From: Tigriopus japonicus
Lineage: Eukaryota > Arthropoda > Copepoda > Harpacticoida > Harpacticidae
Reading direction: 5' to 3'
Assembly (NCBI GenBank): GCA_010645155.1
Contig: CM021313.1
Location: 4,457,345-4,521,344, forward strand
DNA: 64,000 nt
The stretch's first letter is position 1. The number at the start of each line of letters is the position of its first letter. The notes under the pieces are model-generated. The model worked only from the letters and a program-made list of their open reading frames with translations. It did not search any database and was not told the origin of the DNA. The position numbers were made by a program, and so were the translations under genes. Of this stretch, positions 1-64,000 are shown in pieces.

Positions 1-2479
1 GCAGGGGGCAAACTTGTCTAGAAATGCATTCCCCAATACACAGTACATTGTTGCAAGTGCTTGATTGGTTTGACTATCATAAGTACATAGTCTTTAAATT
101 GATTATTGAGATTTCAAACATGTTAAGTGCATCTTTATAATATTTGTTGATGCTTAACTGCATGTGCTTATACTCCTAAGAAGATAATTCTTTAATCTCT
201 CCAAAACTGTCATTTCTAAAAGTTGGTTTATTAGATGGTAACCTCATAAAAGGTTATTACGACTTTGTTTTCATTACTTACAAATACAAAAAATATGAGA
301 ACATTTGCTTGGAAAGGTGTTTGGTAAGTAATTTAAGTACATGTTGAAATGTTAGATTTGAAATTGCATGTCAATCAAATTACTTTCCATTGATTTTAGT
401 CAAATTGATAAAATACATTCAAACTCAAAATTGGCTTTCCACAAAATTCCAAAGAAATGTTAGACACAAAGCATTTTCTATTTTGCAATTTAGTTCACTC
501 TCTACCACAACACTTATATTGAGACTATGTGAACTTCAGAGCTGATTTTTCAGTTTGGATTGTCTTAACCTTTCATGCCTCTAATGTTAAAGGATAGCAC
601 TTTCCTTAAAGGCATGTAAAAATCACTTACAGCTTTCAGACACTTGAGCATGCTCATTAAACTTGCACACAATCAGAAACACATTTTGATATCACAACTT
701 TAGAAAAAGTCTTAGGTGTGCACATAAAAGAAATCACTTCCTTGAGGTGTTCAGTTAGTATGTGATATTTTTCTTCATAGCTTTGCTTTTCATTGGAATC
801 CAAAAAGCAATTAGACACAAGTAGGTCTTTATCATGGAAGATCGAGTATTGAAGTAACAGCTATTTTCCAAACAATTAGTTGTTCCCGACTTAACAAGTC
901 ATTGCTTGGGAAACTAAAAAATCAAAAAATATTTCAAGTTTAACAACAATTTCAAGCCTTAGTATTTTTCACATTAGTAGTATTACACTGTCTCACTTAG
1001 TAAGGGGTGAAAGGTATTTGAATTCACTTCCAGTTTTCAGACACATCAGCATGATCATTTAAACTTGCACAAAATAAGGAACAAATTTTGCTCTTACCAT
1101 TTCAAGATAAGTCCCAGAAGTACAAATGAAAGAGATAACTATCTAAGGGTTGTTAAGTTATTTATGCTATTTTCTTCATAGCTTTGCTTTCCATTTGAAT
1201 CCAAGAAGCAATCAGACACAAGTGTTTTTGTACCAGGAAAGATCAAGTTTTGAAGTAGGAAATATCTTCCAAACAATAAGGTGTTCTTAACTTAGGGAAC
1301 TTTATTAGTCACTCTTTGAGAAACTAACTTTTCAAAAAAAATTCAAATTTTACATCCATTTCAAGCCTTGTGTTTTTCAGTGGTATTTCACAATATTAAA
1401 CCATCCCACTTAGTTGTTTGATCACTCTGGTCACAACTGAAACTTGTCAAATATTATGAAAATTGGGGTCAGTACTCTCTCTCTTTTTCTCTCTGTTCAG
1501 CTCTGGGGTTTGGGCTAAAGCAAAACAAGTCTCCCCCTGTTTCTTTAAATTCAAAAGAGAAAAAAAGAAATCCTTACCAAAAAAATAAATTAAGGAGCAA
1601 ACCCTCAAGGACCCCAAAAAAGGATGGAAAAGTATCACAATTGGAAGCCATTTGAAGCACTGATTTACACTTCACCAAAGCAATTTTTGAGATCATTTAA
1701 AACCACCAATTCCGCAGTTTTAAAAGTAACTTAATGCACCTGCTTGGTCACTGGTGCTAGAAAATCCTTGGACATAGGCACTTATGTGAATCAAGATGAT
1801 ATTCCTTGCAATTGAAGTTTTGAATTAGGCCACAAATATTTAGAAAGAGACACCATGTTTACAACTGAATGAAGTGATTCTCAAGTGATGTCATTTCATG
1901 TCTTGACAAGCCAGTTGAAATTTTAATGCAAAATTTACTCAATAATCCAAATCATGGTATTTTGGGTTTAAACTGTCAATTTTTTCAAATTGACACGCAA
2001 ATATGAAAGAAAATATTTTTTCTCTTTGATGCCTTCAGAAGAGGAGGGTTAATAGGCCCAGTTTTTTCGCAAACCTGGGCATTTTTCTAAGCTCACTTGG
2101 CCCCTTGTTATGGCGGCAAATTCAAACCATTTTAACATTGGCCTGCTCTCGGTTAGGCCATTTTTCCGACCAACGTCCATATCTCTAGATGTCCGTGCAT
2201 AGCCGTATAGGGCGTGAAAATTAAGTAAATCGAAACTAAAAGACTACAAATAGCTTGGCTTCAATTCTTCAATTTCCGTGGCCGGTTTTAAGTGACGCAC
2301 CCTGTAAGTGATCTTTTGGCTAATCGGACATCAAAAGAACTGAATCAGACACTGGGACACTTTCAAAAGCAATGGGGAAATCTTTACATCGTCAAGGTGA
2401 AGCAATCTAGGTCGCATTCGCTTTCCTATTTAGATGTTTGCATAGTTTGCTCCCTCCCCTTTCACACGGTGACACCTTG
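1..2479. other. AT-rich intergenic spacer, no gene seen
   Basis: No convincing reading frame: the ORFs here are short, low complexity and lack splice context. The only structure I see is the diverged repeat series listed separately (about 433-1415). A cluster of T-rich and A-rich tracts lies at 1480-1630. The last 200 bases may hold the promoter of the receptor gene that follows. Confidence 0.6.
433..1415 (+). repeat. Diverged tandem duplication, about 390-bp unit
   Basis: Segments about 633-1000 and 1031-1415 align along their length. Both contain a TTTCAGACAC start, a TCTTCATAGCTTTGCTTT block, a block ending in AGACACAAG, and a CATTTCAAGCCTTG-like block near the end. A third, much more decayed piece (about 433-475) has the GGCTTTCCA...TTAGACACAAAG core. 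No coding potential is seen; nature unknown. Confidence 0.6.
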
Positions 2480-2704
2480 ATGCGTCTAATGTTGTGTGCC
2501 CAAATATATTTTCTTGTCTCAATTTCAAGTGAAAGCTCTTTAATTGACAGTGGAGTCGTTCCCACTAGAGAAGCTTGCAAAAAAGCGGACATCCAGCCTC
2601 TCAGCGAAGGCTACATTCTCAATATCTTACGTAGGGATGGTGCTGGATTAGATAGCAAGCCCGAGGACAGTGTTTATCCCCCACATGATTTTGTCAGGAG
2701 AAAG
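2480..2704 (+). CDS. Candidate alternative first exon of the Cys-loop receptor (or separate small secreted protein)
   Basis: An ATG at 2480 opens a frame with a hydrophobic start typical of a signal peptide (residues about 1-20), followed by a polar, basic stretch. The frame runs to a stop at 2768-2770, but a consensus donor (AAAG then GTGAGG) lies at 2704/2705 after exactly 75 codons. Splicing in phase 0 to an acceptor ending in CATCAG at 2876 would enter the receptor frame at its codon 21, replacing the signal peptide of the downstream ATG. Alternatively it is an unspliced 96-residue peptide precursor with several dibasic sites, or chance. Not resolved by sequence alone. Confidence 0.35.
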
Positions 2705-2816
2705 GTGAGGAGGAACGGTAAAATGAGAGATTTGTCACGGATCAGAAGGCGTGAACACCTCTCGTTTTGAGTGATTTCCTAAGGACAATCGATTGCGACC
2801 CTCATGAGTGAAAGAG

Positions 2817-4693
2817 ATGAATATCCACGGATTTATTCTACTAGTGTTGGGTTTGTGGTCTCATTCCAGTCATCAGGTGATTCAGCCCATTTCAGAGCTG
2901 AAACACGATTCTAGTGCAGAGGAGGAATATGTGCAACACAGATTCAAGAGAAAAGCCTTTGAACCCTACAAAACTGGCAAGGAATTGGCCCGAGAGATGA
3001 CCCAGACCCTGGACGAGCTTCTGGGTCCGAGATATGACAAAAGGGTTCGTCCCGGTTTTGGCAAGAAAAAATTGCACATTGTCCTGAACATGTCCATTAG
3101 ATCCATGGGTCCAGTGGATGAAAACACACAAGTAGGGGATCTGAAGTGAGTTCTTGTATGTTTGATGCTAGATACAATATTGGTGTGGTTCCATTCCAGT
3201 CGTTTTTCCTAGATTGTTATTTCCGTCAAACGTGGAAGGACGACCGTTTGGCTTTTAACAACTCCGGGATTAGCGAATTGTCACTTGATTGGAAAATCTT
3301 GAAGATGATCTGGAAACCGGACACGTTCTTCATTAACGGAAAAAAGTCCAAGATGCACAAAATGACCGTTCCTAATAGATTTTCAAGGATTTCTCCGGAT
3401 GGGAGTGTGAGTTTCTCACAAAGGTTGACCATTCACGCCACATGCAAGATGGGATTGAAAAAGTTTCCTTTCGATTCTCAACTATGTCCCTTATACATCG
3501 GAAGTTATGGGTATCCGGCTGAAGAGGTGACCTATTCCTGGAAACCTCAGGTAAGCTGGTCAATTTTTCCACAGAAGAGCATCTTCTAGAACGGTTTCTC
3601 AAAATTTTCAGCCAATTTCCTTGGATGAAGTTAGTATGGCTCAATTCTCGCTGGTAGGTTGGGATTTTGGCACATCAACCAACAGGACTAACCGTAAGAT
3701 AGAGAGTGGATTCCGAACGGATTCTATCGCTTTCCTCTTGTTCTCTTTTGAACGCCAATCTGGATACTTCATCCTTCAAATCTACACACCCCTACTTCTG
3801 ATCGTTTTCTGCTCTTGGGTGGCATTTTGGATCATCAAGACTGATGTACCAGCGAGATGTGGTTTGGGTAAGGATTTGTTATTGACCTCATTTCAGATAT
3901 CATAATTACCTTGTGCCATCACTCTTCAGGAGTCACCACCGTCTTGTCGGTCACAAAGATTGGTTTCGCGCCCAAAGGCAAACCTGAGGTTCCATATGCA
4001 ACTGCATTGGACGTTTTTGTCATGGTCTGCTTCATTTGTGTGTTTGCCTCCTTGATTGAGTTTGCCGTTATCAACTTCATTACTCTTTACATTCGAAGAT
4101 ATAAAGAGGCCGAGGAGAGGGCCAAGGAGTTAAAAGAAAAGAAAAGTAAAGAATTTGGAGCTATTGAGCTTAAACTTCTTGAGGAATATCGCAGATCAAG
4201 AGTGAGAAAAAGGTCTTATTGTCCGATTTGCGATGGTCCTTTTGGACAACCACCGTTGGCGGCAACGGAAAATGGTCAGGGTGACGGTCCCGAGCAAGAA
4301 AAACATTCTGATCATGACGGTGAAGAGACCACGGAGCACACCTTTGAATCGGTTCCAATTCCAACACGAGTGAGCACACCTTCCACTAAAGAGGATCGAA
4401 GACGAAAGAAGAAAAAGAAGCTTCCTCCTTGGCTCCAAAGAGTACAAGATCGGTTGAAAGTGCCTCGGGTGCTCATTAAACTTGAGCACGCTGCTCTTTT
4501 GGGCTTAACCAGAATAATTTCATTCTTGACAATGAAACCCATTCATCAAATGATGATATATCACAGCACCGAAGAAGCTCTGGAGTGGATTGATGCCAAA
4601 TCTAGAATATTCTTTCCAACCGTGTTCATGTTGTTAATGTTGGTGTATTGGTCGACATATTTGTACATCATGGATGACAAGAAATTCTTTTAA
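2817..4693 (+). CDS. Cys-loop ligand-gated ion channel subunit, anion-type (glycine/GABA/GluCl-like)
   Basis: Pentameric ligand-gated channel subunit of the plasma membrane, predicted chloride-conducting. Exons 2817-3131, 3200-3550, 3612-3867 and 3930-4693; introns are 68, 61 and 62 bp with GT-AG ends and consistent phase; 561 residues. Residues 1-20 look like a signal peptide. The extracellular domain includes YDKRVRPGFG (about 73-82), SMGPVDE, WKPDTFF (about 143), and the Cys loop at C187 and C201 with 13 residues between. M1 is about 274-297. A PAR motif at 302-304 just before M2 is the usual sign of anion selectivity. M3 is about 332-360, then a long charged cytoplasmic loop (about 363-530) and M4 near the C-terminus. 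Odd points: M2 reads VTTVLSVTKIG, with a lysine where most relatives have a small polar residue, and an upstream exon could supply a different N-terminus. The ligand cannot be told from sequence. Confidence 0.9.
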
Positions 4694-5957
4694 TTCAAGT
4701 TCAAAGCAGAAGTTATCTGACTGTTGTTCTCTAATATAGATGTAGGAACATTTTTTTAAAATTCATTTTGAGGTCAGGTCATCCAAAGTTTCTACGTCAG
4801 TGTGCAAGAATGCACTCAAACAGGAAACAAATGATAGGAAAGACCTTGGAGGTAGCTAAAAAACGTACGAAGACATAGCTGACACCGCCCTTGGGCCAGG
4901 GTAAAATGATAGATTAGGCCTGACAGATCACTATTAACCAAATTTAATCTCAATCTCCGGGTTGGCGAATACTTCATTGTACGTCGATCAAAATCTTTTA
5001 GCATCACATGGCATTCATCAGTTTGAATAACACGGGATGATTTGCGAATTCCAAACGATCATCGACAGTCACTTGGTGTTACGTAGTACTTGATAATTGC
5101 CTTTGTACTCAAGTTACTGAAACGGGCAACGAGTGGCTCGACAAGCCGGTTTTCTATTGAAAGAGAGCTATCATAGCGTAACTTTGATATTTTTTCTCTT
5201 AGGATGATAATTAAGGCTAGTAAAAAAAATAGTCATGAGGTAAACAAGTTAAAGTGTGGGAAAACTGAATCATCTGTCTCTGAGAGTTTGAGCAATTGAC
5301 GATTGGGTACAAATTATCTCGATTGATTTGTGATTTCCTCACTTCCAACACCAACACCTGCCTTCTCTTCCCATCACGAAAGAAATTAGATAGGCCCCAT
5401 AATGTTGTGGGAGTTTTCGGAAACTCTCACCCATGAAGAAGCTCGTAACGTTCTAAAAAAGGGTCTACTGTAAATGTTAATAGACTCCTCCGTGACAAGC
5501 TCAAAAGAATTGAGAGCAAGCTGAATGAAGAATGAAGGCACAAAAGAGTATTATCTTGGGCGGCAGCTTGGCAATTTGCGGAGAACTCGTCATCTAATTG
5601 TCAAGACCTTGTTGAGTGACAAGCCAATGAGCAACTTAGTGCTTTGGTGTTTCACAAATCCCAACCTTCATTTGTACTTACGTTCCATGCTATCAGTATG
5701 TAAAAACCAATCTTCAGCAAGTTGACTACAAAGCATGGTACCTTTGAAATGCCTCTACCAGGAGAACCGATTTATAGGCTCAGATGCCTAGAACAAGCGA
5801 GTTATTGCTTGCGGCAAATTGCTCCGCCAACAACCGAAGCCAATTCCTACCGAATGGGTGCTGAGATTTCGGACATGCCGACGCCAAATATAGCTAGTTG
5901 AAAACCCCTTGCGCGTTTTCCAAATCAGATTAGTCCAAGAGAAACAAGAACTCCAGG
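4694..5957. other. Intergenic, no gene seen
   Basis: Holds the 3' end of the receptor gene and the 5' region of the transporter. A short ORF at 5525-5725 has no family features and no splice context, so I treat it as noise. No repeats of note. Confidence 0.5.
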
Positions 5958-7685
5958 ATGAAGTCGGTCTCAAGTGATGCTACTCCCAACGAACAAATTG
6001 GAGACTTCAATGAGATCCTTCATGAGGTTGGACCTCGAGGATGGTTCCAACTTAAAAACATTGTCCTTTTGTGGTCTAGCTCGGCAGCCTTGGGACTCTC
6101 GGCTCTTTTGTTTGCCTTTGTGGCTTTTGTGCCCAAATATAGATGTCCGGTCACCGAGTGCAGTGAAGGACCAGGTTCTCCCTATTATGGAAATCAAGAC
6201 AACCAGACTCTCCCAAATTTCCTTCTAGACGCCTTTGCCCCGGAGGATATTGGAGAGAGGATCTCGAAGTGCAAACAGTACAAATTCTTTGACGAGTCCG
6301 ACCCCCTCACGTGCTTTGATTATGTCGATAGACTCCGAAATAACCTGAGTGAAGCCAATCTGACTTATTGCGCGAAGGAAGATTTGATCATTGACAAGAC
6401 TTACGCCCGGACTACATTGACGGTGGATTTTGGATTTGTCTGCGAGTACGAGTTCCTTAGGGACTTTTACAATGCCACTTATATGGTTGGGATGCTATTT
6501 GGAGCGTTTATCTTTGGCATAGTGTCTGACAGATGGGGTCGTTTGAACGCCCTTTTATCCGCAGCCACGTTACTTTTTGTCTGTGGAACATTGGCAGCCT
6601 TTGTCACCATTCCAGAGTTGTATGGAGTGCTCAGATTTCTCATCGGAATGGCTGGTATAGGGAGCTACATGTCTGGATACCTTCTTGGTCTGGAGAACAC
6701 CACACCTAAATATTCCGTTCAAGTAGGCATGGCCTTATCCTTGGGATTTGTATGGGGAGCTCTTTTACTTTCTCTCATTGTATTCCTCATCCGCGATTGG
6801 ACCACTTTACACCTGGTAGCAACGGCACCCATATTCCTTATGATCTTCTTAAAGTGGCTGGTTCCTGAGTCTCCAAGATGGTTGATTGCTCGCGGTCGAA
6901 TTGCAGAAGCCAAGGTCATTATCAACTCCATTGCAGACTTCAATGGACGACCTCATCCAAACCATCTCTATAAACTTGAGCAAAAGAAGAAGGTCAAGTC
7001 CCTTGAGATCCAAGAGGACACCGAAGCCTTGACGATTGGAGTTTTGCTTAAATCGAAGTCCCTGTTCTTCAGAACAGCAGCACTTTCCATGCAATGGGCA
7101 AGTGTGACAATGGCATACTACGGAATCACTTTTGCGCTTACATCTTTTGCCGGTGACCCTTACTTGAACTTTGTTCTCGGTATTCTCTCCGAAATCCCTA
7201 GTACAGCTTACGTGTTTCTCACTCTAGACTTCTTTGGACGGCGATTTATGACGGCGAAACTACAAATTTTGGCCGGGGTGTCGTGCATCCTAGCTGGATT
7301 CTGCATGGAGTACAAGGAATTCAAGTCGTTTCAAATTGTTTTTGCCATGATTGGCAAGTTCAGTGCAACCTGTCTTTTCGCGGTTGTTTATCTCTACTCG
7401 GCAGAACTCTATCCAACTGGTATAAGGAACCAAGCCATGGGGATCTGCAGCACCGTGGCAAGACTTGGGGGTCTTCTGGCCTTACTCCTAGGAGCCTTGA
7501 GGTCTTTTTGGCCTCCGTTTCCTATGCTTATCATGGGGGCTATCGCCACAGTAGCGGGTTTGGTGGCACTTACATTGCCTGAAACGACAGGAATTCCGCT
7601 TCCCGAAACTAAACAAGACGCTGTTGCCATCCGAAAACGAGGCGGGGATTTCAAACTATTTGGGTGCAACAATGGACATGATTGA
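5958..7685 (+). CDS. Organic cation/anion transporter-like MFS protein (SLC22 family)
   Basis: A 575-residue single-exon reading frame with the layout of SLC22 carriers: a short cytoplasmic N-terminus with FNEILHEVGPRGWFQ, a first transmembrane helix (about 37-60), and a large cysteine-containing extracellular loop (about 61-170) with several N-glycosylation sites (NQT, NLS, NLT, NAT). After the second helix comes GIVSDRWGR, the MFS signature, then VPESPRWLIARGR, characteristic of SLC22. The second half has YSAELYPTGIRNQAMG and ends in LPETTGIPLPET, also a family hallmark. Twelve membrane helices are expected. It would move small organic ions across the plasma membrane; the substrate cannot be predicted. 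The ATG at 5958 sits just before the conserved N-terminal motif. The sequence before it ends in CCAG directly upstream of GATG, so a 5' UTR intron is possible. Confidence 0.9.
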   Translation: MKSVSSDATPNEQIGDFNEILHEVGPRGWFQLKNIVLLWSSSAALGLSALLFAFVAFVPKYRCPVTECSEGPGSPYYGNQDNQTLPNFLLDAFAPEDIGERISKCKQYKFFDESDPLTCFDYVDRLRNNLSEANLTYCAKEDLIIDKTYARTTLTVDFGFVCEYEFLRDFYNATYMVGMLFGAFIFGIVSDRWGRLNALLSAATLLFVCGTLAAFVTIPELYGVLRFLIGMAGIGSYMSGYLLGLENTTPKYSVQVGMALSLGFVWGALLLSLIVFLIRDWTTLHLVATAPIFLMIFLKWLVPESPRWLIARGRIAEAKVIINSIADFNGRPHPNHLYKLEQKKKVKSLEIQEDTEALTIGVLLKSKSLFFRTAALSMQWASVTMAYYGITFALTSFAGDPYLNFVLGILSEIPSTAYVFLTLDFFGRRFMTAKLQILAGVSCILAGFCMEYKEFKSFQIVFAMIGKFSATCLFAVVYLYSAELYPTGIRNQAMGICSTVARLGGLLALLLGALRSFWPPFPMLIMGAIATVAGLVALTLPETTGIPLPETKQDAVAIRKRGGDFKLFGCNNGHD

Positions 7686-10109
7686 AAATCCGTGGAGCGA
7701 AACTTTGAACAAAATTGCATTTGCATATCAATTAACTATCTCATGGCCCAAGGGCACTATTTTACGATCAGGTTTTACGAGAGAATATCTGCGCTCAGAA
7801 GGGGCAAAAACGTGCCAAGGTTGGAGGAAAATAGGTCAAGTATTCGTGTTATCAATAGTTTCATTATGCAGACAAATGTTTTGATCATAATGAAGTTGTA
7901 AGAAAGTGCAAACTAGAAATAAGAAGCTCTTGGTTCAGCGCAAATAAAGGCTTTTCTGAGGATGTACTTAACCTTCAACATGTGGTAATGCAAAAATAAA
8001 AATGCCAAAAAGTATCGAGAGAAAATGCGCAAGGTTTGGGAAAAGACCGCAGGTGGCGCTATTCGAAGTGACATCTATCAAGACGGCCAAAGTTTTAAGA
8101 AAGTAACAGGGAGATTCAATGGCAAAAAAATTACCGTAATCAACACAAAACGGATCCGAGAATAAAAGTTACAAATAAACCTACTTACATATTTGATCAA
8201 GCTCTGATATAGAGCAAAACCAACCACTCTTGATTCCCAATTTTAACCCTTTGAGCAACGCCACATTTAAAAAGTTTTACATTAGGATCCTCATTATTCT
8301 CGTAGTTCATTACCACATGAATCTACGACGCTCAATTGTTAGGGAAACCTTTTTTTTCAATCACTTCACTTTTAACCGACGAACCCTTTAATAGCCAATT
8401 AAAGAACGACCTGTGCCGAAATTAGACGAAAAACATCATGGAAAGCTTTGAAAACGGTAGACAGATAAGCAATGTATATTTCGAAAACCACAATTAGAAT
8501 CAAACCCACACATACCTTGACGCTTGAGCTCATTGGCGATATTTCATTCAAATATTTGTATGTTAGAAGATCTATCTAAAGGATCTGCAAATGTTTTGAA
8601 CATATCACTAAAATCAAGAACCTTTTGGATATTTACAAATTGAAACATGATCTTATTTTCAAAGCACGATGGTAAAAATCCTCCTGTTATAAATCAATTA
8701 ATTGAATTAATCAGTTAAAAAATTCTGATCCAACAACGCACACACATTTTCTTCCAAGTTGCTCAATAAACACACATTTCCCAAAGCATCGTGTTGCTTG
8801 AAGTGATGGGAAAGTACTTGTTCGTACACTTTGAGTCCATCAATTTGCGTCCAAGAGAAAAATGGTTGCGCACCAAAATAAGTATTAAATTGCATTTTTG
8901 ACAGTGAAGCTTTTTCTTTTCCATTCTGACTTTAGTTAGGACACTTTCGGCAGAACAAAAAATACTTTTGTGGAATAAATTAAATAATTGGATTTTCCTC
9001 CTTTCTCAAAAAGTATTTTTTCTCAAAATTACCGGTCTTTAAACACATTTGCAGTTGTTTCAAAGGGTGTCACTTAAAATGATCGTTGTACAATCCTGGA
9101 AACCCACGTTGGAACACTACCTCTTTACTTAGGCAAAAGACGAGCTTCAAATTAGCTGTGCATGGATGTCGACTATTCTTTTAGCCTTCACTAAATCCCT
9201 TCATTTATAATCATTTCCCGATCTAAAGTTCATACATAAAATGTTATACAAATAAGGGAATTTTTTTTACGCTGGTGTTTTTTCTTTCCCCCCAGATCTA
9301 CAGCAAAAAATGTGCTGCACTCATCTTTTTTGACAGAATAAAACTTTATTTTTTGAATACAGTAAAAAACGTCTTAAAAATAAATTATAAAACGTCATAC
9401 AAATAATAAAATAAAATACGCTGGTGTTTTTTCTTTGCCCCCAGATCTACAGCAAAATATGTGCTGCTCTTATCTTTAATATTTGAATGCATTAAAAAAC
9501 GTCGTCTTAAAAATAAATTATAAAACTTAAAATTTGGTACTAAAAAAGTTTTTCCACCATATTTTCCTCACATTGGCTGCCTTTCATTCAAAACGACCTC
9601 AAACTGAAATGGTTCATCCGTGTTCTTCTCATTCAAAACTGTTAATAATGATGCCTAATCAGGCATCCAATTTGCTAAAAACCAGGTTTGGCGGCGGTGT
9701 CGTTCCTCTGGAAATTGACCTCGATTTTGGCATCTTCGTTCTTACCTGATGGCATTTGGTCTGCCCGCATCCCTTGAGCAAGATCCTTGGGGGCAATAGA
9801 TTCGGACACCTGTAAGAGAAAGAGCGACCTAAAGGTATTGTCGCCTGAGTACCTTCACGTAGACAATCCTGCTCACAATGAATTTTGGGCACTATGCTAT
9901 CCGGTCAACACTTGAGTCTGTCCTTACTCAAACGAGTATTGACAGAGCGACAGAGAGACCGACAGAGATTGAGTCAAAGAGAGAGACAGAGAGAGACCAT
10001 ACACATGGAAACTTGGATGTTAAGTAACAAGGTTCAAGGCGATCGCAGGATCGAGGAAGCCCAGGCACAGCCAAACTGAAAGTAAAGACAAGCAGAAAGA
10101 AAAGATTTG
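7686..10109. other. Intergenic, no gene seen
   Basis: AT-rich spacer of about 2.4 kb. It holds the tandem duplication at 9241-9530 and, near 9930-10000, a purine-rich GACAGAGAGA-type tract. ORFs in it are short and featureless. Confidence 0.5.
9241..9530 (+). repeat. Two-copy tandem repeat, about 150 bp per unit
   Basis: Both copies carry ATACAAATAA, then ACGCTGGTGTTTTTTCTTT, CCCCCAGATCTACAGCAAAA, TGTGCTGC, and end with CTTAAAAATAAATTATAAAAC. The copies start near 9241 and 9394. The CCCCCAG within each unit resembles a 3' splice site but no exon follows. Confidence 0.75.
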
Positions 10110-10124
10110 AGCTGTCAACTTTGC

Positions 10125-10130
10125 TTTATT
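10125..10130 (-). terminator. Poly(A) signal AATAAA for the SREK1-like gene
   Basis: TTTATT on the + strand is AATAAA on the minus strand, about 490 bases beyond the stop codon. The region between is then the 3' UTR; small ORFs there on the + strand are antisense noise. Confidence 0.55.
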
Positions 10131-10619
10131 GGAGTTCTTCGCAAGTTAATTGGATTTTTGGGGGGGAGCCGATATCAACTTGCCGATCCATTGGGCGAGT
10201 CTGAATCTGCATGGAAGAGAAAAAAAGAAAGAAAATCATAGCAGAGGACAATGTCGATTATTGGAACATTTGGGTGGTAGATGACGACACGCGCACACAA
10301 CAACAGAGTAGACTTGAATGGTTAGCTCGTGGAAAGAGTTGGACCATCATTGATAGATCACTAAGCCAACCAAACCAACTGGGGGCGTATCACCAGCCTG
10401 AAAAGAGTCTACAGAAAGAGCATGATCAGTTCTCGGAGTAACATGGGAAAACAGCATCATGACGAATGACGAGCAAGGCTTTGTTTTTGTTGGGTTTCGG
10501 TTTGTGTGTGGGTTGGTTGAACCCGGAGACGATGATGGAGCTCAAGCTGGAAATACAAATCAGACTTTAAACTGTCTTAAGTGTTCCCGAATGATGTCGC
10601 ACAATACGGAGAAGAGGGT

Positions 10620-12260
10620 TCAAGGTGAGTTCGAGATCTCCATATCCTGAGTTTCCAAGGATTCTTCCGTGGTTTTGCTGGATCTCCCTTTGGTATCTGG
10701 ACTTTCAAAGCCGGCCTCTTCTTGATCGTAATCCCGTTTCAAGCCCTTATTCGTTTTTCCATCATCTTGGGAAGGTTTGCGATCTCGGCTCCGACTTCGT
10801 TTCTTTTCCTTCCGATCCTTGGAACGAGATCGTTTTCTGTCGCGCGATTTCGATCGCTTGCGATCCCGAGATTTCGAGCGTTTCCGATCCCTGGAGCGAG
10901 ATCGTTTCTTGCGATCGCGGGATCGAGATCGTTTCGAGCGTTTACGATCCCGAGATCGGCTTCTTTTACGGTCCTTGGATCGAGACCGACGCTTTTCCCG
11001 ACTTCGTGACCGCACCCGAGATTTGGAATCACGAGAAGAGCCGTTTTCCCTCCCATTTCCCACCGATTCACCATTCTTCTCCTCGCTCTTGCTGCTCTTG
11101 GACTCGGATGCGGATTTGTCCTTGTCCTTGTCTTTGTCTCGACGTTTGCGGTCCCTGGAACGTGATCGTGAAGAGCGCTTCTTCCGATCTTTGGATCGGG
11201 ATCGAGAACGACGTCGCTTGCGATCGCGCGATTTGCTTCGGGTTCTACGTTTCCGATCTTTCGATCGAGTTCGGCGTCGATCTCGCGATCGAGATCGTCG
11301 GCGATCGCGACTCCGCGACCTTCGACTGCTGTAATGGGAACGACCTCGATCTCGAGAACGCGATCGGGGGCGTCGTGAATGAGACCTGGATCTGGATCGA
11401 GAACTGCGCCCATTCCCACTCAACATGCCCATCAGTGGATCCACCGCGGCTGAGACCAGACTTTGCGCCTCCTTCACCTTCGTCATGGCTTCCTCGATTT
11501 CTCTTTGAGCGGCTTCATTACTCTTGTTAGTGGGCTTGGAGATGCACGTGAGCGCGTGGTTAACTTTAATGGTCGTGTTGCCAATCTGTTGATCATTCAT
11601 CTCCAATGCCGGAATCACCGAGCTCTGGTCCGTGAACTCAATGAGCGCATACTTTTCCGCGTCATTCTCACGCGTACAAAACCGGAAGAACTTGACCTCA
11701 CCCGCCGCCGAAAACACCTCCATACATTGTTGGGCCGAAACACTCGAATCCAATCCAAACAACGTGATTGTCCGTCGAATCGTTTCCACATCTTGATTAG
11801 AAGTATGCGCCGGAAGCGGCGGATACGGCGGCAAGTGACTCATGGTCTCTAATCGCGGGTCATACGTGACAATATGATGACCTTCCACCCGATTAACCAC
11901 ATTAGGTGGCATTTTAACCTCCCCTCCCAAGCCATTATCCCGTTTAGCTCCTCCAGCTTGAGCCATGATCAAGCCCGTATGCTCATCAGGCACAATATCC
12001 GTGCCTATGGGTGTTAAAATGATGGCTCGATCAATGAAGACCGTGTTGTTGAGATGCTGGGCCACGGCCAACGAGGTGGGGTCGGCGAATCGCAAGAAAC
12101 AACATCGTACTTGGACGTAGACGGCGGCATCGCGAACAGTTGGGTATAAACGGATTTCCTCGACGCGTCCAATGTGAGAGAACAAGGTTAGCATTTGATC
12201 GCGGGTGGCTTGTGGGGCGATGTTGGTCACCTGAAGCACCCGATTGGACCCGAAGTCCAT
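10620..12260 (-). CDS. SREK1: SREK1-like SR-family splicing regulator (two RRMs plus RS domain)
   Basis: A nuclear RNA-binding splicing regulator of 546 residues in one exon. RRM1 (about 5-85) reads VLQVTNIAPQATRDQMLTLF and continues to FADPTSLAVAQHLNNTVFID, a close match to the first RRM of vertebrate SREK1. RRM2 (about 160-240) begins IRRTITLFGLD, with EVKFFRF as its RNP1-like strand. The linker helix EAMTKVKEAQSLVSAA and then an extended Arg/Ser- and Arg-Asp-rich tail (about 285-510) match the SREK1 layout. The start at 12260 is the first ATG before RRM1. Because the RS domain is built from repeated codons, open frames also appear on the opposite strand (10777-11334); these are shadows. 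A poly(A) signal lies at 10125-10130. Confidence 0.92.
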   Translation of the reverse strand: MDFGSNRVLQVTNIAPQATRDQMLTLFSHIGRVEEIRLYPTVRDAAVYVQVRCCFLRFADPTSLAVAQHLNNTVFIDRAIILTPIGTDIVPDEHTGLIMAQAGGAKRDNGLGGEVKMPPNVVNRVEGHHIVTYDPRLETMSHLPPYPPLPAHTSNQDVETIRRTITLFGLDSSVSAQQCMEVFSAAGEVKFFRFCTRENDAEKYALIEFTDQSSVIPALEMNDQQIGNTTIKVNHALTCISKPTNKSNEAAQREIEEAMTKVKEAQSLVSAAVDPLMGMLSGNGRSSRSRSRSHSRRPRSRSRDRGRSHYSSRRSRSRDRRRSRSRDRRRTRSKDRKRRTRSKSRDRKRRRSRSRSKDRKKRSSRSRSRDRKRRDKDKDKDKSASESKSSKSEEKNGESVGNGRENGSSRDSKSRVRSRSREKRRSRSKDRKRSRSRDRKRSKRSRSRDRKKRSRSRDRKRSKSRDRKRSKSRDRKRSRSKDRKEKKRSRSRDRKPSQDDGKTNKGLKRDYDQEEAGFESPDTKGRSSKTTEESLETQDMEISNSP

Positions 12261-14127
12261 CTTGGCGAAGGTTAGGAATCCCTAGGGCGTCGATGGAGGG
12301 TTCTATTCACGGGGATTGAGGAATTTGTGGGGAACGTTGATCCAAGCGGGATGATTTTGTTGTGAAGACTGAAAAAGAGAGAAAGAGAGATGGACAGTGT
12401 TGTGGGATTTTTGATCGGCCAAAAGTGATCGGACTACAAGGTAGAATTCTGGATCAAAGCAAGAACCACTGAATTTCATGGAGTGGGAGGTTAGCGATGA
12501 GAATGGTGAACTTCAGTAGAATCAAATCAATAGTATTCCTCTCCATATGAGCCCTATCTAACTTGAGGTATGTTACCTATTTCAATTTTCAGCTCAATGA
12601 AGTGCTGGAGTGAAAATTTATGCCCTCGCAAACTTGTTTACTGAAGAGTGTGTAGATTAAAGGATCTAGCCTTTTGGGGGAAAAACAATCTTTACTTACA
12701 ATTTAGTCATTTTTAGTGAGATGGGCACTGAATTTTGGGGGAGCATAACTTATGCTTTTGACTCCTGACTCTCTCAACACAACCAAGGCCTTATTAATAG
12801 AAGAACTTGATTCTATTAGAAAGCATGACTATCATCACTGACCTTCAGCTCTGAGAAATTCAATGCTTATCGACCGACCAAATTAAAAGTGCGTGCTTGC
12901 ATGATGGGTTTTATATAATGCTGACAAATAATTAAGGCTTTTGAACGATTGTTTGTTATCCCTTGCTATGGACAACCTGCAAAGACATCTCTCAAGGCCA
13001 ACCAACACCGTGCATGCACTCAAGAAGAAAAATATCAGAAAAAATTAAGAATTTGAGTTTATATTGTGAGGTTGAACTAATCAATCAGTTTTGAAATGGT
13101 TTAGCTACATGAAATAGGACATTTGGTTACTTTCTTGGCCCATTTACCTGAACTATTACATTTTTTGTCTCGTTTTAAGTCACTGTCAGTGTACAAGGTG
13201 GTCGGGAACTATGGATACATTTTTGCTACATATGTCCCTCTGATGAGCGCACAATACTAGATCTTGGTGAAGACAATTCAATGATTTCTTAGCGAAATGA
13301 GTATAATTCAAGTGGCAAGACATTTGATCGCAAGAACCTTGAAACTCTAATGCAAAAAAATGTTGCTCTAAGAATGAGGGCAGAATTTTTTTGTGCATTT
13401 GATCACGTTAAAATAACCAAATCTACCAATTAAGTACCTTGAGTACAGATTTGTGACAAATATGATTTCAAAATTAGGTTCCCTGATCAAATTTGTCACA
13501 TTTGGAGAAACAAATGCTACCCAGTATATTAGATCTCTTAGATATAAAATATTGCCCGTCGGCATTCAACCTTTTCTTTGTCAAGGGATCTTCAAAGACA
13601 AATGTTACTTTCCTGTCTCTTTCGATAAACAGTGGTGACACTGCCGTTCAGTTCTGCCAATGGCTCTCCTTAAAGCTGCCCCAGCCAAAACCTCAGTAAA
13701 ACCACAACTTCGAAAGTTAAAAAATGGTTCCAACCTAAAAATTCATAAAAAGTATTGCAAATTATATTGGATTCATTCTGAATTAATGCTCAAATAATAT
13801 CTCTAGGCTTTCTGATTCTCAACTAGCAATCAAAAGAGTAAAAATCTAATCAATACTCATTTCAACTTCCTGATCCGCTTTTAGGCCAATATGGACTTAG
13901 CTGACGTCGAATAAATAATCGATATCATTCACAAAATATTCTTCCATAAAGCCAATTCTGATCCAAAAATAAAGCTAAAAAACAAATTTTTTATGAAAAC
14001 AGTTTGTGTGTATTGGTCCATGTCTTTTTCATACGATAACAAAGCCTATTTCAATGAGTCAAGTTGGCCATGTTGTCACAAATTTTGACATCCCTGAATT
14101 AGTCAGCTGATGGTTTACATGCCCACG
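12261..14127. other. Intergenic: SREK1 5' region, foldback repeat, otherwise nothing seen
   Basis: Between divergent genes SREK1 (-) and eL20 (+). It holds the foldback element at 12451-12872. The remainder (12873-14127) is AT-rich without supported genes. Confidence 0.5.
12451..12872. mobile_element. Diverged foldback (long inverted repeat) element, copy 1
   Basis: The left part (CAAGAACCACTGAATTTC, about 12461) recurs inverted at the right end (GAGAAATTCAATGCTTATC, about 12851-12869). Between them are matching inverted blocks such as GATGAGAATG and ATAACTTATGC. The left arm also matches 41303-41407 plus 41969-42050, and the inverse of 42520-42742, so this is a dispersed family with inverted arms. 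No coding capacity. Confidence 0.6.
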
Positions 14128-14147
14128 CTGTTTCTCTTCCTTTTCCG
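14128..14147 (+). promoter_or_regulatory. Pyrimidine-rich (TOP-like) start region of the eL20 gene
   Basis: A TTTCTCTTCCTTTTCCG tract lies about 75-90 bases upstream of the ATG. Ribosomal protein mRNAs typically begin inside such a tract and are translationally controlled through it. The exact start site is inferred. Confidence 0.4.
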
Positions 14148-14218
14148 CTTCGCGTTTCACGGAGTGAGTTCTCATTTGAGATTTGTGAGACTTTTCCGGC
14201 CAGAATTGTGAGGTCAAG

Positions 14219-15720
14219 ATGCGCGCTTCCGGCACGTTAAAGGAATACCGTGTGATTGGTCGCAAATTGCCGACTCCCGAGGAGCCCGAGACGCCTTTGT
14301 ACCGCATGAAGATCTTTGCCCCTGATCAAGTTGTGGCTAAATCGCGGTTCTGGTATTTCTTGCGTCAACTCCGCAAGTTCAAGAAGACCACTGGCGAGAT
14401 CGTTTCGGTGGAGGAGATCCGGGAACAAAAGCCCCTCAAGATCAAGAACTTTGGTATCTGGTTGAGGTGAGATTGAATTCAGCAAGGCAAAATGTTGATA
14501 AGTGTAAAATGCAAATAGGTATTCTGATTATTGATGTCAGCTGTAATAAACCTTGTTTCATTCCTTTAGTGTTGAAGGCAAAGCTTTATGTATTTTTAGC
14601 AAATTTATTAGATCGACGCATATTTCTACACATTGCTTTTTGGAATTACATTTTGGTTTTATTGGTCTTCATAGGGTAGGTTTTAGTGCACCTATGAAAA
14701 TTGATTTAACTACTACAAATCTTTTTCAATCTTCGCTTGAATTGAAATTGTCCTTCGACCTTTCTTTTTTAAGTTTTCATATGTACCAAAGATTATCATC
14801 GGAGTGAAAGACAAAACTGTTGATAATTTTGCTTCAAGGGTACCGAAACTTTTTCGTGTTAAAAGTATTTTTATTGTTTCCAAGTGTCAGAACGGCAAGC
14901 TATGTTGTTGGCTTAATTTCGTCAAGTTTGGAAGCACATACAATGTCAAAGTACTAAAAAAAGTTGCCAATTTGTCAGTCTCTTTTGATTGTACTAGCCA
15001 TCAAAAAAATATCAGCAAACTCGGTTGAGCATAATTCCTGTAAGTAAGAGGTAATTTGTCAATGGTGTATTGAAACATTTTCTCTGAAAACCTGACAACC
15101 CATTTGTTACAACTTCTACTAATAACACTTCAAAACATTAACATTCAAAATTTGGAGATGTCTTATACATCAACGACACTGTTAGGCCCTGAATATAAAT
15201 CCCAAGACGTGTCAATTCCAAGTTCGACCTTTGGTGCGAAACTTCGGGCCGATGTCTTGGCAAAGGAAACCGCTTCGTTTTCACACCCCGATCCTCATGA
15301 TTTCATGATGGTGGTCATTTGAAGAAGGCGCCACATTCCAACACCTCTTTAGCCTCTCTTCTTACATCCCAAACCCTTGACATCCCAAACCCTTGACAAC
15401 CCAAACTCATGTCATGTTTCTTGTCCTCCTCTCATAGATACGATTCGCGATCCGGTACCCACAACATGTACCGCGAATACCGCGACTTGAACGTGAGCGC
15501 CGCCATCACTCAATGCTACCGTGATATGGGAGCCCGTCACAGAGCTCGTGCTCACGCCATCCAGATTATTCGCGTGGAGCCCGTGGCCGCCTCCAAGACC
15601 CGTCGTCCTTTGGTTCAACAGATGCACGATTCGAAGATCAAGTTCCCTCTGACATCCCGCGTGCAAAAGCGGGGAGGATCACTCTTCAAGGCCAAGAGAC
15701 CCGACACCTACTTCCAATAA
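14219..15720 (+). CDS. RpL18A: 60S ribosomal protein eL20 (RpL18A)
   Basis: Structural protein of the large ribosomal subunit. Two coding exons, 14219-14466 and 15438-15720, join in phase (AG plus A gives Arg) to 176 residues, the same length as the human protein. The N-terminus has [29 protein letters not shown], cut here to the part [11 protein letters not shown] as the diagnostic motif. The second exon has [14 protein letters not shown] and ends in KRPDTYFQ. The 971-bp intron is unusually long for this window and carries an apparent H/ACA snoRNA. Poly(A) signal AATAAA at 15797-15802. Confidence 0.97.
15201..15338 (+). ncRNA. Candidate H/ACA box snoRNA in the eL20 intron
   Basis: A GC-richer island in an otherwise AT-rich intron folds as hairpin-hinge-hairpin-tail. 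The 5' hairpin is closed by CCAAGACGT (15202-15210) pairing with ATGTCTTGG (15252-15260), with an inner AAGTTCG/CGAAACTT stem and an internal loop. The H box AAAGGA (ANANNA) is at 15262-15267. The 3' hairpin is closed by CGCTTC pairing with GAAGGCG (one bulge), with an inner TCATGA/TCATGA stem. ACA at 15333-15335 lies exactly three bases before the proposed end. Total about 138 nt, normal for the class. It is known that the human RPL18A gene hosts H/ACA snoRNA U68 (SNORA68) in an intron, so orthology is an attractive inference; the guide target was not worked out. Confidence 0.65.
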
Positions 15721-15796
15721 GCAGCGTTCTATGTGTGTCCGGGCCCTTCATGACTCTTTTCTGGGGAGGTCCGCGACATGTTGTGCTATGGAGTTA

Positions 15797-15802
15797 AATA
15801 AA
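15797..15802 (+). terminator. Poly(A) signal AATAAA of RpL18A
   Basis: AATAAA 77 bases after the stop codon in a compact 3' UTR. Confidence 0.7.
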
Positions 15803-17042
15803 TGCGAACAGTCTCTACCAATCTGCCAATCTTATAAATAACTTTTAAGCCTTGGCTGTAATAGCGAATTCATTTGTACAAGTTAACATGGCCCACCGCA
15901 GTTGAACAACTTGCTGATAACGTCATGTGAAATGGAGTACCTTAACACGAAATAATGAAATACTTCAATTAACCAATACTTTGTCATATGCAAACTATGC
16001 ATTCAACGAGAAATTTCCCACATTCGGTGAAAAATAGTTGGGCATTAGGTAAAGGGATTTTTTAGAAAACAAATCTTAACATTTTTCTCGGCCTTGAAGC
16101 AAAGATGGAGGGCGTCCTTTGATCAAAGCAAGAAAACCTGTTGATCTTTTTGGTCTTCTGAATTTCCAAGATTTGATGGGTGGACTTCCTGGCCATTCAA
16201 TCCCAGACTTTCAATTGAAAATGAAAAAAATGATCATATTCTTGAACACATCGGAAAGACAAAGTCGAGAAATTCGCTTTTTCGAAATTCGAAAGAAAGA
16301 AAGAAAGGCATCTTTGCTTCACTTTTCAGCTAGAATTAGAACTGTTGTAATGGATTTGGGTTGAATGTAAGAATCGTTTCCACCAAAATAGGTAACAGCA
16401 TATTTAAATAATCAGTGTTTTTGAGGAAGTGCCAAACTGTGGACTTCAATTCATCCAAAGAGCATTGAACTTAGTGAGCGTTATTTTTAACATCTGATTT
16501 GATCAGCCTTAAAGTCAAAAATTGTGCCGAACCTTGTTAAGAAATTGCCAATATCAAGTTAAATTTGGGGTATGTTTTTAAGAAGTTAAGGAACCTCTGA
16601 AAGAAACATATAGGAACTTTTTAACCCTTTTTCAAATGAAATCACGATGTAAATCAATATCCAAGAAATACAAGGTACACAGATAAATGTATTGTTCAAC
16701 TTTAATAACTTCAAAGCTCTTGAATCAGAAGCGGAAAACAATAGAAAAGTTCTTAACATCAAAAGTTAGTCGCAGTTCATCATGGGTTGGTGGGAATGAG
16801 GATTACAATTTCATGACTGCTTTCAAACGTCCTACAGTGTTCTTACCACACATTCACAAAATCGTCCAATTCATCAATCAAAAGGGTCTCGAGTTACTTT
16901 TCCCCCATAAAACAGCTGACTTCGGGGGATTTTATGTAGAAATAAACCGGGTAATAATCAATTCTAAATTAGGTATGGTATGCATATGTAGAGGAAACGG
17001 AGTGCAACAGTCTCTAGAAATGCCTCGGATTCACTAGTTGAT
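15803..17042. other. Intergenic, no gene seen
   Basis: Convergent spacer between eL20 (+) and V-ATPase a (-). An open frame at 16687-17037 has no recognisable domain or start context and likely overlaps the V-ATPase 3' UTR on the other strand. Confidence 0.5.
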
Positions 17043-20000
17043 TCATTCGGCTTCAGCTTGTTCCAATATGGCCTCAAATGAGAATGGGATGAAGAGGTAG
17101 CCTTCTCCTTTGTAGAATTTCGATTGGAACTCCACCCAATGAAGACGAAGAGTATGCAAGAAGGCCGAAAGACCTTCCATTAGGCAAAGAATACTCACTG
17201 TGCAGGCAGCCCAAAACGCGAAAAAGGCCCATAAAATCACTCCTCCATACCTAAAAGAGCAAGACATGACGAATGAGAACAGAATAAAAAACTAAAAATT
17301 GGTTAAGTTGAGTTAAAATTAGGGATGAGCATTTTCAAATATCTTGCATATATGATTTTAGGTCTAAAAATGGCCATTGTTTGATATTGCTTAGTTATAT
17401 ATTTTTGACTATGACTGTTGCATTTGCCAATTTTGATGTACATAAACAAGAGATCGAAATTTTGTCGAACATGAAACGAGACGAACAAATTTTGATCGAA
17501 AAAGTTTTCGAGTGCATTCATTTTCATGACTAACTAGGCCATTTAAAGATTTAAAAATCTTTGCCAGAAATCTGCTCTCCCAACTTGAATACAAACAAAT
17601 TGGTTCCAAATATTACTCAAGATTAGGAAGATTTAATAACTTTGAACAATGCAAGACTCATGGCATTTAATATTTTTGGGGATTTTTCTTGAAAAGTATC
17701 GAACATCTGAGAAAAGCTGGTGTTGGAATCGACACCGGTTTTGCCTTATCCCTAAATTTTAAAACCTGCCATTTTAATGATGTTCTAATTCATGAACCAA
17801 TCTAAGCAGATAAGCCCGTTGAATCGTTATCAAATAAAGGGGGAGTTAGCTAGATGATCAAGTAATCAAAAGCAATCTAGCGCTCTCACTCACCATTGAT
17901 CCACGCTCAGGCCAATTCTTAGGACCATGTTCCAGAGCACATCTGACAGTTGGGCGTGAGCCAAGGACAACGCCCACAGACGCAAATACGAGGCCGTATG
18001 CGACACCGATCCCAAGACATACTCAATAGTATGGATTCCCTGCAGGATCATCGTCTCCCCAAAGTCAAAAGGTGCCTCTGACGTGCCCTCATGACCCCCT
18101 CCACCAGCCCCATTGACATCCATGCGAGGACCTTGAGCGGCCTTAGCCATGGCCTCTTTCCGAAGGACGAAAGGCTTGGCGAACATCATCACTGGAATGC
18201 ATGCCACAGCCACCAAGACCAACAACGTCTGGAAGAAGCTCTGTCCAGCATACATATTGGGCTCACATCCAGGATCCGTGACCTCGTTAGGCTTGAACAA
18301 GACCATGTTGATAAACGTGATCAGGATACTAGGAGCACAACGCTCGGAAATGGCAAAATCCTCAGGCTTGTCATTGGCATAGTAGGTGGCCCATTTGTGG
18401 AACATGAGCAGAGCCAAGTAGCCAAACATGGCACAGAGGAAGATGATCTGCGGAATGAACTCGGTGATGATGTTCAAAGGCTTCTTGAAGTACTTGTGGT
18501 TGCCATAGGACATCATGACGCCGAAAACCATGTGGATTACACCCAAAATGATCGAGAGCTTCATCTTGAAAGCGTTCAAGAACATGATCTTGTTTTCCGA
18601 CACCTGCCAAATGGGATCCACTCCAAATGGATAAGGTGTGCCATACCAACCTCTGGGCTCATTGGGACTGATCATATCGCTCTCTTCGGCCATAATCGTG
18701 CTTGAGGATTGATAGGCGTGCCAAGAGGACCCAAAAATGTTCAAAGATTTACTGAACACATCATTATAGAGAAGACCGGCGTAGATGGAAAAGAAGCTCA
18801 TGAGAGCGATCAAGTATCTCCCGGCAAAAAAGATTCGCCAAATCTCGGAGTCGATCTTGCGAGCTGCCAATTGCTTTTCCTTGAGACACATCCAAACCCC
18901 GAAACACATGACAATGATCCCGTGACCGAGGTCACCAAACATGACGCTGAATAGAAACGGGAACGTGATAATGGTGTAAACCGCAGGATTGGTTTCGCGA
19001 TAAGTGGCCACTCCGTAGGCATTAATCAAGGCCTGGAAAGCAGAGGTGAACTTATTCGTCCGGAAGAAAGTGGGTGGGGATTCTTTGGTAGTCATTTGGT
19101 TGAGAATGGGCGCCACCGACGATCCGGATTTCTCTGTACCTCTTCTCAAAGCCAATTGAATGGCCTCGATGTCGGCGGTCGGGATCCAGCATTCCGCAAT
19201 CAGACACTTTTGCGTCACGTCCAGGTTGAACATGTTCAAGGTGTGGTAAATGGCCTTGATCTTGCGGACCTTGACAAACCAGACCTTGATGTTCTTGGCG
19301 GCTGCCACCAAAACCCGATGACGATGATCATTGGTCTGTCCCAAGACCGTGTTGAGATCCTCCAATCGTTGCATCACACCCACAGCCATTTCTCGACGAT
19401 CGGCAGCTTGATCCGGACAAGGATAAAGAGTGGCTCGGAAGCCTTCGCAAATCTTCTTGACACGAGACTTGAGTTGTTCACCTTGGAAGAAGATAACGAA
19501 CACGGATTTGAGCACTTCATCGCCTGCTTGTGGATCCTCGAGGGCGTCTTCGATCTCCGCTTGTCGGAGGAACACATTGCCTCGACACGCCCGCCAAAGC
19601 ATGCGTTCAAAGGCCGGTAGGCGTTCCCGAAGGATGACTCCGGCGACGAAACCGAGTTGAAGGGAACCACCTCCACCGCCTCCGCCTTCTTCCGGGATGA
19701 GCTGTTGATGCTGTCCCACTTGCGGATCGAGTTGATCTTGCTCTTCGAAGAACTGCTGGGTTTTCCGAAGGATGTGCTTCAACTCGGTCAGTTCGAGGAA
19801 GTTCTTCTTGAGTTGTTCCGCGTTCTGATTGACTTCTTGAAGCTCGTGCTCCAGTTTCTCGAACGTGGCTTCCAGATCAATCATTTCACGGGGCTGAGGA
19901 GCATCGGGTGTGTCCGGAGAATCCATCATGGGAATGTCGTCCTTCTTGATCTCTTTCTCGAGAAACCGCAACTTGCGCTCCATTTCGTCGCAACGGCGCA

Positions 20001-20435
20001 CTTCATTGACAAACTTGCGCTGAAACGCATTGGTATCCGGATTCAAATCGCGGAATTGCACCAATCCAAGCTCTCCCAATTCCGACACACATGCATAAGC
20101 GGCCTCAGACTGGAACAAAATTGGAACATGATCTCGCGGTCCAATTCGACATTTAAGCTAAGATTTGTCAGGATCGTCTCCATAAAGATAGATTTTTCCA
20201 TTACCTGGAGGAAGAGTTGACACAAGGCCATTTCTTCACTCCTAAACATGCTGGTCATGATGTCCCTTTGGCTGGCGGTGGGTGGTCCCTGGGCCTCATA
20301 GACCCCATCCACACCCTCATCATAGTCGCCCTGTTCCTGGAGCTGGTAGGTCTCACCCCCATCATACCCGGCACCATTCTGGTACGAGTTATCCTCCCAA
20401 GTGTTATCCTCGTAACCGTAATTCTGCCCCGACAT
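17043..20435 (-). CDS. V-type proton ATPase 116 kDa subunit a
   Basis: Membrane subunit of the proton channel sector (V0) that carries protons past the c-ring in vesicle and plasma membranes. Exons, in order of transcription: 20435-20205, 20109-17894, 17250-17043; in phase, 884 residues. The cytoplasmic domain starts at [15 protein letters not shown] and continues as [15 protein letters not shown] and [12 protein letters not shown]. The C-terminal channel part has about eight helices, including [20 protein letters not shown], whose buried arginine is essential in the family, and ends with [13 protein letters not shown]. Odd: the ATG at 20435 adds about 59 acidic, Tyr/Gly/Asn-rich residues ([11 protein letters not shown]...) before the usual start. 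A spliced 5' UTR is predicted (donor near 20570, acceptor near 20461); its second exon holds a two-codon upstream ORF (ATG CTC TAG) just before the start. An internal start near [10 protein letters not shown] is the alternative. Confidence 0.95.
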
Positions 20436-20460
20436 GATGCTAGAGCATCTAAAAAACTGC

Positions 20461-20580
20461 GCAAACGTCAAAAGATAAGTGACACAGTAAACAGGCCTGC
20501 CTCATTAATCTCTGAGTAAACATACGTTTTGCAATAATATGCAAGACAAGTGAACTTACCTGGTTCTTTGGACTCAATCT
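20461..20580 (-). other. Predicted 5' UTR intron and leader of the V-ATPase a gene
   Basis: On the minus strand a donor CCAG/GTAAGT near 20570 and an acceptor TTTGACGTTTGCGCAG near 20461 bracket an intron of about 110 bases lying just upstream of the start codon. This supports 20435 as the first coding ATG. Confidence 0.5.
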
Positions 20581-20759
20581 CTGAAAAAGTGAATGGATCA
20601 CAAGACACACGACTCAGGGGAGTGGAAGTAGGGAATGAAAGTGGTCCCAGCAGCAGCTTGACTCCAATCGATAAAATGGATAGAAAGCCAGGCGAAGGCC
20701 GTCCGTGGTTGTCGATTTTTGGCGAGGTTGGGCTAGGATTGGCAGTGATTCAGTACTAG

Positions 20760-21725
20760 CAGGGCCTTAATCCTTCAAGAACAAGGACCTCTGAAGATCA
20801 ACCCTCCGACAATATTCAGGATAGTTCATGGACGCTGATTGTAAGAGGACCTCGTCATCAGCGTCATAAACGTCGATCGAGGCCTTCACTTTTACTTCGT
20901 ACTAGAACTTTGATAGAGCTTGAAGGAAGGCAGGGAGGTTGGCCTGATAGAACACGCACGCGTCAAAGAATGTCGAGAAGTGCCTGAAGTAAGGAAGGAA
21001 GGAGGGAAGAAAGAGCGGAGGACTGGTTTAAGATGAGGCGGGAACAACCATTGTTGTAGTGGTGCTAATTTAACACCGAGTTTAACTGTACAAATTTAAT
21101 ATTCTAAGCAATACTAGAACTATATATCAACAATCACTTCTATGAAAAAAGGAAGAGAAAAGGTTCATAAAAATTATAATAACAAGAAGCAGAAGATTTT
21201 AGCACAGGGACAGTTCTTCCAACAAGAGCTAATGGTAACAAAGGCCCACAAATAAACAATCAGAGAACTGTGAGCCCGCAAGCATAATAATACTATAAAA
21301 GCTTTTGAGCCCACTATTTTGGTCTTTCCAAATAGTTCCTGGGCCCACCAAAAATTACAATTAGGTTCACATACGGACCCCGCCCTTCTATATATTTGCC
21401 GACCCCTGCTTTATGCCTTTACAAAAGCGCATCAGAAATAATGCCAAGTGGAACACTTTTTGAGCGTGACTACAAAAATTACGTTCCTGGGTTGGGGTTG
21501 TAATCATGAACATCGATTGATCTGTTAAAAGTAATATTAACAGGTCTAAAAGTAGAAATGCTACACTTTAGAACGACGAAAATCTGAAAGGCGAAAACTT
21601 CAATTCTCGTCTTTAGCACCTGATTTACGTTTTCAAGGGATCCATAATTCATCACTAGCAGGTTTTGAATTACAAGCGTAGGTTTGGATTTCAAAGTCTT
21701 TATTAAATTTAATTTTTTCAGATCG
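20760..21725. other. Intergenic: V-ATPase upstream region and a transposon fragment
   Basis: No gene seen. It holds a hAT-type fragment (21235-21408) and AT-rich sequence, and would include the 3' UTR of CINP at its right end. Confidence 0.5.
21235..21408 (-). mobile_element. Fragment of the CAGGGGTCGGCAA hAT-like family
   Basis: It ends in TTGCCGACCCCTG, the inverse of the CAGGGGTCGGCAA terminus seen at 48685. It also shares several degenerate GGGCCCA/GGGCTCA blocks with that element. The other terminus is not recognisable, so this copy is old or truncated. Confidence 0.55.
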
Positions 21726-22265
21726 TTAACTTCTTTTAGAGCCATTGTGCATTTGGAGCGTAGTTTCCGCCAAAGCCGTGGAGTCGCTCAGGGCAGGTTG
21801 ATGGATCCAAATGCTGGATAAGTAAACAAGTTCGTCTTCAGATTTAACAAATCCAATGTCTCTCACAACACTTTGGTTCATGCGTAATTGCTCTTGGTAA
21901 TGATCATGAATGGTTGTTCCACTTTGAAGCAAACTTGGATTGATTCCTGGAGATTCTTGATCAGGACTCGCCTTCATTTGTTCCAAGTCAATTTGAGCTC
22001 TAAGCTTCTCTAGATTTCGTGTTAGATTGTCAACACGATCCTTGAGATTGTCGAGAACCTCTTGAAGGTCATAAAAATGTTCTTGAAGAGTCGTAGAAAA
22101 CTGTGTCGAGAAATTGTTCGCTTTCAATTCGGCTCCAATATTTTCTAAAATCAATTTTCCACTTTTTACATCCCCTTTCCATCTCTCCAAAGAAGTAAGA
22201 AAACCACTGACAATTTTAGCCTTGGGACCTTCAAGAGGCTTTCCGCCATTGGTTACTTTGGACAT
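21726..22265 (-). CDS. CINP: CDK2-interacting protein-like (CINP)
   Basis: A 179-residue single-exon protein, mostly helical, with a coiled coil at about 55-100. The C-terminal motif YLSSIWIHQP corresponds to the diagnostic YLSMWLHQP region of CINP, and the spacing to the end is also similar. CINP in animals binds Cdc7 and Cdk2 at origins and also ATRIP, supporting ATR checkpoint signalling. It is the last gene of a four-gene same-strand cluster: the stop of the F-box/WD40 gene lies 97 bases upstream. A 3' splice site (CATCTTGTAG at 22279-22278, or TTGCAG at 22269-22268) lies 2-12 bases before the ATG. Slightly shorter than the human protein (about 212 residues). Confidence 0.75.
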   Translation of the reverse strand: MSKVTNGGKPLEGPKAKIVSGFLTSLERWKGDVKSGKLILENIGAELKANNFSTQFSTTLQEHFYDLQEVLDNLKDRVDNLTRNLEKLRAQIDLEQMKASPDQESPGINPSLLQSGTTIHDHYQEQLRMNQSVVRDIGFVKSEDELVYLSSIWIHQPALSDSTALAETTLQMHNGSKRS

Positions 22266-22362
22266 AACTGCAATTTCCTACAAGATGAAAAAGCCTGTTG
22301 TTAATACATGAAATGTAGACCAATTAATGTTCAAAGCTTCATGATATTTAATAATGGAACAA
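22266..22362 (-). other. Operon-type junction: F-box/WD40 to CINP
   Basis: 97-base spacer. Read on the minus strand it has ATTAAA (22352-22347) shortly after the stop, a pyrimidine-rich stretch, and AG acceptors at 22279-22278 and 22269-22268 immediately before the CINP ATG. No first exon with a donor fits in this space. Confidence 0.6.
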
Positions 22363-23511
22363 TTATTGCCAGAAATTCACAATTCGAATCGAATTCAACT
22401 CTGAGCTCGCAGAAGAAGCTTGATCCATTTGAATGGCCACATTATCGCTGAATTTCTTGAGAGAAGACACATAAATTGCCAAGGACGTTCTATCTTTGAG
22501 TAAGTCTTGCATTGAATATACACGGATCATATATTTGCTCATTTCATCAAGCAGGTTGCCTTGTTCATCTGTTTCACCACCTCCACACTCAACAGCCACC
22601 ATCAAATGGTTTTGGGTTAATTTTAGATCGAGAGGAGCCCAATCATTACGGAATAACTCTACGAATTTCAAGCACTGTGACGAGAGCTCCTGATCTAGGC
22701 TCCAAATTTCACAGCCCCAACTGTTCGAATATTGGTTAGGTAATGCGGCAATGTATGGATGAGCAAAGCCGAGGCACAAAATGGAGAATTGACACTTGAA
22801 TACCCGAATCATTTCTCTGGAGACCATGTTAAACACCTTGATGAATTTGTCCTCTGAGCCTGTCACAATCAAGTCACGATCAACTTCAACATGGGTCACA
22901 CTTCTTTTATGATGACGCAAACGTTCAATAAGACTCAATTGGTGATCCTGACGGATGTGATAAACGTGGATCATGGAGTCTCCAGAGCACGTGATCACTT
23001 TATCCTTGTAGATCTTCACACCCCAAATGGATCCTCTGTGATCTTGGATACATTGAATTTTGCGAAAGGTTTTTCTGTCCAACACATGGATATCAGAATC
23101 TTCTCCCACACTGACAATAATGTCCTTGTTCATGTCCAATTGGACACAAGTGCCCCTATGAAGCTCCAATGACAATTTTCTCTGAGAGGTACGGCGATCA
23201 AAGACATTAATAAATCCATCGCAAGTACCACACAACACCTCAGCTTGGTCCCATTTGATATCGAAGATTTCTCCAGAAGCGATATAGAACCGTGAGCTCA
23301 TCACCTTTCTTGCTTTCCAATTGTGTTTCAACTTGACCTGAAGCCTTTCACGACCTGGAATGGAGTTTTCGATCCATTTGTGAATAAAATCCAGCCATGA
23401 ATGGCACACAAGTTTGGCTTTCATTAGATCAGAGCTCGAAAGATTCAGGAAGATCTCTCGCACTACCGGATTCAAATTGCGCGCCAAAAGATGATCAATG
23501 ATCGAATCCAT
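22363..23511 (-). CDS. F-box and WD40-repeat protein
   Basis: 382 residues. An N-terminal F-box-like segment (about 10-50: NLNPVVREIFLNLSSSDLMKAKLVC, key part VREIFLNLSSSDLMKAKLVC) is followed by about six WD40-type blades (about 75-330), such as HRGSIWGVKIYKDKVITCSG and HKRSVTHVEVDRDLIVTGSE. The layout suggests a substrate receptor of an SCF ubiquitin ligase. I cannot assign a specific ortholog. The start at 23511 is chosen because a strong acceptor (TTTCTTTTAG, AG at 23517-23516) lies four bases before it and the frame upstream of that is not conserved-looking. It sits 76 bases after the BTB-Kelch stop and 97 before CINP, on the same strand. Confidence 0.85.
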   Translation of the reverse strand: MDSIIDHLLARNLNPVVREIFLNLSSSDLMKAKLVCHSWLDFIHKWIENSIPGRERLQVKLKHNWKARKVMSSRFYIASGEIFDIKWDQAEVLCGTCDGFINVFDRRTSQRKLSLELHRGTCVQLDMNKDIIVSVGEDSDIHVLDRKTFRKIQCIQDHRGSIWGVKIYKDKVITCSGDSMIHVYHIRQDHQLSLIERLRHHKRSVTHVEVDRDLIVTGSEDKFIKVFNMVSREMIRVFKCQFSILCLGFAHPYIAALPNQYSNSWGCEIWSLDQELSSQCLKFVELFRNDWAPLDLKLTQNHLMVAVECGGGETDEQGNLLDEMSKYMIRVYSMQDLLKDRTSLAIYVSSLKKFSDNVAIQMDQASSASSELNSIRIVNFWQ

Positions 23512-23587
23512 TTGCCTAAAAGAAAAAAGTAAGATGAATCGATTATTCATGAATTTTCTTCGTTTTTCTTCTTTGCAAGGTTTCCAT
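23512..23587 (-). other. Operon-type junction: BTB-Kelch to F-box/WD40
   Basis: 76-base spacer. The AATAAA signal (23592-23587) overlaps the BTB-Kelch stop codon. About 70 bases on, a pyrimidine tract with TTTTCTTTTAG gives an acceptor whose exon would begin GCAAATG. Confidence 0.65.
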
Positions 23588-25075
23588 TTATTCCGAGTTG
23601 TAAACAACCACTCCAAAACAACCATTGTAGGATTGTAAATCAACACCTTTACCGGTCCAAACAATCTCAAAACGTTTGCTAAGAATGTCATAAACTTCTA
23701 TCCTAGCCTCGTCAAAGTTATAAATCCGATTGTCCACCAAACACATGTGCACACATTCATCCTTGAATTGTCCCACAAATTCCAGGACCTCTGTTTTCTG
23801 GCCAACAGGGCAAAACTTGAACAAATGGCAACCCTGCGAAAAAAAGATGGCGTCGGCGGAAGTCACGACAGCGCTCTCTATGAAAGACACGCAGACTCCT
23901 TGAGGTAATAGACTGACATCGAAGTCAAACCTACTCCAATCAAGCTTTTCCGGGTCAGATAAAGACCCTCGGACGGAATTGGGTCCAAAAACGAACAGAT
24001 CCCCGTTGAAAACACAGCATGGAGGACTGTTCATTGGACAAGGTAATCGCGCCAAAGTCGCACAAGTCTTGGTATCCATATCCAATAGGAATACGGCGTC
24101 GGATTTGACTCGGAACCGTCCATAACCTCCGACTAAGATGATGTAGCGCTCGTTGTCAGTGCAGATTCCCATATGTCGAATGGGCACGGGCAATTCCATG
24201 ACACAATCCCAAACTTGGAGGATTGTGTCGTAACGCCAAATTTTGCGGTTCCAATTACTTCGACCGATGATCTCTTCGCCCCCTAGGGAGTAAATGTAAG
24301 GACCTAGGGCACACGTTCTGAAACCAAGTGGACAGGAACTGGTTGGTTTCATTGGAGGTAGGCAAATTGTCCGGCTTAAGGTGACGTTTTTCGGGTTAAA
24401 ACTGTGAATGTAACCGGAAGATCCTTGAACACTGGGTTGGATAGGAAGCTTGCGAGATTTTACAAGAGACTGCGGAGAATCCTGGATTTGAATTTGAACG
24501 GCTTGTAACAGCTTCACGAATTTGTCATTTGGATTCTGAGGTGGACATGATTCAAATCGTTGATGGATTAGTTGGATCAAGTCTGTTTCGGATTTGACGT
24601 GAAGCTCTGGACTAGAAACAATGGAGTAGACATCTTCTTCAGTTAGATCATTCCAATGTTGATTAGTTAACAAGGTGGGGAAATGCCATAAAATCAAGGC
24701 TTTGGCCTTTTTGGCCAATCCGCTCAGTCTATAAGTGTCGGCGGCTTTCCAAACTTTGAGGGCGTTATCATGTTGCAAATTGTCTTCGAGAAACTTGTGG
24801 CAATGTAAGGCCATCATATCCAGATGGAACATATCAGCGATCTTCAGCACTTCATAGACATTGTCATCATCCATTGGGATGGACTTCCCTTGTGTGAATT
24901 CGAGAACGGCCTCAAAATGATCTGGATTCACAGCTTCCAAGGTAACTTCAGTTTGATCCAACTCGACAAATGGCGACGTGAACATGGCCTCAAAGTAGGG
25001 ACTGATCTCGATTAAATGACTCTTGCTCACTTTAAAAGATTTGGAGCCGACATTCAAAGTAATTTGATCGGACAT
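23588..25075 (-). CDS. BTB-BACK-Kelch-type protein
   Basis: 495 residues. The BTB/POZ domain (about 1-105) reads LNVGSKSFKVSKSHLIEISPYF with the classical FEAVLEF and VYEVLKIADMFHLD parts. A BACK-like helical region (about 110-205) has DNALKVWKAADTY. A degenerate Kelch propeller (about 255-480) has blades such as YSLGGEE and IILVGGYGRFR. Proteins with this plan are adaptors of Cullin-3 ubiquitin ligases; the substrate is unknown. The ATG at 25075 is immediately preceded by an acceptor (TCTTTTCCAG then GAAC), 96 bases after the HUS1 stop. Same strand as HUS1, F-box/WD40 and CINP. Confidence 0.85.
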   Translation of the reverse strand: MSDQITLNVGSKSFKVSKSHLIEISPYFEAMFTSPFVELDQTEVTLEAVNPDHFEAVLEFTQGKSIPMDDDNVYEVLKIADMFHLDMMALHCHKFLEDNLQHDNALKVWKAADTYRLSGLAKKAKALILWHFPTLLTNQHWNDLTEEDVYSIVSSPELHVKSETDLIQLIHQRFESCPPQNPNDKFVKLLQAVQIQIQDSPQSLVKSRKLPIQPSVQGSSGYIHSFNPKNVTLSRTICLPPMKPTSSCPLGFRTCALGPYIYSLGGEEIIGRSNWNRKIWRYDTILQVWDCVMELPVPIRHMGICTDNERYIILVGGYGRFRVKSDAVFLLDMDTKTCATLARLPCPMNSPPCCVFNGDLFVFGPNSVRGSLSDPEKLDWSRFDFDVSLLPQGVCVSFIESAVVTSADAIFFSQGCHLFKFCPVGQKTEVLEFVGQFKDECVHMCLVDNRIYNFDEARIEVYDILSKRFEIVWTGKGVDLQSYNGCFGVVVYNSE

Positions 25076-25171
25076 GTTCCTGGAAAAGATACAAAAACGA
25101 AGAAGGTCACAACGTGGGAGGTTAGTCCGAGAATCCTTTATCACAGAGAGATTTTATTTGCCAATTCAAAC
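25076..25171 (-). other. Operon-type junction: HUS1 to BTB-Kelch
   Basis: 96-base spacer. On the minus strand AATAAA (25158-25153) lies just after the HUS1 stop. About 70 bases later TTTTTGTATCTTTTCCAG gives an acceptor (AG at 25081-25080), leaving a leader of only GAAC before the next ATG. Confidence 0.65.
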
Positions 25172-26605
25172 TCAGTCGTGAATGGCAGGCACAAAGTACT
25201 GAAGACAAACGTCGTCATGGATCAGGAACAAGTGCAACATCCGCTCCTCCACCAAGTTACAAATCACGCGATTGGGTCCAATTTGTTCGCCATTGAGCAG
25301 CAAACTCAATTTCTTGAGATCCACTCGAACCGACACGAAATCCTCATCATGGTCGTCATCCTCACTATTCGGGTCTTCGTTTTCCGGAGGAACTCTTCGA
25401 GAGGCATCATTCAAAGCTTGAAACCGGGATTGATTCAGGGACTCGTCAAACTTGGGTTTGGCACAGTTAGTGAAGTGCGTGATGACTTTGAGTAGATCGG
25501 ATTCGAGCACAAATTGAAGTTTTCCTTGGTTATTTGCCTCCAAAGTCATGCGTTTCCCCATGTTCTTGTAGCGATCCACTAACGACTTGACTAATTTCAG
25601 TTCGGGCAGATAAATCGAGACCTGCAATAAATAAAATAATAGCGTTTTTCCTTCCTCGTTATCTAATTATTTAGACGGCATTTTGCAGTGAGCAGACGGG
25701 ATAACTGAAATTTAAATTCATGACTCTTAAAAGGTAGCAAAACTAAATTCCAATTTTCGTGGGGAAATGACATTAACTTTTGGTACTAAGCTTCAATAAA
25801 TCCTAACCTCACTTTAACTGTCGTAGTATGACGAGCTATTCAAATAATTTGCCGCGTTGATATTTCAAATTTTATTCATGGTTTTTATCTATTGGTGATT
25901 TTCCATTGCAGACCTTTCGGCTTTTGATGTTGTGAAATAATTCATTTGCCCTTATATTTGATATCTCATTTCGATAAATTAGAGCTCAGGTTGACAAACC
26001 ATCATTACGTTCAAGATACTTAAAAGAAAAAAATGTATGATGAAGTTTGCAATTCTCCCTATTTCCGTTAGAGTTTCAAAGAATTTTCCACAAGAAAACT
26101 CGGAACTAACCTGGAATGGGGGAATGGCGGGTTCTTGAAATTCGTTCCATTGCGAGCGCGGAATCAAAACCACGGGAAAATCGTGCGTCACTTGTCGAGA
26201 AGCGCCCGATGCCGCCGCCAAATGGCCCGATGATGCCAGTTCCAGTTCAAAGGATAAACAAGGCGAATCCCGTTTCTTGGTCAGTTTCATCTTGACGCTT
26301 TGCGCCGATTGGCTATTTTTCAACGCCATTAGATTCTTGCTCATGGCATCGGGCTCCAATTGGAGGTAAATCTCGTTCTCAGTAGGCGTGACCCCTTCCA
26401 TTTGATAGTCTTGAAAAAGATCTTTAGGTTTTCCCTGAACCCAAACATCTCCCCCGGGAGCCATTCCTCCCACGGCCATCAAGTAAAAATGGTCGCGGGA
26501 AAGACGAAATACGCACGCGTTTTTACTTAATTTGGCCATGGTCTGGATGATATGATAGAATTTGCGGATGGATAAGCCATCGGTTAAACGGGCACGAAAT
26601 TTCAT
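25172..26605 (-). CDS. HUS1: Checkpoint clamp subunit HUS1
   Basis: Subunit of the nuclear RAD9-RAD1-HUS1 (9-1-1) sliding clamp that activates ATR signalling at damaged DNA. Exons 26605-26111 and 25621-25172 (intron 489 bp, CAG/GTTAGT donor, TTGCAG acceptor, phase 0); 314 residues. The first exon starts MKFRARLTDG and has FQDYQMEGVTPTENEIYLQLE, and then VTHDFPVVLIPRSQWNEFQEP. The second has VKSLVDRYKNMGKRMTLEAN and ends CLQYFVPAIHD. All are close to animal HUS1. It is longer than the human protein (280), partly through an acidic insertion (EDPNSEDDDHDEDF) in the second half. It has no 3' splice site just before its ATG, unlike the three genes downstream, which fits its being the first gene of the cluster. 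Confidence 0.95.
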
Positions 26606-27777
26606 GTTAAATCATTGATGTTAAATCATGATGAAACAATCACAAACCTCTCTTGCACTACAGAAGGAAAGTTTGATTGATTTTGTTCTCAGTACTTAGT
26701 GTACTGAGGTTTGTGACCATCAACCTCAACATTTTGGAATACTTGTTTGAGAGTTAATGGATTCTTAAAAGATAAAGGCCGGCAGCCTTTCTAATCACTC
26801 ATAACCGGAAGGCCGTCTTCATCGTCTTAATCATATTAGAGTGTCAAATAGTCACGCTGTTTTAGCTTTGTTGTTATTGAAGAGCCAGAGTAAACAATCA
26901 ACACGCACAAGCAGGTTCCGTCTAAAGTTGGGTGAATGTCTTCAGTCCTGATTGCGTTAATCATGTACTAAAAAATTAAGTATTTATTAATTTGCGCAGA
27001 GTTTGGAACTTTTGGTTGGTTGGTTGAATTTAAGATCCCAATTTGAGCAACATAGTTAATATCTGCGTCCGTTTTCATGAAGCCTCGAGCAAGCATTAAA
27101 AATAAAGGATGGAATGTTTAATAATGTGATAATCGAGCTACTGCTGGATGCATGAACGCTTACTGATATAATGAAATCTTGCCACTGACTGAAGCTAAAG
27201 TTTGGTTTTGGCCTTCCTTGATTATCAAAGCAATCTTCAGGAGTGTTTAATCATACCAACATGTGGTACATTCATCTTTGTACGTAAATTTATCGAGACA
27301 TATCTGGTTTGAGTCATAATTCTCTGGATTAGTTTAATAGTTTTGTACCAATGGGATCACATTAAGCTGCCTTGATTAAATCACAATTAAAAAATAACTC
27401 AAGAATTCCTTGGCTCTTGATCGAAACATATTCGAAAAAAATATTTGTTCTTTTTTAAATTGATGTAGAGTTTTTGTTTTATTTCGATCTTTTGGCGCAT
27501 CTAAAGGATCACATTAAGATGTCCGTGATTAAATCACATTTAAAAAATAACTCAAGAATTCCTTGGTTGTTGACCGAAAACCAAATTCCGCATTACGTCC
27601 TTTGATTCCAGAAAAGCATCATACCCTTATTTGAGTGTCTATAATCGATCTGGGGCCTATTACTCTTCACAATTCAATACAAATTTATTAATCCTTCGTA
27701 TTTCGAAGTTGCGTGAGTTTGCGACGAGGTTGCACATCCTCCAAAATCGGACGCTAATGCCGAATCTCCTCAGCTGA
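26606..27777. other. Intergenic between HUS1 (-) and eS6 (+)
   Basis: Divergent promoter region of about 1.2 kb, AT-rich. No gene seen. It contains the direct repeat at 27353-27585. Confidence 0.5.
27353..27585 (+). repeat. Direct repeat, two copies about 75 bp, 152 bp apart
   Basis: GGATCACATTAAG, GATTAAATCACA and AATAACTCAAGAATTCCTTG occur in the same order near 27353-27430 and 27506-27585, with a few mismatches. No terminal inverted repeats are seen. Confidence 0.75.
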
Positions 27778-27813
27778 CCTCTTCCTTTTCCTGTTGATTC
27801 GCAAGCCGTAAAG
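27778..27813 (+). promoter_or_regulatory. TOP-like 5' UTR exon of the eS6 gene
   Basis: CCTCTTCCTTTTCC at about 27778-27791 is a typical pyrimidine start tract of ribosomal protein mRNAs. A donor (AAAG then GTGGGT) follows at 27813/27814 and an acceptor (TTTTACCTTGCAG) ends at 27894, so the leader is split by an 81-bp intron before the ATG at 27918. Confidence 0.55.
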
Positions 27814-27917
27814 GTGGGTGCCTTCTAATTTCCATACAATCTCCAGCCATTTTCTCCCAATTCCTTCTAGAACCCGTGATATTTTACCTTGCAGGTTGCT
27901 AATCCCGCTCCATCAGC

Positions 27918-28722
27918 ATGAAGATCAACGTGGCCTATCCGGCCACCGGCCGTCAAAAGCTCTTTGAAGTCAATGATGAGATCAAGGTGAGACTCCTTCA
28001 AACCATGCCTCTAAGACCCTTCCTTCACTTCAATTTTATTCATGATTCTCCTTCAGGTCCGACCCTTTTATGAGAAACGCATGGGTCAAGAGGTGGATGG
28101 CGCCACTTTGGGTGATGAATGGAAGGGCTACTTGCTCCGTGTGACCGGCGGGAACGACAAGCAAGGCTTTCCCATGATGCAGGGTGTGCTTACCACGAGC
28201 CGTGTGCGTCTTCTTTTGAATAAGAATCACTCTTGCTACCGCCAACGAAAGAGTGGCGAACGCAAGCGTAAATCCGTGCGCGGGTGCATCGTGGACGCCA
28301 ACATGTCGGTCATCTCCGTGATCATCGTCAGGAAAGGCGAGCAGGATATCCCGGGATTGACCGATTCGACTCTGCCCAATCGCTTGGGACCCAAGCGTGC
28401 GTCCAAGATCCGCAAGTTTTATAACTTGAGCAAGGAGGACAACGTGTGCCAGTACGTGATCAAGCGGCCCATTCCCGGCAAGGATGGCAAGAAGCCACGG
28501 ACTAAGGCGCCCAAGATCCAGCGTCTGGTCACGCCTATTATGCTGCAACGCAAGCGTCATCGTTTGGCTTTGAAGCGCCGCCGATCGGAGAAGAACCGCC
28601 AGGCTGCCGCTGAGTACGCCAAGATCTTGGCCCAAAGGCAGAAGGAAGCCCGCGAAGCCAAGGAGATGCGCCGCAAACGCTCCGCCTCTCTCCGCGAGAG
28701 CCGAAACTCCAAATCCAACTAA
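27918..28722 (+). CDS. RpS6: 40S ribosomal protein eS6 (RpS6)
   Basis: Component of the small ribosomal subunit and the classical target of S6 kinase. Coding exons 27918-27986 (23 codons) and 28057-28722 join in phase 0 to 244 residues (human 249). Family signatures: [53 protein letters not shown] (shown in part) and [17 protein letters not shown] in its local form. The C-terminus [21 protein letters not shown] tail keeps the serine cluster that is phosphorylated in animals ([10 protein letters not shown]). Poly(A) signal at 28784-28789. Confidence 0.98.
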
Positions 28723-28783
28723 GCAGATTCACTACGTTATGTCTTCGAGTGGGGAGTTTTCTCTTTGCTCTGGTTCCGTCGGG

Positions 28784-28789
28784 AATAAA
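28784..28789 (+). terminator. Poly(A) signal AATAAA of RpS6
   Basis: AATAAA 62 bases after the stop codon, followed by a T-rich region. Confidence 0.7.
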
Positions 28790-29372
28790 CAACCACTAAA
28801 AAACTCACGGGAAAAGCCTTTTATTTTTAGAAAAAAAATCAGTTGGAATATTTCGACAACTCCTTACATTTCGCTTTTATGTCATTACTTGTTGGAAAAA
28901 GTATTTTCAATGTGAACACTTGACTGGTTGCTTTATCAAAGTTAATCGACCTTCCAGCCTCCATCCAACCAAAACCGGATGCGCATGTTTAAATGACCTT
29001 TAATAATTAAACGAACAAAGATTGATTTCTCCGTCAACAGCTACTCCATTGTCGTCTAGAGAAGGAATTTATTAGTTTTGTTACTGTTATTGTCCTAAAA
29101 CTAATCGTAAACTTCATACATCGGAAGAGAAGTTATGTTGTAAGCGATCAACACTTACTCTCTGGACACCCTTTGAGCAAGATTTAGAGCAACTCAACAC
29201 GAGGCCCAAAAGAGTACGAAATACAAAAAAGTAAGCTTTTTGACTAAATTTAATTCTTACAACTGTTCAATGACGCTTAGCTACCAATCCAAAATTTCAT
29301 ATGCGACAAAAATAATTTTCTTTCATTAACGATCTGCCGTTCGAAAATCGTGCCAGGAATAAACCCTTTAAA
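28790..29372. other. Intergenic, no gene seen
   Basis: AT-rich spacer between eS6 and the membrane protein gene, both +. No distinct motifs. Confidence 0.5.
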
Positions 29373-29987
29373 ATGGAGACTAAATCCACTCAATTGGACT
29401 CCCAGCCCCTCCCAACCACTCCTACCTCCTCTGGATGGTTTGATCCCCAGCCTGAGGTCCTCAGCCACAAGAAGCTCACTAAAGCTCGTCAATTATGGCA
29501 GGATCGGATCGCTCCCGCCAGTTTGATCCCTCTTGCCACGGCCAATGGCATGTTGGTCATTGGTACTCATATTTCCCCAACCAAAGATTGCTTTTTCGCC
29601 CTTCCTCAATATCTAATCTGGACCGGAACCATCTCCTTGGCTTTGGTTGTGCTTGGCGTGATTAGTCGCTATCTCTTGTCCATGATTCTCCAAGATGCCG
29701 TGATCACGCGGTGTGAACGAGTAATCCTGGCCTTTCTTTACACCCTAAGTTTTGGCTTGGTTTTGGTTCAGGTTGTTTTGCTGCTCATTGGCACCATCAT
29801 TTTGATCCCAAATCTGCCTGTTTGGCAATATGCCGATCCGGAGATGCCCAATTACTGCGAATATGGCATGGTCACTTTCGCTCTGATCTACTTGAGCATG
29901 TCATGGGTGTTCATTGTGCTAGGATTGATTCTGGCCACTATCATTTGGACCTCAAGCCGACAAGCTCGACTGAGACTACTCCCATAG
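29373..29987 (+). CDS. Four-helix membrane protein, TMEM272-like
   Basis: 204 residues in one exon. A polar N-terminal third (about 1-45, rich in Pro, Ser, Thr) is followed by four hydrophobic segments: about 48-65, 80-105 (ending VLGVISRYLL), 115-145, and 168-192. Loop cysteines occur near CFFALPQ and NYCEYGM. The plan resembles small arthropod and vertebrate proteins of the TMEM272 type, but this is a weak topological likeness and the function is unknown. The gene converges on PSMA4; only 81 bases separate the two stop codons, so the 3' ends probably overlap. Confidence 0.7.
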   Translation: METKSTQLDSQPLPTTPTSSGWFDPQPEVLSHKKLTKARQLWQDRIAPASLIPLATANGMLVIGTHISPTKDCFFALPQYLIWTGTISLALVVLGVISRYLLSMILQDAVITRCERVILAFLYTLSFGLVLVQVVLLLIGTIILIPNLPVWQYADPEMPNYCEYGMVTFALIYLSMSWVFIVLGLILATIIWTSSRQARLRLLP

Positions 29988-29996
29988 ATCATGATT

Positions 29997-30002
29997 TTAA
30001 TC
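29997..30002 (-). terminator. Possible poly(A) signal ATTAAA of PSMA4
   Basis: TTTAAT on the + strand reads ATTAAA on the minus strand, about 66 bases after the PSMA4 stop and only 10 bases beyond the stop of the converging membrane-protein gene. Confidence 0.35.
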
Positions 30003-30068
30003 ATCATTATTATTAGTATTTCTTGAAAAGGGAAAATTACATTGTAAAATACAAGCACCCAAACGAGA

Positions 30069-31583
30069 TCAGGGCTTGTCTTTCTTGGCCTCTTCGGCGG
30101 CTTTCTCGCTGGCCTCAAACTTCTTGATGAGTTCCTCCATTTCGTTCACGGGCAGGATGCGGATTTGAGTCTTGTCATCTTGGCGACTCAAAGTGGCGAT
30201 TTCGATCTTGTCCGGCGTGAGTTTGGTCATGTCCAAGGTCTTGCTCAACACCTTGACGGCCAAGTCCAGAGCGTCCTTCAAGGTCATTTCGCCTTCCTTG
30301 TACTCTTGTTTGAGTTGAGACACGGCTGCACTGGCGTTGTTGCCGATGCACGTGGCTTTCCATCCAGAATAGTTGCCCGAAGGATCGGACTGATAGAGCT
30401 GGTAGCCCAACTCTTTGTCCCAACCGATGTACAAGATGGAGACGCCAAAAGGTCGCTTTCCGCCGTATTGAGTGTAAGCTTGCTTGATATCGCACAGATG
30501 CGACACTAATTGCTCACAAGGCATGGATTCGCCGTACTTGTAGTAGTAACGTTGACCGATCAATCTACAAGAGACAATGTGGTCATATTTTGGACTGGTT
30601 TAAAATTCAAAAAGTGTCCTATTGGTAGAAGTAGAGTGAGTTTAAACCATTAAAAGGGGTTCACCGACAAGCAACCTTGCCTATCGAGTTTTAGTTTGCT
30701 TACTGTATCGTCGATCGGTCTCTTATGACAAGGAAATAATAAAAAAATGAGGTCTTGTTGGGTCATTTTAACATAACCAAAGCTTATTTTTAGGGCAAGG
30801 ACGAAAATTTCTTGTACATTAAAATTGCTATTAAACGTATGAAGGAGATTTATTTGATGAAGCAAACTATGGGAAAGAAACTAACCACTCCTCCATAACT
30901 TCAATGTTAAGAGAAATGGCTCAAGAAAAGTCAATCATTTTTGTCTTGTTAGAAATTTATTCAAAAATATTTCATGGGCTTCCTAGAGAGTATGATTTGC
31001 CTGTTCCAACATGGCTTTAATTCTCGTTTCAAATTTCAAAGCGTATTATTACAAAATCATTCTAAAGGTAGTGCTCCGTCTATACGGTTTCCAAGTTCAA
31101 ATATTTTGCCACCATCAATTTTGATAATAAAACATTTGGGTCTACTTGTCTTTCAGTGTAACAGATTTATACTCTTCTTATCCATTAATAAATTTAAAAA
31201 TTCAAAACACATTAGTACTCGACAGTACTCTCTCGGACTGTTATATTATTCCGAAGTTGATGGTCTACCGCACATGAAAATTGTGCAAATTATTTTAGCA
31301 CTCATTATTACCTGAGCTCTTTGGTGAGCACATTGGCATCGGAGGTAATCCCGGCCACGGAACAGGCCATATCATCATGAAGATGGTAGATCTTCTCGCT
31401 GTGAAAGACCTCATCCAAGAGCTTGTTGGTATTACGTCGCTCGGCCGCCAACAAGATGCCATCCTGGGCCAAAATGCCCAAACAAGTGCCCGCATGACCG
31501 ATGGCTTCCATGGCGTACTCCACCTGATACAAACGCCCTTCCGGACTGAACATGGTCGTGCGGGAATCATAACGACGAGCCAT
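30069..31583 (-). CDS. PSMA4: Proteasome subunit alpha type-4
   Basis: Outer-ring alpha subunit of the 20S proteasome core. Exons 31583-31312 and 30564-30069 with a 747-bp intron; the split arginine codon (AG plus A) restores TKELRLIGQRY; 255 residues, close to the human 261. The alpha-type N-terminal signature is present ([20 protein letters not shown]), followed by [15 protein letters not shown], then [22 protein letters not shown] and [16 protein letters not shown]. The C-terminus is a charged Glu/Lys tail. The ATG at 31583 gives the standard MARRYD start. The gene is head-to-head with TSR1, 1.3 kb away, so the two may share control sequences. Confidence 0.97.
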
Positions 31584-32868
31584 GATGACGATCAAACACT
31601 AGTGGAAGGCGGATTGGCACGGAAATATCCACGAAGGAAGTTACAACTTCAAGTCGAGCTTCTTTGAAACGATGATCCCGAAATGACTCGGCAAATGAGC
31701 TGCTGAGCTAGCTGACACAACAGAAGGGTAAGACTAAGTAGACCAAGAATGGAGAATGAAAGCGATTGAAACGAAAGGAAGACGTTATTGAGACTAGATT
31801 ATAAGTAAAAATGGAAAAAAAATATTCAAGTTTTTACGAAATTAGGAATTTGGCTATGTATGAAAAGGTGGTTTGGTGTGCTGAACTTTATATTTGAAGG
31901 CCAAATGAGCCCTGATTTTGATCGAGCATCCCAAGCACTTGTCTTTAAATTGAGTCGGTTGCTGAAAGATAGAAGTCATCAGGCCTGAAAGTAAGAAAAA
32001 GCCAAGATTTTTAATCCCTATGAGTTGCCAATTTTCACTATTTAAAAAGTGGCTTTACAAACTATCTTTCCGTGAGTTATTCTATTCAGCCCTATGCAAA
32101 ATAACTCCATTGTTCAACTTCTTCGGGGGATTTGACAAAAAATCAGCGTGACGCGCTCTATTTTGACATAATTCCTAACAGTAAAAAAGGGCTACGATAA
32201 AATTGCATTTTTTTGTCCTAAAAAGAGCCTTTTTATCAAAGCTACTAGCTGAAAATTGCGAAAACGTTGCTATTGTGTGAGGTATGACTTTAAATGTGAG
32301 AACTGGCATTAGCTAGTGCAAATGTAGTTGAAAATATGGCATGTGTTCAAAAATAAGCTAAAGAATTTTAAAAACCGACAGGATAGTTTGAGTCTAAATT
32401 AGATTTTCCGTTACTTAAAAAGTTAGTTTTGTACACATGAAATATCTAATCCAAATTTTTGCACTGAATGACAATGATGAAGCGAAGGCTTTGTTGCAGG
32501 AAAATCAAAAAGATGCTAAATTTGACCAAAACCATCAAGTTTCTTTCCAATTTGAGGAAAAAAAAAACGAATTTACGATACGAAGCACCTCTTACATAAA
32601 CTGAACTAAAAAAGTACAATTTGAAAATTGCAGAGGTAAACACTTGGTTTTTCAAAATCAACCTTACCCTCTTTTCCCCCAAAACATACTAATGTTCTTT
32701 TAAGTGAAAACGGTTTTGATTTTCCCGCTACATTTTGGCCAACATTGGGTCACCCTTCAATCTTCAATTCGTCAACAAATGCACATGTTGTGCGTGAACG
32801 CATGGTTTTAGATCAAAAGTGAGGCCCGGTTGTTTCCTCTTTGATTTTTTTCTTTCTTCGCTAACTTG
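31584..32868. other. Divergent promoter region of PSMA4 and TSR1
   Basis: 1.3 kb without a supported gene. Several poly-A/T runs; no repeat boundary recognised. Confidence 0.5.
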
Positions 32869-35388
32869 ATGGTGATGCAACCTCCGATGGGCGGGGCTCA
32901 TCGAGCCGGACCTTTGAAGCAGTCCAACAAAAGCCACAACACGGGCCGACATCGCTCGAAAGGCGCCGTGGATCGGGCTAATAAAGGTCGGGTGAGTGTC
33001 AAAGTGGCCACGGTCAAATCCGGACGCGGACATCGATGGGTCCAAAAACGCAAAGACCGAAAGTATCAGATGAGCCAACTGCGCAGCAAGAAGAAAGCCG
33101 AAGTTTGGGCTCAGAAACGAGCTTTGGGCGCGGCCGACGCGCCGCCTATTTTGACGGCTTGGCTGGATTGTCAGGCTCAAAACGCGGAGTTGATTCCGCA
33201 AATGGAGGCGTTACTCGGGGCGTGTGACGGGGAGATGCGAATACGTCGTACACCCCGGGCGATCCATTTAGCTTGTCCGCGATTCAAACAACGCTTCGCT
33301 TTCGTCCAACCTCCGGCGAATGATCTTTTAAGCGTCTTGGATACGGCAAAAGTATGCGATTCCATCGTGTTTTTGTGCTCAGCCTTGGAATTGGAGGCCG
33401 ATGGGTTGACTCCGGCCTTGGAAAGCGTTTTAGCCGCGGTTTTAGCGCAAGGCTTGCCCACGCCGCCTTGCTTCGTATTGACCGATATCGCCGATTGGCC
33501 GCTCAAACGGCAAAATGAGGCCAAAAAGATCTTGCTCAAAGGGCTCAATCAACGCTTCGCCATCGACAAGATTTTCACCTGTCGAACCGAAGCCGAGGCT
33601 CTCTTGTTTTTGCGTCACTTAGGATCGCAAAAACGCCGGATCAACAGTCTCCGAGAGAAACGTGCCCATCTAGTGGCTGAAAAAGTGGAATTTTTGGGCG
33701 AAAGTGCCTTGGGCACGCTGAAGGTCACCGGTTATGTTCGAAGTCAAACCTTATCGGCCGATCGACTCGTTCATCTTCCGGGAATGGGCTCATATCAAAT
33801 CCAACAGATTGAATCGGCTCGAGACGAGTTTCCTCTGGATTTGAATCGCCGAGCCGGATCCAATCACGCTGATGTCGATATGGGTGCCACTGGTGGAAAC
33901 GTCATTGCCACGCCCAATCCCGCCGTGCAGGAATCGCTCGTGATGGAAAACGAGCCCGATATGTTTGACGGTGAGCAATACCTTTCACCCGAAGAAGAAG
34001 CCTTGGCCCAGCAAACTTTATTATCCGATGATCCGGGTAAGAAAGCCGTTATTCGAGTGCCCAAGGGAACATCGGAATATCAGGCCGCTTGGATCATGGA
34101 ACAAGCTCGAGCCGCTGGTGAAGAAGATGAAGACGAGTCTGAAGACGATGAAGAAGATTCGGATGAAGAGATGATTGAGCGCGAGATGCAAGAAGATGAG
34201 GACGACGATGTGCCGGAAAACGAGGATGAATACGAAACCATGACCATCACCTCCGAAGCCAACATGGATGAAAATTACGATGAGAAACACGTCAACTTTG
34301 CCGAAGAGAAGTTGCTCCTGAACAAAATGAAAGAAGCCCGAATGGAGGCCATGTTCCCGGATGAAGTGGACACGCCCACTGATCAACCCGCTCGCCAGAG
34401 GTTCCAAAAATATCGTGGTCTCAAGAGTTTCCGCACTTCTCCCTGGGACTACAACGAAAACCTAACCCCGGATTATGCCCGCATTTTCCAATTCGAGAAC
34501 TTTAACCGAACCAAAAAGCGCGTTCTCAACGAAGAAGTGGACGGAGCCGAGCCTGGCTGGTATGTATCGATCTACATCAAGGATTTCCCTCAACACATGG
34601 CTCTAGAAATCCTCGCCAATGAAAACATCGCCCAACCCTTGGTGGTTTACAGCATGCTTCCGCATGAAAACAAGATGTCCGTGCTGAACTTTGTGGTCAA
34701 ACGACACTCCCTTGGCCATCAGGACCCGATTCGGTCCAAGGAACGCCTAATCTTTCACTGTGGCTACCGGCGTTTTGCCGCTTGTCCAATCTTCAGTCAA
34801 CACACTAACGGGAGTAAACACAAGTACGAACGGTTTTGGCGGGAAAGCGCAACTGTTGTGATGACAGTTTTCGCGCCCATTGTTTTCCCGCCAGCCAATG
34901 TAGTGGTTTATCAAGAACTAGCTAATGGCCGCCATGATTTAGTAGGAACCGGTTCATTGCTTTCTTGTGACCCTAATCGACTGGTTATTAAGAGAGTTGT
35001 CCTGTCTGGCGCGCCTTTCAAGGTACAGAAAAGAAGCGCCGTGATCAGGTTCATGTTCTTTAATCGGGAGGACATTGCTTGGTTCAAACCAATCGAGTTG
35101 AGGACCAAATATGGACGTCGAGGGCATATCAAGGAACCCTTAGGCACGCATGGCCATATGAAATGTATCTTTGATAAACCCATTAGCCAACAGGATACTG
35201 TTTTATTGAACCTGTTTAAGCGAGTTTTTCCCAAGTGGAACTATGATCCACACGTACCAAAACCCACAACAGGAGAAGAACTTATGGAGGATGAAGGCTC
35301 TGAGGTGCTACAATTGAAGAAAAATCCACAGAAAAAGAAGAGCATCCTTAAATCGAACTCAACGGAAGATCAAATGGCGTGCGATTAA
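32869..35388 (+). CDS. TSR1: Pre-rRNA-processing protein TSR1
   Basis: Late 40S ribosome assembly factor, a GTPase-like protein that has lost nucleotide binding. Single exon, 839 residues (human 804). The basic N-terminus has HRAGPLKQSNKSHNTGRHRS, the family start. An AARP2CN-like domain follows at about 215-310. A long acidic region lies at about 410-475 (EEDEDESEDDEEDSDEE). The conserved C-terminal half includes YRGLKSFRTSPWDYNENLP in local form, then IKDFPQHMAL, the GYRRFAACPIFSQH block and TKYGRRGHIKEPLGTHGHMKC. The start is the ATG at 32869; a TTG just before it is not needed. The POLR1C start codon lies 87 bases after the stop. Confidence 0.96.
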   Translation: MVMQPPMGGAHRAGPLKQSNKSHNTGRHRSKGAVDRANKGRVSVKVATVKSGRGHRWVQKRKDRKYQMSQLRSKKKAEVWAQKRALGAADAPPILTAWLDCQAQNAELIPQMEALLGACDGEMRIRRTPRAIHLACPRFKQRFAFVQPPANDLLSVLDTAKVCDSIVFLCSALELEADGLTPALESVLAAVLAQGLPTPPCFVLTDIADWPLKRQNEAKKILLKGLNQRFAIDKIFTCRTEAEALLFLRHLGSQKRRINSLREKRAHLVAEKVEFLGESALGTLKVTGYVRSQTLSADRLVHLPGMGSYQIQQIESARDEFPLDLNRRAGSNHADVDMGATGGNVIATPNPAVQESLVMENEPDMFDGEQYLSPEEEALAQQTLLSDDPGKKAVIRVPKGTSEYQAAWIMEQARAAGEEDEDESEDDEEDSDEEMIEREMQEDEDDDVPENEDEYETMTITSEANMDENYDEKHVNFAEEKLLLNKMKEARMEAMFPDEVDTPTDQPARQRFQKYRGLKSFRTSPWDYNENLTPDYARIFQFENFNRTKKRVLNEEVDGAEPGWYVSIYIKDFPQHMALEILANENIAQPLVVYSMLPHENKMSVLNFVVKRHSLGHQDPIRSKERLIFHCGYRRFAACPIFSQHTNGSKHKYERFWRESATVVMTVFAPIVFPPANVVVYQELANGRHDLVGTGSLLSCDPNRLVIKRVVLSGAPFKVQKRSAVIRFMFFNREDIAWFKPIELRTKYGRRGHIKEPLGTHGHMKCIFDKPISQQDTVLLNLFKRVFPKWNYDPHVPKPTTGEELMEDEGSEVLQLKKNPQKKKSILKSNSTEDQMACD

Positions 35389-35475
35389 ACAGAAATAAAA
35401 CACGTTCATACTATCCGCAAATTTGTAATCTTAATTCTAGAATTTTATGTTTTTCTTCTTTCATCTAGAGCAAAC
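35389..35475 (+). other. Operon-type junction: TSR1 to POLR1C
   Basis: 87-base spacer with AATAAA at 35394-35399, then about 68 bases, then a long pyrimidine tract (TTTTTCTTCTTTCATCTAG, AG at 35467-35468) and only seven bases before the POLR1C ATG. This is the cleanest of the five junctions. Confidence 0.7.
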
Positions 35476-36489
35476 ATGGAGGAGGACTTTGCCAAAATCT
35501 CTTTGAAGCAGTTTGAGATCACCAACACGTCCTCGGCAGCCTTTCCAGGCACAGTCGAAGGCCAAGGATGGACCCCTAAAGACTTTGAGAAGACCCTCAA
35601 GATCCAAATCATCAAGAAAGACGGTATGGATATGGAATTTGACTTGATCGGCGTGGATCCAAGTCTAGCCAACGCCTTGAGACGAATCTTGATCTCAGAA
35701 ATCCCTTCCATGGCCATTGAGAAGGTCTATGTGCACACAAATACATCCATTATTCAAGACGAAGTGTTGGCTCATCGCTTAGGTTTGGTTCCTCTTAAGG
35801 CCGACCCCAGATTATTCGCATGGAAAGGTCAAGACACGGATGATTTCGGCACTCCCAAGGACACTCTTGAATTCGAAATCAAGGTCAAATGCACCCGAAT
35901 ACCTGGCGCTCCTGAGACTTCTGACAACAAAGACGCACTCTATCAGAATCACAAGGTCGAGTCAGATGTGATCAAGTGGATCCCTAAGGGAGATCAGAGC
36001 GATTGGATCAATGAAGACCCTGGGCCTGTGGAGAAAGATATTCTCTTGTCCAAAATGAGACCTGGTCATGAGATGGACATCAAAATGTACGCTTACAAAG
36101 GCCTTGGACGCGATCATGCTAAGTTTTCACCGGTAGCCACGGCTTATTATCGACTTTTACCCGAGATCAAGATGGTTCAAGATGTGACAGGTGAGGCTGC
36201 GGAGCGATTACAAAAATGCTTCTCACCAGGCGTTATTGAGTTGAAAGGCCCGAATAAAAAGGCTGTGGTGAAGAATGCACGATATGATGGGTGCTCAAGG
36301 AATGTGTTTCGACATGATGATCTAAAAGATACTGTGACCATGGACAAGGTTCGAGATCATTTCATTTTCACCATTGAAAGCGTGGGAGCCATTTCTCCCG
36401 ATGATCTCTTTCGGATGTCGATCGATGTACTGGAGGCCAAAGTTGATTATTTTCTGGAAGAATTGGATGCCTGTCTCACTTTAGGCTGA
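35476..36489 (+). CDS. POLR1C: RNA polymerases I and III subunit RPAC1
   Basis: Shared alpha-like assembly subunit (AC40) of RNA polymerases I and III, nuclear. Single exon, 337 residues (human 346). The alpha-type N-terminal motif is clear: VDPSLANALRRILISEIPSM (about 59-78), followed by IEKVYVHTNTSIIQDEVLAHRLGL in part and VPLKADPRLF. Later conserved blocks are LLSKMRPGHEMDIKMYAYKG (in part), GRDHAKFSPVATAYYRLLP and the C-terminal FTIESVGAISPDDLF dimerisation element. It lies 87 bases behind TSR1 on the same strand; both proteins serve ribosome production. Confidence 0.96.
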   Translation: MEEDFAKISLKQFEITNTSSAAFPGTVEGQGWTPKDFEKTLKIQIIKKDGMDMEFDLIGVDPSLANALRRILISEIPSMAIEKVYVHTNTSIIQDEVLAHRLGLVPLKADPRLFAWKGQDTDDFGTPKDTLEFEIKVKCTRIPGAPETSDNKDALYQNHKVESDVIKWIPKGDQSDWINEDPGPVEKDILLSKMRPGHEMDIKMYAYKGLGRDHAKFSPVATAYYRLLPEIKMVQDVTGEAAERLQKCFSPGVIELKGPNKKAVVKNARYDGCSRNVFRHDDLKDTVTMDKVRDHFIFTIESVGAISPDDLFRMSIDVLEAKVDYFLEELDACLTLG

Positions 36490-37227
36490 TGTTTCCGAAT
36501 AAGATTATTAATGTATTATTATGTCTGTGTCATCGTTTCCACTTCAAAAAAGAACATATTTTTTTATCTTATTCAAATAGCATTGGCTGAGACGAAAAAC
36601 GACCACCATTAATTTATGATGTTCCGTACCAGAAAACTTTGGGACTTTCAGGAAATGTAATGGTGTTAAAGACTTTTTTTTCTACAGACACGCCATATCA
36701 ATGCAAATGTTTTTAGTTATATTCAAGGATAGTATATTGTACTATTTATTTAACTGTAGTCAGTTATCTAAGGAAAAAGGAACCACTTAAAATTGACATC
36801 GGTCTGTCTTTTAACTTGATATGAAAGTTTAGTTTTTTTTTTGCAACGATAAACAAGTTTGATAAAATTAAAAGAAAAAAAAAAACAACTTTTCAGTTTT
36901 TCACATGACATTTTTTTGACACATGGAAGGTGTCCAAATAAAATGCTTGTGGAACTGAGGTCGGTTTGTCACCAAGACGTTTCCATGTCGGGACATCACG
37001 GAAAAAAAACATATCGATCCAACTTTCCTTGCATAAGGTTAACGTCCATTCTACCTTGCCAATCCGGAAAATAAGTTCCAGCTCATAGAGTTCATGGAGG
37101 TTTGGTTGCATTCATAAAATTTGGCGAGCAACCTCTTTTTCTCTTTCAAAACATTCATTCCACCCCAACATAAATTTCCGAGAGGTGAGTTTCAGCAAGC
37201 CATTCTTTCCTCATAGGCCGCCTCAAA
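36490..37227. other. Spacer between POLR1C and OXSM
   Basis: 738 bases, AT-rich, no gene seen. Just before OXSM a pyrimidine tract and acceptor (TTCTTTCCTCATAG, AG at 37215-37216) precede the ATG by 11 bases. The only nearby donor-like GTGAGT (37185) would make a 32-base intron, too short to be credible, so this acceptor may also take a leader in trans or a distant exon. Confidence 0.45.
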
Positions 37228-38565
37228 ATGCCTATGGGACGCAGGGTCGTGGTCACTGGATTAGGATTAGTCTCACCATTAGGCGTGGGGGTCCAATCCA
37301 CCTGGCAACGTCTACTAGAAGGACAATCTGGCGTCCAAAACTTGGCTCAATCAGCTTTGGTGGCCTCAAGCTCCGTTGCCCCCGAAATCTGGGCCTCATT
37401 GCCTTCTCAAGTAGCCGCTATGGTTCCTAGGGGCTCTCAAGCCCATCAATTTGACCCAGACCGCGATTTCCCTACCCATGAAAGACGTATGATGTCCACA
37501 GCCATGAAATACAGTCTCATGTCTGCTCATGAAGCTTTACAAGATGCCCAACTGACCCATATCAAAGACCCCGTGCATTTGACCCGAATGGGCGTTGCAG
37601 TTGGCATGGCTATGGTTGATTTGGAGTACATCTCCCAAAATTATGCCGCCCTAACGACAGGACACTACAAAAAAGTGGGCCCATATTTTGTGCCAAGGAT
37701 CTTGCCCAATTTGGCACCGGGACATATTAGTATCGAATACGGTTTCCAAGGTCCCAATCATGCTGTATCTACCGCATGTGCTACCGGTTCCCATGCCATA
37801 GGGGATGCTTATCGGTTTATCCGGAATAATTCGGCTGATGTCATGGTTTGTGGAGGAACCGAGGCTTGTGTAGACCCTTTGGCTATTGCTGGTTTTTCAC
37901 GGGCAAGAGCTCTAAGTACTCGATTTAACGATCGTCCCCAAGAGTCTTCTCGACCTTTTGATCGGGATCGCGACGGTTTTGTAATCGGGGAAGGTGCGGG
38001 AATTTTGGTCTTAGAGGAGCTACAACACGCTTTAGAGCGAGGAGCCCATATTTATGGGGAAGTGTTGGGCTATGGTCTATCAGGCGATGCCCATCATATC
38101 ACAGCTGGTCCATCTGATGGCCATGGGGCGGTTTTGGCCATGAAAGCCGCATTTAAATCGGTGGGAGCCGAGCAAATCGATCATTTGTGGCATATTAATG
38201 CTCATGCCACTTCTACACCTTTGGGAGATGTAGCCGAATTGCGGGCTGTTCAGACTCTTTTGGCGGATTCGAAGAATCGACCCTTTGTCACGGCGAATAA
38301 GGGAAATCTCGGACATTTACTTGGAGCTGCTGGAAGTGCGGAATCGATTTTGGCGCTCAAAAGCATGCAAACTGGAATCATTCCAAGGACCATAAATGTG
38401 GAGAATTTGGACCCAGACATCGATAGTCAAATCAGAATTGTTGTAGGTGAAAACGTGGATGAGTCAGAGCTAAATTCTGAAAGGCCACAACGGCTCACCT
38501 TGAAGAACTCCTTTGGTTTTGGGGGAACCAATGTCAGCTTGCTATTTGGACAATATACAGGATAA
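37228..38565 (+). CDS. OXSM: Beta-ketoacyl-ACP synthase, mitochondrial type (OXSM/FabF-like)
   Basis: Condensing enzyme of type II fatty acid synthesis; in animals it works in mitochondria and supports lipoate formation. 445 residues, single exon. It has RRVVVTGLGLVSPLGVG at the start, the nucleophile C184 in STACATGSHA, H326 in NAHATSTPLGD, and K358/H363 in NKGNLGHLLGAAGS, and ends with LKNSFGFGGTNVSLLF. All catalytic residues are present. Odd: the conserved domain begins at residue 5, so no mitochondrial presequence is encoded from this ATG, and no upstream in-frame extension is open. A presequence exon farther upstream or a non-mitochondrial location are both possible. RPAP3 follows after 65 bases. 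Confidence 0.93.
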   Translation: MPMGRRVVVTGLGLVSPLGVGVQSTWQRLLEGQSGVQNLAQSALVASSSVAPEIWASLPSQVAAMVPRGSQAHQFDPDRDFPTHERRMMSTAMKYSLMSAHEALQDAQLTHIKDPVHLTRMGVAVGMAMVDLEYISQNYAALTTGHYKKVGPYFVPRILPNLAPGHISIEYGFQGPNHAVSTACATGSHAIGDAYRFIRNNSADVMVCGGTEACVDPLAIAGFSRARALSTRFNDRPQESSRPFDRDRDGFVIGEGAGILVLEELQHALERGAHIYGEVLGYGLSGDAHHITAGPSDGHGAVLAMKAAFKSVGAEQIDHLWHINAHATSTPLGDVAELRAVQTLLADSKNRPFVTANKGNLGHLLGAAGSAESILALKSMQTGIIPRTINVENLDPDIDSQIRIVVGENVDESELNSERPQRLTLKNSFGFGGTNVSLLFGQYTG

Positions 38566-38630
38566 TATGAACACAATATTCATGCTCAGAAATGACAAAA
38601 CTTTAGTTCTTTTCAGGTCTCCAGAGCACC
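38566..38630 (+). other. Operon-type junction: OXSM to RPAP3
   Basis: 65-base spacer with an acceptor (TTTAGTTCTTTTCAG, AG at 38615-38616) 14 bases before the RPAP3 ATG. No canonical AATAAA is visible here, only AATATT-like variants. Confidence 0.55.
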
Positions 38631-39995
38631 ATGGCTAGTCCGGAAGAGATGCGAGCCTTGACGGATCAATTCAAGAACAATGCCGAGGATCTTCAATCTT
38701 ATATGCGGGATTTGAATCATTGGGAGGAAGAAATGAAACGCAAAGATGAGCAATTGAGAGCTCTCAAACGTGGAAATCCAGGTGGGATCGCGGAAATCGG
38801 AGACAAGAAGAAATCAGGCGAGAACGAAAATCAGCTCACGATTCAACAAATGCATCAGAAAGCCATCATGGAGAAGGAGAAAGGCAACGAATACTTCAAG
38901 AAAGGCCAATATGACATGGCCATAGAGTGTTACTCCAGAGGAATTCAAGCTCATTCGACCAATCCGATGATTATAGCCAATAGAGCTATGGCGTATTTAA
39001 AGATCCAACGTTTTCAAGAAGCTGAAGATGATTGCACCTTAGCTCTGGCTTTGGATCCCACTTATGTCAAGGCATTCATGAGACGTGGTACGGCCAGGAT
39101 GAGCTTGAATCGTGTTTCTGAGGCTGTGGAAGACTTTCAAAGGGCTGTCGAACTAGAACCTAAGAATAAACAGGCCAAAACAGACCTTGAACAAGCCTTG
39201 ATGAAACTTAACAACACCGGGAAGAGTGTTCGAACCAAAAAACAGGCTGCTCTTCCTCCCAAGAGTGTGAACATTCATCAAGAACCTCTTCTAAAGCCGA
39301 AATCAAATCGATTGGATCAAGATACTTCCCATGAATCTGTTTTAAAGTCGCTCAAGCTCGATGACTTTGACGATAAAACAGATTCCAAAGTCCCAAACAA
39401 TCAAGATCATGCCTCCTCGAATGATATCTCAGTCAAAATGAAGGAGACTCCGTCTTCTTTTCTCACTCCGGTGTCATCCAAGAAAATCGAGCCTAATCCC
39501 ACGGAATTGCCGGATATTGATTCCAAACGCAAGTTCAAGTTTCAAGAGGAACCCAAGTCAACCATTATTATTCCCAAGAAACCCGCCCAAGTACCCAAAC
39601 CCAAACCTATTCCCGTTGAAGTGAAAGTCGAGCTGAAACCTGTGGATCTGGTCAAACCAAAATCCTCCGTTCAATTTTATTCTCATTGGAGACGCCATTC
39701 TTTGGAAAGGCGAAGTCTCTACCTCCAATTGTTAGGTTCAAAAGACTATCCGATGATCTTCAAGCAATCGTTAGAACCCCAAGTATTCACGGAGATTTTG
39801 GAGGCATTACTACAAGTTCAATCAGGAGTGGGACAACATTTGTTGGGGTTATCGCAAGTGCCCCGAATTTCGGCCTTGGTCATGTTTCTTTCAGAGCAGG
39901 AGAAATCTTTCATAAGACAATTGGTCGAGAAAGCCAAGAACGACGCAGGTTTGAGTGAAAGTGATCTACAAAAAATAACATCAACGTTTAACTGA
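38631..39995 (+). CDS. RPAP3: RNA polymerase II-associated protein 3-like TPR co-chaperone
   Basis: R2TP/HSP90 co-chaperone that helps assemble RNA polymerases and snoRNPs in the cytoplasm. 454 residues, single exon. The N-terminal NAEDLQSYMRDLNHWEEEMK matches the RPAP3 start. One TPR domain (about 80-190) has EKEKGNEYFKKGQYDMAIEC and ANRAMAYLKIQRFQEAEDDC with the carboxylate-clamp asparagine and lysine/arginine positions. A low-complexity linker follows, then the RPAP3 C-terminal domain (about 340-454), with FKQSLEPQVFTEIL. It is shorter than human RPAP3 (665), which has two TPR domains. Poly(A) signal at 40006-40011. It lies 65 bases behind OXSM. Confidence 0.88.
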   Translation: MASPEEMRALTDQFKNNAEDLQSYMRDLNHWEEEMKRKDEQLRALKRGNPGGIAEIGDKKKSGENENQLTIQQMHQKAIMEKEKGNEYFKKGQYDMAIECYSRGIQAHSTNPMIIANRAMAYLKIQRFQEAEDDCTLALALDPTYVKAFMRRGTARMSLNRVSEAVEDFQRAVELEPKNKQAKTDLEQALMKLNNTGKSVRTKKQAALPPKSVNIHQEPLLKPKSNRLDQDTSHESVLKSLKLDDFDDKTDSKVPNNQDHASSNDISVKMKETPSSFLTPVSSKKIEPNPTELPDIDSKRKFKFQEEPKSTIIIPKKPAQVPKPKPIPVEVKVELKPVDLVKPKSSVQFYSHWRRHSLERRSLYLQLLGSKDYPMIFKQSLEPQVFTEILEALLQVQSGVGQHLLGLSQVPRISALVMFLSEQEKSFIRQLVEKAKNDAGLSESDLQKITSTFN

Positions 39996-40005
39996 AATGC
40001 GTCAT

Positions 40006-40011
40006 AATAAA
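40006..40011 (+). terminator. Poly(A) signal AATAAA of RPAP3
   Basis: AATAAA 11 bases after the stop codon. Confidence 0.6.
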
Positions 40012-40523
40012 GATGACAATACAAAGGTTGTTACAGTTGTTTAGAGCTCGAATATGTTTGTTGGGGGGTGGACACCGTATTATTAAACACAACTGCATAA
40101 CTTGAAGAAAGACAAATGCGGGACAGGAGGGCCAATGATAGACACATCGCGTCAAAAAGGTAGCTTCAAAAAGGGACAAAGAAGAGGTTCCAATTCTCAA
40201 ATATTCTTGGCACAATTAGCTAGCTATACCTTCAGTAAATTTACTTCATCAAATTCACAAAGACAATTCAAGTTATGATGTCTAAAGCTATGGACCTTTA
40301 ATAGGTCTCTTGTATTAGACCATTCTAAAAAATTTTTGTAAAATCGATCGCCTTATCTTTTGCTCTTGATGTAAGTGTGTCCTGGCCATTTATTTGTTTA
40401 TATATTTTAACACATACACATTCACAAGATTAAGCTGGGCAAGAAAGTAATGAACTTTAGTCCGCCTTGAACTGGGACAGCAATCAAATTAGACGCACTC
40501 ACTCCTTTCATTCACAAGTTATA

Positions 40524-40663
40524 CCGTGAAATCTCGATTCAACGATCTCCGATTTAACGATAACTTTCGGGGTTACCAATTTACTACGACTCCTACGACA
40601 GCGACTCGATTAAACGATATGTTTTTGGGTGACGGACAATACCGTTAAATCGAGATTTCACTG
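40524..40663. mobile_element. Tigger/pogo-like MITE, 140 bp
   Basis: Inverted ends of at least 20 bp: left CCGTGAAATCTCGATTCAAC, and the right end read inversely is CAGTGAAATCTCGATTTAAC. It is flanked by TA on both sides (40522-40523 and 40664-40665). The end sequence and TA target are typical of the pogo/Tigger branch of Tc1-mariner. No coding capacity. Confidence 0.8.
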
Positions 40664-41407
40664 TACTTTCTTTTCTAACCTCACATTCGTAAAAAGCCGT
40701 ATTTTTGCGCCGCGAAACAATTTTTAGATTCTTGCAAATTGTTAGATAAAAGTCTAAGAGAGCTTTCCCCAAATTGGCCTCTGAATATGCCCATTAATAA
40801 AGGAACAATTATGTGAAAAATCATGGAACTTAAAACCTGGTTTTAAACATATGTCAATCTCTGTCGTTAGTTGAAATCTTTTATCAAATCAAAATCATGG
40901 CAAACTTGTAAGCATGAAAATCTGAGTTCTATTAATGTCTTGGTTCGTCATTCGCCAGGTGCTCCTCTTCAAATATCTGGAATATAAAGTACAACTTTGT
41001 ACGACAACAGTCATCTATAAAAAGAACTACGCACTGAGTTTATGTATGTATGTTGTATGTTTGTGTAGGGCACACCTGAACAATGAAGTCGAACACGAAA
41101 TTTAGGTCATTTGTCATTAAGGAAGAGCTTCATTCGTCGAAGAATAGTAATCTTATCCCAAATGGACTTAAGATTTCATTTGCATTTGTTTGCATCCTGG
41201 TTACATTTAATCGTCTCTAAAATAGTGTGGATGTGAATGTCAAATGTTTTAACGAAATTTTCGAAAAACGAAACTGTGGGAAATAACGATATGAGAAAGA
41301 ATTGAGTCAAGAACCACTGAATTTCTCTGGACTGAGAGGTTGAAGAAATGAATCATGATTTCCAGTAGGAAGAAATCAATTACATTCTTTTGCAAATGAG
41401 ACCTTGC

Positions 41408-41960
41408 CAGACCTGTTCAAGATACTTTGAAAAAGTATGTAGATAAGATAGTATTTTCCGCAAAGTATCTAGATAAAGATAGTTTCCGATACTTCTCAAA
41501 AAATGTATCTAGATAAAGATAGTTTCCGATACTTCTCAAAAAATGTATCTAGATAAAGATAGTTTCCGATACTTCTCAAAAAATGTATCTAGATAAAGAT
41601 ACTTAAAGATACATTCTCAAAAAATGTATCTAGATAAAGATATATCAAGATAGTTTGCCGAAAAAAAAATATCCAGATAAAGATACGTTAAGATACTTTC
41701 CCGAAAAAAGTATCTAGATAAAGATAGTTCAAGGTAGCTTCCCGAAAAAAGTATCTAGATAAAGATAGTTCAAGGTAGCTTCCCGAAAAAACTATCTAGA
41801 CAAAGATATTTAAAGATACTTTCCCGAAAAAAGTATCTAAATAAAGATACTTAAAGATACATTCCCGAAAAAAGTATCTAGATAAAGATAAAAGACAGTA
41901 TATCTTTTTTAATATCTTTTCTTTTACCTTTTATCTAGATAAGATAATTGAACAGGTCTG
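41408..41960. mobile_element. hAT-type MITE containing a minisatellite
   Basis: Ends CAGACCTGTTCAA and TTGAACAGGTCTG are perfect inverted repeats. The 8-bp target GACCTTGC is duplicated exactly at 41400-41407 and 41961-41968. The interior is an imperfect array (about 41430-41930) of roughly 46-bp units with GTATCTAGATAAAGATA. No ORF. CAG ends and an 8-bp duplication indicate the hAT superfamily. Confidence 0.9.
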
Positions 41961-42069
41961 GACCTTGCCCATGTTAACTGTAGGATATGTATTTCAAATT
42001 TCAGCTCAATCAAATGCCGGGGTCAAAAGTCGTACAGTCTCAGTACAAATCCTACCAAGAATGAATGGC

Positions 42070-42481
42070 CAGACCTGTGTCAATTACTTTTCAAATGTAA
42101 TTAATTACAAATACTTCGGTCTCAAAAGTAATTAAATACAATTACAATTACTTTCAAAAAGTAATTGAATTACATTTCAATTACATTATTTTTCAAGCCA
42201 ACTGGAATTTTTTTCTTTTTCAGTGCAAAATATGTAAAGAGCATATAAAACTTTTGAACTTAAGGTGAATCAATTTTTACGCTGAAAACTATTGGAAAAG
42301 CGGGGAGAACCTGTAACATGCTTAATCCTAGATCTTCCTATGTTGGTGAAAACGTAATTGTAATTTGAAAACTGTCAATTTCATTGGTTAAAATGTAATT
42401 AATTACTTTGATCTCAAATGTAATTAATAGCAATTGCAATTACGTATTTGCAATTTCAAATACGAATACATCACTGGTCTG
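42070..42481. mobile_element. Second CAGACC-type hAT-like MITE, older copy
   Basis: Begins CAGACCTGTGTCAATTAC and ends TCACTGGTCTG; the flanks TGAATGGC and TAAATGGA match at six of eight positions, as expected of an old 8-bp duplication. The interior is rich in GTAATTAATTAC-type palindromes. Confidence 0.6.
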
Positions 42482-43118
42482 TAAATGGACTAGCCCCTTT
42501 TTGGTAATCGTTTTACGACAAAAGGGCGAGCTCGTTCATTCTATTCTATCTTCAGTATATAAGTTTGAGAAGGCATAACTTTTCACTCCGGCATTCGATT
42601 GACCTGAAAATTGAAATATGTCGTCTACTTAGTACAAGCAAGGTCTCGTTTGTAGCAGAACGCGATTGAATAAATCCTTCTGGATATCATAATTCTCATC
42701 GTTAGCCTCTCACTTCAGAAATTCAGTGCTTCTTGATTGAGTGATCAACAAATATTTGGATAGAAACATTCCAATCTCTTTGTCAATAGCGAATCTAAGA
42801 AAAGTAATTGATTATTAAATAAAGTCTATCACAAGGAATGGGGAACATTTCAGATTACCTAAAAGTGTCTGCCACGATGTTAAAAAAGTGTTTATGCAAA
42901 AATAATCGCAATTGATTCCCTCTAAATATTTATGTTTAACTGTTTCCATATTTTACAACCTTGACCACAAATTCGCTTGGGAATGTGTTTCAAGCTCTTG
43001 CGTGCTATTTGTTGGATTGAACAAAGACATTCTCGTTATCATCAAACACTCCTTTCAAATAACTTTGCAAGAAATGCATGAATTGACTCATTTCAAACGT
43101 CAAAAGACTGAGTAATGA

Positions 43119-44162
43119 CTAAGGATGTCGTTCTATTGCACAAAAAATTGGCCTAAATTGCGCAAAAAATGGCAAAAATTGCACACAAAACGGCAAAAAT
43201 TGCCCTGAAATGCACAAAACCTCCATTCTGGATAAGACCTTTTTGAATGGTCTTAAATGGGGCTTGCAAAGTTTATTTGTTGTTACATCTTAACAATGAA
43301 GTGTTCCATTGTAATTTGGGAAACCACCTATGAACAAAGGTGGATGGGTGCTTGTTTGTAAGCAAAATGATTTTTTGTTGTTTAGCTTTTCTAAGAATCT
43401 TTCGTTACACAAGCCTTTGAAGGTTTCACACGAGTTTCAGGAAAGTACAATAGATGGCGTTAGGAGTAAATTAACGCTTTTGACTCGAATTATTCAGTGC
43501 TCGAAAATTTGATATTGAAGCCAAATACGAATGCACAAGTATCAACTACTGAAAGAAGATTTTCAATTTGCTCAATCATTTTTGCGCGCGCTAATTCATT
43601 GTGACTGCCAATTCACGTAAAACTGTACATTTGTCACTTCTGTGAAAATTCCGTTCGTTTATAGAGAATATCCAAAAAGTGACCCTGTTATTGAAGATTT
43701 CGGGCCTGGGGTGCCATCTAGATCAAAGGCATTGGTGGCAGTCCTAAAATATTGAACAGATTGAAATCAAATTAAATCCATCACTAATATCAACTTGAGG
43801 CAAACTTTAATGACTCATTGAAAAGTATTAACTCCAAGAAAACTCGGAATGCACTTTCCAATGTGCAACCATCAAACTGCGGTCAGATATATTTATCATT
43901 ATTCAATGCAAGGACTGCAAAAGCCCATAAAATTGTCGTCTGCTTCCCTATACGACTGAAATCTTTGGCACTATTTTAGCCACATTGAGTAATTGTTGTA
44001 CTCAAAACTAGTTTTTGCACAAATGGAACAGGTTTCTGACGGGAATCTCGGGAAAATGCATGAAAATTGCTAAAAATTGCACAAAACTTGAAAAATTGTA
44101 AAAAGTTGAAATAAACGGGAAAATTGCAAAAAGTTGCATTTACTAGAGAATGACATCCCTAG
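43119..44162. mobile_element. Non-autonomous hAT-like element, about 1.04 kb
   Basis: The left end CTAAGGATGTCGTTCT and right end AGAATGACATCCCTAG are inverted repeats with few mismatches. AGTAATGA is present at both sides (43111-43118 and 44161-44168, the AG overlapping the right end). Just inside both ends are A-rich GCAAAAATTGCAC repeats. A 60-codon frame inside has no domain. TAGGGATGTC-type ends are common in hAT elements. Confidence 0.75.
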
Positions 44163-44553
44163 TAATGAAGCATAACCGTAACAGAAAATAGACATTCCTA
44201 TCAAGTGGCTGGAACAAATTCCCAAATCTGCACTGGTCCACTGCATCTTGGAGAAAGCCACGGAGCAGCTGCTTCTAAAGTCCGACTTCGTTTCTGCGCG
44301 TTCCAAAAGGTATATGGTCCCCCTATATAATATAGGACAAAACAGACGGAAGTTCAAACGCTTCTTGCACATTTTTTACGCCTTCAAAGGGCTTCGTCGA
44401 TAAGTGTGTGTCTCTTACCTTAGAATGATTCATCATCGCCATGTGAGTCATTGCATAACCGAAGTATCCAAGTAAAGCAGAGGATCGAAGCAGGCCCGAA
44501 TCTTGATCGACGATTTCGAGGCTTCCCAAAACGCCAGAGAATATTCATTCAGT

Positions 44554-46221
44554 ATGGAAGATGCCACCCAAGTGTTGAGAACAGAATTGGAGCAAGCTTT
44601 AAAAGCAATGACTAAGATATCCAATGAACTGGGTCATCCCGAAAATGGTTTCATTCTGAACCAGAATCAGACTTTGGAGAGTGATCTAATCACCAAATTG
44701 AGAAGTGAGAATCAGGAATTGCAGACTGAAAATCAAGCCCTCAAGAACCAGCTCCAAGATCAGACACAGAAAAATGAGCAAAGTGAACAGGCTTTCCAAG
44801 AGATCCAAGAGATCAGTGCTAGACTTCAAGAAGAAGTCTTGGACATGGATCGCGAAAAGATTCGATTGACAGACCTAGTCAAAGCAGCTCGAGAAGAGAA
44901 TGAAGTGCTGAGTCAAGTCATGGAGCAAGTGTCCAAGGATTATGAAGAGCTGAGAGGATCACTGACCTCTAAAAAGAGGATCCAAGCTGATCCGGAGGAA
45001 AAAATTCAAGCTCTCAGAAACATGTCTAGAGCATTGGAAAGTGAGAATGAGCTCTTACTCAAGGATCGTGACAACCTGGAAGTCGAGGTCTGCTCCCTCA
45101 GGAAGCAAATTCGGCTGGACACTGAGAACATTGAATCTCTAAAGCAAACCAATCAAACCCTGAAGCTTGAACTGGAAGCCAAAGATAATGAAAGAGACTC
45201 ATTCATGGAACGGTTCGAACGATTGGAGACGGAAAAAATGAATGTGATGCTTCAATTATCCAATGTTGAACACGAACTTGACACTGCAAAGGAAGGTACA
45301 ACCAACCTGGAGAAAGAGTGCGAAAAATTAAGGTCGGCTCAATCCAACTCTGATGAAATTCTCGCCGCTTTGCGTGAAGGAAAACGGGTTGTGGAGCAAA
45401 AGTTACAGGATGTTTTGAGCCAGAACAATGGGCTCAATGAGCAGGTCAGCTTATCCGAAATCAAAGCTTTCAGTCTGGAAGAGGCCATGTCCATTTTGGA
45501 ACGAGAGAAGTTGATGGCTCAATCCGAGTGTCGCCAATTGGAACAACAAATAGCTGAGCAAACCAGTGTGTACCAGTCTCAAATTGATTCCATGCAAAAT
45601 GAGCTTAGTCTAAGGTTAGAGGAACTGGATGAGAACCGTGATCAAGAGCTGGACAAGGTGAAACAACGATATATCGACCTCTTTGACGAAAAGGCCGAGG
45701 AACTTCATGATGTGAAGGAACAACTCAGCAAGTCTACCAAGGAATTAACTGAAGCCAGGAAATTGATCACTGATCTTGAATACAGGGAGGTGGAGCTCCA
45801 AGATTTGCTATCAAAGGCCAGATCTCAAATGGATAACAAATATCAAGAAACCAACGAAGAAGTGCAACGCGAGATATCATCCCTTAAACTTTACACTATT
45901 GAAGTGGAAACGGAATTGGAACACCTGAAAGCTCAATATGACAGCTTGCAATGCAGCTATAAACAATCAGTAGATGCTTTGGGTTCTAGGCTGTATGACA
46001 TCACTAATCTATTGCAGACTCATAAATTGACTGAAACTCAAGAGTTGAAGAACCATGAAGCAGAACTGGCTCAATCCAAAGATCTAAGTAAAAACTTTCC
46101 AACAACTAATACTGAATCAATGCCAAAGATTGAATCTACCGCTAATTCCAAGGGCAACAAGAAGAAAATCAAAAGGAAGCACAGAAAGGATCACAAAAAT
46201 GTGACACCTGTCAGAGGATAA
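44554..46221 (+). CDS. Long coiled-coil protein, unassigned
   Basis: 555 residues in one exon; start taken at the first ATG in frame (MEDATQVL). From about residue 5 to 510 it is almost unbroken alpha-helical heptad sequence rich in Glu, Gln, Lys and Leu (for example ELEQALKAMTKISNEL, ENQELQTENQALKNQL, KLRSENQEL). A short lysine/arginine-rich tail (NKKKIKRKHRKDHKN, about 535-550) could be a nuclear-targeting or binding patch. No other domain is seen. The layout is that of scaffold proteins such as golgins, centrosomal or kinesin-associated proteins, but coiled coils cannot be assigned by resemblance. The gene converges on the CEBPZ pseudogene. ORFs on the opposite strand near 44.1-44.5 kb look like noise. 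Confidence 0.75.
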   Translation: MEDATQVLRTELEQALKAMTKISNELGHPENGFILNQNQTLESDLITKLRSENQELQTENQALKNQLQDQTQKNEQSEQAFQEIQEISARLQEEVLDMDREKIRLTDLVKAAREENEVLSQVMEQVSKDYEELRGSLTSKKRIQADPEEKIQALRNMSRALESENELLLKDRDNLEVEVCSLRKQIRLDTENIESLKQTNQTLKLELEAKDNERDSFMERFERLETEKMNVMLQLSNVEHELDTAKEGTTNLEKECEKLRSAQSNSDEILAALREGKRVVEQKLQDVLSQNNGLNEQVSLSEIKAFSLEEAMSILEREKLMAQSECRQLEQQIAEQTSVYQSQIDSMQNELSLRLEELDENRDQELDKVKQRYIDLFDEKAEELHDVKEQLSKSTKELTEARKLITDLEYREVELQDLLSKARSQMDNKYQETNEEVQREISSLKLYTIEVETELEHLKAQYDSLQCSYKQSVDALGSRLYDITNLLQTHKLTETQELKNHEAELAQSKDLSKNFPTTNTESMPKIESTANSKGNKKKIKRKHRKDHKNVTPVRG

Positions 46222-46395
46222 TGTAAAACGTCTTGCCCAGTCACAACCTTATTTTTTTCACCATGACTCCATGTATCATTCACTCACTAACTAAATACTT
46301 TTCATGTTAAAAATCAAGATTGAATCTTTAACCTCACTGCAATTGAAGACTTGATAATTTAATCACAAATACCAATTTCAATTTACTTTCACAAC

Positions 46396-48243
46396 TCATT
46401 TTTTCTTTCCTTTTGATTTGGACTTAAAACCCTTTTTCGCGCCACCAGATTTGTTTTTGAACGTTTTGCCGCCAGGTATGGATTTTTTAGCCCAGTTGTG
46501 TTGGGCGCCATGCAGATTGTTCCTGTTCTTTTCCCACTTGAGTTGCTTAACTCCAGCTCGATCTTTGACGGTGGACATAGCTTCAGACCCACCTAAATCC
46601 ATGTCATCCTGGTTCTCATCAATCATATCTGCAAATTCTTCCGCTGAAGCCAGCAGACTTGACAAATCTCCTCCCTTTTTAGGCACACTGAACTTCTTTC
46701 TCATGTGAGTAAGCTTGTCTATTTTCTTGGGCTGGACTTCATCTTCACTCTCACTGTCCTCTTCTCCGAAGCCCTCTTCATCAAATTCATCATCCAAATC
46801 ATCATCGTCGTCGTCGTCATCATCCATATCTTCTAATGCTTCAAAGTTGGCATCATCTTCACTATCTTCACCATCCAATGTAGGTTCTTCATCGTCTTCA
46901 CTGGCATCTTCATTTTCGTTGTCAGTGTCTTCATCGTCGTCGAGGGCCTTCAAATCGTGCAAATCTTGATCCACACCGTCCATATTGCTGGCCATGGTAT
47001 CCATGAACTTGTTGAAGTCCTCTGACGTGACACTTGATGCATCGCTATCTTCTTCTTCGGTCTTCTTGGAGGCCTTTTCTCGGAAGAATTTGTACAAGAA
47101 TTTCTTGTCTTCTGGGATTGTAGCTTCGTCACGTTGAACGTAATCTTTACTATCCGGAGCGATTGAACGGACTCCTTGAGCCACATATTTTCCTCTCTTG
47201 GCCAAAATGGTGGTCGGCTTGCCTTTCAAGGGTTCTTTCTTGGGATTTCGGAACACAAACCGATCCAAGAACCTCATAAGTGCGAAATCTTGCAAGGGAT
47301 ATCCCGAGTATTTGATCTGTATCTGATCCAGAATCTTTTGAGCAAAAAGCGCCGCAGAGGGATGGAAATGTTGGGTCAAGAGCTCAAGTTCCCACATCAC
47401 GCTATGCTCAACTCCACAATACATGGGATTGCGGTGATTAGTATCATAACCCATGCTTTTTCGATGAATGGTATGACCTTACATGTTCTTCAAATGAACC
47501 CAAGAATTGGTCTGAAATAATGGTTTCACCTCTGGTTTTTCTTCATTTTCCTTATCTTCTTCTTTGACATCCTCGTAATGTTCTTCTTCATCGTCATCGT
47601 CCTCAAATTTGTCCATGACATTTGCCGGTAAACCATGGGACCTCTGGTGGAGATGAATATCTTTCCGACCGCGAACCACTTCGGAGACAAGGAAAAGACA
47701 TCCACAAACCAAATGTGGAGAAAATACTGGCACATCTGGAGTAATCTCTTAATGAACGCCCGACTTCGATTGGCGGAAGTATCGCTTTTCATGGCCTTGT
47801 ACAGCAAATTGAGGAACATGGTTTGCTTCGAGGACATTTCAAATCCCGGATCTTGAATCTTCTTGTACAAAGTGGTGTAGAATCGATCCGTACAAGACTC
47901 GCCATGATCAATGATCTGATACAACAGCATCAGGGCCTGGATACTCGTGTTGAACGCAGAAAGATTGACCACCCGAAACATGATCTGAATTTGATCTTCC
48001 AACAATTTCGACTCCAACTTTGCGTACGGAAAAGCCCGATTAACTCCAGTTAGAAGAGCCGACATGAGTTTGGTGTCAATCTCTCCTTTCTTGACACTTG
48101 CTTTGAAGAAACCAAAGTAGATCTAAATCAACTTATTGGCCAAATCCAGTTCGTTCTCTTCCAAGAGAACTTGACTGAGGAAACAGATTCCATAATATTG
48201 GGCTGTGGGACTCACATTGGGTCTATAGAGTCTGGGCTGATAG
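46396..48243 (-). pseudogene. CEBPZ: Decayed, 5'-truncated copy of CEBPZ (Noc1 family ribosome assembly factor)
   Basis: The region encodes the C-terminal half of CEBPZ/Noc1, a nucleolar 60S assembly factor. It includes SALLTGVNRAFPY, FNTSIQALMLLYQII, SKQTMFLNLLYKAMKSD, HLVCGCLFLVSEVV, then YDTNHRNPMYCGVEHSVMWE, LQDFALMRFLDRFVFRNPK, and an acidic then lysine-rich tail. It is broken at least three times: an in-frame TAG at 48123-48125, a one-base frame change near 47715-47740, and an in-frame TAA at 47479-47481. The N-terminal half (several hundred residues in relatives) is absent; similarity stops near 48243, close to a hAT-type end fragment (48304-48316). No introns and no clear poly(A) tail, so retrocopy versus degraded duplicate is unresolved. 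Sequencing error is a less likely explanation for three lesions plus truncation. Confidence 0.8.
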
Positions 48244-48303
48244 TCATGAGATCTTTTATGTTCTTATTTTTCTTCTTGGTCTTTTTCTTTTCGCCCCCCC
48301 TGA

Positions 48304-48316
48304 TTGCCGACCCCTG
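48304..48316 (-). mobile_element. Isolated terminus of the CAGGGGTCGGCAA hAT-like family
   Basis: TTGCCGACCCCTG, identical to the right terminus at 49281-49293, sits about 60 bases from the truncated end of the CEBPZ copy. No partner terminus was found nearby, so it may be a remnant or chance. Confidence 0.35.
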
Positions 48317-48684
48317 ATTCAAGGAAAAATAATGCGGAGCTTTGGGAGCACAAAAAATTGTAATGCTGCAACGATGGAACGTTAATCTTTTTTTGAATAT
48401 GTGCTTTATACTTTTTTTTTACAAGACATAGCTACACAGAATACAGTGGAGGGCAAAGTAAAACATGACAATGAATTTAATAATGCTTCTTAGACATGTA
48501 AGAATGGAAATTGAAAAATTGCATAGTGGCATTAGCCAAGAATTTCTTACGCATTAGCACGTGAATGGAGAGAGGGGGAACAGGCTAGCAAGGTTTTTTC
48601 CCAATTTTGATCCCACTTTAACACATCACATACAAAAAGGAGTAATGATGTGTAAAGTGACTAGTTTTGCAAACATGTGAAGAG

Positions 48685-49293
48685 CAGGGGTCGGCAACCT
48701 GTGGGCCCGGGCCCAAATGTGGGCCCAAGGATGGTGGGCCTAGACAGAGTACAGTCATAAAGTGCGCCATCTAGTGGATTTCATGCGGCAACAGCTCGCC
48801 GTTCCCATGATGCACATATTTTTGAAGATTGCAATGGTCATTCATCAGTTTTGGACAAACTAAAGTGCCTCAAATATTGACTGAGTATTGGTAATGGACC
48901 TGTGGTGGTTTTTGGTTGAAATCATTAGTGAAATCCCTCTCAAAATGGAATGGAAATCTGACTACTATAAAGGTAATTTAAGCATGATATATGTCATAAT
49001 TCATCATAAAAACACTAAGGTATCACTTGGAGTTCGGCCATCAACATTTTAGGCACTTTAGTTTGTCCAAAACTGATGAATGACCGTCGCAATCTTCAAA
49101 AATATGTGTATCATGGGAACGGCGAGCTGTTGCCGCATGAAATCCACTAGATGGCGCACTTTATGACTGTACTCTGCTCTAGGTGGGCCCAGAGATCTTT
49201 GATCAATGAATTGTGGGCCCGCAAACCTTCTATCATTGGTGGGCCAAAGACAAATTTAGTGGGCCTTGACCCAAAAAAGGTTGCCGACCCCTG
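48685..49293. mobile_element. hAT-like MITE (CAGGGGTCGGCAACCT ends), carrying another MITE inside
   Basis: Ends CAGGGGTCGGCAACCT and AGGTTGCCGACCCCTG (last base 49293, one base lost near the right terminus junction) are inverted repeats; the flanks GTGAAGAG and GGTTAGAG are weakly alike. Without the 449-bp insertion (441 plus duplication) the element is only about 160 bp and full of GTGGGCCC blocks. A related fragment is at 21235-21408. Confidence 0.75.
48741..49181. mobile_element. hAT-type foldback MITE, family T, copy 1
   Basis: Exact 8-bp duplication GGTGGGCC at 48733-48740 and 49182-49189. Long inverted termini of over 100 bp contain GAGTACAGTCATAAAGTGCG and the inner block CGCCGTTCCCATGAT. 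The same family recurs at 59036-59499. It has inserted into another hAT-like element (48685-49293), giving a relative age. No ORF. Confidence 0.92.
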
Positions 49294-49370
49294 GGTTAGA
49301 GCACAACCTTTACAGGTTATGGGATGGGCTTTAAAGGTTAGGATTTGGGCTTCACGTGCTAATGCAAAAG

Positions 49371-52300
49371 CTACTCTTCCCTCTTGGCCGCTAGAGTGCC
49401 GGATTCTCTTATTCCAGCCTGTCTCTCGGGCTCCATGGCAGCCATGGCGGTGGCGGAGGCCACAGCCTCAACAGCAGTCGCAACATCAAGTGCGTTGTCG
49501 GTACCCACTCTGGCCTTGATGGCATCAGCTTGATCCTCGGCCGCCCTGATCATGGCGTTGGCCATGTCCTCCTTGGCTCGGGTCACGGCCAGCGTCACGA
49601 CCTGGGCCATGTCCTCCTTGACCCGCGTCACGGCCTGGGCCATGTCCTCCTTGACCCGCGTCACGGCCTGGGCCATGTCCTCCTTGACCCGCGTCACGGC
49701 CTGGGCCATGTCCTCCTTGGCCCGTGTCGCCTCCCGTTGAGCCTTACATTTCTCTCTGGGGGAGAATACACAAAGTTATTAGTAAGGACGAGCAGAAAGT
49801 GCAAATAAATATAGCCTTTAAGTTACCAAAGGCTTCAGAAAAATGTACCCCAACGTGCAAAACAAAGTGCAGAAAAAGGTTGAAAGTGCAGATAAATGTC
49901 GAAAAAGAACAAGTACCTTGCATTTGGACTTGAAAAGTCCCTCATAGTCAAAGTGCCCACGGCGCTAAATTAAGCTGGAGAAGTCAATTGTAAGTTCCAA
50001 AGACATTTGACACTAGTTGTGAGATGAAGAGACAGCACAAATATTTGAGTTCGATTAATTAATTAAGTCACAAGACAAAAAAGGGATAACAAGTCAATAA
50101 AAATACAATAGGGAACAATCTTTTGAATTTTTCATTCTATTCCCTATGGTGGTCCAATGGTTGTCTCTACCTAAACTATTGAAGAAATCAATTGAGCCAT
50201 TGTTTTAATATCGCTTGACCAAAGTCATGGGCCCTGGTGATTGCAAGACACACTAGCTCATCCTAAAGAAGCTCATGGGAAAGAAGCGAAAACTAGGCCA
50301 AGTTGTTGGGGTTTTTAAGCTTCGATTGTTGCCGTTGTTGTCGCCACCATCAACTCAGGAAGTCCAAATTACAAAGAAATTCGATTTTGCGATCAGTTTA
50401 AGTAAATTATGATAATACCGATCTATTCAGTTGCCATATTGCATAATAAGCAGTGCTCAAGTTATTGTGTTAATATTTTTCGGATTGGAAGGCTCCTTGT
50501 CCTGCATTTTTTTTTGAAGCTTCACGTTAACGCCACTTGTCGCTAGGGTCAAGTTTTCGCTTCTTTCCCATGAGCTTCTTTAGCTCATCCTGGAAAACAA
50601 ACCCCGTCATTTTCCTTGACGTGGGGGACGCTTCAACCTCGGAAAGTGGGAGTGGGCCTCAAACGGAGGTTCAAAGTACGCCAAATTGTCCCAAAACCTA
50701 GTGTGCACTTTTGATTTCCGTCGTGGTGTGCGCAGGCGTGTCTTTCCGTGACCAGGATTGAACATGTTTCGTATCATTCATTTTGGAAGACCTATCCCTT
50801 CGATCAGGACTGTTACTTCCAACATCAATTTCCAACCCATACCAAAACGACCGTAAACTCGTTTCAAGCATCAATACTGGCCCTGTTTTGAGACCTTCGA
50901 GTCGTGGGCGTGGCTTGAAGTGGATGTGTCAGTCGATTCTACTACTTACTAACACCTGTGCAAAATTTTACACATAAAGATGGAATTGGTTGGATCACCC
51001 ACCTACAGAAACACTCTGCCATGCCATTTCAACCATGAATTGGACAGTCTTGCTTCCTTTTACAGCATCTTTCATTTTTCATCACTTCTGTCCTTAAAAT
51101 GATCTTTAATTTGGCGTTATCTCGTCATATACTGTGCTTATCTAGTCCAATGGGATCAGATCATTTAATTGTGATATTAAAAATTTCTTTAACAAGGACA
51201 TTACAAATTATTCATTCTTACCTGTTTGCAGAGAAGCCAATCACATCTTGAACAACGTACTCATGTTGCTTGACAGATCATCGTGGTTTTGAAAGCCTCA
51301 TTATATCAAGAAAAAAAGAAATGGTTTCTGCCAATTCATCACACAATCAAAGTATTAGTATAATGGAAGGTAGCAAAATAAGATCTTTCTGAAAGCTTTA
51401 CTTCTACAGGGAACGGTCAAATTGTTAAACCCCCAAAATGATCAAAAGGCACAAACCATCGCACAGAACAATACAATGCAAATCATTTTTAAGGTCAATT
51501 CAAGATCCACACTTCTTAAACAACGTACACTTGTGGCCTGATAATTTGGCATAACTTTTTGAAGCCCTATTTTATCAGGAAAAAAAATTCTTCTGTCAAT
51601 TTGTTCACAACACCATCGAGTTGTTAAGATATTGGAAGAAAATAAGATGATTCTAAAAGCTTGCATTTGCAGACTGCGCTTAAAGTGTGAATCCTAAAAA
51701 AATGATTAAGGCACAAACATATTTACATAAGTAACATTGCCCATCATTAAAGTAACACAATATCTGGTTTTTCCAGGCATCTAATCATACATCTAATCAT
51801 AAGCACAAAAGTTTTCAGGTAGCACAAAAATAATGCTTAAAGCTATCCAACAATGGTTCCAGGATAGCTCGGTACATGGGATAACTCAACACAGGAAAAC
51901 TGGGTACAACGGAAAACTCGGTACAGCGGAAAACTGTGTACACCGGAAAACTCAGTACTGGAAGATTCAGTACAGGAAAACTGGGTACAGCGGAAAACTG
52001 GGTACAGCAGAAAACTCAGTACAACAGAAAGCTGGGTACAGCGCAAAACTGGGTACATGGGAAAACTGGGTACATTGGAAAACTGGGAACATCAGAAAAC
52101 TGGGTAAAGGGCAAAATTGGATGCATGGGTGCAACGGAAAACTGGGTACTTCTTACAACGGAAAACTGGGTACTGCCGAAGGTGGGTACAACATACAACT
52201 GAATACATCTTAAAGCCATATCAACATATTTAACCTGGCAATTTAACTATCAATGTAGGCGCAGAGGAACTTTCATTAGCTTTATTAAAACATTTTTGCA

Positions 52301-55186
52301 AGCTCTGAAAAAATAGCATTTTTCTAAACCTGATTTATGGGTCAAGTGTTTTCGTTCATTTTAAAGCTCAAGGAAATTAAGCTCTAGCACTGCACTTACT
52401 TCTTCAAATTACCATAGTTTCATCGCTAAAATTGCTGGAACAAGTCCGAAAAAGGGTGAGACGGGCAAAACCTTGAAAGAATTAGTTGCAGGATGTATTT
52501 TGCTTCTTGTAAAAACATTGCAAGCTTTCCAGGCAGATAAAGTGTGTTTCATCTCACTTTAGATGAATTCAGTTTTTTGCTCTACCCAGTTTTCCGCTGT
52601 ACCCAGTTTTCTGCTGAACCCAGTTTTCCGCTGTACCTAGTTTTCCGCTGTACCCAGTTTTCCACTGTACCCAGTTTTCCGCTGTACCCAGTTTTCCACT
52701 GAACCCAGTTTTCCGGTACTGAATGTTCCAGTACCGAGGTTTCCGATGTACCCAGTTTTCCGCTGTACCGAGTTTTCCGTTGTACCCAGTTTTCCTGTGT
52801 TGAGTTATCCCATGTACCGAGTTATCCTGGAACCATCCAACAATAGTTCCGAAAAACTTGCATTTTTTGGACATTCTATGAATCAAAAAGATCTCTGGAT
52901 TTTGATGCTATGATTGTAAAATCCTTGATTAAGATAATGAATTATTTTTACCTTGCACAACTGTGCTGTCTTCATAATGATTTACATTGCATTGTTTTTC
53001 AGCAAAGTTTGCGCCTTTTACCATTACACGGATCCAAGTTTTCAGAATTATCTGATTTATTTGTTATCTTCAAATCTCTTAACCATTTGATGGTGAGGTG
53101 AACAAATTGATAGAAATAATACTATTTTCCCCCAATAAAATGGGGCTTGAAAAAATCAAATTGAATTGTCAAGCTACTAGTGTACATTGTTCAAGATGTG
53201 TCTGGCTTTTACTGCAAACGAGCCGGATGGAATCGACAGAAATCCTTTAGTCTCTTAGGAGCAGGAGTGTGTGAACGTTTAAAACGTAAAAAGAAATAAT
53301 ATAAACACGAATCTGAAGAAAAAAGTGCAAAAACTTTTGGCCAAATGGTGAGACAAATTTGTAGAAAGATTTTACCAGAATCTCACACTCAGGGATTTTT
53401 ACATCAGAAGTGAATCTGCTCCATTTACCATTTGAATTAAAGCTGTAGAAAACATCTAAACAATGGTAAAAATCCTTCAATCTCCATACCAAGGTAGTGA
53501 TAATCTTCCAATTTGGAATTAGCACTTCGGATTGAAGGGAGATGTCTTCCAAAATGAATGACACGAAACACATTCAATCATAGTCACGGAAAGACACGCC
53601 TGCGCACACCACGACGGAAATCAAGAGTGCACACCAGGGTTTGCGACACTTTGGCGTAGTTAGAGCCTCTGTCTGGGGCCCACTACAACTTTCCAAGGTC
53701 GAAACGTCCCTGGCGGGGTTTGTTTTCATGTAGGTGCCCTCACTGCTTGTAGGTGTTCTCCATAGGGTTATATTATTGTTGTTTATTGCAATGCTAAAGC
53801 GTCATAAGTATGGTTGCAAAATTATATTAAGGTTGCTTCAAATGAAGGCTATAAATTTATAAATATAAATCATACCACTACGGACAAAATAGGGCCCTTG
53901 GTTGTGCTGTCTTGCTTAGCCCATTTTGGCGAATTCAAGTTTTTTCCATCTGAGCGTCCATTCAATGATTCTGGACGCAATCAATATTTCACGTTAAGAT
54001 ACCTAGGCTGGAATTGGGCCAATAAAACGTAAAATATATTTGCTGGAAAATGCGATCTAAAAATCCATTAGGACCTGAAAAGAAGCATAAAAAATTGTAC
54101 CTTTTCTCGGTATTGGCAACATTTTGAAATATTTATTTCATTCTATGGAATCCACAGAACAAATCAGCATCTTTGAATTTTTGTTTGGATCACTGTTAAG
54201 TCCTATTTTTGCAATAACACAAGGCTTGCTTGATTGCTATTTATTTGAGCAGCCTAATGATAATTTTTGCCTATTATTGACAAAACCCAACCCATGCATC
54301 TTTACGTGAAATATCGATCATTTTCCAGGGACCTTCAACCATTGAATGGCTGCCGAAATGGAAAAAACTTGGATTCCCAAAATGGGCTGAGCAACTCAGC
54401 ACAGGCCCTCTTTTGCCGCTGGCGGTATGATTTCAAACGCTCACTTGAAGCAACCTTAATATGACCCAATTGTATCAAAGAAAATATTCTTAAATGTGTT
54501 TCAAGTGACATTATTACTTCAAAATATTTGGCCCAATCATTCGTGCTTGGTCACGATATTCAGATTGGTCGTAAAAACATGGTATCAAAATGCCAAGACA
54601 TTAAATAGAGAACCTTCTAAAACTTCAGAATTTCAAAAAATTTATCCTCTAGATTACAAGATATTACAACTTAAACATTTTGTCCAAATTTCAAATTTTT
54701 CCGCAAGATGAGATTCTCTTGTTCAAGCCAAGATAGAGAATTTATGGTGAGGTATGTGACTGAAACGCTCATATTTCTTCAACGTACTGAGAATGTTTGA
54801 TTGCTAATGGAAGCTATTTCGACAAATTCAAAATTTGATCTTGAACAAAAAATTCTGTCAAAAGTTAGTAGATTTTCAAAACCTGAAATTTTCTTTCCAA
54901 TTTGTCAATTTTGGTCGAATTCGAAAATAAAAAGTGAAAATAAAGGTGAAAAATGTAAAAAGGCAGAAAGATGGGCTTATGTTACCAAAATTTTTTTAAC
55001 ACTATTCGCTTGTCCTTAGTTATTAATATGGTATGATTGTGTATTACTCAAAAAGGCTCACTCTCTCAGTAGGACGGCCCCGGCCTTGGCCTCCACGGCC
55101 TTGGCCTTGGCCTCCACGGCCTTGGCCTTGGCCTCCACGGCCAGGGAGGCCATGGCAACGGCGATTTCGGTGGTGGTGGGCGCCAT
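49371..55186 (-). CDS. Candidate two-exon gene for an alanine-rich helical repeat protein
   Basis: Two GC-rich islands in AT-rich surroundings have compatible splice sites on the minus strand. Exon A 55186-55062 starts MAPTTTEIAVAMASLAVEAK, has two to three AVEAKAK heptads (21-bp DNA repeats), and ends at GA/GTGAGC. Exon B 49755-49371 begins after CTCCCCCAG and keeps frame (GA plus A). It encodes four 11-residue repeats of the MAQAVTRVKED type (33-bp DNA repeats), then an Ala-rich region with further degenerate repeats and a stop. Joined length 169 residues, almost entirely amphipathic-helix composition, Cys-poor. The 11-mer periodicity recalls group-3 LEA and apolipoprotein-like repeats, but composition alone may explain that. 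An acceptor (TTTCTCCAG) also precedes exon A at 55212. The intron would be 5.3 kb with transposons inside. Could instead be two unrelated fragments. Confidence 0.35.
49601..49712 (-). repeat. 33-bp in-frame tandem repeat
   Basis: Three near-identical units of GGCCATGTCCTCCTTGACCC-type sequence, plus degenerate flanking units, in the second exon of the candidate repeat-protein gene. Units keep the reading frame. The array also leaves an open frame on the + strand, which I regard as a shadow. Confidence 0.8.
49756..50255. other. No gene seen
   Basis: AT-rich stretch that would be intron sequence if the two-exon model 49371-55186 is right. Confidence 0.4.
50264..50582. mobile_element. hAT-type MITE, 319 bp
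   Basis: Exact 8-bp duplication GCTCATCC at 50256-50263 and 50583-50590. Inverted ends of about 30 bp begin TAAAGAAGCTCATGGGAAAG and end in the inverse. Interior non-coding. Confidence 0.92.
50596..53733. mobile_element. Long-terminal-inverted-repeat element, about 3.1 kb
   Basis: The left end AAAACAAACCCCG (50596) and following roughly 250 bases recur inverted at 53480-53733. Shared blocks include GATTTCCGTCGTGGTGTGCG and GCAGGCGTGTCTTTCCGTGA. Flanks CATCCTGG and CATGTAGG match at five of eight positions. The interior holds a diverged direct repeat (about 51230-51420 and 51500-51690) and the inverted 17-bp minisatellite pair. No transposase-like ORF, so it is non-autonomous; superfamily unknown. 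Confidence 0.7.
51841..52855. repeat. Two mirror-image 17-bp minisatellites forming a giant hairpin
   Basis: The left arm (about 51841-52205) has about 18 units of the GGAAAACTGGGTACAGC type. The right arm (about 52575-52855) has the inverse units (TACCCAGTTTTCCGCTG). Both arms share an identical outer shoulder (CATGGGATAACTCAACACAGG and its inverse), so they pair end to end around a 370-base loop. Open frames across the arms are a by-product of the repeats. Confidence 0.9.
53734..55061. other. No gene seen
   Basis: AT-rich (about 1.3 kb). Several short ORFs without domains or splice context. No transposon ends recognised. Confidence 0.5.
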
Positions 55187-55211
55187 TTCGCCGCAGTTGC
55201 GAATGATTTCC

Positions 55212-57877
55212 CTGGAGAAAGAGGCGCAAGTTTAAAAAATGTATGCACATCGGGTAAAATGCGACTTGAGTTGGTACAAGTTTTGAAGATGTCGCGTTGA
55301 GACTAAAGTTGTCAGATATTTGATGGACCTTATTCCAGATGTGCCACTCCAATTGCCCCCCACATTTGGAAAATGATTTGTAGGGGGACCCAAATCAATG
55401 CATTTGGTGCATGCGTTTCTTATGAAATTTCATGAGTACTATTTATATTTCTTTTTTGACACAAGTGCCAAAGAAACTCAATTTTGGCTTTCCTCTTTAA
55501 CTTGTAATAGGATCCTTTATAACACATAACACACTTTAATTTGCAGTATGTGAACAAACTTTCAATTGCATTATCTCTATAAAACATAAAGTTTAAATGG
55601 GACTCTTACTTAATACTTTAAATAATCTTGACGGGTTGAAGGTTAAAGGAAATGATATTTTATTTGTAAAAATTTGACCCATCACAATGGGAAGTACCAA
55701 AATTGAAAGTGGTGGCCTCTGGTGGTAGACCTGCACTTCTTTCCGGGCTAAATCCTTCGAGGCATTGCTCTCTTAGTACATTCAAGTGGGCTCGTTTTAA
55801 AACAAATTTTCTTTAATTTATGTTGGCCTTTTTGAAATCCAAATGTTACTCCCACATCTGTAGAAGTCATCTCTCTTCAAAAGAAATGCTCTAAATTCCT
55901 TTAAAAACCGAGGTTTAAGCATTTGCAAGTCTATACTTGGGTGCAGCCAGTGCAGTCCACCAGTAGACATTCTCTTTTTCCTTTCATGCAATAGAGCAGC
56001 GGTCCGGCTGGAGGGAAAATGCCCACACCTGTGGCCCGCACCGTCCACATGACGTGCCCACTAGTGATGGGGGGCAAACAAGAGATTGGGCAAGCTGTAC
56101 TGGCACAGTGCTTGGGCTTGCTGAAGCTTGGCAAAGCTTGGGTGCTTGTACAAGTACTTTTCCCAGCTAACAGGTTTGCCAAATTTGCTATGAACGAAGA
56201 ATAAACTTGCCATCCAAATTTCACTAAACCAGGCTGATTCAGCTAAATAGGGCCCATACCTTTGAAAGGATGTATTTTTAAGAAAATTACAAACTTCAAT
56301 TCTCTCACATGGGAAAATGCAAAATATTTCGAGAATACTAAAAAAAGATTTGGCATTTTACTTTTTCATGCCGGCAACTCTGAGTAAACGAGATTGTTCT
56401 GGAAGTGTAACTTCTAAATCTCGGTCTTGATTAGCCTCAAAAGTGCATTCATGTGTGGCCTAGAACCGAAACAAAAAAAACATGGTTTTGCAAATGCTAT
56501 CCAAATTGAGATATTTTTTTTGGATCACTTCCACTATTTATTGCTAAATTATTAAGGTCAAAAGATCATCGAAAATGCAACTTAACATTTTTTCTTCTAA
56601 GTCACACTGCAAGTATCTTAACTCTTCAAAGAGCAACTGCCGGCAACTGCATCTTCCGATGTTCCTTGAGCTTGGGAAGTGTATTGGTGTATTGCCCAAG
56701 TAATGCTTGTCAACAACTTGTTCTTGGGTGCCCGTGATGACTCATTACTTGCCCAAGTCACATCACTAGTGCCCACACCAACACAAAAGCGACATGGTGA
56801 CGAAGCTTAGCTCTGAGAAACCAAATAGGCTATTTTTCCTAGGGAGGGGCTTTAAGCTTTCAAAAACTATTATTCAGTTATTTTAAATTTTGATTAGCCC
56901 TATTTAGCCTTTCTTTGGTCATTACAAAAGTGTTTAGCCCCTGTTTTTGTTTTGAAGCCTTGTGCTTTGAAATTATAATGAAAAACAATGCAACATTATG
57001 TTATTACAATATTTTAGTGACAATTTTCCTTCAATTATTAACACTTTTGAAAATATTACAATTTCCTGAATCACTTGTGTGATTAATTTTTCAAAATGAA
57101 GAGAGGTTGTATGTGATTATTTTTAATTTTCGTTTTCCGCTATTTTATTTACACTCAATTGGATACACTACATTAGATTCTACGACGAAGCATCAAAGCA
57201 ATTTCAGCTTTTTTCGACTCTTTAATGAAAATGCATGCATTACATGCCTGTTTCATTCCAAGATCGAGCCACAAAGGTTGGTTTGGTTTGGACACCGTCT
57301 GCTGGTCACACTTGTTAAGAAGGAAAATGAACGTCTCTTTCAAAACGGACGGAACAAACGGACAGCTCCTGAAGCTGATTGGCTTGTCCAGTCTGTAGAA
57401 TTAGTCAGTTGAGAACCTTTGGTGGCGGGCTGGCTCGGACGGTGTTTGCACATTTTATCAAAACATTAGCCTAAGCGGCCTCCCAAGGAAATCGGCCAGC
57501 TTGATCGAACATCAGGTCTTCCCCGTCTTGCCTGATAGCCTCAGCATGATCTGTTGACTCGGCTATCGCATTTCTTACTGCCTCCTCTCACTTGAAAAAC
57601 TGGCACAAAGTTCCGTACATGCTCGTCCTCTTAATCACTGAGTGTCTGTTGCATTGATCAGATGAAAAAGAAATGTAATGTCTGCCGGCCAGTAGATGAG
57701 TGGCCTCATCTGTCAAAACAGATGTAAGGCTATGTTGGCAGTAGAGCAAGGACAAATATTAAAATGAAGTTAGAATCAAAGAATAAAATTTTAAAGACTT
57801 CTTCAAAATAAAGAAATGTCTCATTTTAATCGTTTGAACGTTTATGTGTCTTAACTTGAACAATTTCGCGATCGGCT
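55212..57877. other. Spacer with one hAT element, otherwise no gene seen
   Basis: Contains the element at 56062-56768 and, on the minus strand around its insertion site, a short frame discussed in the findings. A 101-codon ORF at 57107-57412 shows no recognisable features. Confidence 0.45.
56062..56768. mobile_element. hAT-type non-autonomous element, 707 bp
   Basis: Exact 8-bp duplication GTGCCCAC at 56054-56061 and 56769-56776. Ends TAGTGATG and CATCACTA are inverted. Just inside both ends are related AAGCTTGG / CTTGCCCAAG blocks. No ORF for a transposase. Confidence 0.88.
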
Positions 57878-59002
57878 TCAAAAATATTCTGTCAGGAAGA
57901 TTCTCCTTTCACCCTGGCCAAATGACCGGTTCCGCCCGAACAACGAAATCGTTTCGCTCAACAAAAACAAATTTTTGCAGGGATGTGATGATAGAGAAGG
58001 CTTTACTAACTTTGACGGGGGACGATCTGCGATTTTTCTTTTTTCTATCTTTTTCAGGGCTTTACAACTTCGTCTATGCTCAGACATATTTGATTTAAGG
58101 ACTTTACAACCCGGGCAGACCCGATATCGTTGGTGGATGAGTGTTTTAAAGAACGGATCATTCTTCTTCCTTCCATGCTGTGAAAGCATATGGTTTCGCA
58201 AATGATCAGCTCTTGTGGATTCATGGTCACAGTCAAGACATTTGAATTTCCAAGAGACTGATCCACCGTTCCTGACCTAAAAATACACCAAAATGTGAAC
58301 ATATGACGTCATAATGAACTGGTAATATGCAACATACGAAGGCCATGACAGTAGGTTTCTCCTTGAGCGTTAAAGAAGCGTCGCCTGTTTTTGAAGTGGA
58401 GGCACGGGTTTTGCTCAGAATTTTCGTGAGCTCCTCATCTTCTGAATTGACTTCCCCTACGGCCAATTCACCTTCACCTCGTTTGGGGGCATCTGTGTTG
58501 TTCGTGTCATCTTCGCTACTGTTGGAAAGCATTTCTTCACTATCTTCATATACTTCTTTTCTTCCTTGATTTTGTTCTTGTCTTTCTTTGACAACATCTT
58601 TCTTTGGAGTTTCATTCTGACTTTCGTTTACATCTTTATTTGACTCTTCATCTGACTCTTCTTCGAGATTCTCTTCATTTTCTTCTTCTTTCCGGCCATT
58701 TTTAGGAGCTTCTTCTTCCTCAGAATCTGTCGCAGAGTATTCGCCATCTTTGCTCCCCTTAAATGAGGAATCGCTCGCCAACCGAGCTTGTTTCATTGAC
58801 TCTTCCAGCATATTCCCGGCCCACCTTCAAAAAAATCTTCTTCAGCCAGCTTTCGTTTCAAAACCTCGGCTTGGACAGGGTTGGCTGAACGCCTTGGACA
58901 GACCCCTTTCTTGAACTCTATGGTTCTGGCCTTAGGTTTCCTCCTTTTTATAACATCGGTCCAATGTTCGAGGTGCTTCTTCTTCTCCTTCACTTTAGGC
59001 AT
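57878..59002 (-). CDS. Zinc-finger protein with acidic mid-region, unassigned
   Basis: Three exons inferred from in-phase splice sites: 59002-58825 (donor GAAG/GTGGGC), 58726-58338 (acceptor CTGCGACAG, donor TTC/GTATGT) and 58276-57878 (acceptor TATTTTTAG); 321 residues. The first exon is basic (MPKVKEKKKHLEHWTDVIKR). The middle is very acidic and Ser/Asn-rich (DSEEEEAPKNGRKEEENEEN as a sample). The last exon has a C2H2 finger, CLDCDHESTRADHLRNHMLS then QH (C-x2-C-x12-H-x4-H), and a second C2HC-like unit CPGCKVLKSNMSEHRRSC. A DNA- or RNA-binding nuclear protein is likely. Family unknown; such genes are often lineage-specific or transposon-derived. A different first intron is possible since its donor is weak. 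Confidence 0.6.
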
Positions 59003-59035
59003 TTTTTAAATCTAGAATGGATCATGCAAACAAAC

Positions 59036-59499
59036 TAGAGCACTATAATAAAAGAGTACAGTCATAAAGTGCGCCATCGAGTGGATTTCATGCGGCAACA
59101 GCCCGCCGTTCCCATGATACTCACATTTTTGAAGATTGCGACGGTCATTCATCAGTTTTGAACAAACTTAAGTGCCTAAAATGTTAATGGCCGAACTCCA
59201 AATGATACCTTAGTGTTTTTCTGATGAATTTTGACATATATCATGCTTAAATCACCTTTATAATAGTCAGATTTCCATGCCATTTTGAGAGGGATTTCAC
59301 TAATAATTTCAACCAAAAACCACCACAGGTCCATTAACAATACTCAGTCAACATTTGATGCTCTTCAGTTTGTCCATAACTGATGAATGACCGTTGCAAT
59401 CTTCAAAAATATGTGTATCATGGGAACGGCGAGCTGTTGCCGCATGAAATCCACTAGATGGCGCACTTTATGACTGTACTCTTTTATTATAGTGCTCTA
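59036..59499. mobile_element. hAT-type foldback MITE, family T, copy 2
   Basis: Exact 8-bp duplication AAACAAAC at 59028-59035 and 59500-59507. Inverted ends start TAGAGCACTATAATAAAAGA, then GAGTACAGTCATAAAGTGCG, with inverted similarity extending over 100 bp. The interior matches the 48741-49181 copy along its length, in inverse orientation for the middle part. It lies 26 bases upstream of the zinc-finger ATG. Confidence 0.95.
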
Positions 59500-59665
59500 A
59501 AACAAACCTTGTTCTAATACCACCAATAAACTTCGATTTGAAAGGATACAAACACAAAAAATGGAAAAGAAAACGTTTGACATAATGTAGAAGCATTGTC
59601 TAACATAAGAGAAATAATTTTGACTCAGCCTGAACATTGTCAAAACTTCCAATATGAGCAAAATA

Positions 59666-60180
59666 AAGTCCTGCAAACGTTAAAGTACCAACATTGATGT
59701 CAATTTGATGTTCAAATTGCACTTAGTATATGGTTCAAAAATGAAATTTTGAGTCTAAACTAAATCTGACAAACCTTAAAGTACAACCATTGATAGTTCA
59801 AGTAACAATGAAAACACTTGGTGCACTTTCGTCAGTTTAATGTTCAAATTACACCTACTATATGGCTCAAAAATGAAATTTTGAGTCTAAACTAAGTCCT
59901 GCAAACGTTAAAGTACAACCACTGATAGTTCAAGTACACTTGGTGCACTTTCGTCAGTTTCATGTTCAAATTACACCTAGTATATGGTTCATAAATGAAA
60001 TTTTGAGTCTAAACTAAGTCCTGCAAACGTTAAAGTACAAACACTGATAGTTCAAGTACACTTGGTGCACTTTCGTCAGTTTCATGTTCAAATTACAACT
60101 AGTATATGGTTCATAAATGAAATTTTGAGTCTAAACTAAGTCCTGCAAACGTTAAAGAACAACCACTGATAGTTCAAGTC
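59666..60180 (+). repeat. 122-bp tandem repeat array, about 4.3 units
   Basis: Units begin GTCCTGCAAACGTTAAAGTA. The unit starts at 59896, 60018 and 60140 are exactly 122 bp apart; the first two units (59668 and about 59764) are diverged with indels. An isolated half unit (GGTGCACTTTCGTCAGTTTA) is at about 61722-61772. AT-rich, no coding signal. Confidence 0.92.
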
Positions 60181-60232
60181 ATGAACCTCTGAATGCTGTG
60201 GACTCCCGCTTAAATTCAAACTGAGTTGAAAA

Positions 60233-61677
60233 TTTCTAAAGACGGCCCAGGTTGCGACGTTTTCAGAACAACAAAAGGAGAACGTTGGTCCAAAACAGTG
60301 AGCGCGTAACAACAGAAAGAATGTTTGAATTTGAAATCTGTGATTAATACATTATTTAGTGTTGTGCCTCCAAAACAAGACCAATTCCAAGACCCTGGGC
60401 CTGTTGGCAGATATTAGAATGCCAAAAATGAAGTGCAAGTGTCAGATTTCCAACAAAAAGAGAAAGAAAAGGCAAGTCTCTTCAACTAACAACCCGGCCA
60501 CCCATTTGCCCACCGCCCACATGTGGGGCTGAACGTGAATTTTTGATTGCAGATTTTGAACCATGATTTTAGAGGATTTCAATTTTCATGGGACTACAGT
60601 ATTAAAGAAGTTTGAAAGGGCAAGCCTTGGAGCCATCTAAAGTAATGAAGTCCTTGGGTGTTTAAACTGTGGGCCTTTGTCCCTATCAGTGTCAGTTTGG
60701 TGAGCCCTTGGCCATGCCAATTAGTAATTGATTGTCTTAGGCCCAAAAATTGTTACAAACCACTAGATCAAATTGATTCTTGGAAGAAAAATCAACAGAC
60801 TACAACCTCTTGAACTTAAAACTGCTCTCAATACAAGTCCATGAAATAGTAACTCTACTACCTCTGGCTCAAATTGACTTCAACTAAGGAGCCAAACTTC
60901 TGTGAGTGCATTTTGCAGAATTCTTGAATTCAAATTAATCCACATCACGACCAGCCAGCAAAACTCCTCATATACAAGATTTTCCACCATCTACATTATG
61001 GATATGGGTGCATCAATCTCATGAACAATGAAGGTCTTAATGAACAATTGGTTTATCATTGTTTCAGACATCAACTTTCATTATTCAATCAATCAAACAC
61101 TTATTACAATTCAAGAGCTTGCAACCCATGGCCTAATAGAGTGTGAAGTGTTCTGTTTGTATTCAGAATAAAATGTTTCAAACTCCTGGATGAGAAACTT
61201 CAGCCCTAATTTTGAATATTCAAATCATCATAGGTAAAGAGTTAATTTGTGCCACCCAAATCACTTCTGTTTACTTAATGCCAAATTATCCGCAGGATTG
61301 AGTTGTTGACACCATCATGACCAAAATACCTTGTCTACATTTGAGGGACAATATTTGCGCATTTCCAAATTCATGATCCTGGTTGAAATCAAAAAGTTTT
61401 TCAAGAGACATTAAAAAGGAACTTAAAAACTGCTTATGAATGCCATTGTTCTATTTTAGCAACTAACATTGAAAGTCTAGTAGACAAAAAGAATCTTCAA
61501 TTTCTTGTAATCACAATTATGTTAATGTAGCTTTTCAAAATCATCACTATAAAGAGACATTTCATAACAATTTAACCTTTTTGTCTATCGTCATTTTTGT
61601 CTCATTGGCCATTAAATTGATCTAATTCCATGTGTAAACTTAATTCTTGCTGTTGCAGTCTGGGCCGTCTTTGGAAA
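60233..61677. mobile_element. Putative 1.45-kb element with 26-bp inverted ends
   Basis: The left end TTTCTAAAGACGGCCCAG (60233-60250) and right end CTGGGCCGTCTTTGGAAA (61660-61677) are inverted repeats continuing to about 26 bp with four mismatches. It separates the 122-bp array from its solitary half unit. No clear target duplication and no transposase ORF. Confidence 0.6.
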
Positions 61678-62193
61678 TTGGGAAAATTAAGTGTGTGTCC
61701 AGATCATTAAGAAGTCCATGTTCAAGTACACCTGGTGCACTTTCGTCAGTTTAATGTTCAAATTACACCTAGTATATTTGAAGTTTTTAGTTTGAATAAT
61801 GTTATTCATTGGGAATATATACAGAATGAAGATGTAGTCGAAAGAAAGTGGAAATAAAACAGTTCTTTGCTTGCCATAATGGGTTTAAAGGTTTTTGGCT
61901 TCAATCTTGTGTTCAAATTTTGGCGCTCATTCTTTTCTCTTCAGCAAACGTTACAAAACTTCTATAAAGGTGGCAGGTTAGCTGAGACAACGCGTCATTA
62001 TTATGAAAAATAAGATTAAGCTTAAGGGTTATCTTTTTCAGGCTTGTTGATTGATTATTCTCTTTCGACGTTTGTTTAGAGTTATTTAAGATTACTTGTC
62101 AACTTGCAAGTCAGCTACCGTTGATTATTAGTTTTGGCTCTCAATGTTCACCTCAGCAACACATAGGTTCAAATAAAGGCTTTGTATTAAAGA

Positions 62194-62893
62194 TGGGCAA
62201 AGGTCTGGATTTGAGGGTCTTCTCTGATTAGAGGGTTCCTCGGGACCCGGTACCCGCTTTCTGATTGGTCAATTAACACCTTGCTACAGCTTGACTAGAT
62301 GCGACGTGTCTTCAAAACTTTCAACCACCCCCAAAAACATCACCATTTAATGGCTTCTAAATCAGGAGTTAAACAAATTGCGTTATGCAAAAGACCAAGA
62401 AAGAGGTTCCCCAACAAATTTAACAACAAAGTTTTAGACATGAGATTGTATCAAAAAGTGGAAAGAGTTAATCCATTTCTTTTTTAGACAACCTGACAAT
62501 CTCCACTAGAGGTGGGATTAGGAGGGCAAGGAGAAGGCAGGGCAGCCAAGCCACTTCACTTGTAGATGTAAAAAAAGACAGTCCTCCTTGAGAAAGACAG
62601 TCAGTTGCTGAGCACAGGGTAGCACTTTACATGCAATTTCCAAATTTGGTGTTTCTGGACTTAATTTGAGGAGAAGAAAAAAATGCAACAGAATGTTGCA
62701 ATTTCTAAATGTTGAGAAACACATATTTGTTTCTGCAACATGAATCTGTTAGATTGAAAGCTATTCAATGACAATTTTCCTGTGAGAAAAGCTCTCAAGA
62801 CTTGCCGCACATAATCACACTGTAACAAGGTGTTAATTGACCAATCAGAAAGTGGGTTCCGGTCTAATCAGAGAAGACCTTCAAATCCAGACC
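62194..62893. mobile_element. Element with about 80-bp inverted ends
   Basis: Left GCAAAGGTCTGGATTTGAGG and further GAAAGTG-like and CAATTAACACCTTG blocks recur inverted at 62818-62893 (ending CCAGACCTTTGC). Inside is only a short ORF without domains. Flanking duplications were not found. Confidence 0.65.
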
Positions 62894-63129
62894 TTTGCTA
62901 TTCTTTGCATATTAGGCCTTTAGTTTCAAACAACTCAAACTGTTAGTTTTTAATGTTGTTGACAGGATTATCAATCGTTCACCAATCGTCGTATCCAACA
63001 TTATGCCCAAGGCCACCAGAAAGACCAAGGGAAGCGTACAACATGCCTTATTTGGGCACCCAGCACCCTTTTCACCCAACTGCTTGCCTACCAAAAAAAA
63101 AGATTTTTCTTCACTTCCTCAATGTCCGA

Positions 63130-64000
63130 TATTTGATCCGACTTAGATCTGAGGTCATTGATGCGGAGAGAAATGCCATGAGGAATGCCAAAAGTAAAGT
63201 GGCAATCTTGCATGAAATGTCCGATCAGAGAAAAGGAGGGACAAAACGGACTATGAGAATTGGTGAAATTGATAAGGATGTTAGCCGTGGACTCCAGCGT
63301 CTTGAGCAAGAGAGTGAAAGAATGAAAGCAGTGCAAGAAAAGGAGACCAATGTCAATCTCAGCCTGGATTCAATGGCCTCAACATCTTCCTCCTCGCAGC
63401 CATCTGTGATTAGTGAGCCTGATATTACTTATGGTCATCTCTTCACGATGGGACAAAACCGTTTCAAGATGGAAAAATTGGCTCAAGCTGCAGATCGTTT
63501 CAATGTCGGCAATTATGCCATTTCTTAATTGGTCAATACTGCCCTCAGAGACATGAACTTAGTTAAAGAAGAATATATGCTCGCTCCCAAGAAGGTGTGC
63601 CATGCCAGAGAGTTAATGCGAAGAGATTCGCATATCAAGTCGCAAGACACCCATGCTGGAACTTTGGTGGCATTGTACTTCGATGGCAGAAAAGATCGTA
63701 AAACATTGTTCGTTGATCAAGGTGGATCGTCTGGTTTTACTGTCGAAGAACATGTGGTTCTTTTAAATGAACCAAATTCCCAGTATCTAATGCTCATTAC
63801 TCCCGAGGCGGGGACTGGGCGTGCTTTGGCTAATGGCATCGTGGACAGTATTCGACTTTATCAAAGTGAAAAGACAATCACTCGGTGCTGATGAATGTGC
63901 AGTGAACACTGAGACATCTCTGTAAAATGGAATTAGGTCGACCACTTCAATGGGCCATTTGTCTAATTCATCTCAATGAGCTAGCTCATTATGAAGAATT
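63130..64000 (+). pseudogene. Broken ORF of an arthropod repeat-associated (transposon-type) protein family
   Basis: A frame open from before 63130 encodes a helical region (DAERNAMRNAKSKVAILHEM) and a serine-rich linker, and reaches a TAA at 63526-63528 in the middle of apparent coding sequence. It then continues in the same frame with TLVALYFDGRKDRKTLFVDQ (63658-63717), VEEHVVLLNEPNSQYLMLIT, and stops at 63889-63891. Shifted frames then continue: GADECAVNTETS, and MELGRPLQWAICLIHLNEL (63927-63983). These motifs (YFDGRKD..., LGRPLQW.IC..H.NEL) recall multi-copy arthropod proteins that I believe are transposon-derived; that is from memory and unverified. At least one stop and two frame changes show decay. 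Truncated by the window edge. Confidence 0.55.

Follow-up and report, generated by a model that had tools for sequence, protein, structure and literature searches.

Within the 64-kb stretch of Tigriopus japonicus DNA analysed here (the window), three gene units contain between them five same-strand intergenic gaps of 65-97 nt, and in all five an acceptor-like AG lies 4-14 nt upstream of the next ATG. A poly(A) hexamer, AATAAA or ATTAAA, is present in four of the five gaps (in one it overlaps the stop codon), four of the five also pass with a strict acceptor score, and a good cis donor is missing from the 500 nt that precede each acceptor. The arrangement is therefore wider than the single four-gene cluster that the earlier note on this DNA had described. 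Our tentative best reading of the layout, at a confidence just short of even, is a small polycistronic unit whose mRNAs are separated by trans-splicing. For the four-gene cluster, a single polycistronic transcript would be initiated upstream of HUS1, the upstream mRNA would be cleaved and polyadenylated at the hexamer of each gap, and a separate leader RNA, which would have to exist in this harpacticoid copepod, would be trans-spliced to the acceptor beside the downstream ATG.

Three closely spaced gene units

The cluster had been described as four open reading frames running in one direction, HUS1, BTB-Kelch, F-box/WD40 and CINP, with a poly(A) signal and an acceptor in each intervening gap. 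All four were recovered in those places on the minus strand, with stop-to-ATG distances of 96, 76 and 97 nt from HUS1 through BTB-Kelch and F-box/WD40 to the CINP-like gene, and the three hexamers (AATAAA, AATAAA and ATTAAA) were located, the copy in gap 2 overlapping the BTB-Kelch stop codon (Table 1). The acceptor tracts end 4, 4 and 12 nt upstream of the ATG in gaps 1, 2 and 3, and the first bases after the acceptor, recomputed as 25079, 23515 and either 22277 or 22267, agree with the positions proposed earlier. Gap 2 contains no GT dinucleotide. When the gaps were dinucleotide-shuffled, a tract equalling the observed one appeared in 31, 9 and 77 of 5000 shuffles for gaps 1, 2 and 3, respectively. 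In agreement with the earlier note, the strict acceptor scan shows no acceptor ahead of the ATG of HUS1, with which the unit begins.

Table 1. Features of the three units, in order of transcription within each unit (positions are those of the window)
Feature	Positions	Strand	Details
HUS1 exon 1	26111..26605	-	Pfam Hus1; first gene of its unit; ATG without preceding acceptor
HUS1 intron	25622-26110	-	sole intron of HUS1
HUS1 exon 2 and stop	25172..25621	-	Pfam Hus1
Gap 1	25076..25171	-	96 nt; AATAAA 25158-25153; tract TTTTGTATCTTTTCCAG ending 25080
BTB-BACK-Kelch protein	23588..25075	-	495 aa, intronless; Pfam
Gap 2	23512..23587	-	76 nt; AATAAA 23592-23587; tract TTACTTTTTTCTTTTAG ending 23516
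F-box/WD40 protein	22363..23511	-	382 aa, intronless; Pfam
Gap 3	22266..22362	-	97 nt; ATTAAA 22352-22347; tract GCTTTTTCATCTTGTAG ending 22278; second AG ending 22268
CINP-like protein	21726..22265	-	179 aa, intronless; weak similarity
AATAAA downstream of CINP-like stop	21704-21699	-	
TSR1	32869..35388	+	first gene of second unit
Gap 4	35389..35475	+	87 nt; AATAAA 35394-35399; tract TTTCTTCTTTCATCTAG ending 35468
POLR1C (RNA polymerase I/III Rpb3-like subunit)	35476..36489	+	putative gene name within Rpb3 family
Beta-ketoacyl synthase, OXSM-like	37228..38565	+	first gene of third unit; name OXSM putative
Gap 5	38566..38630	+	65 nt; TTTAGTTCTTTTCAG ending 38616 (14 nt from ATG); the weakest gap
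RPAP3-like TPR protein	38631..39995	+	

The identity of HUS1 is firm, as both exons match Pfam Hus1 (2.4e-34 and 1.4e-35) and the protein matches PDB chains named checkpoint protein HUS1 (9.5e-62). The second gene encodes BTB (5.6e-19), BACK (7.1e-12) and Kelch domains per Pfam. In the third, WD40 is found at 1.6e-8, and the F-box at 7.8e-5 on an N-terminal fragment and at 0.0016 on the whole protein, the latter value being marginal and below the curated cut-off. The fourth gene is weakly identified as CINP-like: its match is weak (E 0.1), the four best of its seven PDB matches bear the name cyclin-dependent kinase 2-interacting protein (CINP), a stretch S-x-W-[IL]-H-Q-P is common to the protein and those CINP matches, and an AlphaFold2 prediction made from two sequences yields a mean pLDDT of 53. 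A protein search with the F-box/WD40 and CINP-like proteins retrieved one match each, at 100% and 98% identity, with the source given as 'lgn'.

The proposal that the cluster is a co-regulated DNA-damage operon gained no support: searches tied neither the BTB-Kelch nor the F-box/WD40 protein to that pathway, and of the remaining two genes HUS1 is clear and CINP weak. Co-regulation is also unsupported because eukaryotic operons commonly mix functions, and the neighbouring pairs, which consist of general housekeeping genes, are mixed as well. The gene content of the cluster is probably not functionally selected.

Those neighbouring pairs are TSR1 with POLR1C and OXSM with RPAP3, both on the plus strand. 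In the gap between TSR1 and POLR1C the observed tract is equalled by 11 of 5000 dinucleotide shuffles. The gap between OXSM and RPAP3 is unscored in the strict acceptor test because an AG sits inside its tract, and 5000 of 5000 shuffles equal it; a scan of the same gap for a canonical poly(A) hexamer found none. Scanning the window for a coding ORF followed by an acceptor-bearing gap gave eight hits: all five gaps, two ATGs within the V-ATPase gene and one further hit of low score. The Rfam scan of 20-40.5 kb returned a single match, which did not reach its gathering score. Genes that converge can also lie near each other in the window, with one pair of stops at 29987 (+) and 30069 (-) leaving 81 nt between them.

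Cis donors and control starts

For each of the five acceptors, the preceding 500 nt were scored for 5' splice sites under assumed donor frequencies. The top site reaches 4.5-6.2 bits, which for every acceptor is less than the median best of base shuffles (6.7-7.4 bits), and for comparison the donor of the HUS1 intron scores 7.9 bits; the stretches scored are mostly coding, and coding sequence may avoid donor-like sites in any event. With no good donor found in these 500 nt, an intron that starts within the gap or in the terminal part of the gene before it is unlikely. One GTAAG site occurs within the 795 nt upstream of HUS1.

Nine starts of first or stand-alone genes in the window were inspected by eye for a pyrimidine-tract acceptor near the ATG. 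Such an acceptor accompanies one of the nine (OXSM, with an acceptor-like AG 11 nt upstream of its ATG), or two if the V-ATPase a start is counted, where a proper cis donor is also visible, versus all five downstream starts (p 0.003 or 0.010, respectively, on acceptors judged by eye). By eye, the other seven first or stand-alone starts have no pyrimidine-tract acceptor, although in two of these seven, at 44554 and 5958, a purine-rich or mixed stretch ends in a CAG that is one base away from the ATG. By the strict acceptor score, the contrast is four of five downstream starts versus one of seven first or stand-alone starts.

Genome-wide signature and the search for a leader RNA

We searched the genome (194.85 Mb in 158 contigs) for a signature consisting of AATAAA followed 50-68 nt later by an 8-pyrimidine acceptor and ATG, with the scrambled hexamer AAATAA as decoy. 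The signature matched 420 times with AATAAA versus 450 times with AAATAA, counts that are not independent of each other because AAATAA overlaps AATAAA in AAATAAA. The overlap was separated over the range common to the two sets of listed matches, which takes in 85 of 100 listed for AATAAA (the 15 beyond the common range were left out) and all 100 listed for AAATAA, and thus a subset of the 420 and 450 rather than the totals. When collapsed, this subset contains 45 AATAAA-only, 58 AAATAA-only and 37 shared sites, and the hexamer background in sampled sequence is 281, 364 and 247, respectively. The hexamer-corrected odds ratio is therefore 0.97-1.0 in the listed subset, with a 95% range of 0.7-1.4 by rough hand estimate; that is, the combination of poly(A) signal, acceptor and ATG is unenriched. 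Since the signature pattern recovers two of the five window gaps, the odds-ratio range allows for perhaps 300 such gaps at most, genome-wide.

Likewise, in sampled sequence outside the window ATG comes next after an 8-pyrimidine acceptor 35 times, AGT 32 times and TGA 42 times, with no excess of ATG. No further gene pairs of this kind were seen in 75 other loci totalling about 279 kb (overlapping parts and an N run included, as are ten 10-kb stretches), which are poor ground for gene pairs because most are 3-kb pieces round snRNA or repeat matches. The lack of enrichment and of further pairs means that the window is unusually rich and that any operon system is limited. If operons do exist in this genome, only a minority of its genes would be arranged in them.

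An SL RNA gene was sought in four narrow genome-wide pattern searches, and none was found. One of these used the hairpin core of the 46-nt CopepodSL alone as query (CCAAGCTNNNNTTGCTTG, at most one mismatch), and its 99 matches versus 91 for the control are not above chance. Repeated matches to the core were considered as SL genes and rejected, those inspected being retroelement or other repeats. The other three were anchored on an snRNA promoter element, [TC]CACCA[AG]A, which lies upstream of 17 of 23 U1, U2 and U5 loci, 56-59 nt before the gene in 16 of them and 38 nt before it in one. The six loci without the element comprise three weak or shortened U1-like copies, one intact-looking U1, one intact-looking variant U2 and one degenerate U2. 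In these restrictive searches the element had to be followed by leader-like features and a GGTA or AGGTA donor at fixed spacing, and matches versus controls numbered 62 vs 51, 57 vs 46 and 89 vs 174.

The matches were inspected over their first 80 nt, with letters at hand for 54 of the 89 in the last search. A match that recurs in all three of these searches and ends in TTGCCGACYCCTG was taken for a dispersed repeat, its reverse complement CAGGGGTCGGCAA being present in four copies in the window. Two near-identical pairs of matches in the 57-match search were also set aside and taken for repeats or gene copies; one of them reads as coding by eye. Scans over parts of the snRNA clusters and of the 5S locus brought up several unassigned single element-like sites but no new repeated RNA. 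We would like to note that the failed search is weak evidence of absence, because the patterns were narrow, the match letters partial and the 5S locus next to a run of N, so that tandem arrays may be incomplete in the searched sequence.

Competing readings and known systems

The earlier note's reading of the cluster as an operon resolved by spliced-leader addition fares differently in its two parts. The layout with outron-like gaps is borne out by the five gaps, four acceptors improbable by chance, the lack of a good donor in the preceding 500 nt and the scarcity of such acceptors at the starts of first or stand-alone genes, whereas the spliced-leader step gained nothing from the four pattern searches or from the unenriched signature. 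Both of the latter results would suit mere tight packing in a gene-dense stretch, in which every downstream gene would be driven by a promoter of its own lying within the terminal part of the neighbouring gene and the T-rich, acceptor-like tracts would go unused, and the closeness of the convergent genes would suit it too. Nevertheless, we hold this to be rather unlikely, as tracts that are improbable in shuffles of four gaps adjoin the ATG in all five, and first or stand-alone genes are mostly without them.

The real-looking acceptors could instead serve cis-splicing from a shared promoter. In the animal cholinergic locus, a shared remote 5' exon is cis-spliced past the upstream gene, and by analogy a far-upstream 5' exon would be joined here to each acceptor, skipping the upstream genes. 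The DNA leaves room for such a remote exon, and the GTAAG upstream of HUS1 is consistent with one, but none of the five acceptors has a good donor in the 500 nt upstream, and three separate units would require three such exons, which makes this explanation improbable. Very improbable, in our judgement, is a stable unspliced di- or polycistronic mRNA whose downstream frames are translated by re-initiation or internal entry: short same-strand gaps and the missing canonical hexamer of gap 5 would be expected of it, but the hexamers by the stop in four of five gaps and the acceptors before the ATGs would then be pointless.

A polycistronic unit resolved by trans-splicing has its closest counterpart for comparison in C. 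elegans, where same-strand genes of an operon lie about 100 nt apart, with a poly(A) signal in the gap and an acceptor before the downstream ATG that receives SL2 by trans-splicing. The T. japonicus units resemble these in spacing, in the poly(A) signal of the gap and in the acceptor by the downstream ATG; they differ in that neither an SL RNA nor a genome-wide excess was found, and the layout is known from DNA alone. Among copepods, SL trans-splicing is proven in calanoids, where the mean 5' UTR past the leader is 24 and 17 nt in two species (PMC4664967). The earlier note's statement on spliced leaders in copepods is thus correct for calanoids; the known copepod leaders gave no match in Harpacticoida or Cyclopoida (PMC4664967). 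T. japonicus shares with the calanoid CopepodSL system the copepod lineage and an acceptor near the ATG, and departs from it in that the leader core is not above chance in its genome.

The word "operon" is absent from PMC4664967, and a literature search for copepod operons, in which subscription journals were little covered, found no report. In the accessible portions of PMC11706791, PMC12639140 and PMC5467011, neither operons nor trans-splicing are mentioned. For the chaetognath P. gotoi, the accessible portion of PMC12460157 describes genes less than 250 bp apart as candidate operons resolved by a splice leader, with 18% of genes in operons and nearly half of genes trans-spliced. As far as that portion goes, closely spaced genes as candidate SL-resolved operons are common to both animals, and T. 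japonicus differs in that its signature has no genome-wide excess.

Only a minority of genes seems to have this arrangement. It is possible, if somewhat doubtful, that T. japonicus has a restricted SL2-like system with a leader unrelated to CopepodSL, serving mainly the downstream genes of at most a few hundred polycistronic gaps. If this were true, operons would be recorded for the first time in a copepod, and likewise in Harpacticoida. If confirmed, the loci would directly test whether operons and trans-splicing re-emerged in arthropods, and as T. japonicus is a laboratory copepod, RNA data could be checked at the bases named here.

Coding features of the window

The F-box/WD40 protein retrieved Tako8 chains, which are designed propellers, as its top PDB matches (2.4e-55), and natural FBXW proteins ranked below them. 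This ranking places the central repeats of the protein near a consensus WD repeat. Elsewhere in the window, the stop codons of a convergent pair of genes, a 204-aa unassigned ORF and a proteasome subunit, are separated by 81 nt, and thus tight packing here is not restricted to tandem genes.

Locations of the features described
Feature	Sequence	Position or locus
F-box/WD40 protein	window	22363-23511
Convergent pair, stops	window	29987 and 30069
Dispersed repeat, end CAGGGGTCGGCAA	window	21396, 48304, 48685, 49281
Tandem arrays	window	41462-41890, 49592-49728, 51894-52106, 52570-52795, 59699-60179
Two 5S rRNA genes, 293 bp apart	G000:C132	L024 6507-6918
Element-bearing U1/U2/U5 loci	G000	L038-L040, L042, L046-L050, L052, L053, L055-L060

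Repeats and the 5S rRNA locus

The end of the dispersed repeat occurs as four exact copies in the window versus none in 100 shuffles, and the repeat is also present in three examined loci, one of which overlaps the window. This end resembles that of a DNA transposon. Unit lengths of the tandem arrays are approximately 41, 33, 17, and 122 nt, with the 17-nt unit present in both orientations. The 5S rRNA gene pair adjoins a run of N, and a 64-nt stretch containing TATA occurs twice around it.

Upstream element of the snRNA genes

Across the T. japonicus genome (G000), the motif [TC]CACCA[AG]A was found upstream of the gene in 17 of 23 U1, U2, and U5 loci, at a distance of 56-59 nt in all but one of those 17. 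This motif is likely a proximal sequence element of T. japonicus snRNA genes, and it provides a handle for the discovery of further snRNA-type genes.
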